From contig CP141133.1 of NCBI GenBank assembly GCA_035236585.1, positions 42,797,729 through 42,861,728 of the forward strand: a DNA stretch of 64,000 nucleotides, given 5' to 3'. How positions within the stretch are numbered: the stretch's first letter is position 1; each line of letters opens with the position of its first letter. The notes beneath the pieces were generated by a model that saw nothing but the letters and a program-made list of their open reading frames with translations, was not told where the DNA came from and made no database searches. The stretch comes from Warburgia ugandensis (Eukaryota > Streptophyta > Magnoliopsida > Canellales > Canellaceae). A program made the translations under genes and the position numbers. Below are positions 1 through 64,000 of the stretch, piece by piece.

Positions 1-1249
1 GAAGAGATTCAAAAAGCATGGGGTCTTTTTTATAACAACACCTTCTCTGTCTAACATTACATCAGTGCCACATCACTGCCATGTCTACACTGAAAAGAGG
101 TAGGCACTGCCCCTCTCTAGTAAAAAAGAACAAAGACGAAGAGAGAAGAGAGAAGAGAGAAGAGAGAAGAGATTCGAAATGCTAGGGGTCGTTTTGATAA
201 TGATACCCCATCCCTTTGACATTGCATTAGCCCTGCAACACTATTTTGTTTGTGTCAGGAAAGGATAGGCACCGCCCCTCATTAGTTAAGAAAAAAAGAG
301 TAAGAAGAAGTGATTCAAAATGCAAGGGGCCATTTTGATAATGACACCCCTCCCTTCGACATTGCATCAGCACCACGTCACCACTGTGTCTGGTTGGAAT
401 AGTGTAGGTTGTGCTCCTCTCTGGTAAAAACAAAGGAGAGAGAGAAGAAGAGATTGAATATGCAGGGGCATTTTGATAACAACGCCCTCTCCCTCCATCA
501 CAGCCTCAGTGCCACGTCACAACTCTCTAGTCAAGAAAAAAAAGAGAGGGAAGAAGAGATTCAAAATGTAAGGGGTCATTTTTATAATGACACCCCATCC
601 CTCTAACACACGTTAGCACTACATCACCACTATGTCTATGCCAAAAGGGTAGGCACTGGCCCTCTTCGGCTAAAAAAATAAAAGAGTGAGAAGAAGAGAT
701 TCAAAATGTAAGGGGTTATTTTGATTATGACACCCCCATCCTCTGACATTGCGTCAGCACTGCATCAACACAATGTCTATGCATGATATTGATAGGCACT
801 GCCCCTCTCTCGTCAAAAAAAGAGAGAGAAGAAGAGATTCAAAATGTAAGTGTTCATTTCAATAACAACACCCCTCCTTTTGACACTGCATTCGCACCAC
901 ATAACCACCATTTCTGCATAGAAAAAGGGTAGGTGTTGCCCTTGTCAAGTCAAAAAAAAAAAGAAAGAGAGAGAAATGAAGGGATTCAAAACACAGAGGG
1001 ACGTTTTGATAAAATCACCCCCTCCATCCAATACTTCATTAGTATTGCATCACCACTATGCCTGCCCTAAAATAGAGTAGGAGCTGGCCCTCTCCAGTCA
1101 AAAACAAAGACAGACCGAGAGAGAAGAAGAGATTGAAAATACAGGGGTCGTTTTGATAATGACACCCCCTCCCTCCGAGCGGCACCTCAGCACCGTGTCT
1201 GCAGTGGAAAAGGGTAAGCACCACCCCACTCCAGTCAAAACGCACGTGC

Positions 1250-1286
<37 letters not shown>

Positions 1287-4200
1287 GAAGAAGAAGAAGA
1301 AGAAGAAGAATTTCAAAATGCACGGGGCCGTTTTGATAACGACACCCTCTCACTTAAACACTGCATCAACGACGCGTCACCACTATGTCTGCATCAAAAA
1401 ATAGTAGGCCCTGCCCTTCTCTAGTAAAAAAAAAAAAAAAACTGAGAGAGGGAGAGAGAAGAAGAGATTCAAAATGTAGGAGATCATTTTGATAATGATA
1501 CCCCCTCCCTCAATGCTACATATGCACCACATCACCATTGTGTTTGCACTGAAAAAGAGTAGGCATCACTCCTCCCTTGTCAAAAGAAGAGAGAGAAGAT
1601 GATATTCAAAACACATGAGTTCATTTCCATAATGACACTGCCTCCCTCCGACACTGTATCAGCTCTGCATCACCATTGCATCACCACCATGCCTACACTA
1701 AAAAAGGGTAGATGCCACCCCTATCCCATCGAAAAAAAAGTGAGAGAGAAGAAAGATTGAAAATGTAAGGGGTCGATTTGAACACTACGTACCCTCACTC
1801 TGAGACTGCATCGACACCGTATCACAGCTATGTCTGCACCAAAAAAGGGCGTGATGCCCCTCTACACTAAAAAAAGAAAAAAAAAAAAAAAAAAAAAAAA
1901 GAGGGAGAAGAAAACATTCAAAATGCAGGGGGTCGTTTTAATGACAACACCCCACCCTCTGACACTGCATCAGTGCCATGACGCCACCACATCACCATTG
2001 TATTTACCCTAGAAAAGGGTAGGTACCGCCCCTCTCTGGTAAAAAAAAAAAAAAGAGTGAGCAGGAGAGATTCAAAATGTAGGGTGTCATTTTCATAACG
2101 ACACCCCTGCCTCCGACACTATGTCAGCACCTCATCACGACTGTGAAATAATCGTGTTTGCACCAAAAAAGAGTAGGCGTCGCCCCTCTCCCATCACAAA
2201 AAACAAATAGAGAGAGAGAGAGAGAGAGAGAGAAGGAGATTCAAAATGCAGGGGGTAGTTTTGATAATGGCACCCCCTCAATCCGACAGTGCAGCAATAA
2301 CGCGTCACCACCATATTTGTGTCAGAAAAGGGAAGGCGGCACCTCTCTCTGGTAAAAAACAAAAACAAAAAAATGAAAGAGGGAGATGAAGAGATTCAAA
2401 ATGTAGGGGGTTATTTCATTGACAACACACCCTCCCCCAACACTGCATCAGTGTCGCGTCACTACTGCATCGCCATTATGTCTGCATCGGGAAAGGGTTG
2501 GTACCACCCCTCTCTGGTGAAAATCAAAAGAGAGAAAGAAGAAGATATTCAAAATATAGGGGGTCATATTGATAATGACACCCCATCCCTCTAACACTAT
2601 ACCGTGCTACATCACCACCATGTCTACAATGAAAAAGGAGAGGCATTGCTCCTCTCCAGTAAAAAAACAGAGTCAGAAGGACTCAAAATGAAGGGTGTCA
2701 TTTTGTTAGTGACACCCCCTCCCTATACACTGCATCAACGATGCATCACCAACGCGTCACCACCATGTCTACATTGGAAAAGGGTAGGCACTGCCCCTCT
2801 TTGGTAGAGAGAGAGAGAGAGAGAGAGAAGAGATTCAAAACATAGGAGTTCGTTTTGATAACAACACCTCATCCCTCCAACACTCCATCAATAGCATGTC
2901 ACCACCGTGTCTATGACGAAAAAGGGTAGGCACCGCCCCTCAATGGTAAAAAACAAAAGGGGGAGAGAGAGAAGAAGAGATTCAAAACACAAGGGGATAC
3001 TTTGATAATGACACCCCCTTCCCCTGACACAGTGTCAGCACCGCATCACCACCACATCACTATTCTGAAAAAGGGTAGGCATTGCCCCTCTTCAGTCAAA
3101 AATAAAAAACAAAGAGAGAGAGAGAGAGAGAAGAATATATTCAAAATGCAGGGGATCATTTTGATAATGACACCTCCCTCCAACACTGTGTCTGCACCAC
3201 GTCACCACCCCATCACCACAGTGTCTACACCAAAATAGGGTAGGTGATGCTACTCTCCAGTAAGAAAGAAAGGGAGAGAGAGAGAAGAAGACTTTCAAAA
3301 TGATGGGGGTCATTTTGATAATGACACCGCCACCCTCCGACACTGTGTCAGCAGTGCATCACCATTATTATTGCACCAAAATAGGTACGCATGCCCCTCT
3401 CCTATGAATAGAGAGAGAGAGAGAGATGAAGAGATTAAAAATGCAGGGGGTCTTTTTTATAATCACACCCCCTCCCTCTGACATTGCATTAGTGTCGCAT
3501 TACCACTGTGTCTGAGCTGAAAAAGGGTAGGCATTGGCCAGCTTCGATCAACAAAAAAAAAATAGGTAGAGAGAGAAGAAGAGATTCAAAACATAGGGGG
3601 TCATTTTGATAACGACACTCCATCCATCCGACACTACGTTAATGCCGCATCACCACCGTGTCTACAGGAAAAAGGGTTGGTGCCGGCCCTCTCTAGTAAA
3701 AAAAAAATGAGAGAGAGAAGAAGAGATTGAAAACGCAGGGATTCATTTTGATAACGATAACCCCTACCTCCTACACTGCATCAGCACCACATCGCCACTG
3801 CATCACCACTATGTCTGCGCTCCCCTCTTTGGTGAAGAAAAAATGGAGAGAGAAGAAGAGATCAACAAAGCAGGGCTTGTTTTAATAACTACACCCCTTC
3901 CCTCCAACACTGCATCAGCGTCGCTTCCCCACCATGTCTTTGCCAAAAAAGGGTAGGTGCCGCCCCTCTCTAATAAATAAAAAAGAAAAAGAGGGAGAGG
4001 AAAAGATTCAAAACTCATGGGGTCTTCTTTATAACGATATTGCCCACCTCTAACATGCATTAGCAACACATCACTACCATGTCTATGTCAAAAAAGGGTG
4101 GGCGCCGATGAAAAAAATTAAACAGAGAGAGACAGTAAGAGATTCAAAATAAAGGGGGTCATTTTGATAATGATACCCCCACCCTTTGACACATCATTAT

Positions 4201-7200
4201 TGCCACATCACCAATGTGTTTGGCTAGAAGAGGGTATGTGCCGCACCTCTCCAATAATAAAAAAATAGAGAGAGAGAGAGAGAGAACAAGAAATTCAAGA
4301 TGCAAGGGGTCATTTTGATAATGACACCCCTTCCCTCCGACACTATGTCAGTGCCACATCACCACTATGCAAGCGGCCAAAAGGGTAGGCTCCGACTATC
4401 TCTGGTCAAGAGAGAGAGAGAATAAGAGATACAAAACATAAGGGGTCATTATGATAATGACACCCCATCCTTGTGACATTGCATCAATGCCACATCATCA
4501 CTGCATCACCAACATGTTTGCGCCAAAAATGTGAAGGTACCACCCCTCTATGGTAAAGAAAAGAGTGGGAAGAAGAGATTCAAAACATAGGGAGTCATTT
4601 TGATAATGACACCACCTCCCTCCGACATTGTATTTGCATGGCACCAACACTGTGTTTACGCCGAAAAAGGTCAGGCGTTACCACTCTCCAATGAAACAAA
4701 AAGAGAGAGATGAAGAGATTCAAAACCTAAGGGGTCATTTTGATAATGACACCTTATCCCTCTGACACTACGTCAGTGCCGCGTCAACATTGTATCTGCA
4801 CCAGAATAGGAGTCACCCCTCTCCTATAAAAAAAGGAGAGCAGGAAGAAGAGATTCAAAGTGCATGGGTTATTTTGATAACTACACCCCCTCCCTCCAAC
4901 ACTGCATCCCCACTGTGTTTGCACTAGAAAAGGGTGGGTGCCGCTCCTCTCCAGTAAAAAAAAAATGGAGGGAGAGGAAGAGATTCAAAATGCATGGGGT
5001 CTATTTTGTAACGATACCCCCTCACTCCAACATTGCATTAGCGCCATGTCACTACTATGTCTACACCAAAAAAGGGTAGGCGTCGTACCTCTCTGGTCAA
5101 AGAGAGAGAGAGAGAGAGAGAGAGAGATTCAAAATGCAGGGGTTTATTTCGATAAGGACACCGCCTCCCTCTGAGACTGCATCAGTATCATGTCACAACT
5201 GTGTCTGCGTCAGAAAAGGATGGGTGCTGCACCTCTCCAATCGAAAAAAAGAGAGACAGAAAAAGAGATTTAAAATGCAGTGGGTCATTTTGATAATGAC
5301 AGCCCCTCCCTCAGACAGTGCATCAGCGCCGCGTCACCACTTTGTCTATGATCGAAAAGGGTAGGCACCGCCCCTCGTTCTAAAAAAGAGAAAGATAAGA
5401 AGAGATTCAAAATGTTGGGGGTTCTGATAATGACCCCCCTACCCTCTAGTATTGTGTCAGCACTGCGACACCATTGTGTCTACTCCAGAAAAGGGGAGGT
5501 GCTGCCCCTCTTTGGCTAAAAAAAAAGGTGACAAAAGTGATTCAAAACACATGGGGTCATTTTGGTAACTACACCCCCTCCCTCTAATACTGCATCAGCA
5601 CCACATTAACACTATTCTTGATGAAGCAGGGTAAGCTTTGCCGCTCTTCTGTAAGAAAAATAGGGAGAAAGAGAGAGAGAAGGAGAAGAGATATGAGTCA
5701 TTTTGATAATGACACCCCATCCCTCTGACACTATGTCAGCACCGCATTAACAATGTGTCTGCGTTGGAAAGGGTAGTGTAGGAGCCGCCCTCTCCTAGAA
5801 AAAAGCAGAGAGTGAGAAGAAGAGACTCAAAAAGCATGGGGCCATTTTGATAACTGCACCCTCTCCCTCCAACACTGCATCGATGATGCACCCCCACTAT
5901 GTCCATGCAGGAAAAGGGTAAGTGCCACCCCTCTCTGGTTAAAAAAAATGGAGGGAGAGGAAGATATTCAAAATGCATGGGGTCTTTTTTATAACAACCC
6001 CCCTCCCCCTCTGACATTGCATCAGTGCCACATCATTGCTGTTTCTGCACCAAAAAAAGGGTAGGCGCTACCTCTCTCAGGTCAACGAGAGAGAGAGAGA
6101 TTCAAAATGTAGGGGTAGGTCATTTTGATAACGACACCACTTCCCTCTAACAATCAAAACGTGTCTACGCCCAAAAAGGGTAGACGCTGCCCCTCTCTAT
6201 TCTTAAAAGAAAAGTTGAGAAGAGATTCAAAGTGCTAGGGGCCATTTTGATAATAACACCCCTACCCTTTGGTACTGTGTCAATGCTACGACACCATTAT
6301 GTCTATTTCAAAAAAGGGTAGGCACTACCCCTCTTTGGTGTAAAAAGGGGTGAGAAAAAGTGATTCAAAACACATGGGATCATTTTGATAACAACAACCT
6401 CTCTTTGACACTGCATCAGCATCGTGTCAACACTATGTCTGCCCAGAGTAAGGTAGGCTTCGCCCCTCTTTCGTCAAAAAAAAAAAAAAAATGAGAGAGA
6501 GAAGAAGAAGACATTGAATATACAGGGGGTCATCTTGATAATGGCACCCTCTCCCTTCGACATCAAGTCGGTGCAGCATCGTAATTGTGTTTGCATCAAA
6601 AAAGGGTTGGCATGCTGCCACTCTCTAGTCAAAAGAGAGAGAGAGAGAGAGAGAGAGAGAAGAAATGATTCAAAACGTAGAGGATTGTTTTGATTATGAC
6701 ACCCCCTCCCTCTGACATCGCTTCAATGTTGTGTCATCATTGTGTCTCTGCCAGAAATTAGTAAGTGCACCACTTTCCATAAATAAAAAAGAGGGAGAGA
6801 AGAAGAGATTGAAAACACAAGCTTTCATTTTGACAATGACACCCCCTCCCTCTAACATTGCATCCACACCATGTCACCACCGTGTCTGCACCAAAAAAGA
6901 GTAGGCGTCGTTGTTGTCCTGTAAAAAAAAAAGATAGAAATGAAAGATTCAAAACACAAGGGGTCCTTTAGATAATGAAACCCCCTCCCTCCAACACTTC
7001 ATCAGTGCTACCTCACCATTGTATCTGTACCAAAATAGCTTAAGTACTACCCATTTCCAGTAAAAAAAAAAATGATGGAGAGAAGAAAAAGATTCAAAAT
7101 GCAAGGGGTCATTTTGATAATGATAGCCCTCCTCCAACATTGCGTCAACGCCGCCTCACCACCATGTTTGCACTAGAATAGGGTAGGCACTACCCTCTCA

Positions 7201-7204
7201 GGTA

Positions 7205-7242
<38 letters not shown>

Positions 7243-10200
7243 AAGAAAAAAAAAAGAAATTCATAACATATGGTTCATTTTGATAACTGCAACCCCTCAC
7301 TCCAACACTACTTCAGCAGCGTGTCACCACTATGTCTGCCCCAAAATTGGTAGGCTTCGCCCTTCTGCCGTCAAACCAAAAAAATTAGAGGGAGAAAAAG
7401 AGATTCAAAATGTAGGAGATCATTTTGATAATGATACCCACTCCCTCAATGCTACATATGCACCATGTCCCCACCTTCCAACACTGCATTTGCATACATC
7501 ACCACTGTGTCTGCACCAGAAAAGGGTAGGCGTTGCCCCTCTCCGGTCAAAAAACAAAAGAGAGAGGGAAGAAGAGATGCAAAATGCAAGGGGTCATTTT
7601 GTTAGCCATACCCCTCCCTCCGACACTCCATCAGCGTCGCGTCACCACTGTGTCAGCACCAGAAAAGGGAACTCACCACCCCTCTTCGTTCAAAAAAAAA
7701 AAGAGTGAGAAGAAGAGATTCAAAACACAGGGGTTCATTTACATAAATGCACCCACTCCCTCCAATAATGCCTCTACACCACGTCACCATTACATCACCG
7801 CTGTGTCTATGCCAGAAAAGGGTAGGTGCCACCCCTCTCCAGGCATAAATAAAAAAAGAGAGAGTCAGCAAAAGAGATTCAAAATGCAAGGGTCATTTTG
7901 ATAATGACACCCCCTCCCTCCGACACTATGTCAATGCCACATCATCACCATGTCTGCTCCAAAAAAGGATAGGTGCTGCCCTCTCCAGTCACAAAACATT
8001 GAGGGAGAGAGAAGAAGCAATTCAAAACATTGGGGGTCATTTTAATAATGACAGCCCTCCCTCCGACAATACATCAATGCTGTGTCACCACTGCATCACC
8101 ACTATGTTTGCACCAAAATAGGGTAGGCATCGACCTCTCTGGTAAAAAAAGAAAGAAAGAGAGATAGATAGAGAGAAAAAGAGATTCAAAAGGTAGGGGT
8201 CATTTTTTATAATGACATCACCTCCCTTATACAGAACCTCAACGCCACTTCACCACCGCATCACCATTGTGTCTACACTAGAAAATGGTAGGCACTACAC
8301 CTCTCCAGTAAAAAAGAAAAAAACAGAGAGAGAGAAGAAGAGATTCAAAATGTAGGGGATCATTTTGATAATGACACACCTCCCTCTAAAACTGCATTAG
8401 TGCCATGTCACCACCATGCCTACACAACAAAAAAGGGCAGGTGTCGCCCCCTCTCCAATAAAAAAAAAAAGAGTGAGAAGAGATTCAAAAGGGACAGGTT
8501 TATTTTGATAACAACACCCCTCCCTCCGACACTACGTTATTATTGCAAGAGAAGAAGAGATTCAAAATGCAAAGGGCCATTTTGATAACGACACCCTCTC
8601 CCTCAGACCCTACATCAGCACCACATCAGCACTGCATCACCACTATGTCTTTGTAGGAAAAGGGAAGGCATTGCCCCTCCCCACTAAAAAATATAGAGAG
8701 AGAGAAGAAGAGATTCGATACATAGTTGGTCATTTTGATAATGACACCCCATCCCCCTGACACTGCATTAGTGCTGCATCACCATCATGTCTACGTTGGA
8801 AAAGAGTAGGCGTAAAAAAAAAAAAGGAGTGAGAAGAAGGGATTCAAAACGTAGGGGACATTTTGATAATGACACCACCACCCTCCACCACTACATCACC
8901 ACTGTGTTTGCACCACATAATGCTATGCATCACCCCTCTCTTGTCACCAAAATAAAAAGGAGAGAGAAGAGAAGATTCAAAATGCAATGGGTAATTTTGA
9001 CAATGACACCCCCTCGCTCTGACACTATGTTAGCACCATGTCACTACCAAGTCACCAGTGCGTCTATGCCAAAAAAGTGTAGGCACCACCCCTCTCCAGT
9101 CAAAGAAAAAAAGAAAGAGAGAAGAAGAGATTCAAAATGCAGGGGTTGTTTCAGTAACGACAACCCCTCCCTCTGACACTGCATTAATGCCTCTTAACTA
9201 CTTGTGTTTGCTCTAAAAATGGGTCTATGTCTCCCCTCTCTGATAAAAAAAAAAAAAGAAGGGTAAGAAGAAGAGATTCAAAATGTAAGGGGTTGTTTTG
9301 ATAACAACACCCCTCCCTCCGACATTGCATCAGTGCACTGCCACCACTACATCACCACCATGTCTACTGTAGAAAAGGTTAGGCACCATCCCTCTCCTAT
9401 TAAAAAAAAAGAGAGATAAGAAGATATTCAAAATGCAAGGCATCATTTTGATAACAACACCCTATCCCTTCGACATTGTGTGAACGTCGTGTCACCACTA
9501 TGTCTATGCCAAAAAAAGGGTAAGTGCCACCCCTATCAGGTTAAAGAGAGGGAGAGAGATGGAGAAGAAGATATTCAAAATGCAGAGGGTCATTTTGATA
9601 ACAACACCCCCTCCCTCTGACATTGTGTTAAAGCTAGGTTCCCATGGTGTCTGTGCTAAAAAATGGTAGGCGCCACTCCTCTCCAGTAAAGAAGAAAAAA
9701 TATATAGAGAGAGAAGAAGAGATTTAAAACACTGAAGGTCGTTTTGATAACAACACAGCCTACCTCTGAGATTGATTCAGCACAACATCACTACCATGTC
9801 AGCACCGAAAAAGGAGAGGTACCACCCCCCTGGGTAAAAAAAAAAAAAAAGAGGGTGAGACAAGAAGAGATTCAAAACAGTCCTTGCCTTCAACACTACA
9901 TCAGCGCTGCGACACCACTGCATCACCATAGTGTCTTCACCAAAAAAGGGTAGGTGTTGCCCCTCTCCCATAAAAAAGAGAGAGAGAGAGAGAGATAGAG
10001 AGAAGAAGAGATTCAAAATGTAGGGATCATTTTTTATAACAACACATCCTCCCTTGGATACCCCATCCCTCTGAAACTGCATCAGCATTGCATCACCACA
10101 TGTCTATGCTAGAAAAGGGTTGGCACACCCCCCTTCGATAAAAAAAGAGTGAGAAGAAGAGATTCAAAGTGTAAGGGGTCATTTTCATAACAACAACCCC

Positions 10201-12131
10201 TCCCTTTAGGACGGCGTTATCACCACTTCACAACTGTATCTGTGTTAAAAAAGGGTAGGTGCAACCCCTTGCCAAAAAAAAGAAAGCAAGAGAAGAAGAG
10301 ATTTAAAATCCATGGGGTTGTTTTGATAAAACACCCCCTCCATCTGACATTGTGTCAATCGTGCCACCACCGTGTCACCACTATGTCTACGTCAAAAAAG
10401 GGTATGCGACGCCCCTCTCTGGCAAAAAAAAAAAGTGAGAGAAGAAGAGATTCAATATGTAGGGGATCATTCTGATAATGACATTGCATCAACGCTGCAT
10501 CACCATCATGTCGGCGTCAAAAAAGGGTGGGTGCCTCCCCTCTCCATTAAAAAATAAAGAGTGGGAAGAAGAGATTCAAAACGTAGGGGGTCATTTTCAT
10601 AACGACACCCCCTCTCTCCAACACTGCATTAGTGGTGTGTGACCACTGTATTTACTCTGAAAAATGGTAGGCGACGCCCCTGTCTAGTGAAGAAACTAAA
10701 AAAGAGAGGAAGTGATTTAAAATGTAGGGGTATTTTTTATAACAAAAGCCCCTCCATCTGACACTACATCAGCACCGCGTTACCACCATATCTGGGTCAG
10801 AAAAGGGTAGGCGGCTCCCTCTCTGGAAAAGAAAAAGAGTGAGAAAAAGATTCAAAATGTAGGAGGTCATTTTGATAACAACACCTCTCTCTCTGGCTTT
10901 TGTGTCAGCATAACGTCACCACCGTCTCTGCACCAGAAAATGGTAGGTGCCACCTCTATGGTAAAATAAGGAAAAAGAAAAGAGTGACAAGAAGAGATGC
11001 AAAATGCATGGAATCATTTTGACAACGACAGCCCCTCCCTCCTATACTGCATCACCATTGTGTCTGGTAAGGAAAAGTGTAGGCACCACCCCTCTTTGGT
11101 CAGAGAGAGAGAGAGAGAGAAGAGATAAAAAATGTAGGGGCATTTTGGTAATGACCCCCCTCCCTCCGACACTGCATCTGTGTTGCTTCACCACTGCATC
11201 GCCACTATGTCTGCGTTGAAAAATGGTAGGCACCACCACTCTCCTGTCAAATAAAGTAGAAAGAGAGAAGAAAAGATTCAAAATGTGGGGGCAGTTTTGA
11301 TAGCGACAACCAGTCCCTATGACACTACATCAGTGGCACGTCACCACTGTCTCTAGGCCAAAAAATGGTACGCGTCGCCCCTGTACTATCAAGAAAATAA
11401 AATAGAGATAGAAAAAGAGATTCAAAATGTAGGGGGTTGTTTTGATAATGACACCCCCTCCCTTTAACACTGCGTTAGTGTAGCGTCACTACTGTCTGCA
11501 TTCAAAAAGGGTAGGCACTGCCCCTCTCTCAAGTCAAAAATGGAAAAAGAGATAGAAGAATAGATTCAAAATGATGGGGGTCATTTTGGTAATGACATCT
11601 CCTCCCTACGCCACTACATCAGTGCTGCATCACCACTGCATCACCATTGTGTCTGTGTTGAAAAGAGGTAGGCACCGTCCCTCTTTGGTAAAAAAAAAAA
11701 ATAGAGAGAGAGAGAGAGGAAGAGATTCAAAACGTAGTGGGTCATTTTGATAATGACTCCCCATCCCTCTAACAATACATCAACTTTGCTTCACCACTAT
11801 TCTTGCTTCGAAAAAGGGTTCGTGCTTCCGTCTGCAGTAAAAAATGAAAGAAAGGGCTAGAAGAAGAGATTCAAAATGCAGGGGGTTGCTTCAATAACGA
11901 CACCCCCTCCCTTGAACATTGCATTGGCATTGCACCACTACTACATCGTGTCTACACCAGAAGAGCTTAGACGACACCCCTCTCCTGTAAAAAAAGAAAA
12001 AAGAGAGATAAGAAGAGATTCAAAATGCAGGGGGTCATTTTGATAACAACACCCGCTCCATCGAACACTGCGTTAGCATTGCCTAACCACTGTGCCTACA
12101 CCGAAAAAGGGTAGGCATTGCCCCCATATGG

Positions 12132-12169
<38 letters not shown>

Positions 12170-13405
12170 AGAAGAAGAGATTCATAATGTAGAGAGTCAT
12201 TTTGATAACAACACCCTGTCCCCCCAACAATATGTCAGCGCAGCATCACCACTATGTTTTCTCCTAAAAATGGCGGGCACTGTGCCTCTTGAGGGCAAAA
12301 AAAAAAAACAGAGAGAGAGAGAGAAGATGTCATTCAAAACAGAGGGTGTCATTTGGATAATGACACCCCATCCCTTTGACACTACGTCAGTGCCGCATCA
12401 CGATCACATCATCATCGTTTCTGTGCCAGAAAAGGGTACTCTCCTACCCTCTCTGGGTAAAAAAACAAATAAAAGAGTGATAAGAAAAGATTCAAAATGC
12501 AAGGGGTCATTTTTTGTAACGACCCCTGCTCCCTTCAACATTGTGTTAGAGCTACATGCCACTGCATCACCACCATGTCTGTGACAAAAATGGGTAGGTA
12601 TCGTCCCTCTCCAGTAAAATAAAAAATAGAGAGAGAAGTAGAGATTCAAAACACAAGGGGTCCTTACGATAATCCCTTCGATACTGCATAGGTGCCGCAT
12701 CACCACTATGTCTGTGCCAAAAAATTGTAGGTGCCATCCCTCTCCGATAAGAGAGAGAGAGAGAGAGAGAGAGATGAAGAGGTTCAAAAAGCAAGGATCA
12801 TTTTGATAATGGCACCCCCTTCCTCCAAAACTACATCGTGCCACATCACCCCCGTGTCTTCATTGGAAAAGGGTACTCTCTAGTAAAACAAGAGCAAACG
12901 AAGAAGAGATTCAAAATGCAATAGGTTGTTTTCATAATGACAACCCATCCCGTTACATTGAATTAGTGCCACGTCACTACTATGTCTGCACAAAAAATGG
13001 GTAGGGATTGCTCCTCTCCCATGAAAAAAAATATATATAGAGAGAGAAGAAGAGATTCAAAATGTAGGGATCTTTTTTTACAACGACACCCGTCCCTCCA
13101 AACTACATCAGCGCTGCTTCACCACCATGTCACCACTGTCTACGCTGATAAGTGGTTGGCAAACTACCCCTCTTTGGTAAAAAAAATTAAAGAGAGAGAA
13201 GAAGAGATTCAAAATGCACGGGGTCATTTTGATAATGACACCTCCTCCCTCCAACACTGCATTAGTGCCATATCACCACTATGACTATGCCAAAAAATTT
13301 TAGGCGTCGCCCCTCTCTTCTAAAAAAAAGAAAAGAGAGAGGGAAGAAGGAGAGATTCAAAATGTAGGTTGTCATTTTGATAATAACACCCCATCTGTCC
13401 AACAC
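1..13405 (+). repeat. Satellite array, forward block 1 (~140-bp monomer)
   Basis: Tandem monomers run head to tail through the whole interval, about 95 by spacing. Each has a GAGATTCAAAATG box, a dyad GTCATTTTGATAATGAC followed by CCCCTCCCTCC, a variable stretch with ATCACCAC and TGTGTCTGC, a second dyad built on GAAAAGGGTAGGC and GCCCCTC, then an A-run and (GA)n linker. Box-to-box spacing is mostly 135-150 bp, with shorter ones near 105. Neighbouring monomers differ strongly (often 15-25% by eye), while monomers 16.7-17.1 kb apart resemble each other more, so higher-order duplication exists. No host gene is visible; the open frames of 60-163 codons here follow the monomer and start and stop inside it. 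The first ~1.2 kb has no partner that I recognised elsewhere in the window. Confidence 0.95.
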
Positions 13406-14502
13406 TGTAATAATTGTAAATTGATTAAGAAAATCAATTTAGTTTAAATTGCTAGAAATTTTGGGCTGGAATATTAGGTTATTAGAAATTCTCTTTTCAT
13501 CAAAACATGATTTAAAATTTACATATTATGAATGTACTAAAAACACCAATCGAAATGACACTAAGTACATTCAATTTCGAATTAAAATGAAAACCCTAAA
13601 TTTTCTCCATTTTTATGAATAAAAGGGTAAAATGGTAATTTTGAGTTTGGGAGAATAAAATGGAATTTTCTCCATAAAAGGGTAAAATGTTCCTTTCACT
13701 CCTTCATGGGGACCACAAGGGGCACACAAATGAATCCAACGACCATAAAACATGTAATGAGTGGTCAAACCACTACCACCTGATAGTGGAGGATCCAATG
13801 TTAATTTAATATTCAAAAGAATTGAAACATAATTATTGCATGTAATTAGGAAAAATTCAAAAACATCTAAAAATACACCTCCAAAAATGTTCATTAAAAT
13901 TTTCACAAAATTACCTTGCTTACCCTTAAAAACCAAATATAGTTTCCTTCCCGAAATTCTAAAACTCCCAAAAATCTACCTTCTTGCACTTTCTCCCTCC
14001 TCTCTCTAGACTCAAACAAGAGACCTAAATTCAATTAGGCACTCTGTTCCAAATCAAATCTCAAAAATCCCACCATCCATACGATCCTAGACTACCTTAT
14101 CTACAAAAATCCCTAATCAATTTCATGATCGAATGGTACAATCAACGGGAAATCACAAAACAAGTAATCATCAGGCTATCTTATCATCAAAGGGGTAGTA
14201 ATTTAAAAGTGGACTGTAAATCTAAGTTTTTCTCCAATCAGGTAAGTCGAAACACTTCTTATACTTATTTCATGTTAGTTTATGTAAATCTTATTTTTCT
14301 AAAATTAGTTTTAGGTTAGAAATAATAACAATCAAGTAAGGATAAGAAACCTTAATTTTTGGATGATGGAGGGCTCAAATGGAAAATATGATCCAGCCAA
14401 TCAATCCAGAAGGGTCCAAAACCCCTAGGGTAAAATTTTTAAGAAATTTTATAGAGTTTTGAGCCTTTGATTTAAGAGGAATTGATTGGACTGTTCAATC
14501 TT
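1221..14502 (+). repeat. Higher-order unit U1 (13.3 kb, satellite plus LTR fragment)
   Basis: The unit starts at the motif CCACCCCACTCCAGTC, which recurs at 14503 and 17224. It holds about 12.2 kb of satellite followed by an LTR fragment. Distinctive monomers pair with the third copy: a monomer with CATATGCA at about 1510 and 7450 matches about 18217 and 24296; a TA-run before (GA)n at 7206 matches 24080; a shortened monomer reading ATTGCAAGAGAAGAAG at 8543 matches about 25667; CCAGAAGAGCTTAG near 11960 matches about 28998. The offset stays at 16.7-17.1 kb throughout, so the two intervals are collinear. Identity to the third copy is roughly 85% by eye. Confidence 0.85.
13406..14502 (+). mobile_element. 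LTR fragment, copy 1 (Ty3-like, unnamed family)
   Basis: An AT-rich non-satellite segment begins with TGTAATAATTG directly after the satellite pentamer AACAC and ends where satellite resumes with CCACCCCACTCCAGTC. The first ~590 bp aligns with the solo LTR at 30441-32389, whose far end reads GTCGTCACA. The TGTAAT...GTCGTCACA termini parallel those of the Tekay LTRs here, so I read it as the U3-side part of an LTR lying on the plus strand. It is a broken, incomplete fossil with no coding region. A consensus splice-donor-like CAGGTAAGT lies near 14239; its meaning is unknown. Nearly identical (about 98% by eye) to the copy at 16127. Confidence 0.75.
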
Positions 14503-14516
14503 CCACCCCACTCCAG

Positions 14517-14576
<60 letters not shown>

Positions 14577-16126
14577 AGAAGAAGAATTTCAAAATGTAGG
14601 GGGTCATTTTCATAACGACACCCTCTTACTTCGACACTATGTCAACAACACATCACCACTATGCCTGCATCAAAAAATGGCAAGCCCAGCCCTTCTCCTA
14701 TAAATATATATATATATGAGAGAGGGAGAGAGAATAAGAGAATTAAAATGCAGGGGATCATTTTGATAATGTCACCCCCTCCCTCAATGCTGCATATGCA
14801 TCACATCAACATTGTGTCTGCACCAAAAAGGGTAGGCATCGCTCCTCCCTAGTCCAAAGAAAAGAGAGAGAGAGAGAAGAACAAGAAGAAGAAGAAATTC
14901 ATAATTTAGAGAGTCATTTTGATAACAACACCCCCTCCCCCCCAACAATATGTCAGTGCAGCATCACCACTATGTTTTCTCCTGAAAATGGCGAGCGCTG
15001 TGCCACTTGAGGCAAAAAGAGAGAGAGAGAGAGAGAAGATGTCATTCAAAACAGTGGGGGTCATTTGGATAATGACACCCGATCCCTTTCACACTGCGTC
15101 AGTGCCGCATCACGACCACATCATCATCGTTTTTGTGCTAGAAAAGCGTAGGCTCCTACCCTCTCTGGGTAAAAAAACAAATAAAAGAGTGATAAGAAGA
15201 GATTCAAAATGCAAGGGGTCATTTTTTGTAATGACCCCCGCTCCCTTCAACATTGTGTTGGAGCTGCATGCCGCTGCATCACCACCATGTCTGCAGAAAA
15301 AATGGGTAGGTATCGTCCCTCTCCAGTAAAATAAAAAATAGAGAGAGAATTAGAGATTCAAAACACAAGGGGTCGTTATGATAATGACAGCCCCTCCCTT
15401 CGAGACTACATAGGTGCCACATCACCACTATGTCTGTGCCAAAAAATGGTAGGAGCCATCCCTCTCTGATAAAAGAGAGAGAGAGAGAGAAATGAAGAGG
15501 TTCAAAAAGCTAGCGATCATTTTGATAATGGCACCCCCTCCCTCCAAAACTACATCGTGCCACATCACCCCCGTGTCTTCATTGGAAAAGGGTACTCTCT
15601 AGTAAAAACAAGAGCAAACGAAGAAGAGATTGAAAATACAATAGGTTGTTTTCATAATGACAACCCATCCCGTTACATTTAATTAGTGCCACGTCACTAC
15701 TATGTCTGCACAAAAAATGGGTAGGGATTGCTCCTCTCCCATGAAAAAAAAAATATAGAGAGAGAGACGAAGAGATTCAAAACGTAGGAATCTTTTTTTA
15801 CAACGACACCCGTCCCTCCAAACTGCATCAGCGCTGCTTCATCACCATGTCACCATTGTCTACGCTGAAAAGTGGTTGGCACACTACCCCTCTTTGGGAA
15901 AAAAAAATTAAAGAGAGAGAAGAAGAGATTCAAAATGCACGGGGTCATTTTGATAATGACACCTCCTCCCTCCAACACTGCATTAGTGCCATATCACCAC
16001 TATGACTATGCCAAAAAATTTTAGGCGTCGCCCCTCTCTTCTCAAAAAAAGAAAAGAGAGAGGGAAGAAGGAGAGATTCAAAATGTAGGTTGTCATTTTG
16101 ATAACAACACCCCCTTTGTCCAACAC
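14503..16126 (+). repeat. Satellite array, forward block 2
   Basis: About 11 forward monomers lie between the two LTR-fragment copies. The first ~360 bp matches 1221-1590. From about 14885 onward it matches 12180-13405 closely, including the odd monomers reading ACAATATGTCAG and GAGCTGCATGCC. The switch lies inside the (GA)n/GAAGAA linker at about 14861-14885. The block starts with one of the longest (GA)n runs of the window. Confidence 0.93.
14519..14574 (+). repeat. (GA)n microsatellite, about 27 units
   Basis: An uninterrupted GA run in a satellite linker just downstream of LTR-fragment copy 1. The equivalent linker in the next unit (17242-17262) is much shorter, so this tract has changed length since duplication. 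Confidence 0.97.
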
Positions 16127-17223
16127 TGTAATAATTGTAAATTGATAAAGAAAATCAATTTAGTTTGAATTGCTAGAAATTTTGGGCTGGAATATTAGGT
16201 TATTAGAAATTCTCTTTTCATCAAAACATGATTTAAAATTTACATATTATGAATGTACTAAAAAAACCGATTGAAATGACACTAAGTACATTCCATTTCG
16301 AATTAAAATGAAAACCCCTAATTTTCTCCATTTTTATGAATAAAAGGGTAAAATGGTAATTTTGAGTTTGGGAGAATAAAATGGAATTTTCTCCATGAAA
16401 GGGTAAAATGTTCCTTTCACTCCTTCGTGGGGCGCACAAGGGGCACACAAATGAATCCAACGACCATAAAACATGTAATGAGTGGTCAAACCACTACCAC
16501 CTGATAGTGGAGGATCCAATGTTAATTTAATATTCAAAAGAATTGAAACATAATTATTGCATGTAATTAGGAAAAATTCAAAAACATCTAAAAATACACC
16601 TCCAAAAATGTTCATTAAAATTTTCACAAAATTACCTTCCTTACCCTCAAAAACCAAATATAGTTTCCTTCCCGAAATTCTAAAACTCCCAAAAATCTAC
16701 CTTCTTGCACTTTCTCCCTCCTCTCTCTAGACTCAAACAAGAGACCTAAATTCAATTAGGCACTCTGTTCCAAATCAAATCTCAAAAATCCCACCATCCA
16801 TACGATCCTAGACTACCTTATCTACAAAAATCCCTAATCAATTTCATGATCGAATGGTGCAATCAACAGGAAATCACAAAACAAGTAATCATCAGGCTAT
16901 CTTATCATCAAAGGGGTAGTAATTTAAAAGTGGACTGTAAATCTAAGTTTTTCTCCAATCAGGTAAGTCGAAACACTTCTTATACTTATTTCATGTTAGT
17001 TTATGTAAATCTTATTTTTCTAAAATTAGTTTTAGGTTAAAAATAATAACAATCAAGTAAGGACAAGAAACCTTAAGTTTTGGATGATGGAGGGCTCAAA
17101 TGGAAAATATGATCCAGCCAATCAATCCAGAAGGGTCCAAAACCCCTAGGGTAGAATTTTTAAGAAATTTGATAGAGTTTTGAGCCTTTGATTGAATAGG
17201 AATTGATTGGACTGTTCAATCTT
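16127..17223 (+). mobile_element. LTR fragment, copy 2 (duplicate of 13406-14502)
   Basis: The same LTR fragment with the same left junction (AACAC then TGTAATAATTG) and the same right junction (CCACCCCACTCCAGTC). I count on the order of 20 differences from copy 1 over 1.09 kb. It arrived here by duplication of the satellite-LTR unit, not by a second insertion, because the flanking monomers are duplicated with it. Broken, non-coding fossil. Confidence 0.78.
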
Positions 17224-17559
17224 CCACCCCACTCCAGTCAAAGAGAGAGATAGAGAGAGAGAAGAAGAAGAAGAATATCAAAATGCAGGGGGTCATTTTG
17301 ATAACGACACCCTCTCACTTCAACACGATGTCAACAACACATCACCACTATGCCTGCATCAAAAAATGGCAAGCCCAGCCCTTCTCCTATAAAAAAATAA
17401 AAAAATAAAAAGAAATTATGAGAGTGGGAGAGAGAATAAGAGAATTAAAATGCAGGGGATCGTTTTGATAATGTCACCCCCTCCCTCAATGCTGCATATG
17501 CATCACATCACCATTGTGTCTGCACCAAAAAGGGTAGGGATTGCTCCTCCCTAGTCCAA

Positions 17560-17594
<35 letters not shown>

Positions 17595-19467
17595 AGAAGA
17601 GATTCATAATGTAGAGAGTCATTTTGATAACAACACCCCCTCCCCCAAACAATATGTCAGCGCAGCATCACCACTATGTTTTCTCCTAAAAATGGCGGGC
17701 GCTGTGCCTCTTAAGGCAAAAAAAAAAATAAGAGAGAGAGAGAGAAGATGTCATTCAAAACAGACGGGTTCATTTCGATAATGACACCCCATCCCTTTGA
17801 CACTGCGTCAGTGCCGCATCACGACCACATCATCATCGTTTCTGTGCCAGAAAAGGGTAGGCTCCTACCCTCTCTCGGTAAAAAAACAAATAAAAGACTG
17901 ATGACAAGAGATTCAAAATGCAATGGGTCATTTTTTGTAACGACCCCCGCTCCCTTCAACATTGTGTTAGAGCTGCATGCCACTACATCACCACCATGTC
18001 TGCGGCAAAAATGGGTAGGTATCGTCCCTCTCCAGTAAAATAAAAAATAGAGAGAGAATTAGAGATTCAAAACACAAGGGGTCGTTATGATAATGACAGC
18101 CCCTCCCTTCGACATTGGTGCCATCCCTCTCCTATAAGAAAATATATATATGAGAGAGGGAGAGAGAATAAGAGAATTAAAATGCAGGGGATCATTTTGA
18201 TAATGTCACCCCCTCCCTCAACGCTGCATATGCATCACATCACAATTGTGTCTGCACCAAAAAGGGTAGGCATCTCTCCTCCCTAGTCAAAAGAAGAGAG
18301 GGAGAAGAGGAGATTCAAAACACGGGAGTTTGTTTCCATAATGACACCCCCTCCCTCCGACACTGCATCGGTGCTGCATCCCCATTGCATCACCATCATG
18401 GCTGCACTAGAAAAGGGTAGACGCCACCCCTGTCCCATCAAAAAAAATTTTGAGAGAGAAGAAAGATTGAAAATGCAAGGGGTTTTTTTGAACACTACAC
18501 ACCCTCATTCCGACACTACATCGACACTGTGTCACCACTATGTCTGCACTAGAAAAGGGCGTGACGCCCCTTTACCCTAAAAAAAAAAATGAGGACGAAG
18601 AAGACATTCAAAATGCTGGGGGTCCTTTTAATGACAACACCCCACCCTCTAACATTACATCAGCACCATGACACCAACGCATCACCATTGTATTTGCACC
18701 AGAAAAGGTTAAGCACCGCCCCTCTCTGGTAAAACAAAAAGAGTGCGGAAAAGAGATTCAAAATGTAGGGTGTCATTTTCATTACAACACCCCTCCGACA
18801 CTATGTTAGCGCCTTGTCACGACCATGAAACAATCAAGTCTACACCAAAAGAGAGTAGGTGCCGGCCCTCTCCCATCACAAAAAAAAAAAAAGAGAGAGA
18901 GAGAAGAGGATATTCAACCTGTAGGGAGTAGTTTTCATAATGGTAACCCCTCAATCCTATACTACATCAATACCACATCACCACCTCATCACCGCTATGT
19001 TTGTGTCGGAAAAGGGAAAGTGGCGACTGTCTTTGGTAAAAAAAAAAAAAAAAAAAAAAGAGGGAGATGAAGAGATTCAAAACATAGGGGATCATTTCAT
19101 TGACAACACACCCTCCCTCCAACACTGCATTAGCGTCGTGTCACTACCGCATCACCATTGTGTTTGCATCGGGAAAGGGTTGGCACCACCCCTCTCTAGT
19201 GAAAAAAAACGGAGAGAAAGAAGATGATTTTCAAAACATAGGGGGTCATTTTGATAATGACACCTCATCCCTCTAACACTGTACCAGTGCTGCATCACTG
19301 TCGTGTCTGCACTGGAAAAGGGGAGGCCTCACTCCTCTCCAGTAAAAAAAAAGAAAAAGAGTGAGAAGAAGAGATTCAAATGAGGGGGGTCGTTATGACA
19401 CTGTATCAACGGTGCATCACCACCATGTATACACTGGAAAAGGGTAGCTACTGCCCCTCTCTGGTAG

Positions 19468-19509
<42 letters not shown>

Positions 19510-19796
19510 ATTCAAAACATAGGGGTTCGTTTTGAGAACAACACCTCATCCCTCTGACACTCCATCAACACCATGTCACCACTGTGTTTATGTCGAAAAA
19601 GGGTAGGCACTGCCCCTCAATGGTTAAAAAAAAAAGGAGGGAGAGGAGAGAAGAAGAGATTCAAAACACAAGGGCCATTTTGATAATGACACCCCCTCCC
19701 CCTGACATAGCATTAGCACTGCATCACCACCACATCACCACTATGTCTATGCTGAAAAATGGTAGGCATCACCCCTCTTCGGTCAAAATAAAAAAA

Positions 19797-19835
<39 letters not shown>

Positions 19836-20109
19836 ACATATTCAAAATGTAAGGGATCGTTTTGATAATGACACCTCCCTTCGACACTGTGTCCGCACCA
19901 TGTGACCACCCCATCACCAAGTTGTCTGTGCCAGAATAGGGTAGGTGACACCACTCTCTAGTAAAAAAAAGGGGAGAGAGAGAAGAAGAGTTTAATAATG
20001 ATGGCGGTCGTTTTGATAATGACACCCCCTCCCTCCAGCACTGTGTTAACAGCGCATCACCATTGTTATTGCACCCAAAAATGGTAGAAATGGCCCCTCT
20101 CCTATCAAC

Positions 20110-20145
<36 letters not shown>

Positions 20146-23100
20146 AGAGATTCAAAATGCAAGGGGTCTTTTTGATAATCACACCGCCTCCCTCTGACAT
20201 TGCATCAATGTTGCGTCACCACTATGTCTGCAGTTTAAAAGGGTAGGAGCTGCCCATCTTCGATCAACAAAAAAAAGAGGTAGCGAGAGAGAAGAAGAGA
20301 TTCAAAACATAGGGGTCATTTTGATAATGACACTCCATCCCTCCAACACTGTGTTAATGCCACATCACCACAGTGTTTACACGAAAAAGGGTTGGTGGAG
20401 CCCCTCTTTAGTAAAAAAAAAATGAGAGAGAGAGAAGAAGAGATTGAAAATGTCGGGATTCATTTTGATAATGATAACCCCTACCTCCAACACTGCATTA
20501 GCACCACATCACCACTACATCAGCACTATGTCTACGCTCCCCTCTTCGATAAAAAAAATAGAGAGAGAAGAAGAGGTTCACAAAGTAGGGGTTGTTTTGA
20601 TTACTACACCCCCTCCCTTCGACACTGCATCAGCACCGCTTCCTCACCATGTCTTTGCCAAAAAAGGGTAGGTGCTGCCCCTCTCTATTCGAAAAAAAGA
20701 AAAAGAGGGAGAGGAAGAGATTCAAAATGCATGGGGTTTTCTTTATAATGATACTGCCTCCCTCCGACACTACATCAGCAACACATCACTAACATGTCTA
20801 AATCAAAAAAGGGTGGGCGTCAGGGAAAAAAATAAAATAGAGAGAGAGACAATAAGAGATTCAAAATAAAGGGGGTCATTTTGATAACAACACCCCACCC
20901 TTCGACACATCATTATCCAACATCACCAATGTGTTTGGCTAGAAAAGGTTACATGCTGCACCTCTCCAATAATAAAAAAATAAAGAGAGAGAGAGAGAGA
21001 GAAGGAGAAGAAATTCAAAATGCAGGGGCTCATTTTGATAATGACACCCCTTCCCTCTGCCACATCACCACTATGCAAGTGCCCAAAAAGGTTAGGCTTT
21101 GACCCTCTCTGGTCAAGAGAGAGAGAATAAGAGATTTGAAACACAGGTGGTCATTTTGATAATGACACCCCATCCTTGTGACATTGCATCAGTGCCACAT
21201 CATCATTGCATCACCACCATGTTTGCGCCAAAAATGTGTAGGTACCACCCCTCTATGGTAAAACAAATGAGTGGGAAGAACAGATTCAAAATGTAGGGGG
21301 TCATTTTGATAACGACACCACCTCTTCTAACATTGTGTTTGCATTGCGTCACCACTCTGTCTGCGCCAGAAAAGGTCAGGTGCTAGCACTCTCCAGTGGA
21401 AGAAAAGGACAAAGATGAAGAGATTCAAAACTTTAGGGGTAGTTTTGATAATGACACCCCATCCCTCTGACACTACGTCAGAGCCGCGTCAACATTGTGT
21501 CTGTGCAGGAATAGGAGTCGCCCCTCTCCTGTAAAAAAAAAAGAGAGCAGGAAGAAGAGATTCAAAACGCATGGTGTTATTTTGATAACTACACTCCCTC
21601 CCTCCAACACTGCATTGCCGCTGCATCCCCACCATGTCTACACTGGAAAAGGGTAAGGGCCGCCCCTCTCCAAGCAAAACAAAATAGAGGAAGAGGAAGA
21701 GATTCAAAATGCATGGGGTCCTTTTTGTAACGACACCACCTCACTCCGACATTGCATCAGTGCCATGTCATTGCTGTGTCTACACCAAAAAAGGGTAGGT
21801 GCCGACCCTCTCCAGTCAAAGAGAGAGAGAGAGAGAGTAAAAAAAGATATTCAAAATGCAGGGTTCTATTCCGATAACGACACCACCTACCTCGACACTA
21901 CATCAGCATCGTGTCACAACTATGTCTATGTCAGAAAAGGATGAGTACCGCACCTCTCCAGTAGAAAAAAAAGAGAGACAAAAAAAGAGATTTAAAATGT
22001 AGGGGGTCATTTTGATAATGACACCCCATCCCTCAGATATTGCATCAGTGCCGCGTCACCACTGTGTCTATACTCGAAAAGGGTAGGCACCACCCGTCTC
22101 TGTTCTAAAAATAAGAAAGATAAGAAGATATTCAAAACGTTGGGGGTTTTGATAATGACACCCCTACCCTCTAGTACTACATCAGTATTGCGACGCCATT
22201 GTGTCTACCTTAGAAAAGTGTAGGTGGCGCCCCTCTTCGGTTGAAAAAAAAGGTGAGAAAAAGTGGTTCAAAATGCCCGGGTCATTTTGATAACAACATC
22301 CCCTCCCTCTGATATTGCATTAGCACTGCATCAACACTATTATGGACGGAGTAGGTAAGCTTCTCCCCTCTTCTATAAGCAAAAAAGGGAGAGAGAGAGA
22401 GAGAGAGAAGAAGAAGAGATTGAATACATGGGGGGTCATTTTGATAATGACACCCCATCCCTTTGACAGTATCTCAGCACCGTGTTAACAATGCGTCTAC
22501 GCCAAAAAAGGGTAGGGTAGGAGCTGCCCTCCCCTAGAAAAAAAGGAGAGTGAGAGAAGAGATTCAAAAAGCAAAGGGTCGTTTTGATAACTACACCCCC
22601 TCCCTCCAACACTGCATCGACGCTACACCCCCACCGTGTCCATGCCAGAAAAGGGTAAGCGCTACCCCTCTCTGGTTAAAAGAAAATGCAGGGAGAGGAA
22701 GAGATTCAAAACACATGAGGTCTTTTTTATAACAACCCCGCCCCCCCTCTGACATTGCATCAGTGCCACATCATTGCTGTGTCTGCATTGAAAATGGGTA
22801 GGCACTACCCCTCTCAGGGCAATGAAAGAGAGAGAGAGAGAGAGAGAGAGAGATTCAAAATGTAGGGGGTCATTTTGATGACGACACCACCTCTCTCTGA
22901 CACTGCTTCAACATCGTGTCACAACTATGTCTGTGTCAGAAAAGGATGCGTGCCACACCTCTCCAGTCAATGAGACAGAGAGAGAGAGAAGAGATTTAAA
23001 ATGCAGGGAATCATTTTGATAATGACACCCCTCCCTCAGACACTACATAAGCCCGGCATCACCACTGTGTCTGCGCCCAAAAAGGGTAGACGTTGCCCCT

Positions 23101-26100
23101 CTTTAAACTACAAAAAAAAAAAGATAAGAAGAGATTCAAAAATCTAGGGGTTGTTTTGATAATGACACCCCCACCCATTCGTACTGCGTCAATGCTATGA
23201 CAACATTATGTCTACTCCGAAAAAGGGTTGGCGGCGCCCCACTTTGGTAAAATAAAAAAGGCTGAGAAAAAGTGATTCAAAACACATTGGGTCATTTTGA
23301 TAACAACACTCCCTCCCTTTGACACTGCGTCAGCATCGTGTCAACGTTGTGTCTGGCCAGAGTAGGGTAGGTTTCACCCGTCTTTTGTCAAAAACAAAAA
23401 TTGAGAGAGAGAGAGAGAGAAGAAGACATTGAATATACAGGGGATCATTTTGATAATGGCACCCTCTCCCTTCGACATCGAGTTAGTGGTGCATCACAAT
23501 TGTGTTTGCACCGAAAAAGGGTTGGTGTGCTGCCACTCTTTGGTCAAGAGAGAGAGAGAGAGAAGTGATTCAAAACGTAGGGGATCATTTTGATTATGAC
23601 ACCCCTCCCTCCGACAACGCATCAACGTTGCGTTATCATTGTGTCTGCACTAGAAATTAGTAGGCTGTGCCGCTTTCCCATAAATAAAAAAGAGGGAGAG
23701 AAGAAGAGATTGAAAACACAAGCTTTCGTGTTGACAATGACACCCCCTCCCTGTGACATTGCATCCACACCATGTCACCATCGTGTCTGCACCAAAAAAG
23801 AGTAGGTGTTGCTGTCGTCTTATAAAAAAAAAGGATAGCAATGAAAGATTCAAAACACAGGGGGTCATCAGTGCTACATCACTACTATCTCTGCACCGAA
23901 ATAGGGTAGGTACTGCCCATTTCCAATAAAAAAAAATAAAGAGAGGGAGAGAGAAGAAAAGATTCAAAATGCAAGGGGTTGTTTCGATAATGACAGCCCC
24001 ACCCTCAAACATCGCTTCAACGCTGCCTCACCACCATGTTAGCACAGGAATAAGGTAGGCATCGCCCCTCTCAGGTAAAATATATATATGAGAGAGAAAA
24101 AGAAATTCATAACATAGGGGTCATTTTGATAACTACACCCCCTCACTCCAACACTATCTCAATGACGTGTCACCACTATGTCTGCCCCAAAAATTGGTAG
24201 GCTCCGGCCTTCTCTGGTCAAAATAAAAAAATTAGAGGGAGAAAAAGATATTCAAAATGCAGGGGATCGTTTTGATAATGACACCCCCTCCCTCGATACT
24301 ACATATGCACCATGTCACCACCCTCCAACACTGCATCTGCATACATCACCACTGTGTCTGCACCAGAAAAGGGTAGGCACTGCCCCTCTCTGGTCAATAA
24401 AACAAAAGAGAGAGAGAGAGAAGAAGAGATTCAAAATGCAAGGGGTCATTTTGATAACCATAACCCCTCCCTGACAACACTCCATCAGCGTCATGTCACC
24501 ACTATGTCTGTGCCAAAAAAGTAAAGGCACAACCCTTCTCTAGTAAAAAAAAAGAGAGAAGAAAAGATTTAAAATGCATGGGGTCATTTTGATGACGACA
24601 TCCCCTCCCTTCGACACTACGTCAGCACCATGTCACCACTGTGTCTGTGCCAGAAAAGGGTAGGCACCGCCACCCCTTTACAGTTAAAAAAAAAAAAAGA
24701 AGCTAAGTGAGAGAAGAAAAAATGCAAAATGTAGGGGGTCATTTTGATAATTACACCCCATCCCTTTGACATTGCATCAACGTCGTGTCACCACTATGTC
24801 AGCACCAGAAAAGGGCACACACCATCCCTCTTCGTTCAAAAAAAAAAAGAAGTGAGAAGAAGAGATTCAAAACATAGGGGGCCATTTAGATAAATACACC
24901 CACTCCCTCCAATAATGCCTCTACACCACGTCACCATTACATCACCACCGTGTCTATGCCAGAAAAGGGTAGGTGCCGCCTCTCTCTTGGCATAAATAAA
25001 AAAAGAGAGAGTCAGCAGAAGAGATTCAAAATGCAAGGGTCATTTTGATAATGACACCCCCTCCCAACGACACTATGTCAGTGCCACATCATCACCATGC
25101 CTACTCCAAAAAAGGATAGGTGCTGCCCCTCTCCAATCACAATATATAGAGGGAGAGAGAAGAAGCAATTAAAAACATTGGGGGTCATTTTAATAATGAC
25201 AGCCCTCCCTTCGAAACTACATCAATGCTATGTCACCACTGCATCACCACCGTGTCTACACCAAAATAGGGTAGGCATCGCCCTCTCCCGTAAAGAAAAA
25301 AAGAGAGATAGAGAGAAGAAGAGATTCAATAGGTAGGGGTCATTTTTTATAATGACACCACCTCCCTCCGACACAACCTCAACGCCGCTTCACCACTATG
25401 TCTACATTGGAAAATGGTAGGCACCGCACCTCTTCGGTAAAAAATAAACAGAGAGAGAGATAAGAAGAGATTCAAAATGTAGAGGTTCATTTTGATAATG
25501 ACATCCCATCCCTCTAAAACTACATTAGTCCCATGTCACCATCGTGTCTACAACAGAAAATGGTAGGTGCTACCCCTCTCTAATAAAAAAAAAAAAGAGA
25601 GAGAAGAGATTCAGAAAGGAGAGGCTTGTTTTGATAACAACACCCCTCCCTTTGACACAATGTCATTGTTGCAAGAGAAGAAGAGATTCAAAACGCAGAG
25701 GGCCATTTTGATAACGACACCCTCTCCCTCAGGCCCTACATCAGTGCCATGTCACCACTACATCCCCACTGTGTCTTTGTAGGAAAAGGGAAGGCTGTGG
25801 CCCTCTCTAGTAAAAAAGATATAGAGAGAGAGAAGAAGAGATTCAATACATAGTTGGTCATTTTGATAATGACACCCCATCCCTCTGGCACTAGTGCTGC
25901 ATCACCATCATGTCTACGTTGGGAAAGAGTAGGCGTAAAAAAAAGGAGTGAGAAGAAGCAATTCAAACCGTAGGGATCATTTTGATAATAACACCACCAC
26001 CCTCCGACACTGCATCACCACTGTGTTTGCACCACATAATGCTAGGTATAGCCCCTCTCCTGTCACAAAAATAAAAAGGAGAGAGAAGAGGAGATTCAAA

Positions 26101-27134
26101 ATGCAAGGGGTAATTTTGACAATGATACCCCCTCCCTCCGACACTGCATCAGCACCACGTTACCACCGAGTCACCAGTGTGTCTATGCTAAAAAGGGTAG
26201 GCACCACCACTCTCCAGTCAAAGAAAAAAAGAAAGAGAGAAGAAGAGATTCAAAATGCAATGGTTGTTTTGATAACGACAACCCCTCCCTCTGACACTAC
26301 ATCAGTGCCACTTCAATACTTGTGTTTGCTCTGAAAATGGGTCTGTGTCTCCCCCCTCTGATCAAAAATAAAAAACAGAATGGTAAGAAGAAAAGATTCA
26401 AAATGCCAGGGGTTATTTTGATAACGACACCCCCTCCCTTCGACATTGCATCAGTGCAGTGCCACCACTGCATCACCACCGTGTCTATGACGGAAAAGGT
26501 TAGGCACCACCCCTCTCCTATTAAAAAAGAAAGAGAAATAAATAGATATTCAAAATGCAGGGGGTCATTTTGATAACAGCACCCCATCACTTTGACACTG
26601 CATCAACATCGCGTCACCACTATGTCTATGCCAAAAAAGGGTAGGCAACACCCCTATCAGGTTAAAAAGAGAGAGAGAGAGAGGGAGAAGAAGATATTCA
26701 ATATGCAGAGGGGCAATTTGATAACAACACCCCCACCCTCCAACATTGTGTCAGAGCTGGGTTCCCATGGTGTCTGTGCTGAAGAATGGTAGGCGCCGCT
26801 CCTCTCCAGTAAACAAGAAAAAATATAGAGAGAGAAGAAGAAGAAGAGACTTAAGACACTGGAGGTCATTTTGAAAACGACACACCCTCCCTCTAACATT
26901 GATTTAGAACGACATCACCACCATGTCAAGACTAGAAAAGGAGAGGTGCCACCCCTCTCCGGTAAAAAAGAAAAAAGAAAAAAGAGGAGGGTGAGACAAG
27001 AAGAGATTCAAAACACTAGGGTTCATTTTGATAACGACACCCCTTGCCTCCGACACTATATTAGCACTGTGACACGACTGCATCGCCATAGTGTTTGCAC
27101 CATAAAAGGGTAGGTGTCTCCCCTCTCTTGTAAA

Positions 27135-27141
<7 letters not shown>

Positions 27142-27165
<24 letters not shown>

Positions 27166-27166
27166 G
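27142..27166 (+). repeat. (GACA)n short tandem repeat
   Basis: About five to six GACA units inside a satellite linker that elsewhere reads (GA)n. The interruption marks this monomer and is not seen in its partner 17.1 kb upstream. Confidence 0.9.
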
Positions 27167-27293
27167 AAGAAGAGATTCAAAATACAGGGGTCATTTTTTA
27201 TAACGACACCTCCACCCTCGAACATTGCATTTATGCCGCTTCACCACTGTGTCTGCACTTGAAAATAGTAGGTGCCACCCCTCTCCAGTCAAG

Positions 27294-27296
<3 letters not shown>

Positions 27297-27354
<58 letters not shown>
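27297..27354 (+). repeat. (GA)n microsatellite, about 28 units, longest in window
   Basis: A pure GA run embedded in the satellite linker, followed by GAAGAAGATATTC. In the 17-kb paralogue the linker is far shorter, which shows rapid length change at the linker compared with the rest of the monomer. Confidence 0.97.
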
Positions 27355-27357
<3 letters not shown>

Positions 27358-28280
27358 AGATATTCAAAATGTAGGGTATTGTTTTGATAATGACACCCCA
27401 TCCCTCTGAAACTGCATCAGCACTGTGTCTAGGCCAGAAAAGGGTAGGCAACTCCCCTCTTTGGTAAAAAAAAAAAAAAGAGTGAGAAGAAGATTCAAAA
27501 TGCAGGAGGTCATTTTGATAACGACACCTCTCCCTCTGGCTCTGTGTTAGCATAACATCATCACTATCTCTGCACCAAAAAATGGTAGGTGCCACCCCAC
27601 TAGTAAAAAAAAGAAAAAGAAAAGAGAGATAAGAAGAGATGCAAAATGCATGGAATCATTTTGATAACGACACCCCCTCCCTCCTACACTACATCCGCTC
27701 TGGGCAAGAAAACTATAGGTGCCGCCCCTCTGTGGTCAAAGAGAGATGTAGGGGTCATTTTAGTAACGCCCCCCCTCGCTCCAACACTGCATCTGTGCTG
27801 AGAAATGGTAGGCACTGCCACTATCCTATCATAAAAAGAAGAGAGAGAGCAGAAAAGATTCAAAATGTAGGGGGTCATTTTGATAACGACAACTAGTCCC
27901 TATGACACTACATCAATGGCACTACACCAATGTCTCTAGCCCAAAAAATGGTAGGCGTTGCCCCTATCCTGTCAAGAAAATAAAAAAGAGATAGAAGAAG
28001 AGATTCAAAATGCAAGGGGTTGTTTCGATAACTACACCCGCTCCCTCTGACATTGCGTCAGTGTAGCATCACTACTGTCTGCATTTGAAAAGGGTAGGCA
28101 CTACCCCTCGCAAGTCAAAACTGGAAAACAAGAGAGAAGAATAGATGCAAAATGATGAGGGTCATTTTGGTAACGACACCTCCTCCCTCCGACACTACAT
28201 CAATGCTACGTCACCACTGCATCACCATTGTGCCTGTGTTGAAAAGAGGTAGGCACCGTCCCTCTCTAGTAAAAAAAAAC

Positions 28281-28314
<34 letters not shown>

Positions 28315-29755
28315 CAAGAGATTCAAAACATAGTGGGTCATTTTGATAACGACTCCCCATCCCTCTGACAATGGTCCAATGTTGCATCACCATCATGTCT
28401 GAGTCGAAAAAGGGTAGGTACCACCCCTCTCCAGTAACAAAAAAAGAGTGAGAAGAAAATATTCAAGATGTTGGTAGTTATTTTAATAATGAAAACCCCT
28501 CCCACAAACACTACATCAGCAGTGCATCACCATTGTATCTACATAGGAAAATGCCAGGAGTCGCCCTTCTCCGATTAACAAAATAAAAAAGAGCAAGGAG
28601 AAGAGATTCAAAATGTAGCGGGTCATTTTGATAATGACAGCCCCTCCCTTTCGACACTGCATCAGCACCACAACACCACTGGGTCACCACTGTGTCTGCA
28701 CCAAAAAAGCATAGGGACCACCCCTCTCCAATCAAAGAAAAAAAGAAACAAAGATGAACAGATTCAAAATGTAGGCGTTTTTTTTTTTATAACAACAGCC
28801 CCTCCCTATGACACTACATCAACTCTGCTTCACCACTATGCCTGCTTTGAAAAAGGGTTGGTGCTTCCCTCTCCAATAAAAAATAAAAGAAAGGGCAAGA
28901 AGAAGAGATTCAAAATGCAGGGGCTTGCTTCAATAACGACACCCCCTCCCTTGGACATTGCATTAGCATCTCACCATTACTACATCGTGTCTGCACCAGA
29001 AGAGCTTAGGCGACACCCCTCTCCCACAAAAAAAGAAAAATAAGAGATAAGAAGAGAATCAAAATACAGGAGGTCATTTTGATAACAACACCCCCTCCCT
29101 CGATCACTGCGTCAGCATTGCATCACCACTGTGTCTACACCGAAAAAGGGTACGCACTGCCCCTATCTGGTTAAGAGAGAGAGAGAGAGAAGAAAGAGAT
29201 TCAAAATGTAAAGAGTCATTTTGATAAGGACACCCCCTCCCAACGCAGCATCACCACTGTGTTTTCTCTTGAAAATGCCAGGCACTGTGCCTCTTCAGGC
29301 AAAAAAACTAAAAGTGAGAGAGAAGTGATTCAAAATAGAGGGGATTGTCTGGATAATGACACCCCATCACTTTGACACTATGTCAGTGCCGCATCACGAC
29401 CACATCATCATCGTTTCTGCACCGGAAAAGGGTGGGCTCCTACCCTCCCTAGGTAAAAAAACAAATAAAAGAGTGATAAGAAGAGATTCAAAATGCAAGG
29501 GGTCATTTTTTGTAACGATCCCCGCTCCCCCTTCAACATTGTGTTAGAGATGCATGACTCTATGTCACCACCCCATTTGCAGCAAAAATGGGCAGGCATC
29601 GTCCCTCTCCAGTAAAATAAAAAATAGAGAGAGATGCAGAGAGTCAAACACACAAGGGGTCGTTTTGATAATGATAGCCCCTCCCTTTGACACTGCATCA
29701 GTGCTGCATCACCACTGTGTCTATGCCAAAAAATGGTAGGTGCCATCCCTCTCCA

Positions 29756-29800
<45 letters not shown>

Positions 29801-30440
29801 AGAGGTTTAAAAAGCTAGTGATTATTTTGATAATGGCACCCACTCCCTCCAAAACTATATTGTGCCACATCACCCCTGTGTCTTCATTGGAAAAGGGTTG
29901 GCACCGCCACTCTCTGGTAAAAAAGAAAGAACAAACAAAGAAGAGATTCAAAATGCAGGAGGTTGTTTTCATAACGACAACCCAACCCTCCAACATTGAA
30001 TTAGTGCCACATCACTACTATATCTTCACAAAAAATGGGTAGGCATTGCCCCTCTCCCATGAAAAAAATATATATGGAGAGAGAAGAAGAGATTCAAAAT
30101 GCAGGGATCATTTTTTACAATGACACCCCCACCCTCTGGATTGCATCAGCGCCACTTCACCACCATGTCACCACCGTTTGCACTGAAAAATGGTAGGCAC
30201 ATTACTCCTCTTTGGTAAAAAAAAATAAAGAGAGGGAAGAAGAGATTCAAAATGCAGGGTGTCATTTTGATAACGACACCCCCTCCCTCCAACACTACAT
30301 TAGTGCCACATCACCACTATGACTATGCCGAAAAATGGTAGGCATCACCCCTCTCTACTCAAAAAAGGAAAAGAGAGAGAGAAGGAGAGATTCAAAAAGC
30401 AAGTGGTCAGTTTGATAACAACACCCCCTCCATCCAACAC

Positions 30441-32389
30441 TATAATAACCCCCATTTTTGTAAATTGATTAAGAAAATCAATTTAGCTTCAATCTTTTGA
30501 AATTTTAGGTTGGAATATTAGGTTATTGGAAATTCTCTTTTCATAGAGATCAAAGCATGATTTAAAACTTATAAATTATGAATGTACTTGAAAAATCAAT
30601 CGAAATGACATTAAGTACGTTCAATGAAAACCCCTAATTTTCTCCATTTTTATGAATAAAAGGGTAAAATAGTAATTTTGAGTTCAAAAGAATAAAATAT
30701 ATTTTTCTCCATAAAAGGGCAGAATGGTCCTTCCACACCTATGTGGGGACCACAAAGGGCACACAAATGAATCCAACCACCAGAAAACATGTAATGACTG
30801 GTCAAACCACTACTAGCTGATAGTGGAGAAGGAGGTCGTAGTGGGGGATCCAATGTTAATTTAATATTCAAATGAATTGAAACATAATTATTCCATGTAA
30901 TTATGAAAAATTCAAAAACATCTAAAAATACACCTCTAAAAATTTTCCAAAAATGTTCATTAAACTTTTTACAAAATTATCTTGCTTGCCCTAAAGAGAT
31001 GGATCACGACTTCAAGGTAGGAGGTTTTGATAAATGCATCTATGTGAGAAATACATGTTGAATACATGATCTTATGTCTAGAAATGTTGACAAGTGTAAT
31101 GTAAATACTTGTATTAAACCCATTGAAAACCCTTATGATCCAACCAAAACACATATGTAATGGTTAAGTTAGAACTGAGGAAAAAACTCTAAGTGAATAG
31201 GGAACTAGAAGATATTCCAGACCTAAGTAAACGGACAGATTGTCTGATACATATGAGAATTACTTTACAAACAAGCATGGAGGCTTGTGGTTTTCTTTTA
31301 AATAGGCATAGGCCTAGGGATGCTATGCTTGGAGAGTTAGTAGGGTTTTGCCACCCTCTCTCCGAACCTTGTTATTATATGGATACCAAGCCTAAATGAG
31401 GCTAAAAGTCGGGTGGGGCAGTTATGGGAAGGCTGCCACTGTGACAGTCATGGTCCTCCCTATATGGACATGGATATTGTGATTTCCACCAAGGATGGTA
31501 TAGGTGGATTATTGAGTAGTTATTCGGGCATGCTGGTATGGATTCTGACTCATGCATAGTAGTCTTTTGTGTATTTTTGCATTATGATGCATGGCATAGT
31601 GAAGTGCCTTATGATATGGCACGATGAGATGCTAGGTAACCGTCGATTACCAATAATACCCAAATGAGTGAGTATTTCTAGGAGAGTCTGGATGATTTAT
31701 CAACTCAGTATAAGTTGGGTATGATCATGTTTTGAGATCTTAACTATTTTTCACGATTTTGACTATATATATACATACACATAGCATACAGTATGTATGT
31801 GTAAGAATGTGCATATATGACAAAGTAAAAAGATTAATCCATCAGTATGAATAATGGGATTATGAAGTATTAGGATTATACTGTGAAATTTTTATGCTAC
31901 TTGAATCCCTTACCAAGCATAGCTTATTGAGATATTGTAAATGTTTTTCATGTTTACTACTCAGATACAAAGAAGGAGAATTAGGAGCTCAAGAGTTAGA
32001 GAAGACTTGGAAGAATAATCAATCAGGGTACAAACCTTGAAGACATGTATTTTATTTGATAGCATCGTATTATATTGAGAGTTTTTATTGTATGGTGTGT
32101 TTTGAAATTTGGATTATGTAATCTGGACAAGTATTGTAATGATACCTAGGTTGTACTATGAACCACTAGATGGATTCTAGAATTTAATAAAAGTATATTC
32201 CTTCAATGGAATTTTATCTTGTATAAAAATTCTACTTATGTTATGTATGAAGTGATGACTTGGGTTTTTCAAAACAAATTCTAAAGAAAAGAATTCGACT
32301 ACTTTGTTTTATAAAAATCTTTTGCTACTAAGGGCCCTGCCTTTGAAAAATGTATTACAAAATGTGTTACAAAAACCTAAGTCGTCACA
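30441..32389 (+). mobile_element. Solo LTR, full length (~1.95 kb), same family as 13406
   Basis: The segment starts TATAATAACCCCC (the TG start has become TA) and ends AAACCTAAGTCGTCACA. It is flanked by AACAC on the left and GACAC on the right, a 5-bp target duplication with one mismatch. Removing the element and one duplicate restores a normal monomer phase: CCAACAC continues into TGTGTAAGCGCC. The first ~550 bp aligns with the LTR fragments at 13406 and 16127; the rest is found only here. No coding region or second LTR is present, so it is a solo LTR fossil on the plus strand. Terminal sequences suggest Ty3; the clade is unassigned. Confidence 0.8.
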
Positions 32390-34037
32390 GACACTGTGTA
32401 AGCGCCGCGTCACCACTGTGTCTGCGCCGAAAAATGGTATGTGCTGCCCCTCTTCGATCAAAATAGACAAGAAAGGAGAGAGAGAAGAAGAGATTCAAAA
32501 TGCAAGTGGTCATTTTGACAATGACACCTACTCCCTCCTGCACTATGTCAGCGACACATCACGATAGTGTCCGCACTTGAAAAAGATAGGCGATGCCCTC
32601 TCTGATAAAAAAAAAAAAAGAGAGTGAGAGAGAAGAAGAGATTTAAAATGGTCAGGGTCATTTTAACAATGACCACCCCTCCCTCTAACACTGCATCAGT
32701 GCCGCGTCACCATTGTGCCGGCACAAGAAAATAGTAGGCATCCCCCTCTCCTGTCAAACAAAAAAAAAGAGTAAAGAGAAGAACAGATTCAAAATACAAG
32801 GGTCATTTTTTATAACAACACTTCCTCCCTCTGACCCTACATTAGTACTGCTTCAACACCGCATCACCACTATCTCCGCATCAAAAAATGGTAGGCATTG
32901 TCCGTCTTTGGTTAAAGAGAGAGAGAGAGAGAAGATGAAGAAGAAGAGATTCAAAATGTAGGGGATCGTTTTGATACTGACATCCCAACCCTCTAACATT
33001 GCATCAATGCCATGTCATTGTCGTGTCTACGTAAGAGAGGGGTAGCCGCCACTCCTCTCCCATTAACAAGAAAGAGAGAGAAGTATAGACTCAAAACATA
33101 GGGGATTGTTTTGATAATGACACTGCCTCCCTCCAACACTATGTTAGTACTACGTCACCACTGTGTCTACATTATAAAAGGGTAGGCACTGCCCCTCTCC
33201 AATAAAAGAGAGAGAGAGAGAGAGAGAGAAGAAGAAGAAGAAGAAGAAGAAGAGATTCAAAACATAGGGGGTTATTTTTATAATGAAACCCCATCCCTCT
33301 TACACAGTGTCAGTGTCGTGTCACCATCATGTCTCCAACGGAAAAGGACAGGTGTTGCCCCTCTCCAGTCTAAGAAAAAAAAAAGAGAGTGAGAGAAGAG
33401 ATTCAAAATACTAACACACCCTCCCTCCAACACTGCATCAGTAGCACATCACCACTGTGTTTGAGCCAAAAAATTGTAGGCACCGCCCCTCTCCAGTAAA
33501 AAAAAATAGAGAGAGAGAAGAAGAGATTGAAAACACAGCGGGTCATTTTGATAATGACTCCCATTCCCTCTGTCAGCACCACATCACCCCCAGAAAAGGG
33601 TAGGCACCGCCACTCTCCAGTCAAGAAAAAAAAACAGAGTTAGTGTCGCATCACCATTGTTTTGATAATGACAACCCCTCCCTCCGACATTGCATCAGTG
33701 CTGCATCGCTATTGTGTCTCCACCAAAAAAAGGGTAGGTGTCGTCCCTCTCCCATAAAAAGAAAAGATAGAGAGAGAAGTGATTCAAAAACACAGGGAGT
33801 AATTTTTCACTACGATACCCCCTTGCTTCGGCACTACATCAGCACTGCATCACCATTGTGTTTGCACCAAAAATTGTTAGGTGTCGCCCCTCTCCGATAC
33901 ACAGAGAGAGAGAGAGAGAAGAAGAGATTTAAAATGCAAGGGGTAATTTTGATAACGACACCCACTCCCTTAGACATCACATTAGCACCACGTCACCACT
34001 ATGTTAGCACTGAAAAATGGTAGGCATCGCTGGTCTC

Positions 34038-34082
<45 letters not shown>

Positions 34083-35850
34083 AGAAGAAGAAGAAGAAGA
34101 AGAGATTCAAAATACAGGATGTCATTTTGATAACAACACCCCTCCCTCTGAAATAATGTCAGTGCCACATCACCACAGTGTTTGCACTAGAAAAGGATAG
34201 GCACCTCCATCTCCGGTCAAGAAAAGGGAGTGAGAGAGAGAAGAAGAGATTCAAAATATGAGGGGTACTTTTGACAACAACACCCCACCCTCTAACACTA
34301 CATCAATGCCATGTCACCACCGTGTTCGTACAGGAAAATGGTAGGAGTTGCCCCTCCCCCGCCAAACAAAACAAAAAGAGTAAAGAGAAGAAGAGATTCA
34401 AAACGTAGGGGTCATTTTTTTTTTAACAACACCCACTCCCTCGGACAATGTGTTAGTGCCACTTCACCACCACATCACCACCGTCTCTATTCAAAAAATG
34501 TTAGGCACCATCCCACTCCAATAAAAAAAAAAAAAAAACAGAGAGAGAGAGAGGAGATATTCAAAATGTATGGGATCATTTTGATAATGACACCCGAGCC
34601 CTTTAACACTGCATCAGTGGCATGTCACCACTATGTCTACATTAGAAATGGGTAGGAGCTACTTCTTTCCAACAAAAAAAAAAATAGAGAGAAGAAGAGA
34701 TTCAAAATGCAGGGGTCATTTTGATAATGGCACACCCTCTCTCCAACATTGCATCAATGCCTCATCATGACCGTGTCACCACTATGTCTGTATCGTAAAA
34801 GGGAGGCACCACACCTCTCTAGTAAAGAGAGAGAGAGAGAGAGAGAAGAAGAAGAAGAAGAAGAAGCAGAAGAAGAAGAGATTCAAAATGTTGGGGGTCA
34901 TTTTGAAAATGACACCCCATCTCTCTTACACAGCGTTAATGCCGTATCACTATCTTATCTTCGTCGAAAAAGCACAGGTGCCGCCCCTCTCCAGTAAAAA
35001 TAATAGAGAATGAGAAGAAGAGATTCTAAATGCTGGGGTCATTTTGATAATGACACACCCTCCCTCTGACACTGCATTAGCGGCATGTCACCACTATATC
35101 TGTGCTCAAAAATGATAGGCACCGCCCTACTCTGGTAAAAAAAAAAAATTAAGAGAGAGAGAGAGAGACAGAAGAAGAGATTCAAAAGACAAGGGGTCAT
35201 TTTGACAATGACACCCCCTCCCTCCGAAACTACGTCAGCACCACTTCACCCCTCTGTCTTCACTAGAAAAGGGTAGGCGCTGCCACTCTCTGATCAAACA
35301 AAAAAGAGGAGTGAGAGAAGAAGAGATTCAAAATGTAGGAGGTTATTTTGATAATGATGACCCCTCACTCTGACATTGCATCAGCATCGTGTCATCACCG
35401 TGTCTGCACTAGAAAATGGTTGGTGTCACCCCTCCCCCATAAAAAATGAAAGTAGAGAGAGAGAAGAAGAGATTCAAAACGCAAGGGGTCTTTTTTTACA
35501 ACAATACCCTCTTCCTTTAACATTGTGTCAGTGCCACTTCACCACCGTATCACCGCTGTGTCTGCGCTAAAAAATGGAAGGTACTCTCCCTCTCCGATAA
35601 AGAGAGACAGAGAGAGAGAGAGAGAGAGAAGAGATTCAAAATGCAGGGGGCATTTTGATAACGACACCCTGCATTTTGATAACGACACCCCCTCCCTTCG
35701 ACACTACATTAGCACCACGTCATCACTGTGTCTCTGCCAAAAAAAGATAGGTGTACCCCTGTCTGGTAAAAAAAAAAACAGAGAGAGAGAAAATAAGAGA
35801 TTGAAAACTGAGGTAGTTGTTTTGATAACGACACTCCTTCCCTCCGAAAT
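32390..35850 (+). repeat. Satellite array, forward block 4
   Basis: About 24 forward monomers. Two tandem higher-order copies of about 1.6 kb can be followed: 32.6-33.3 kb pairs with 34.2-34.9 kb, sharing a monomer with a TTTTTTATAAC core and a (GAA)n linker at about 33228 and 34845. At 35650-35690 the 20-bp core GCATTTTGATAACGACACCC occurs twice in a row within one monomer. The block ends in GAAAT at the Tekay insertion. Confidence 0.94.
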
Positions 35851-37813
35851 TGTGAGGACCCGAGTTTCATATGATGCAAATTTCATCAAAAGGCGAGATC
35901 TCTTGTTTTAGAAATATGAAATGCATGAAAATATTTTGTTTTGGAAAGCAATCTTGCGTATTAAACCCCTAGTGTCAAAACACATTTTCAAATCATATAG
36001 CCATGGCATAGTTTTAAATCAACTCCATCCCCAAGAAAGTGTTACTCACAGCCCCAGCTATAGAGAGTAACTACAATCAAGTAACATTCACTAAAAGATA
36101 AGGTAGGGGTTTACTTACTTGTACTTAATTTGGATGTTCTCTGTCACGGGTGTATCCTATCCTTAAGTGTTTACTTGTATCTGAAAAATATTAAGGATTG
36201 GGTGAGTATACACTATACTCAGTAGGAGTCTATCACTATTAGTTTTACAATGCATGCTATGTTTTAAACCATATGTTCTTTAAACCATGTGCATGTTTGG
36301 ACACTCATGTTCAATATCAATAATAAAAGCCATTGTCAAAATAGAATACTAACGACTTAAAGAATCGCATAGTCCAATTCAAAAGTAACATAGATATCAT
36401 AAACATATACTATGATATGCATAAGATGCTCAACTGAATCTAACTCATGGATCTATGGTCGACCATACTCATGTCATGCCATATGCATGCAAGTAAATCC
36501 TCAAAAACATAGGGCACACTATGCCCACGACCTTAGCGCCATGTGGTCCCCAGATACCAGGGGACTCTTGGTCATAGCCTCCACGGGGCATATGACACTT
36601 CGACGGGTGCCATGACACCTCCAGTGATAGTCCTCGTTCACCACAGCAATCGAAGTGACGACAAGCCTTTTTGGCGTGGTACCCTTTCCACCTATAGTGG
36701 TAGAGGCTGGGAGGCCACCCCGAACCTCTCAGCATAGCACCCACGAGCTTACTAGCCCAAATCATATACTATTAAGTAGGCAAGAACCTCTTCTTTTTTT
36801 TCACAAACATGTCTATGCATGTATCATGCAGACAAGAATCGTTTTTCAAAACATGTCTATGCATGTAACACATGTCTTGGCAATATATTTGTAGTGTATT
36901 TTTCATATGCATGCTAAGTTCATTTATGAAATCAATTCATACTAAACAGGTCATGTGCATAAGGATGTAACATAAGTTTATATGATATACGCATAAAGAC
37001 AGGACATGTAACTGAAAAGCTTTAAACATGCATTAGAAAAGCAACCATGACTCAAAACATGCATTCTCAAAGCATCATGGGTTCTTTTTAAAAGTCCAGT
37101 AGCGATAGGACACCTACCTCAATTGTCGTCATTTAGCTTGTGTCCCTCTTGTAGACGAGTCCTAGAGTACCTTTACGATTCCTGTATATCATTTAAACAT
37201 GAAATCTAATCATGATTTCTAGCCCTAGCCCGCACGCAAGCCTGAGTTATGCACTGGGACGCACGTTTTAGAGAGCATCGCGTGAGCGCGTCCTCAGCGA
37301 CAGGCGCGTGCGTCTCAACTCCCTGAATGCTCCATGCATCCCGGTCGAGCAGGGACTGCGCCCGTACATGACGCGGGTGGGCCAGTCACTCTAGGGGGCG
37401 TGTTTCTCATGCGCATCACGCACTGCGTCCCAGGGTTTTCCCTGGTTCAAAAAAGCTGGGTTTTTACCCAATTTTCTCCGGCATTTTCCAGCCACAAATG
37501 CCCAGATCCGGTGAAGATCTGGGCTGGGAGAAGAGAAAACGAAGGTGAAAGAAGTGGGGACTTAGCCAGGGCAGTCTGGAATGACCCATTGCCTATGCGC
37601 TGGTGATGCTCCCTTTTCCACGCTGAAGCCTTGGTCGCCGGAAACACCAAGAGGGAGGTGAAGAGAGAGGAATGGCCGGCCTATCGGGAAAACTCGGGCC
37701 TGGCCGGAACTTGCAGGGAAAACTAAATGAGGATTTTCTAATTTTTCTGTAAACCCTAGCTCGATAGCCAGAGACAGGGAAGAGGAGATGATCGGAGGAA
37801 GAGGGAGAGGGGG

Positions 37814-37821
37814 TTTTTATA
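37814..37821 (-). promoter_or_regulatory. TATA box of Tekay 3' LTR
   Basis: The minus strand reads TATAAAAA within CTCTATAAAAACCCC. It lies about 440 bp inside the LTR from its U3 end, a normal place for the retrotransposon promoter, with purine-rich and GC-rich sequence around it. Transcription would start near 37785-37790. Inferred from sequence only. Confidence 0.55.
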
Positions 37822-37953
37822 GAGGGTGAAAGGCAGAGCTGCCAATGCCAGTGCCGCCATTTCCCCTGGCACCGCCTTGTAGAGGCGGTGCTGGTGTTTC
37901 TAGAAAAAGCAAGGGAGGGGTGTTTCTGGAGAAATAGGGAGAAGGAAGAAGAT

Positions 37954-38010
37954 AGGGAGTGCCATTATCAAAATGGCCCCCTACGTTTTTCATCTTTTTC
38001 TTATTTTTTT
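37954..38010 (-). repeat. Satellite-like core inside Tekay U3
   Basis: The plus strand reads GTGCCATTATCAAAATGG then CCCCCTACGTTTTT then ATCTTTTTCTTAT. Reverse-oriented satellite monomers, for example at 59361-59405, have the same order: GTGTCATTATCAAAATGA, CCCCCTACGTTTTT, ATCTCTTCTTAT. About 41 of 46 positions agree by eye, including the dyad, the C-run and the start of the pyrimidine linker. It is the only satellite-like monomer piece that I see inside this LTR. Confidence 0.75.
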
Positions 38011-38258
38011 AAAGATAAATTACAAAATTGCCCATAATCTATAAACGGCCGTAACTTCTTCATATGAACTCTGTTTTCAGCGTTCTTTGAGGCGTTGGAT
38101 TCCTTTTTCCGAGATGCACCTAAGGGTACCATTCTAAGGACCAAATTTCTGGGTCTAGTCAGGGTGAATAGTGAAATGACCAAAATACCCTTATCTCAAA
38201 AAGTGAACTTTTCATTACCAACATGGGATTTCAAGGTTACAAAAATGGAGTCATTACA

Positions 38259-38271
38259 TTCTTACCCCCTT
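38259..38271 (-). promoter_or_regulatory. Polypurine tract
   Basis: The minus strand reads AAGGGGGTAAGAA immediately before the LTR start TGTAATGACTCC. This is the expected plus-strand priming site of an LTR retrotransposon and fixes the inner edge of the 3' LTR. Confidence 0.85.
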
Positions 38272-38309
38272 AAGGGAATTTTACCCCCAAAATTCTACAA
38301 TATATACAG

Positions 38310-39026
38310 TCAAAAGATCTCGGGGTACTTTTCTCGCATTTCTAACTCCGGTTCCCAAGTCTCTTCTTCCATGTGCTCATTTCTCCACAAAACTTTGATT
38401 AAGTGTATGTCTTTGTTCCGCAGCTTCCTACTCTTACAATCTAGAATCTCAATTGGTCTCGTCTCTAGCTTGAGATCCTCCGTCAACTCTATGGGTACAT
38501 GGGTGATGACATGAGCAGGGTCAAGCACGTACCACCTTAGCATAGATATATGAAATACGTTATGCACTTCAGATAGCTGAGGGGGTAGTGCGATCCTGTA
38601 GGCCACTTTTCCCACTTTCTCCAGGATTTCAAAAGGTCCTATGTAACATGGACTAAGCTTGCCTTTGATACCGAACTGCATAACTCCTTTAGTGGGAGAT
38701 ATCTTCAGGAAAACGTGCTCTCCTATGTCGAATTCTAATGGTCTCCTCCATTGATCAGCATATCTCTTTTGCCAACTTTGAGCTATGAGGAGGCATTTCT
38801 TTATGAGTTTGACCTTCTCAGCGCATTGCTCCACCAGCTCGGACTGTAGCACCCTAGACTCTCCAACTTCACTCCAATTGGTGGGTGATCGACAAGGTCT
38901 CCCATAGAGCGCCTCGTACGGAGCCATGCCAATGCTCAACTGAAAGCTGTTGTTGTACATGAACTCCACTAGCGGCAGGTTTTCATCCCAGCTATGCTTC
39001 CAATCGAGGGCACACGCTCGCAGCAT
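38310..39026 (-). pseudogene. Tekay integrase C-terminal part with GPY/F and chromodomain-like end
   Basis: A 238-residue segment. Residues ~15-47 (NLPLVEFMYNNSF and MAPYEALYGRPCRSP) are the end of the integrase catalytic core. Residues 129-146 carry the GPF...VGKVAYRIALP signature of the GPY/F module. Residues ~190-238 (PIEILDCK, IHLIKVLWRN, ETWEPELEM) are the chromodomain-like tail that in chromoviruses is linked to insertion into heterochromatin. The tail is what supports the Tekay/Del assignment. Part of a broken element; not a host gene. Confidence 0.9.
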
Positions 39027-39407
39027 ATCTTCAACTATCTAGATCATGCGCTCTAACTGTCCATCGGTTTGTGGATGGAAGGTTGTGCTAAAGTTCAAGG
39101 AAGATCCTAAGGATTTTTGGACAGACTTCTAGAGTTGTGAAGTGAAGCGGCTATCCCTATGTGAAGTGATACTAAGGGGTATGCCATGTAAACTCACTAT
39201 CTCTTTGATGTATAGCTAAGATAGTCTGTAAGTGGATTGGGTATGGCGTATAGGAAGGAAATGGGCTGTCTTAGTCAATCTATCAACAATTACCCAAATC
39301 ATGTCATGACCCTTAGAGGTCCTGGGTAACCCTACAATGAAGTCCATGGTAATATGATTCCATTTCCATTCGGGTAACTCAAGAGGTTGTAAGAATCCCG
39401 TAGGTCT

Positions 39408-39602
39408 TTAATGTTTGGCCTTTACTTGTTCACATGTTAGACACTTTGCAACAAATTCCCCTATGTCTCTTTTCATACCATCGCACCAATATTGTCTTTT
39501 TAAGTCTTGATACATCTTAGTTCCTCCCGGGTGTATAGTATATTTAGACCGATGAGCCTCTTTTAAGATTTCTTGTCTTAATTCTTCATTAGTCGGTACC
39601 AC
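39408..39602 (-). pseudogene. Tekay integrase zinc-binding (HHCC) domain
   Basis: A 64-residue segment with HRSKYTIHPGGTKMYQDLK followed by CLTCEQVKA, the H-H-C-C zinc-binding pattern at the integrase N-terminus. It lies between RNase H and the catalytic core as expected in Ty3 elements. The stretch 39027-39407 holds the decayed integrase core. Confidence 0.88.
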
Positions 39603-39677
39603 TAATCTTCCTTACATGTAAACGTTACCATCTTCCCCTTTAGTAAACCTTGGTCTTCCTATTAAAGCTTGTATGTC

Positions 39678-39941
39678 CTAATCCCCTTGCTGTGCTTGCT
39701 TAACCTTTTCATTAACAGCCAACTTTATCGTTAGACCTGCCATAATGATCTTGCGCTTACTTATGTCTGGTTTCCACGTTATTACTTCTTGTAATAGCTT
39801 CCATCCCTTAGTTAATAAACTTGCACACATCCCTTGGGTTTTTCTACTTAATGCATCAGCTACCACATTAGCTTTTCCAGGGTGATAATGAATGGAGAAG
39901 TCATAGTCTTTTAAGTATTCTATCCATCTTTTCTGTCGCAT
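39678..39941 (-). pseudogene. Tekay RNase H end and linker
   Basis: An 87-residue segment starting [20 protein letters not shown] and continuing [13 protein letters not shown], the near-universal end of the Ty3 RNase H domain. The rest is the linker toward integrase. The part of RNase H nearer reverse transcriptase is recognisable in decayed form up to about 40290. Confidence 0.88.
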
Positions 39942-40456
39942 GTTTAAGTCTTGTTGAGAAAAGATATATTTAAGACTCTTATGATCTGTGAAAACTTCAA
40001 ACTTTTCCCCATATAGATAATGTCTCCAGATTCACAAGGCAAAGACTATGGCTACTAATTCCAAGTCATGGGTTGAGTAATTGACTTCATGCTTCTTGAG
40101 TTGCCGAGAAGCATAAGCAATTACCTTCCCATGTTGCATAAGTACGCAGCCTAGTCCTTGTTGCAAGGCATCGTTGTATATCTCAAATCCGCCACTTCCT
40201 CAAGGTAAGGTAAGGATAGGTGCTGTAGTTAACCTTCTCTTTAGTTCCTGGAAGCTTTCCTCACATTTATCAGCCATTCAAATCTTGCGTCTTTCCTGGT
40301 CAGCTTAGTTAAAGGTAAAGGAATTCATGAAAAACACTCGATGAATCTCCTGTAATATCCGGCAAGTCCTAAGAAGCTTCTTATTTCTGTGAACATCTTA
40401 GGTCTTTCGCATTTCTATACTGATTCAACCTTAGTGGGGTCGATTGCTATGCCATC

Positions 40457-40930
40457 TTAAGAAATAATGTGTTCGAAGAAATTAACCTTTTCTAGCCAAA
40501 ACTCACACTTACTATATTTTGCATATAACTTGTGTGCTTGTAGGGTGCTTAATGTTATCCTTAGATGTTGCTTATGGTTTTCAGGAGTTTCTGAATATAT
40601 CAAGATATCATCCACAACCACTATGATGAATTTGTCTAAGTACTCCTTGAACACCCTATTGATGAGGTCCATAAACACGGTTGGAGCATTCGTTAAACCA
40701 AAGGACATTACTCTGAATTCATGATGGCTGTATCGAGTCCTGAAGGCTGTCTTGGGGATATCTTCTTCTCTAACTCGAAGTTGATGGTAGCTGGATCCTA
40801 GATCAATCTTAGAGAAGACTCTGGCTAATTGAAGTTGATAAAAAAGATCATCAATTCGGGGAAGGGAGTACTTATTCTAAATGGTGACCCTATTTAGCAT
40901 CTGATAGTCTACGCACAATCTCATGGAGAC
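40457..40930 (-). pseudogene. Tekay reverse transcriptase core
   Basis: The best-preserved part (40457-40708) contains [19 protein letters not shown] and the active-site motif VDDILIYS (around 40595-40615), followed by [12 protein letters not shown] and KYSKCEFW. Decayed upstream sequence to about 40930 still resembles the earlier reverse transcriptase motifs. Fossil coding sequence. Confidence 0.9.
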
Positions 40931-41035
40931 ATCCTAGAGATAAGAATAGGTGGGAAGTGCCTGGCCTATAGGAGTCATGACTTCTAGAGTGAAGTCCAGG
41001 TCCTGTGGTATAATGTCCAAGGTTGATGGAAACTC

Positions 41036-41572
41036 CTAGGATATGAAAGAATGAGTGGAGCCTATATCGAATAGAACTTTAGCAGGTGTATCATAGATAG
41101 AAAGAATACCTTCAACTACTGCATTTGAAGCCTGGGCTTGACTGGAAGTGAGGGCAAAGACACGTCCTTGGCTCTTTGGAACCTGATCTTCTTTACGCTC
41201 TTCAACTTTCCTTTTAGGACAATTCCTAGCAAGATGTCCTAATTCTCCACAAGTATAACAAGTGATGTTGAAAGTAGGACATAGTTTGCCTGAATGATTC
41301 TTGTTACACCTAGGGCATGTCTTCCAGTCTGGCCTTCTTCCTTTGTTTTCAAATGTCTTCTTGAATGGTGGCCTGAGTCTAGATGAATGAAATGATCTCT
41401 TTCCTTTATTTCTCATGGTGTTGGTATTCTTAGTTTCCTTTATCGCTTGATTCCTTTGATAATCTTTTTCGTATAGGGAGGCCATCTCTACGGCTTTGGC
41501 TACGGTGGAAGGTTGGAAACCTACAACTCTGTTCCTGAGTCCTGGGTTGAGCCCATCTACAAATCTTTCCAC
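41036..41572 (-). pseudogene. Tekay gag C-terminal part, zinc knuckles and protease start
   Basis: A 178-residue segment. Residues 1-40 are capsid end (FVDGLNPGLRNRVV). Residues 86-98 form a first cysteine-histidine cluster (CPRCNKNHSGKLC), 105-118 the CCHC knuckle CYTCGELGHLARNC. Residues ~166-178 (VLFDIGSTHSFIS) match the aspartic protease start, which in plant Ty3 elements is usually D-T/S-G-A/S. Two neighbouring clusters of this kind are typical of Tekay gag. Broken element. Confidence 0.9.
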
Positions 41573-41896
41573 CGCATCTTCCTCATCAGGACAAGCATGT
41601 GGTGCAAATCTTCAGAGGCCAATGAATTTATTTTCATACTATTGGACAATCATGTTTCCTTGTTCTAAGTCCATAAATTATTTTTCCTTCTATTTTCTTA
41701 TGTGTTTAGGATAATATTTGTCATTAAAGACCTTTTTAAATTCTTTCCATCCTATTCTTTCTTGCTGGTCAAAATAAGTCCTTCCCACTGTTTCCCACCA
41801 AAAGGTAGCCTCTCCTCTAAACACAAATGTGGCCACGGGTACCTTTCTTTCTTCAGCTATGTTCATGGCTTTAAATATCTTTTCAATATGAATTAA

Positions 41897-42163
41897 CTAT
41901 TTTTCAGCTGTAGATGCTTCATCTTCTCCTGTGAATGAGGGAGCTAATTTCTGAAACCTTTCTAACTGAACCTCAATCCTATCTATTGCTTTATCAGGGG
42001 AAGGATCTCGTCTGGTAGGGGTTTGGGTTTGTTGATTACTCATGTATTGTTCCATATGTTGTGGGAATCGCTGGAATAATTCAGCCATCCCATTGCCCGA
42101 CCCAGTGGAGTCCACTGGTGGGGCTTCCAGTCTTGGAGCATCGCTTACATTCTTTCTAGGCAT
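41897..42163 (-). pseudogene. Tekay gag N-terminal part
   Basis: An 88-residue segment with a starting Met at 42163, 127 bp after the primer site. It ends with QLERFQKLAPSFTGEDE, which resembles the F-x-G capsid entry motif of chromovirus gag. The region 41573-41896 between this and the zinc-knuckle segment still resembles the capsid middle but is decayed. Confidence 0.82.
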
Positions 42164-42289
42164 ATGTAAATCACAAAGTAATTCGCAAGACCTTAGTATG
42201 TGTTATCATATTACCCCTTAATCTTTCATGGATGAAACTTGATTATATGTTATTCTCCTCATAACTGGGCTGTGAGTAATGTCAAACCG

Positions 42290-42302
42290 GGCTCTGATAC
42301 CA
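42290..42302 (-). promoter_or_regulatory. Primer binding site, initiator-Met tRNA
   Basis: The minus strand reads TGGTATCAGAGCC starting 2 bp inside the LTR end (CGTCACA). This is the standard complement of the 3' end of plant initiator-Met tRNA used by Tekay and many other plant Ty3 and Ty1 elements. It fixes the LTR edge at 42305 and the element's orientation. Confidence 0.95.
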
Positions 42303-42304
42303 AC

Positions 42305-42630
42305 TGTGACGACCCGGGTTTCATATGATGCAAATTTCATAAAAAGGCGACATCTCTTGTTTTAGAAATATGAAATGCATGAAAATCTTTTGTTTTGGAA
42401 AGCAATCTTTCATATAAAACCCCGAGTGTCAAAACACATTTTCAAATCATATAGCCATGGCATAGTTTTAAATCAACTATATTCCCAAGAAAGTGTTACT
42501 CACAGCCCCAGCTACAGAGAGTAACTACAATCAAGTAACATTCACTAAAAGATAAGGTAGGGGTTTACTTACTTGTACTTAATTTGGATGTTCTCTGTCA
42601 CGGGTGTATCCTGTCCCTAAGTGTTTACTT
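42305..42630 (-). repeat. Tekay 5' LTR, partial (326 bp)
   Basis: From TGTGACGACCCGGG it follows the 3' LTR for 326 bp, with about 15 differences by eye, and then gives way to reverse-oriented satellite beginning in its pyrimidine linker. The neighbouring satellite polarity is opposite to that on the other side of the element, so the junction at 42630 is a rearrangement point and not an insertion edge. Confidence 0.88.
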
Positions 42631-44931
42631 CTCTTTTTTTTTTTATTAGAGAGGGATGGCGCCTCTCCTTTTCTGGCACAGACGTTGTGGTGCTACAATG
42701 TTAGAGGGAGGGGTGTCATTATCAAAATGGCAGCCTTCATTTTGTATCTCTTCTTCTCACTGCACTTTTTTTTTTACCAGAGAGGGGTGACGGCTACACA
42801 TTTCTATCACAGACACGGTTGTGATGTAGCACTGATGCAATGTCAACGGGGGGTGTGATTATCAAAACAACCCCTTTCATTTAGAATCTCTTCTTCTTTC
42901 TCCTTTTTTTTTTCCTAGAGAGTTGTTGGGCCTACCCTTTTCTGGTGTAGTAATGGTGGTGACATGGCGCTAACGTAGTGTCAGAGGCAGGGGTGTCACT
43001 ATCAAAAAGACCCCATGCATTTCAAATCTCTTCTTCTCTCAATTTTTTTCTTAACAGGAGAGGGGTGGCGCCAACTCTTTTCCAACACAAACATAGTGGT
43101 GACACGGCACAGATGAAGTGTCAGGGGGAGTGTGTGTCATTATCAAAATGACCCTCTGTGTTTTGAATCTCTTCTTCGCTCACTTTTTGTTTTGACTGAA
43201 GAGGAGCAGCGCCTACCCTTTTTCGTCACAGACACGATGGTGATGCAACACTGGTGCAATGTCAAAGGATGGGGTCTAGTTATCTAAATGACCCCCTGCA
43301 TTTTGAATTTCTTCTTCTTCTTCTTCTTTTTATCAGAGGGGCGATGCCTACCCTTTTTCAGCATAGACACGGTGGTGAAGCAGCACTGACGAAGTGCGGA
43401 GGAATAGGATATCATTATCAAAATAACCCCCTACATTTTGAATCTCTTTCTCTCTCTCCCTCTCTCTCTCTCTTGACTAGAATTGGGTGGCGCCTACCCT
43501 TTTCCAGTGTAGGCATGGTGGTGATGCAATGGTGACACATTGATGGCGCAATGTCGGAGGGAGGGGCTATCATTATCAAAATGACCTCCTACATTTTGAA
43601 TCTCTTCTTCTCTCTCTCTCTCTCTCCTTTTTTTTTTTACTAAGAGGGGTTCCACCTATCGTTTGCTAACATAGACATGGTGGTGATGCGGTGTTGGAAG
43701 AATAGTGTGTTGTTTTCACAATGACCCTTTGTGTTTTTAATCTCTTCTTCTCTCCCTCTCTTTTTTTTACTAGAGAGGGGCAGCACTTACACTTTTTTGA
43801 CACGGACACAATGGTGACATGGCACTTGTGCAGTGTCGGAGGGAGGATGTGTCGTTATCAAAATGTACCCCTACATTTTGAATCTCTTCTTCTCTTGCTC
43901 TCTCTCTCTCTCTCCTTTTTTGACCGAAGAGGAACGGGGCTTACCCTTTTCTAGTGCAGACAAAGGGGTGATGCAGTGCTAATGGAGTATCCGTGGCAGG
44001 CTATCATTATAAAAATTACCCTCAGCATTTTGAATATCTTCTTCTCTCTCTCTATTTTTGTTTTTTTGACCAAAAAGGGTTGACTCCTACCCTTTTCTGT
44101 CACAGACACAGTCGTGACTCTGTGCTGAAGTAGTGTCGGAGGGATGCGGTGTCATTATCAAAACGACCCCCTGCATTTTAAATCTCGTCATCACTCTCTT
44201 TTTCTTTTACTAGAGAGGGGTACTGTCTATCCTTTTTCGACGCAAACACAGTGGTGATGTGTCGCTAACGCAGTGTCAGAGGGAGGGGTGTCTTTATCAA
44301 AATGATTGCCTACATTTTGAATCTCTTCTTCTTTTTACCAGAGAGGGGCAGCACCTACCCTTTTCTGGGTAGACATCATGGTGACATAGTGGTGATGCAA
44401 TGCTAAGGCAGTGTCTGAGGGAGAGGGTGTCGTTATCAAAATGACCCAGTGTGTTTTGAATCTCTTCTTCTCTCTCTCCAATTTTTTTTGTCAAGAGAGG
44501 GGCGACGCCTACCCTTTTGTTGTGCAGTCACGGTGGTAACATGACGCTGATGCAGTGCCAGATGGAGGGGCTGTCGTTATTAAAATGATACTCTGCATTT
44601 TGAATCTCTTCTCTTAATTTTTTTCTTGACAGGAGAGGGGTGGCCCCTACCTTTTTTCGACATAGATATGTGGCAACACACCACTGATGCAGTGTTTGAG
44701 GGAGGGAGTGTCATCATCAAAATGACCCCTTATGTTTTGAATTTGTTCATCACTCCTTTTTCTTTTTTTTGACTATTGATGGGCGGCGCCTACACTTTTC
44801 CATTGCAGACACGATTGTGACATGGCACTAACATAGTGTTACAAGGAGTGGGTGTTGTTATCAAAATGACCCCTGTGTTTTGAATCACTTCTTCTCCTCT
44901 CTCACGTTTTTATTAAAGAGGGGTAGCACCT
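42631..44931 (-). repeat. Satellite array, reverse block 1
   Basis: About 16 monomers in reverse orientation (pyrimidine linker, then GAGAGGGGCGGCGCC, then TTATCAAAATGACC and TTTTGAATCTCTTC). 42640-43710 matches 59990-61085 monomer by monomer, including CATTTAGAATCTC, TTCTTAACAGGAG and TTCCACCTATCGTTTGCT. It ends at the duplicated pentamer CACCT of the solo LTR. Confidence 0.94.
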
Positions 44932-46007
44932 TGTGACGACCCGGGTTTTATATGATGCAAATTTCATAAAAAGGCGAGATCTCTTGCTTTAGAAATATGA
45001 AATGCATGAAAATATTTTGTTTTGGAAAGCAATCTTTCGAATAAAATCCCGAGTGTTAAAACACATTTTCAAATCATATAGCCATGGCATAGTTTTAAAT
45101 CAACTCTATTCCCAAGAAAGTGTTAGTCACAGCCCCAGCTATAGAGAGTAACTACAATAAAGTAACATTCACTAAAAGATAAAGTAGGGGTTTACTTACT
45201 TGTATTTAATTTGGATGTTCTCTTTCACGGGTGTATCCTGTCCTTAAGTGTTTACTTGTATCTAAAAAATGTTAAGGATTGGATGAGTATACACTATACT
45301 CAGTAGGAGTCCATCACTACTAGTTTTACAATGCATGCTAGGTTTTAAACCATATGTTCTTTAAACCATGTGCATGTTTGAACACTCATGTTCAATATCG
45401 ATATTAAAAACCATTATCAAAATAGAATACTGACAACTGAAAGAATCGCATAATCCAAGTCAAAAGTAACATAGATATCATAAACATATACTATGATATG
45501 CATAAGATGCTCAACGAAATCCAACTCATGGATCTATGGTCGACCATACTCATGTCATGCCATATGCAATGCAAGTAAATCCTCAAAAACATAGGGCACA
45601 CTATGCCCACGACCTCATTGCCGTGTGGTCCCCGGGTACCTAGGGACTCTCAGTCATAGCCTCCATGGGGCATATGACACTTCGACGGGTGCCGTGACAC
45701 CAGTGGTAGTCCTTGTTACCACACAACAATTGAAGTAAGGACAAGCCTTTTTGGCGTGGTACCCTTTCAACCTATAGTGGTGGAGGCTGGGAGGCCACCC
45801 CAAACCTCTCGACATAGTGCCTAGGAGCTTACTAGCCCAAAAGCATCTAAAGATAAAGCCAAAGCTCAATTATCGCAAATCATGCAGTTTATGCAATCGG
45901 TTGCAAAACATGCATGCAATGCATTAAATCTGCTCATGCCAATATCACATTCAAAGTCATAACCCTGCCTAGAAGCTTCCTAGCCTAGAAGCCTGTCAGC
46001 TCTCTCC

Positions 46008-46050
46008 GGCGCGCCCTCATCGGCCCGCCCTCATCAGCCCGCCCTCATGG
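46008..46050 (+). repeat. Three tandem ~15-bp units in solo LTR
   Basis: GCGCCCTCATC, then GGCCCGCCCTCATC, then AGCCCGCCCTCATG follow one another, GC-rich against an AT-rich background. The Tekay 3' LTR has unrelated sequence here. Just upstream CCTAGAAGC is also repeated. Confidence 0.85.
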
Positions 46051-46789
46051 GCCAAGGCTACACTTTTCAAAACATGTCTATGCATGTAACACATGTCTTG
46101 GCAATATATGCGCAATGTATTTTTCATATGCATGCTAAGCTCATTTATGAAATCAATTCATGCTAAACAGGTCATGTGCATAAGGATGTAACATAAGTTT
46201 ATATTATATATGCATTAAGACAGGAAAAGCAACCATGACTCAAAACATTTATTCTCAAAGCATCATGGGTTCTTTCTAAAAATCTAGTAATGATAGGACA
46301 CCTACCTGGTTTGATCGCACTAGTCCCCTTGTCCTCGTATGTTCCTGGACATGGTTTAGGGGAAAAGGTTAGCTTGGCCTATTTCTATAGGTTCTAGAAT
46401 AGTTTACCTCACTACTTAGGCATTAAGGGTCCATTCTCATGCCTAAGGGCCTCCTAAGGTCCCTAACTGGGCCTTAGTATTGTCGGGTTTGCAAAGGTTT
46501 AGTGGCCCCGGGCGACTACCATGGTTTAAGGGTCATGCCAGCCTTAGGTAGGGGCTTGATTAGGTATTTTATGGATGAGGTGTGTCCGTGCCATCGATAC
46601 GGACACAACGCCTCTCACGGCACCTCAATCGGAGTCCTAGAACTCAAGTTATGGGTATTTTAGTGTTAAGAGTACATAAAAGTCCCAAAATGGGTCTTGC
46701 GTCATCGCTTCCGGGACGCACCTACGTCCTGGTCGAGCTGCGACTGGCCTGCACGTGCGGTCGCACGCTCCTGGGCACAACCAGGGTGC

Positions 46790-46811
46790 GCATTCTGCTT
46801 ATGCAGAATGC
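46790..46811. repeat. Perfect inverted repeat in solo LTR
   Basis: GCATTCTGC and GCAGAATGC are separated by four bases (TTAT), a 9-bp perfect stem in the GC-rich part of the U3/R region. No such hairpin appears in the Tekay 3' LTR. Function unknown. Confidence 0.85.
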
Positions 46812-47243
46812 ACGGTGTCATCGTAGCAGTCCCACACGAGCTGGTCCTGCATCAGCGACACGCACCCCACAAGGCATCTGCTGACGCCCCAGGCTTTCCG
46901 CCCCTTTTCTCGTTTGCGGGTGCGTCTGCCTTTAACTCATTCGGCTCGTTTTGGTCTTGTGGTGACCTGGGCATCCTCGAGACGCCCTAGTTCTACCCTG
47001 TCAAACCAGAACGCCCCAGGCATCTGTCCTGGGTTTGTTGTGGCTCCCTACAGCCCTCTTTTGCATGGTTTCTCATGCCAAAACTTAGGGATATTCAACC
47101 TAAGACTGAGGAGATGGGTTCGGAGTTGTTTAAGGGGTACCTAGTTCGTGGCTGGGTATTTCTCGCGTTTTGTCCTCTTGCCTGCCACTCCATGATTGGT
47201 TTTTTCTAGGCTTTCGGGCTGCCATTGGAGGCGCCTAAGAGCT

Positions 47244-47251
47244 CTATTTAT
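47244..47251 (-). promoter_or_regulatory. TATA box of solo LTR
   Basis: The minus strand reads TATAAATA inside CTCTATAAATAGAGC, about 200 bp from the U3 end of the LTR. This is a strong plant TATA context. With the element body gone, any transcript would run leftward through the rest of the LTR into satellite. Inferred from sequence. Confidence 0.6.
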
Positions 47252-47383
47252 AGAGCTTACAGAGGGTTCTGGAGGGGCGTTTCTACTGCCATGGAATGGC
47301 AGTGGAGAAACCTCCAGAATGGCGGTGGTTTCTCTCCTGCACACCAACATTCTAGAATGTCGGTGATGTAGTACGTTTGGGAA

Positions 47384-47412
47384 GAAGGGGGTGCCCGTAT
47401 CAAAACGGATAC
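47384..47412 (-). repeat. Diverged satellite-like dyad at U3 end of solo LTR
   Basis: The plus strand reads GGGGGTGCCCGTATCAAAAC then GGATAC. Satellite monomers have GGGGGTGTCGTTATCAAAAC then GACCCC. It sits 40 bp from the LTR end, on the same side as the satellite-like core of the Tekay LTR. Upstream GTCGGTGATGTAGT also recalls the satellite GGTGGTGATGTAGTG. Similarity is short and weaker than in the Tekay LTR. Confidence 0.5.
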
Positions 47413-47452
47413 TAACATGGGATTTCAAGGTTACAAAAATGGAGTCATTACA

Positions 47453-50400
47453 CACCTACCCTTTTTTTGTCCAGACACAATGGTGATGCGGCACTGACTG
47501 GAGAGGGCTGTCGTTATCAAAATGTCCCCCTATGATTTGAATCTCTTCTTCTCTCTCTCTCTCTCTCTTGACCAGAGAGGGGTGACACCTACCCTTTTTT
47601 GTCTTAGACATGGTGGTTACGTGGCACTGACTTTGTGTTGGACAAATGGGGTGTCATTATCAAAATGACCCTTGAATTTTGAATCACTTCTTGACTCTCT
47701 CTCTTTTCTTTACTAGAGCAGAGCAATGCTTATCATTTTTCGATGCAGACACAATGGTGATGTGGTGCGATGCAGTATTGGAGGGAGGGGGTGTTGTTAT
47801 CAAAATGACCCCTTGCATTTTTAATCGCTTCTTCCCTCTTTTTTTTTTTTTTTGATAAGAGAGCGGTGGAACCTACCCTTTTCGGTGCAAGCATAGTGGT
47901 GACACTATGGTGATGCGGCACTGATGTAGTGTCGGAGGGAGGGGGTGTCGTTATCAAAATGACTCCCTATGTTTTGAATCCCTTCTTCGCTCCCTTTTTT
48001 TTTATCAGAGAGGGGTGGTGCCTACCCTTTCCCATTGTAGAAACGATTGTGACACGACGCATGTAGTGTCGGAGGGAGAGGGTGTCGCTATCAAAACAAA
48101 CCTGTGCATTCTGCTCTCTTCTTCTCTCTTCTTTATATTTTAGACAAAGAGCAATTGTGCCTACCATTTTTTGGAACAAAAATGGTGCTGATGCAGCGCT
48201 AAAGCAGTGTCGAACGGATAGGATATCATTATCGAAACCACCCCTTGAATTTTGAATCTTCTTCTGTCTCTCTTTTTTTTTTTACTTGAGTTGGGCAGCA
48301 CCTACCCTTTTCTGGCTTTGACATGATGGTGATGTGGCATTGATGCAGTGTTGGAGGGATGGGTTGTAGCTATAAAATATATCTGCTACATTTTGAATCT
48401 CTTCCTCGCTCTCTCTCTCTCTTTGACCAAAGAGGGGTGGCACCTACCATTTTCCCACATAGACACGGTGGTGATGCGGCGTTAATGCAGTATCAGAGGG
48501 AGGGGTGTTGTTATGAAAATGACCCACTTTGTTTTAATCGCTTCTTCACTCTCTATCTCTTTCTTTTTACTAGAGAGGGGTGACACCTACCCTTTTTCGG
48601 TGCAGACACGATGGTGATGTAGCACTAGCACCATGTCAGAGGGAGGAGTTGTCGTTATCCAAATGAGCCCTTGCATTTTGAATCTCTTCTTCTCTCTCTT
48701 GTTATTATTATTTTTTATTGAAGAGGGGCGCCGCCTTCCCTTTTCACACAGAGACAAAGCTGACACGGTGTCAGAGGGAGGTGTTATCATTATGTAAATG
48801 AACCCCTGTGTTTTGAATGTATTTGTCCCTCTCTCTTTCTTATGATGGGATAGAGGCGGCACCTACCCTTTTCCCTCGTAGACATAGTGGTGATGCAGCG
48901 CTGACACAGTGTTAGAGGGAGGGGTGTCATTATGAAAATGACCTATTGAATTTTTGAATCTCTTGCTCTCTCTCTCTCTCTCTCTCTCTCTCTTTACTAG
49001 AGAGGGGCGGTGCCTACCCTTTTTAGGAGCAGACATGGTGGTCACGTAGCACTGATGTAGTGTCAGAGGGAGGGGGTGTTGTTTTGAATTTCTTCTTCTC
49101 TATAATTTTTTTTTTACCGAAGAGGGGGCAGCGCCTAACCGTTTTTGGTGCAGACATAGTGGTGATGCTGTGCTAAAGTAGTGTCGAAGGGAGGGGCTGT
49201 CATTATCAAAAAGACCCCTAGCATTTTGAATCACTTCTTCTATCTCTCTCTTTTTTTGACTGGAGAGGTGTGACACCGAGCCTTTTCCTAGTTGAGATGC
49301 AGTGCTGATGCAGTGTTAGAGGGATGGGGTGTCATTATTAAAACGAGCCGTGTGTTTTGAATCTTTTCTTCACTCTCTATTTTTCTTTTTGATTGGAAAG
49401 TGCCAGTACCTACACTTTTCTGTTGCAGACATGATGGTGACGGGGAGCTAAAGTAATGTCGGATGGAGGGGTTATCGTTATCAAAACGAACCCTTGCATT
49501 TTGATTCACTTCTTCTTTCAATTCTTTTTTCTTGACTGGAGATGGGAGGTGCCTATCCTTTTTCTCCATAGAAAAGTGGTGACAAGGCACTGACACAGTG
49601 TCAGAGGGAGGGGGTGTCGTCATCAAAATGACCCCTTGTGTTTTGAAAGTCTTCTTCGCTCCCTTTTTTATTGACCAAAGAGGGGCAGTGCCTACCCTTT
49701 TCCATTGTAGACACGGTTGTCACATGGTGTTGATGCAGTGTCAGAAGGAGAGGGTGTCATTATCAAAACAAATCCCTGCATTATGATGTCTCCTTCTTCC
49801 TTTTTTATTTATTTATAAAGAGCGGTCGTGCCTACCATTTTTTGACTCATAAATGGTGGTGACGCAGCACTGAAGCAGTGTTTGAGGGATAGGATATCAT
49901 TATCAAAAATAGCCCCTAAATTTTGAATCTCTTCTTCCCTCTCTTTTTTTTTTCTTGACCTAAGTTGGGCAGCACCTACCCTTTTCCGATGTTGACACGG
50001 TGGTGACGTGGCGCTAATGCAGTGTTGGAGGGATGGGTTGTAGCTATAAAAAACACCTCTTGTATTTTGAATCTCTTCCGCTCTCTCTCTCTCTCTTTGA
50101 TTGGAGAGGGGTGGTGCCTACCATTTTCCTACATAGACACGGTGGTGATGCAGTGCCGATGCAATGTTAGAGGGATGGGTGTTGTTATCAAAATGACCCG
50201 CTGTGTTTTGAATCTCTTCTTCTCTCTCTCTCTCTCTCTCTCTTTACAAGAGAGGGGTGATACCTACCCTTTTTCGAGGCAAACACGATGGTGATGCAAT
50301 GCTAACACCGTGTCAGAGGGAGGGGTTACCATTATTCAAATGAGTCCCTGCATTTTGAATGTCTTCTTCTCTCTCTTATTATTATTATTTTTTACCGAAG

Positions 50401-52590
50401 AGTGGCACTGCCTTCCCTTTTCACTCAGAGACATAGCTGACACAGTGTCAAAGGGAGGTGTTATCGTTATCTACATGAACCCCTGTGTTTTGAATCTATT
50501 CATCCCTCTCTCCTTTTGTTGATGGGATAGAGGCAGCACCTACCCTTTTCTGTCGCAGACACAGTGGTGATGCGCGTGACACAGTGTCGGAGGGAGGGGT
50601 CTCATTATGAAAATGATCCCCTATGTTTTGAATCTCTTCTACTCTCTCTCTCTCTCTCTTTCTAATAATTTTTTTACTAGAGAGGGGCAGTGCCTACCAT
50701 TTTCAGGCTCAAACATGGTGATCACATAGCACTAATGCAATGTCAGAGGGAGGGGGGGTTGTTTTGAATTTCTTCTTCTCTTGAATTCCTTTTTGACCGA
50801 AGAGGGGCCAGAACCTAACCTTTTTTGTGCAAACACAGCGGTGATGTTATGCTAACATAGTGTCGAAGGGAGGGGGTCTCATTATCAAAATGGATCCCAG
50901 CATTTTGAATCACTTCTTTTCTCTCTCCTCTCTCTCTCTCTTTTTTACCAGAGGGGTGACACGGACCCTTTTTCATCATAGACAGTTGAGATGCGGTGCC
51001 GATGCAGTGTCAGAGGGATGGTGTGTCGTTATCAAAACAACTGCCTATGTTTTGAATCTTTTCTTCACTCTCTATTTTTCTTTTTGATTGGAGAGCAGCC
51101 ACGCCTACGCTTTTTCATCGCAGATACGATGGTGATGCGGCACTGATGCAATGTCTTATGGAGGGGGTGTCGTTATCAAAATGACCCCTTGCATTTTGAA
51201 TCTCTTCTTCTTTCAATTCTTTTTTTCTTGCCTAGAGAAGGGAGGCACCTACCCTTTTCTGACATAGAAAAGTGGTGACACAACGTTGATGCAATGTCAG
51301 ATGGAGGGTGTCGTTATTAAAAGGACACCCTACATTTTGAATCTATTCATCTCTCTCTATTTTTTTTTTACTAGAGAGGTGCAGTGGCTGCCCTTTTTCA
51401 GCGCAAACGTGGAGGTGAAGCGGTGCTAATGCAGTGTTAAAGGGATTGGATATCATTATCAAAATGACCCCCTTCTTTTTAATCTCTTCTTCTCTCTCCT
51501 TTTTACCCATGTTGGGCGATGCCTCCCCTTTTTCATTGCAGATAGGTGGTGATGTCGTGGTAATGCAGTGCTGATGCAATGTCAGAGGGAAGGGTGGTCA
51601 TTATTAAAATGACCCCATGTATTTTGAATTTCATGTTCTCTTTGTCTCTCTCTCTCTTTTTTTGATCAAAGTGGGACGCCGCCTACCGTTTTCAGACATG
51701 GTGGTGTTGCTGTGCTGATGTAGTGTTGGAGGGATGAGATGTCATTATTAAAATGACCCCCTCCATTTTGAATCTCTTCTTCTTTCCCCCTTTTTTTTTA
51801 CTAGAGAGAGCAACGCCTATTCTTTTCCTGTGCAGACATAGTGGTGATGCAACATTGATGGAGTGTTAGAGGGAGGGGGTGTCATTATCAAATGACTCTC
51901 TTCATTTTGAATCTCTTCTTATTCTTCTTCTTCTCTCTCTCTCTTTTGACCAAAGCAGCAGTGCTTGCCCTTTTTTGGAGCAATCGTGGTGGTGGTGGTG
52001 ATGCAGCACTGTTGCAGTGTTAGAGGGAGAGGGTGTTTTTATCAAAATGACCCCTTCATTTTGAATCTCTCTCTCTCTCTCTCTCTCTCTTTACCGGAGA
52101 GGGGCTGTACCTACCCATTTTTGGGGCAGACACTATGTGATGCAGTGGTGATGCTGCACTAATGCAACGTTAAAGGGAGGGGTATCCTTATCAAAATGAC
52201 CCTGGTGTTTTGAATCTCTTCTTCTTCTTCTTTTCTCTCTCTCTCTGTTTTTGATTTTTTTTACTGGAGAGGGGTGATGTGTACCCTTTTCGTCACAGAC
52301 ATGGTATGATGTAGCGTCAGAGGGATGGGGTGTCATTAAAAAAATGGCCCTATGCATTTTTAAATCTCTTCTTCTATCTCTCTCTCTTTTTTTTTTTACG
52401 GGAGTTCGGCGGGGACTACCCTTTTCCGGTGTAGACACGGTGATGATGTAGTGGTCATGCTATGCAAATGCAGTCTCGTAAGGAGGGGTTATCATTATCA
52501 AAAAGACCCCTAGAATTTTGAATTTCTTCTTCTTCTTCTCTCTCTCTCTTTGTGTTTTTCTTTTTTGACCGAGAGGGCGGCGCCTACCGT
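47453..52590 (-). repeat. Satellite array, reverse block 2
   Basis: About 37 reverse monomers with mean spacing 139 bp. Two tandem higher-order copies of about 1.67 kb (12 monomers) lie at about 47980-49640 and 49640-51330, sharing a GTTGTAGCTATAAAA monomer (48362, 50037), a CATTATGATG/CATTCTGCT monomer and a run of TTATTATTATT (48702, 50375). The block ends at 52590, where monomer polarity flips. Confidence 0.94.
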
Positions 52591-54107
52591 GCCACCACTG
52601 CATTTGTTCAAAAAAAGGGAAGGCGTTGCCCCTCTCTGGCCACAAAAATAAAGAGAAAGAAGAAGAGATTCAAAACACTATGGTTCATTTTGATAATGAC
52701 ACTCCCTCCCTCTAACACTACGTTAGTGTCGTGTCACCACAGTGTCTCCATTGGAAAAGAGTAGGTGCCACCCCTTTCTGGTAAAAAAAAAAGGAGAGAG
52801 TAGAAGAGATTCAAAATGCAGGGAGGAATTTTGTTAACAACACCCCGTCCCTCCAATACTACATCACCACTATGCTTGTGCCAAAAAAGGCACTGCCCCT
52901 CTTCGATCAAAAAAAAAGGAGAGAGAGGGAGGGAGGAAGAGATTCAAAATGCACAGGATTGTTTTGATAATGACACCTCCTCCCTCATCCACTATGTTAG
53001 TCCCACGTAACCACTGTGTATGTTCCAGAAAAGGGTAGGCACCACCCTTCTCTTGTCTGAAAAAAAGAGAGGGAGAGATAGAAGAAGAGATTCAAAACGT
53101 AACGGGATCCTTTTGATAATGCACCCCCTCCCTTTGACACTATGTCAGTGTTGCATTACCACCATGTCACCACTATGTATGCATTGGAAAATGGTAGGCA
53201 TTGCCCCTCTGCGACCTAGAAAAGAAAACGAGAGAGGGAGAAGAAGACATTCAAAATGCAGGGGGTCATTTTGATAACAACATCCACTCCCTCCAACACT
53301 GCATCAATGCTGCATCACCACCATGTTTGCACCGGAGAAGGGCAGGCACCGCCCCTTTCTAGTCCAAAGAAAGAGGAGAGAGAGAGAGAAGAAGAAGAAG
53401 AAGATATCCAAAATGTAGAGAGATGCTTTGATAATGACACCCCATCCCTTGACACTATGTCAGCGTTTCGTTACCACATTGTCAACACCATGTCTGCATT
53501 GGAAAAGGGTAGACGTCGCCCCTTTCTAGTCAAAAAGAAAAAAACAATAGAGTGAGAAGAAGAGAGTCAAAATATAGGGGGCAGTTTTGGTAATGACAGC
53601 CCTTCCCTTTGACATTGCGTTACCACCACATCAACATTGTGTACTTGGTGAAAAAGGCTAGTTGCCACCCATCTCGGTAAAAGAGAGAGAAAGAGAGAGA
53701 GAGAGAGAAGAAGAAGAAGAAGAAGAAGAGATTCATAACATAGGGGGTTATTTTGATAATGACACCCCCTCCCTCTAATAGTGTGTCAATGCCGCATCAC
53801 TATCATCTATGCACTGGAAAAGGGTAGGCACCACCCCTCTCCTATCTAAAATAAAAAACAAAGAGAGAAGAAGAGATTCAAAATGTAGGGGGCTGTTTTC
53901 AGAACAACACCCCCTTCCTCCAACACCGCATCAGCACTACATCACCACCATGTTTGCATCGAAAAAGGGTAAGTGCTTCCCCTCTCCAGCCAAAAAATAT
54001 GAGAGAGAAGAAGAGATTCGAAACATAGGATGTCGTTTTGATAATGACACCCCCTCCCTCTAACATAGCATTAGTACTGCATCACGACAGTCTCTACATC
54101 AAAAAGG
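52591..54107 (+). repeat. Satellite array, forward block 5
   Basis: About 11 forward monomers. The left edge is a direct fusion: reverse monomer text GCGGCGCCTACCGT is followed at once by forward text GCCACCACTGCATTTG. A (GAA)n linker near 53705 followed by ACATAGGGGGTTATTTT resembles the monomer at 33235, so this block looks closer to forward block 4 than to its immediate neighbours. It ends inside a monomer at CATCAAAAAGG. Confidence 0.93.
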
Positions 54108-54459
54108 AAATTTAATGTGCAGTCTCCAAAAGGAAATTCAGTTGCCTAAATGGGTGTGTTAGTAATGCTTGTTTCTTTGTTATCAGGTGTTCAAAGATCA
54201 TATGAACAATTGGTATGGTAGAATTCAAAGGGGAAAATGAAAAGACGTGAAAATGCAGCAAGTAGTTGGATTTTTCCTTTTTAATTTGGCTCCATTGTTG
54301 GGATTATTCGATGCTTAGTGTTTGAGATTCTTGGGCAGTGAGCATCAAATGCCTTCCTCTACTTCTTCTTCTTCTTCCCCCACCCTCACAATGTACTCCA
54401 GATGATCTAAATGTTGAAAAATCTTGCTAACTTATAGCATTTTTTAGGCAAGAAATACT
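54108..54459 (+). other. Non-satellite spacer between opposed arrays, possible gene-end fragment
   Basis: 352 bp of single-copy-looking AT-rich sequence lies between a forward array on the left and a reverse array on the right. A pyrimidine-rich stretch TTTCTTTGTTATCAG (to 54186) resembles an intron 3' end. It is followed by 17 open codons (VFKDHMNNWYGRIQRGK) and a stop at 54238-54240, then 3'-UTR-like sequence. I do not recognise the peptide. It may be the last exon of a captured host gene, or chance. A CTT run lies at 54363-54377. No LTR ends or target duplication are visible. Confidence 0.45.
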
Positions 54460-57400
54460 GACATAGTGGTGATGCAGCACTGATGCAGTGTTGTATGGAG
54501 GGGGTGTCGTTATCAAAATGACCCCATGCATTTTGAATCTCTTCTTCACTCTCCCTTTTCTTTTTGACCGGTAAGTGGGCGCACCAACCCTTTTTTGGAG
54601 CATACACGACGGTGATATGGTGTTGACATAGTGTCGAAGGGAGGGAGTGTCGTTATCAAAATCATCCTTTGCATTCTGAATCTCTTCTTCTCTCTCTCTC
54701 TCTCTTTTAACTAGAGAGGGGCAGCAGCGTCTACCCCTTTCGTATGCAGACAAGGTGGTGAAATGGTGTTAAGACAATGTTGAAGGGATAGGATATCATT
54801 ATCAAAATGACCCTCGGCGTTTTAAATATCTTCTCCTCTCTCTCTCTCTCTCTCTTTTGACCTGAGTTGGGCATCTCCTACCCTTTTCCTATGTAGACAC
54901 AGTAGTGATGCAATGGTGATGCGGCACTGATGCAGTGTTAGAGGGAGGGGGTGTCGTTGTCAAAATGAACCCTTGCATTTTGAATCTCTTCCTTTTTTTT
55001 TTTTACTAAAGAGGGGCGGTGCCAACCCTTTTCCTACACAAACACACAGGTGATGTAGCACTGATGTAGTGTTAGAGGGCTGGGGTGTTGTTATCAAAAC
55101 AATTCCCTGCATTTTGTCTCTTCTTCTCTCTCCTCTCTCTCTTTTTTTTTTTACCAGAGAGGGAGGCGCCTACCCTTTTTCGGCACAGACACGACAGTGG
55201 TGTGAAACTGACACATGTCAAAGGGAGGGGTTGTTGTTATCCAAACGAGTCCCTCCATTTTAAATCTCCTCTTCTCTCTCTTATTATTATTATTATTTTT
55301 TACCAGAGAGGGGCACTGCCTTCCCTTTTCAGGAATAGATGCAGCACTGATGCAATGTCAGGAGGGGATATTGTTATCAAAATGAAGCTCTACATTTTGA
55401 ATCACTTCTTCCCTTTCCCTTTTTTTTTACTGTAGAGGGGGGTGCCTACCCTTTTTCGACGTAAACACAGTGGTGACACGGCGCTGATGCTGTGTTGGAG
55501 GGAGGGGTGTCATTATCAAAATGACCCTTGCATTTTGAATCTCTTCTTCTCTCTCTCTTTTCTTTTGACCAGAGAGGGGCAGAGCCTACCCTTCTTCAGA
55601 GCAGACATGGTGGTGATGCAATGGTGACACTGCACTAACATTGTGTTGGAGGGAGGGGGTGTCATTATCAAAATGACCCCTAGTGTTTTGAATCACCACT
55701 TCTCTCTCTCTCTGTCTTTTTTTTTATCGGAGAGAGGTGACATCCACCCTTTTCTATCACAGACATAGTTGTGATGTGGTGCTAATGCAGTGTCGGAGGG
55801 ATGGGGTCTCATTATCAAAATGACCCCCTGCACTTTGAATGGTTTCTTCACTCTCGTTTTTACTAGAGAGCGGAAGCACCCATCCTTTTCTAGTGTAGAC
55901 ATAGTGGTGATGTGGCAATGATGTAGTGCCAAAGGAAGGGGTGTCATTATCAAAATGACCCCTTGCATTTTGAATCTCTTCTTCTTCTCTCTCTATTTTT
56001 TTTTTATTGGAGAGGGTGGTGCTTACTATTTTGCTACGTAAACACAGCGGTCATGCAGTGGTGACACGACGCTAACATAGTGTTGGAGGGAGGGGTGTTG
56101 TTCTCAAAACTATCCCTTGTGTTTTGAATCTATTCTTCTCTCTCCCTTTTTCTTTTAACCGGACAAGGTGTCATACTACCCTTTTCTGGTGCATACACGG
56201 GGGTGACGTGGAGCTGATGTAGTGTCAGAGGGAGGGGGCGTCGTTATCAAAATGACTACCTACATTTTCAATCTCTTATTCTCTCTCTCTCTTTTTGTGA
56301 CTAGAGAGGCACGACACGTACCAATTTCTGATGCAGACACAATGGTAATGCAGTGATGATACGGCACTGACCCAATTTTGGAGGGAGGGGTTGTTGTTAT
56401 CCAAAAAAGTCCCTGTGTTTTAAATCTCCTCTTCTCTCTCTTATTATTATTATTTTTTACCAGAGAGGGGTGCTGCCTTCCCTTTTCAGGAATAGATGTA
56501 GTGCTGATGTAGTGTCAAAGGGAGGGGCTATCGTTATCAATTTGAATCACTTCTTCCCTTTCCCTTTGTTTTTACTATAGAGGGGCAGTGCCTACCCGTT
56601 TTCGGTGCAAACAAAGTGGTGACACGGTGCTGATGCAGTGTTGGAGGGAGGGGTGTCATTATCAAAATGACCCCTTGCATTTTGAATCTCTTCTTCTCTC
56701 TCTCTTTTTTTTTACCGGAGAGGGGCAGAGCCTACCCTTCTTCAGAGCCAACATGGTGGTGACGCAGTGGTGACACTGCACTAACATAGTGTTAGAGGGA
56801 GGGGGTGTTATTATCGAAATGATCCCTAGTGTTTTCAATCACCACTTCTCACTCTGTCTTTTTTTTTATTGGAGAGAGGTGACACCCACCCTTTTCCGTC
56901 ACAGACACGGTTGTGATGCGATGCTAATGCAGTGTTGGAGGGTTGAGGTGTCATTATCAAAATGACCCCCTGCACTTTGAATGTTTTCATCACTCTTTTT
57001 TTTACTAGAGAGCAGAAGCACCCATCCTTTTTTAGTGCAGACATAGTGGCGATGTGGCAATGACGTAGTCTCAAAGGGAGGGGATGTCATTATCAAAATG
57101 ACCTCTACATTTTGAATCTGTTCATCTATGACTCTCTCCATTTTTTTTAACAAGGAGGGGTGGCCCTAGAGTTTTCCAGTGTAGACGAGGTGATGATGTG
57201 GCACTGATGCAGTGTCAAACGTAAGGGTATTGTTATCATATGACCCGATGTGTTTTGAATCTCTTCTTTTTTCTCTTTTTTTTTTTCCTTTTTTTACCAG
57301 AGCTGGTTGGTGCCTACCCTTTTCTAGCATAGACACGATGGTGATGTGGTGTTGATGCAATGTCGGAGGAAGGGGTTGCTATTACCAAAATGACCCCCTA

Positions 57401-60400
57401 CATTTTGTATCTCTTCTTCTCTCTCTGTTTTTCTTTATAGGAGAGGAGCAGCACCTACCCTTTTTTGGTGTAGACATGGTGGTGATGCTGCGCTGACTCA
57501 GTGTCGGAGTGATGGGTGTTGTTATCAAAATGGCTCATTGTGTTTTCAATCTCTTATTCTCTCTCTCTATCTCTGCCTTTTTGTTGCCAAAGAGGGGTGG
57601 CGCTTACCCTTTCTCAGCGCAGACATGATGGTGATGCAGCACTAATGCAGTGTCGAAGGGAGGGATTGTTGTTATCCAAACAAGTCCTTGTGTTTTGAAT
57701 CTCTTCTTCTCTCTTAGTATTATTATTATTTTTTATTGGAGAGGGGCACCGCCAGACATGGCACTAATGTAGTGTCGGAGGGAGGGACTGTTGTTATCAA
57801 AATGAACCTCTGTGTTTTGAATCTCTTCTTCCCTCCCTCTCTCTCTCTCTCTTTTTGACAGTAGAGGGGCAACACCTGCCCTTTTCTGATGCAGACACAG
57901 TGGTAATGCTACTCTAATGCAATGTCAAAGGAAGGGGTGTCATTATCAAAATGACCCCTTGCGTTTTGAATATCTTCTTCTTCTCTCTCTTTTTTTTTTT
58001 TACTAGAGAGGGGTGGTGCTTACTATTTTTCTACCCAAACACAGTGGTCACGCAGTGGTGACACGGCGCTAACGTAGTGTTGGAGGGAGGGGTGTTGTTA
58101 TCAAAACTATCCCCTGTGTTTTGAATCTATTCTTCTCTCTCCCTTTTCCTTTTAACTGGACAAGGCTAACTCCTACCCTTTTCAAAATGATTACCTACGT
58201 TTCCAATCTCTTCTTCTCTCTCCATCTTTTTGTGACCAGAGAGGGGCAGTACGTACCAATCTCTGGCGCAGACACAATGGTAACGTAGTGGTGACGCGGT
58301 GCTGACCCAATTTTGGAGGGAGGGGGTGTCATTATCAAAATGACCACCTAAGTTTTGAATTTCTTCCTCTCACTCTTTTTTTTTTTTTAACCTGAGAGGG
58401 GCGGCGCCTACCCTACTCTTTTTTGGTGCAAATAAGGTGGTGATGTGGCACTCACGTAGTGTTAAAGGGATGGGGTGTCATTATCAAAACAACCCCTTAC
58501 GTTTTGAATCTCGTCTCTCTCACTTTTTTTTTGGTCTGAGAGGGGGTGTCATTATCAAAATGGCCTCCTTTGTTTTGAATCTTTTCTTCTTTCTCTCTCT
58601 TTTTTTACCAAAGATGGGTGGTGCTTACCCTTCTTCAAGGAAGAGACGGTGGTAACGCAGTTGTAACACTGCGCTAACACAGTATCGGAGGGAGGGTTGT
58701 CATTATCAAAATGACCCCTAGCACTTTTAATCACCTCTTCTCTCTCTCTTTTACCAAAGAGGTGACACCTACCATTTTATGTCGTAGACACGATTTTCGT
58801 GTGGCACTAACACAGTGTTAGAGTGATGGAGAGTCATTATCAAAACGACCCCTATATTTTGAATCTTTTCCTCACTAATTTTTTTATTTCTTAATTAGAG
58901 AGAGCCATGCCATCCTTTTTCAATGCAAACACACTAGAGACGTGGCACTAACATAGTGTAGGAGGGAGGGGGTGTCGTTATCAAAAGGACCCCTTGTGTT
59001 TGAATCACCTTTTCTCTTTCTCTCCTTTTTTTTCTTGATAGGAGAGGGGCAGCACCTACCCTGTTGTGGTGCAATCATGATGGTGATGCGGCACTGACAC
59101 AGTGTTGGAGGGAGATTTGTCGTTATCAAAACAACCCCTTGCTTTTTGAATCTCTTATTCTCGTAATTTTTTTTCTTGACTGGAGAGCGGCAGCGCCTAC
59201 CCTTTTCCGACAAAGACACAGTGTTGTTATCAAAATGATCCCCTGCATTTTGAATCTCTTCTTCATTGTCTTTTTTTTAACTAGAGAGGGGCGGTGGGCC
59301 TATGCTTTTCTATCACAAACACGGTGGTGATGTGGCACTGACGCAATGTCCGAGGGAGGGGTGTCATTATCAAAATGACCCCCTACGTTTTTAATCTCTT
59401 CTTATCTCTCTCTTTTTTTTGGAACGGAGAGGGGTGGAACCCTTTTCCAGCGCAGACGTGGCAATAAAATCGTGCTGCTGTAGTGTCATAGGGATAAGAT
59501 ATCATTATCAAAATGACCCCTTGCATTTTGAGTCTCTTCGTCTCTCTCCCTCTTTTTTTTTTTATCAGAGTTGGGCGGTACCCACCCTTTTCTGGTGCAG
59601 ACACGGTGGTGATGTAGTGGTGATGCATCACTGATGTAGTGTCGGAGGGAGGGGGACTCATTATCAAAATGACCACCTGCATCTTAACTCTTTTCTTCTC
59701 ACTTTCTTTTTTTTTTACCAGAGATCGACAGATCCTATCGTTTTTCAGTGCAGACATGGCGATGATGTAGTGCTAATGCAGTGTTAGAGGGATGGGGTGT
59801 CGTTATCAAAAGGATTGCCTGTGTTTTCAATCTCTTCATCTCTCTCTCTATTTTTTTTATTGGAGAGTGCAGCTAACTCTTTTCCGGCAAACACAATGGT
59901 GATGTGGTGCTTGTGCAGTGTCGAGGGAGGGGGTGTCATTATCAAAATGACCCCCTATGTTTTAAATCTCTTCTTCCCTCTCTGTTTTTTTTTAATTAGA
60001 AAGGGGCGGCGCCACTTCTTTTCTGGCACAAGCACTATGGTTCTACAGTGTTAGAGGGAGGGGTGTCATTATTAAAATGACAGTCTTCATTTCGTATCTC
60101 TTCTTCTCACTGCCCCTTTTTTTTACTAGACAAGGGTGATGGCTACACATTTCTATCACAGACACGGTTGTGATCTAGTGCTGATGCAATGTCAGAGGGG
60201 GGTGTCATTATCAAAACAACCCCCTCATTTAGAATCTCTTCTTCTCTCTCCTTTTTTTTTGGCTATAGAGTTGTGGGGCCTACCCATTTTTGGTGCAATA
60301 ATGGTGGTGATGCGGCACTAACGTCGTGTCAGAGGGAGAGGGTGTCGTTATCAAAATGACCTCATGTGTTTCGAATTGCTTGTTCTCTCAATTTTTTTCT

Positions 60401-60950
60401 TAACAGGAGACGGGTTATGCCAACTCTTTTCCGACATAGACATAGTGGTGACACGACGCTAACGTAGCGTCAGGGGGAGTGGGTGTCATTATCAAAATGA
60501 CCCTCTGTGTTTTGAATCTCTTCTTCACTCATTTTTTGGTTTGACTAAAGAGGAACAACGCCTACCCTTTTCCATCACAGACATGGTGGTAATGCAACAC
60601 TGATGCAATGTCGGAGGATGGAGTGTAGTTATCAAAATAACCCCTTGCATTTTGAATCTCTTCTTCTTCTTTCTTACCAGAGGGGCGATGCCTACCCTTT
60701 TTCGGCATAGACACAGTGGTGAGGCAACATTAACAAAGTGCGGAGGTATAGGATATCATTATCAAAATGACCCGCTCCATTTTGAATCTCTTCTTCTCTC
60801 TCTCTCTCTCTCTCTTGACTAGAATTGGGCGGCACCTACCCTTTTCCAGTGTAGGCTTGGTGGTAATCCAGTGGTAACACATTGATGATGCAATGTCGGA
60901 GGGAGGGGATGTCATTATCAAAATAACCTCCTACATTTTGAATCTCTTCT

Positions 60951-60987
<37 letters not shown>

Positions 60988-61086
60988 TGTTTTTTACGAA
61001 GAGGGGTTCCGCCTATCGTTTGCTGAGATAGAAACAGTGGTGATGCGGTGTTGATGGAGTGTTGGAGGAATAGTATATTGTTTTCA
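54460..61086 (-). repeat. Satellite array, reverse block 3
   Basis: About 47 reverse monomers. 55210-55990 repeats as 56370-57110 (offset about 1.15 kb; shared TTATTATTATT linker, CAGGAATAGATG and AATCACCACTTCTC). 56030-56400 is repeated, shortened, at 58020-58360. 59990-61085 matches 42640-43710. The block ends in a reverse monomer cut after TGTTTTCAAAA. Confidence 0.94.
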
Positions 61087-62792
61087 AAAAGGGTGGGCGC
61101 AACCCCTCTCTGATAAAAAAAAAAAAAACAAACAAAGAGAGAGAGAAAAAGAGATTCAAAACAACGAGGGGTCATTTTGATAATGAAACACCCTCCCTCT
61201 CACATTGTGTCATTGTTGCATCACTATTGTGTCTACATCGGAAAAGGGTAGGAGTCGCCCCTCTCTGGCCAAAAAAAAAGAAAAAAGAGAGAAGAAGAGA
61301 TTCAAAACATAGGAGGTCATTTTGATAATGACACCCCATCCCACTGACACTGTGTCAATGACGCGTCACCACCATGTTTGCACCAAAAAAAGGTAGTTGC
61401 GCCCATCTTTGGTAAAATAAAAAAAGAGTGAGAAGAAGAGATTCAGAATGTAGGGCTCGTTTTGATAACAACACCTTGTCCCTTCAATACTACATCAACG
61501 TTGCATCACCACTGCATCACCGCTATGTCTGTGTTAATAAATAGTTGACATTGCCTATCTCTGGTCAAAAAATAATAAGAGAGTGAGAAGAAGAGATTCA
61601 AAACACATGGGGTCATTTTGATAACGCTACCTCTTCTCATCGACACTACATCATCGCCACGTCACCACCGTGTCTGCATTAGAAAAGGATAGGCACAGCC
61701 CCTCTCCCATAAAAAAAATAAAAGAGAGAGAGAGATGAAGAGATTCAAAATGCAGGGTAGTCGTTCTAATAAGGACAACCGTCCCTCTGACACTGCGTCA
61801 ATACTGCGACTACCCTAGAAAAGGGTAAACACTACTGCTCTCTGGACAAAAAATATATCTATAGAGAGAAGAGATTCAAGATGCATTGTGTCATTTTGAT
61901 AATGATAACCACTTCCTCTAACACTACATCATCGCTGTGTCACCATTTGGTCTGCTTCAGAAAGGGGTATGTGTTGCCCCTCTCCAATGAAAGAAAATAA
62001 GAGAGAGAAGAAGAGATTGAAAATGTAGGGGGTTGTTCTAATAAAGACACCCCATCCCTCTGACATTGCGTCAACACTGTCCCATCACTACACCAGCACC
62101 ATTTTTGCACCAGAAAAGGGGAGGTGCTACCCCTCTTTGATAATGACACCCCCTCCCTTTGACACTACATCACCACCGTATCTACGCTAGAAAAGGATAG
62201 GCACTGACCTACTCTAGTTTAAAAAAAGGAGAGAGATAAAGAAGAAGATATTCAAAATGTAGGGAGTCATTTTGATAACAACACCCCCTCCCTCCGACAC
62301 TGCATTAGCACCACATCACCACCATGTCTACACCGAAAAAGGGTAGGTGCTACCCCTCTCCTGTCCAAAGAGAGAGAGAGAGAACATACTCAAAATGTAG
62401 GGATTCATTTTGATAAGGGCACCGACTCCCTCTGACACTACGCTAGCACCATCTCACCATAGTGTTTACACTAGAAAAGGATAGGAACCACCCCTCTTTA
62501 GTTAAAACAACAACAGAGTGAGAAGAAGAGATTTAAAATGCAGGCGATCATTTTGATTACAACACCCCCTCCCTCTAAGACTGCTCAGTGCCGTGTCACC
62601 ACCGTGTTTACGTCAAAAAAGGCTAGGCACTACCCCTATCCAGTAAAAAGAGAAAGAGAAGAAAATATTCAAAACACAAGGGGTCATTTTAATAATGACA
62701 CCCCCTCGCTCTGACATTGTGTTAGTGCTCGTCACCATTGTGTCATTGCGGCAAAAAATGGTAGGCTCTACGTCTCTCCATTCAATAGAAAA

Positions 62793-62830
<38 letters not shown>

Positions 62831-63917
62831 AGAAGAGATTCAAAATGCGAGGGAACATTTTGATAATGGCACCCCCTCCCTCGACACTACATCTGCACCA
62901 TGTCACCACCATGTCTACACTCGAAAAGGGTAGGAATTGCCCCTCTTTGATAAAAAAAGAGAGAGAAGAAGAGATTCAAAATGCAGGGAGTCATTTTGAT
63001 AACGACAGCCCCTCCCACTAACATGGCATTAGCACTGTGTCACCATCGTGTCTACACAAGAGAAGGGTAGGTACTGCCCCTCTGTAGTAAAAAAAAAATA
63101 AAGAGAGAAGAAGAGATTCAAAATGGAGATGGTCATTTTGACAAATGACACCCTCTCCCTTAGACATTGCATTAGCGCCGCATCACCACTATATCTGTGC
63201 CAGAAAAGGATAGGCACTGCGTCTCTCTAGTAAAATAAAAATAAAAATGAGGGAGAATAAGAGATTCAAAAGTAGCGGGTCATTTTGATGACGACACCCC
63301 CCCGCCTCTAACACTCCATCAGCATTGCATCACTGTTACATTACCATTGCATCTGCACCAAAAGAGGGTACACACAGCCCCTCTTCGGTAAAAAAAATGA
63401 GAGAGTGAGAAGAAGAGAATCAAAATATAGGGGGTCATTTTGATGACGACACCTCCCTTCCACACTGCATCAGCACCACATCATTACCATGTCTACATTG
63501 GAATAGGGTAGGTGATGCCACTCTACAGTCAAACAAAAAGTCTAAGAGAGAAGAAGAGAGTCAAAATGAAGGGGGGCGTTTTGATAATGACACCTCATCC
63601 CTCGGACACTACATCAGCATTGCATCACCATTATGTCTACACTGGAAAACGGTAGGCACTACGCCTCTTTGATAATGACACCCCCTCCCTCAAACACTGC
63701 ATTACTTCCACATAACCAATGTGTCTGTGCCAAAAAAGGGTAGGCGTCGCCCTCTGCTATAAAAAAAAAAAGAGAGAGAGAGAGGGAGAGAGAGACGGGA
63801 AGATATTCAAAACACAGGGGTCATTTGGATAACGACATCCCCTCCCTCTGACACTGCTTTAATGCTGCACCACTATGTCTACCCCAAAAAGGGTTGGTGC
63901 TACCCCTCTCTAGTCAA

Positions 63918-63965
<48 letters not shown>

Positions 63966-64000
63966 AGAGATTTAGGACCTAGGGTGTCATTTTGATAATG
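61087..64000 (+). repeat. Satellite array, forward block 6 (runs off window)
   Basis: About 20 forward monomers continue to the window edge. The left edge is a direct back-to-back fusion with reverse block 3 at GTTTTCAAAA / AGGGTGGGCG. Two monomers (62131-62150 and 63665-63680) lack the linker and box A and read CCTCTTTGATAATGACACC, apparently by deletion between two TTTGATAA copies. The array ends in a normal monomer, so it continues beyond the window. Confidence 0.94.

Follow-up and report, generated by a model that had tools for sequence, protein, structure and literature searches.

In a 64,000-bp stretch of the Warburgia ugandensis genome, a short segment in the U3 of a retrotransposon long terminal repeat (LTR) resembles the monomers of the satellite around it, which raises the question of whether the satellite was amplified from an LTR, an LTR captured satellite, or the two have only a short functional site in common. 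The whole stretch, referred to here as the window (G000:C8:42797729-42861728), belongs to a 1.12-Gb assembly of 14 contigs and consists mostly of satellite with monomers of about 142 bp, 140 bp being the commonest length. The features that bear on the question are the following.

1..35850, minus strand: satellite array with the box on the minus strand, monomer length about 142 bp.
35851..38258, minus strand: 3' LTR of a Tekay-like chromovirus (Ty3/gypsy), an insertion in the satellite array (ends and a PPT-like stretch read; LTR pair).
37814..37825, minus strand: TATA-like element (TTTTTATAGAGG in antisense), some 140 bp away from the box (sequence read).
37954..38010, minus strand: LTR U3 stretch homologous to the monomers, comprising the box and a T-rich right flank (HMM score and alignment).
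37959..37981, minus strand: 23-bp palindromic U3 box GTGCCATTATCAAAATGGCCCCC with C-type arms, core of the common module (dyad read).
38259..42304, minus strand: decayed internal region with RVP_2, zinc knuckle, RT, RNase H, SH3_Tf2-1 and a weak Chromo domain (domain matches).
42305..42630, minus strand: 5' LTR of the same chromovirus, truncated (95% identical to 35848-36176).
42631..44931, plus strand: satellite array segment in the opposite orientation (array reading).
44932..47452, minus strand: related solo LTR in satellite (92% identical to the first LTR over 914 bp; CACCT on both sides).
47453..64000, mostly plus strand to about 61 kb with some minus near 53-54 kb, then minus: satellite array (array reading).

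Outside the element the satellite forms head-to-tail arrays, whose orientation changes several times along positions 1-64000; one of these switches coincides with the inserted element, at 35.85-42.63 kb. By its coding domains the element is a Ty3/gypsy chromovirus: RVP_2, zinc knuckle, RT, RNase H and a Tf2-1-type SH3 lie above cut-off, and Chromo (E 0.0011) falls below its own. The name Tekay was the label of the original prediction, and the domains indicate only a chromovirus. The second LTR (42305-42630) is 326 bp long and gives way at once to satellite, which suggests that the element was broken once it had inserted. The solo LTR is bordered by a perfect 5-bp target duplication (CACCT, 44927-47457) inside a satellite monomer. 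It was therefore inserted into the array, and LTRs of this group entered an array that already existed. Elsewhere, at G000:C1:50047754-50066074, four U3 matches follow one another in one orientation at 6.03-kb steps, which looks like a tandem LTR-retrotransposon array.

The resemblance between the window LTR and the satellite is well beyond chance. Positions 37954-38010 and the satellite at 59357-59418 are identical at 51 of 55 aligned positions in a gapped alignment. On a profile (HMM) built from 250 window monomers, whose mean pairwise identity is 67.5%, the LTR stretch aligns over 49 positions with 33.5 bits (E 1.8e-10); among 100 dinucleotide shuffles for each of 10 sequences (3.04 Mb) no score exceeds 11.8 bits. 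Agreement had been put at about 41 of 46 positions: the match is real, and the figure itself comes down to 39 of 46 ungapped columns around the box. The statement that the LTR has one copy and the satellite hundreds agrees with counts made by the left or right linker alone, which give 329 and 334 monomers, respectively, with LTRs excluded. Seven other LTRs found with the window stretch reach 32.2-36.6 bits on the same profile. What this LTR and its kin have in common with the monomer is limited to the box and some 20 bp to its right (about 50 bp of ~142). The arms of the box also differ, being T-type in the satellite and C-type in the window LTR.

The box recurs in LTRs throughout the genome. 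The exact C-type box of the window has 308 copies (reversed control 0) and the T-type box of the satellite has 296; among the first 30 of the matches listed for each, all on C1, the C-type copies lie outside arrays in 30 of 30 cases, and the T-type copies divide into 11 outside and 19 inside. A looser form, GGTGNNNNTATCAAAANNNNNCC, occurs at 18,045 sites, satellite copies included (control 3). Its arms are of three kinds: TCATT/AATGA and kin, CCGTT/AACGG and kin, and a slid CCCGT/ACGGG. The last is the kind found in the window solo LTR, whose slid variant at 47388-47408 lies in a U3 that scores 11.2 bits on the satellite HMM, not above shuffles. Twenty of 100 listed GGTGNNNNTATCAAAANNNNNCC sites, picked to cover the types, were inspected by eye, and 18 stand in plain U3; L101 is diverged, and L104 stops short some 60 bp beyond the box. 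A further diverged box, at L052:2510-2560 (C1:77.34 Mb), lies about 0.9 kb from an array end in surroundings unlike those of other U3s. Across 72 box sites (from the window LTRs and the LTR pieces fetched, with two entered twice and some pieces too short to hold the site) a TATA-like site lies 60-260 bp to one side in 51 (shuffled 2/72), at a median of about 110 bp from the box where found, and a U3 motif lies on the other side in 62 (shuffled 1). A search of viral contigs for the box returned 0 matches, and a limited literature search found no published description of it.

LTRs were also sampled independently of the box, with the neighbouring stretch 38025-38240 as query, and 20 of 39 other matches were fetched. 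Absence of the module from other copies, or satellite-insertion scars in this one, had been named as signs against an LTR origin. Seven of the 20 carry the window form of the box, 12 have the slid variant and lack the satellite-like right flank, and one retains the right half only, so that on the first point the copies are divided. No scars are seen, and the surroundings of the stretch are the U3 common to other copies. The module is likewise present, as expected for an LTR source, in other U3s away from arrays, including contigs on which no array was seen, and the direction originally proposed, from LTR U3 to satellite, agrees with this.

Which LTR supplied the rest of the monomer is a separate matter. 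Among T-, C- and S-type LTRs, no left flank out of 68 matched the linker (shuffles 18 of 1360), and the four right flanks of 68 that did so scored below zero bits (shuffles 195 of 1360). Anchored extension in the same LTRs placed 5 of 68 left flanks and 42 of 68 right flanks above the 99% null (slid type 0/10), and in a further linker comparison 11 of 83 exceeded the 95% null, several being CT-rich, with the reversed control higher. LTRs at large thus gave no clear linker match, and a particular subfamily was therefore sought. Twenty further T-type sites outside the main blocks were screened, where L119 and L120 proved to be arrays. The LTR at locus L117 matches the linker as well as the box (59.4 bits, profile positions 22-142; shuffling its left flank 500 times gives no score above 43.7). 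Forty more T-type sites yielded L168 (49.8 bits) and L136 (92.9 bits). The latter (C4:10417379-10417729) is an orphan monomer piece with no block seen around it, and its position outside the blocks indicates that pieces of satellite do move about.

A search for sequences like L117, independent of any likeness to the satellite, gave 40 scored matches on 13 of the 14 contigs. The subfamily set (n = 23) comprises 20 of the 39 matches other than L117, together with L191, likewise taken for its likeness to L117, and L117 and L168, which had been noticed by satellite score. A match to the whole monomer is present in 20 of 20 fetched copies (42-68 bits) and in L191 (65.7 bits), the lowest copy, at 42.1 bits, being no higher than a box-only LTR may reach (43.5). 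With the box removed from the profile, the linker is still recognized in every one of the 23 subfamily U3s, at 6.0-26.4 bits and E 3e-9 to 0.007, and has no match in the 137 other LTR flanks (from 136 loci), in 920 shuffles or in the two window LTRs; arrays, L136 and the duplicates L001 (the window's own LTR) and L009 were left out of the 137. The subfamily copies have the organization of a U3. In the 21 besides L117 and L168, a U3 motif follows the box in all 21 and a TATA-like site precedes it in 14 (loosely 16). No more than one TATCAAAA occurs in 20 of these 21, the second one in L191 being upstream of the U3, and the 421-bp pieces of subfamily copies hold a single unit and no dimer. L191:1032-1200 (C13:14.265 Mb), within the span of the C13 cluster and not in an array, has a long (CT)n run right of the box, and L182 has a CT-rich run in the same place, as in the satellite. 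No tblastn match to a coding region was obtained in 2.5 kb beside two copies, which may be decayed or non-autonomous.

These results speak strongly against one part of the original prediction, that the source was the window's own Tekay family. The LTR-satellite match itself first suggested such an origin, but the linker matches neither of the two window LTRs nor the 137 other sampled flanks, the C-type arms of the window LTR are set against T-type arms in the satellite, and the whole monomer resides in another dispersed LTR subfamily. Amplification from the window's own family is consequently the most improbable of the readings considered.

The limits of the unit can be read in LTRs and satellite alike. 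In the subfamily the left edge takes the form GGCTRACYRGAGA with small changes, readable by pattern in 14 of 22 LTRs at 88-95 bp before the box, and right of the box many copies have CCTTTTTGAATTT or something comparably T-rich. In the six LTRs where both could be read, the left edge and the TTTTTGA to the right of the box lie 131-134 bp apart in five and 117 bp apart in the sixth, where TTTTTGA matched nearer the box. In the satellite, the T-run begins, before GAYYRGAGAGG, at a median of 97 bp from the box (range 81-125, 14 junctions); the ACYRGAGA that comes after it represents the left edge GGCTRACYRGAGA, and the T-run corresponds to the T-rich stretch right of the box. The edge spacing of 131-134 bp and the commonest monomer length of 140 bp therefore indicate that the satellite junction joins the T-rich stretch to the left edge. 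With a second pattern, 80 window junctions could be read, in which the T-run stands directly before ACYRGAGA in 53, G precedes it in 18 and other letters in 9. A TGA microhomology at the joint, suggested by some monomers, is thus not general, the G fitting only these 18. The LTR-like joint TTTTTGAYYRGAGAAAGGGG had 0 matches in a genome search, so that no living intermediate was detected. At L010:1384-1560 (C1:31.44 Mb), two tandem copies of an 88-89-bp U3 unit span the box. This duplication illustrates such an event but is not the ancestor, since both its subfamily and its unit are different.

A tree of 38 monomers, 23 subfamily U3s and 18 other LTR U3s (ultrafast bootstrap) unites the monomers in one clade, and monomers and subfamily in one clade against the other LTRs (bootstrap 100 each). 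Identity of the satellite is 55% to the subfamily and 49% to other LTRs, or 50% and 40% left of the box. The close relation between satellite and subfamily is thus firm. The maximum-likelihood tree places the satellite inside the subfamily, next to L191 (89), and an alternative in which the subfamily forms a clade of its own is not rejected (AU p = 0.35). The direction from LTR to satellite, with a donor subfamily other than the one originally named, is the best supported, mainly by parsimony: every one of these LTR types has the box, whereas the linker is confined to the satellite and one sampled subfamily; the subfamily copies taken have a single unit; and the edges of the satellite map to two points within a U3 that extends beyond them in both directions.

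The opposite direction would have an ancestor of the L117 subfamily take a monomer into its U3 by recombination at the common box and then spread it. Such captures of satellite by elements have been reported, for pDv and TCAST (PMC3648361); the tree permits the subfamily to form a separate clade next to the satellite, L117 carries additional sequence on the left side of the box in comparison with other T-type LTRs, and the orphan piece at L136 lies outside the blocks. However, two captures would be needed, because the box is also found in other LTR lineages, and the subfamily pieces contain one unit where no dimer is seen. Moreover, the 38 sampled monomers form one clade with no LTRs inside it, and right of the box the L117 LTR alignment continues into the sequence of other LTRs. 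Capture is accordingly unlikely. Far less likely again is a relation confined to the box, either as a functional host-protein site gained independently or as one passed on by gene conversion. Conservation within the monomer is highest in the box and the next 24 bp (86%, vs 75% and 71% elsewhere), and LTR arms of different sequence stay complementary, both of which would fit a functional site, but the homology of the box-free linker in 23 of 23 subfamily U3s extends past any such site.

Complementarity of the arms was assessed in LTRs and satellite. Over 100 LTR sites, 333 positions pair, vs a maximum of 303 in 5000 shuffles that re-pair the arms; for the main class, taken as 36 unique strings, the observed pairing is reached by 13 of 5000 shuffles, and the slid class alone has no pairing excess (203 of 5000). 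The arm pairs of the satellite (of 317) are T-A 250, T-G 30, C-A 15 and C-G 1, without covariation. Selection for an RNA or DNA hairpin was considered and rejected: most changes are in CpGs decaying in parallel, descent confounds the comparison, and the satellite arms do not covary. Our guess is that the box is a protein site in the promoter. More speculatively, and on balance doubtfully, it could be an old selected cis-element of chromovirus U3s, with the arrays as blocks of hundreds of promoter boxes that bind or titrate the same host factor, hence the good preservation of the box in a monomer of otherwise 67% identity.

Exact words peculiar to the satellite are clustered in the genome, in contrast to the dispersed box, and this counts in favour of an LTR origin. 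One set gave 55 matches, on C1, C3, C5, C8, C10 and C13; a second gave 16, on C3, C5, C8, C10 and C13; and a third gave 16, on C3, C8, C9, C10 and C13. Arrays were read as DNA on C1, C2, C3, C8 and C9; on C5, C10 and C13 they are indicated by word clusters. In all, blocks would occur on about eight chromosomes. The remaining contigs lack these exact words but may still contain satellite. The word clusters on several contigs would be compatible with a putative centromeric satellite. A higher-order repeat on C3, suspected from 2.1-kb spacings, was not borne out.

Taken with good confidence, the satellite is the product of tandem amplification of one ~130-bp promoter-adjacent U3 segment from a Tekay-like LTR subfamily with L117 as its type locus. 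A first tandem duplication, by slippage, template switch or illegitimate recombination, would have brought the T-rich stretch up against the left edge. The unit may then have spread by unequal exchange or rolling-circle copying into blocks on ~8 chromosomes, and may have reached ~142 bp as its CT and T runs lengthened. The window element would be a cousin with the same ancestral box that was inserted into the array later, and this later insertion would account for LTR and satellite lying side by side.

Several known systems, as far as the cited sources describe them, are comparable. In maize, CRM1TR and CRM4TR are tandem repeats from a Ty3/gypsy LTR region into whose arrays retrotransposons later inserted (PMC3648361). 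However, their units span LTR and UTR (PMC3648361) and 97% is shared with the element (PMC12596083), whereas here a short U3-internal piece, ~55% alike, is found on ~8 chromosomes. The sobo repeat of wild potato is also an LTR-related plant satellite but has a 4.7-kb monomer on one chromosome (PMC3648361). The monomer of rodent RPCS resembles a U3 with promoter elements; by contrast, that U3 is retroviral and the monomer is 348 bp long (PMC3648361). In Lathyrus sativus, dispersed retrotransposons give rise to a short array, which has expanded at a few sites and which pre-exists inside the element (PMC7004042), whereas the subfamily copies here hold a single unit. LTR segments of jujube CRJ similarly contribute to tandem-repeat-like structures, but CRJ is of the Athila lineage and is accompanied by CENH3 data (PMC12596083), while the satellite described here is known from its sequence.

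LTR-derived satellites are already well known, and what is added here is the finding of the donor subfamily in the same genome. The locus illustrates a trap, since the closest LTR to the array is a different one from the donor; it also draws attention to a widely conserved palindrome in LTR promoters. With the satellite traced to a particular U3 segment and the donor still present, the step from promoter segment to array becomes testable.
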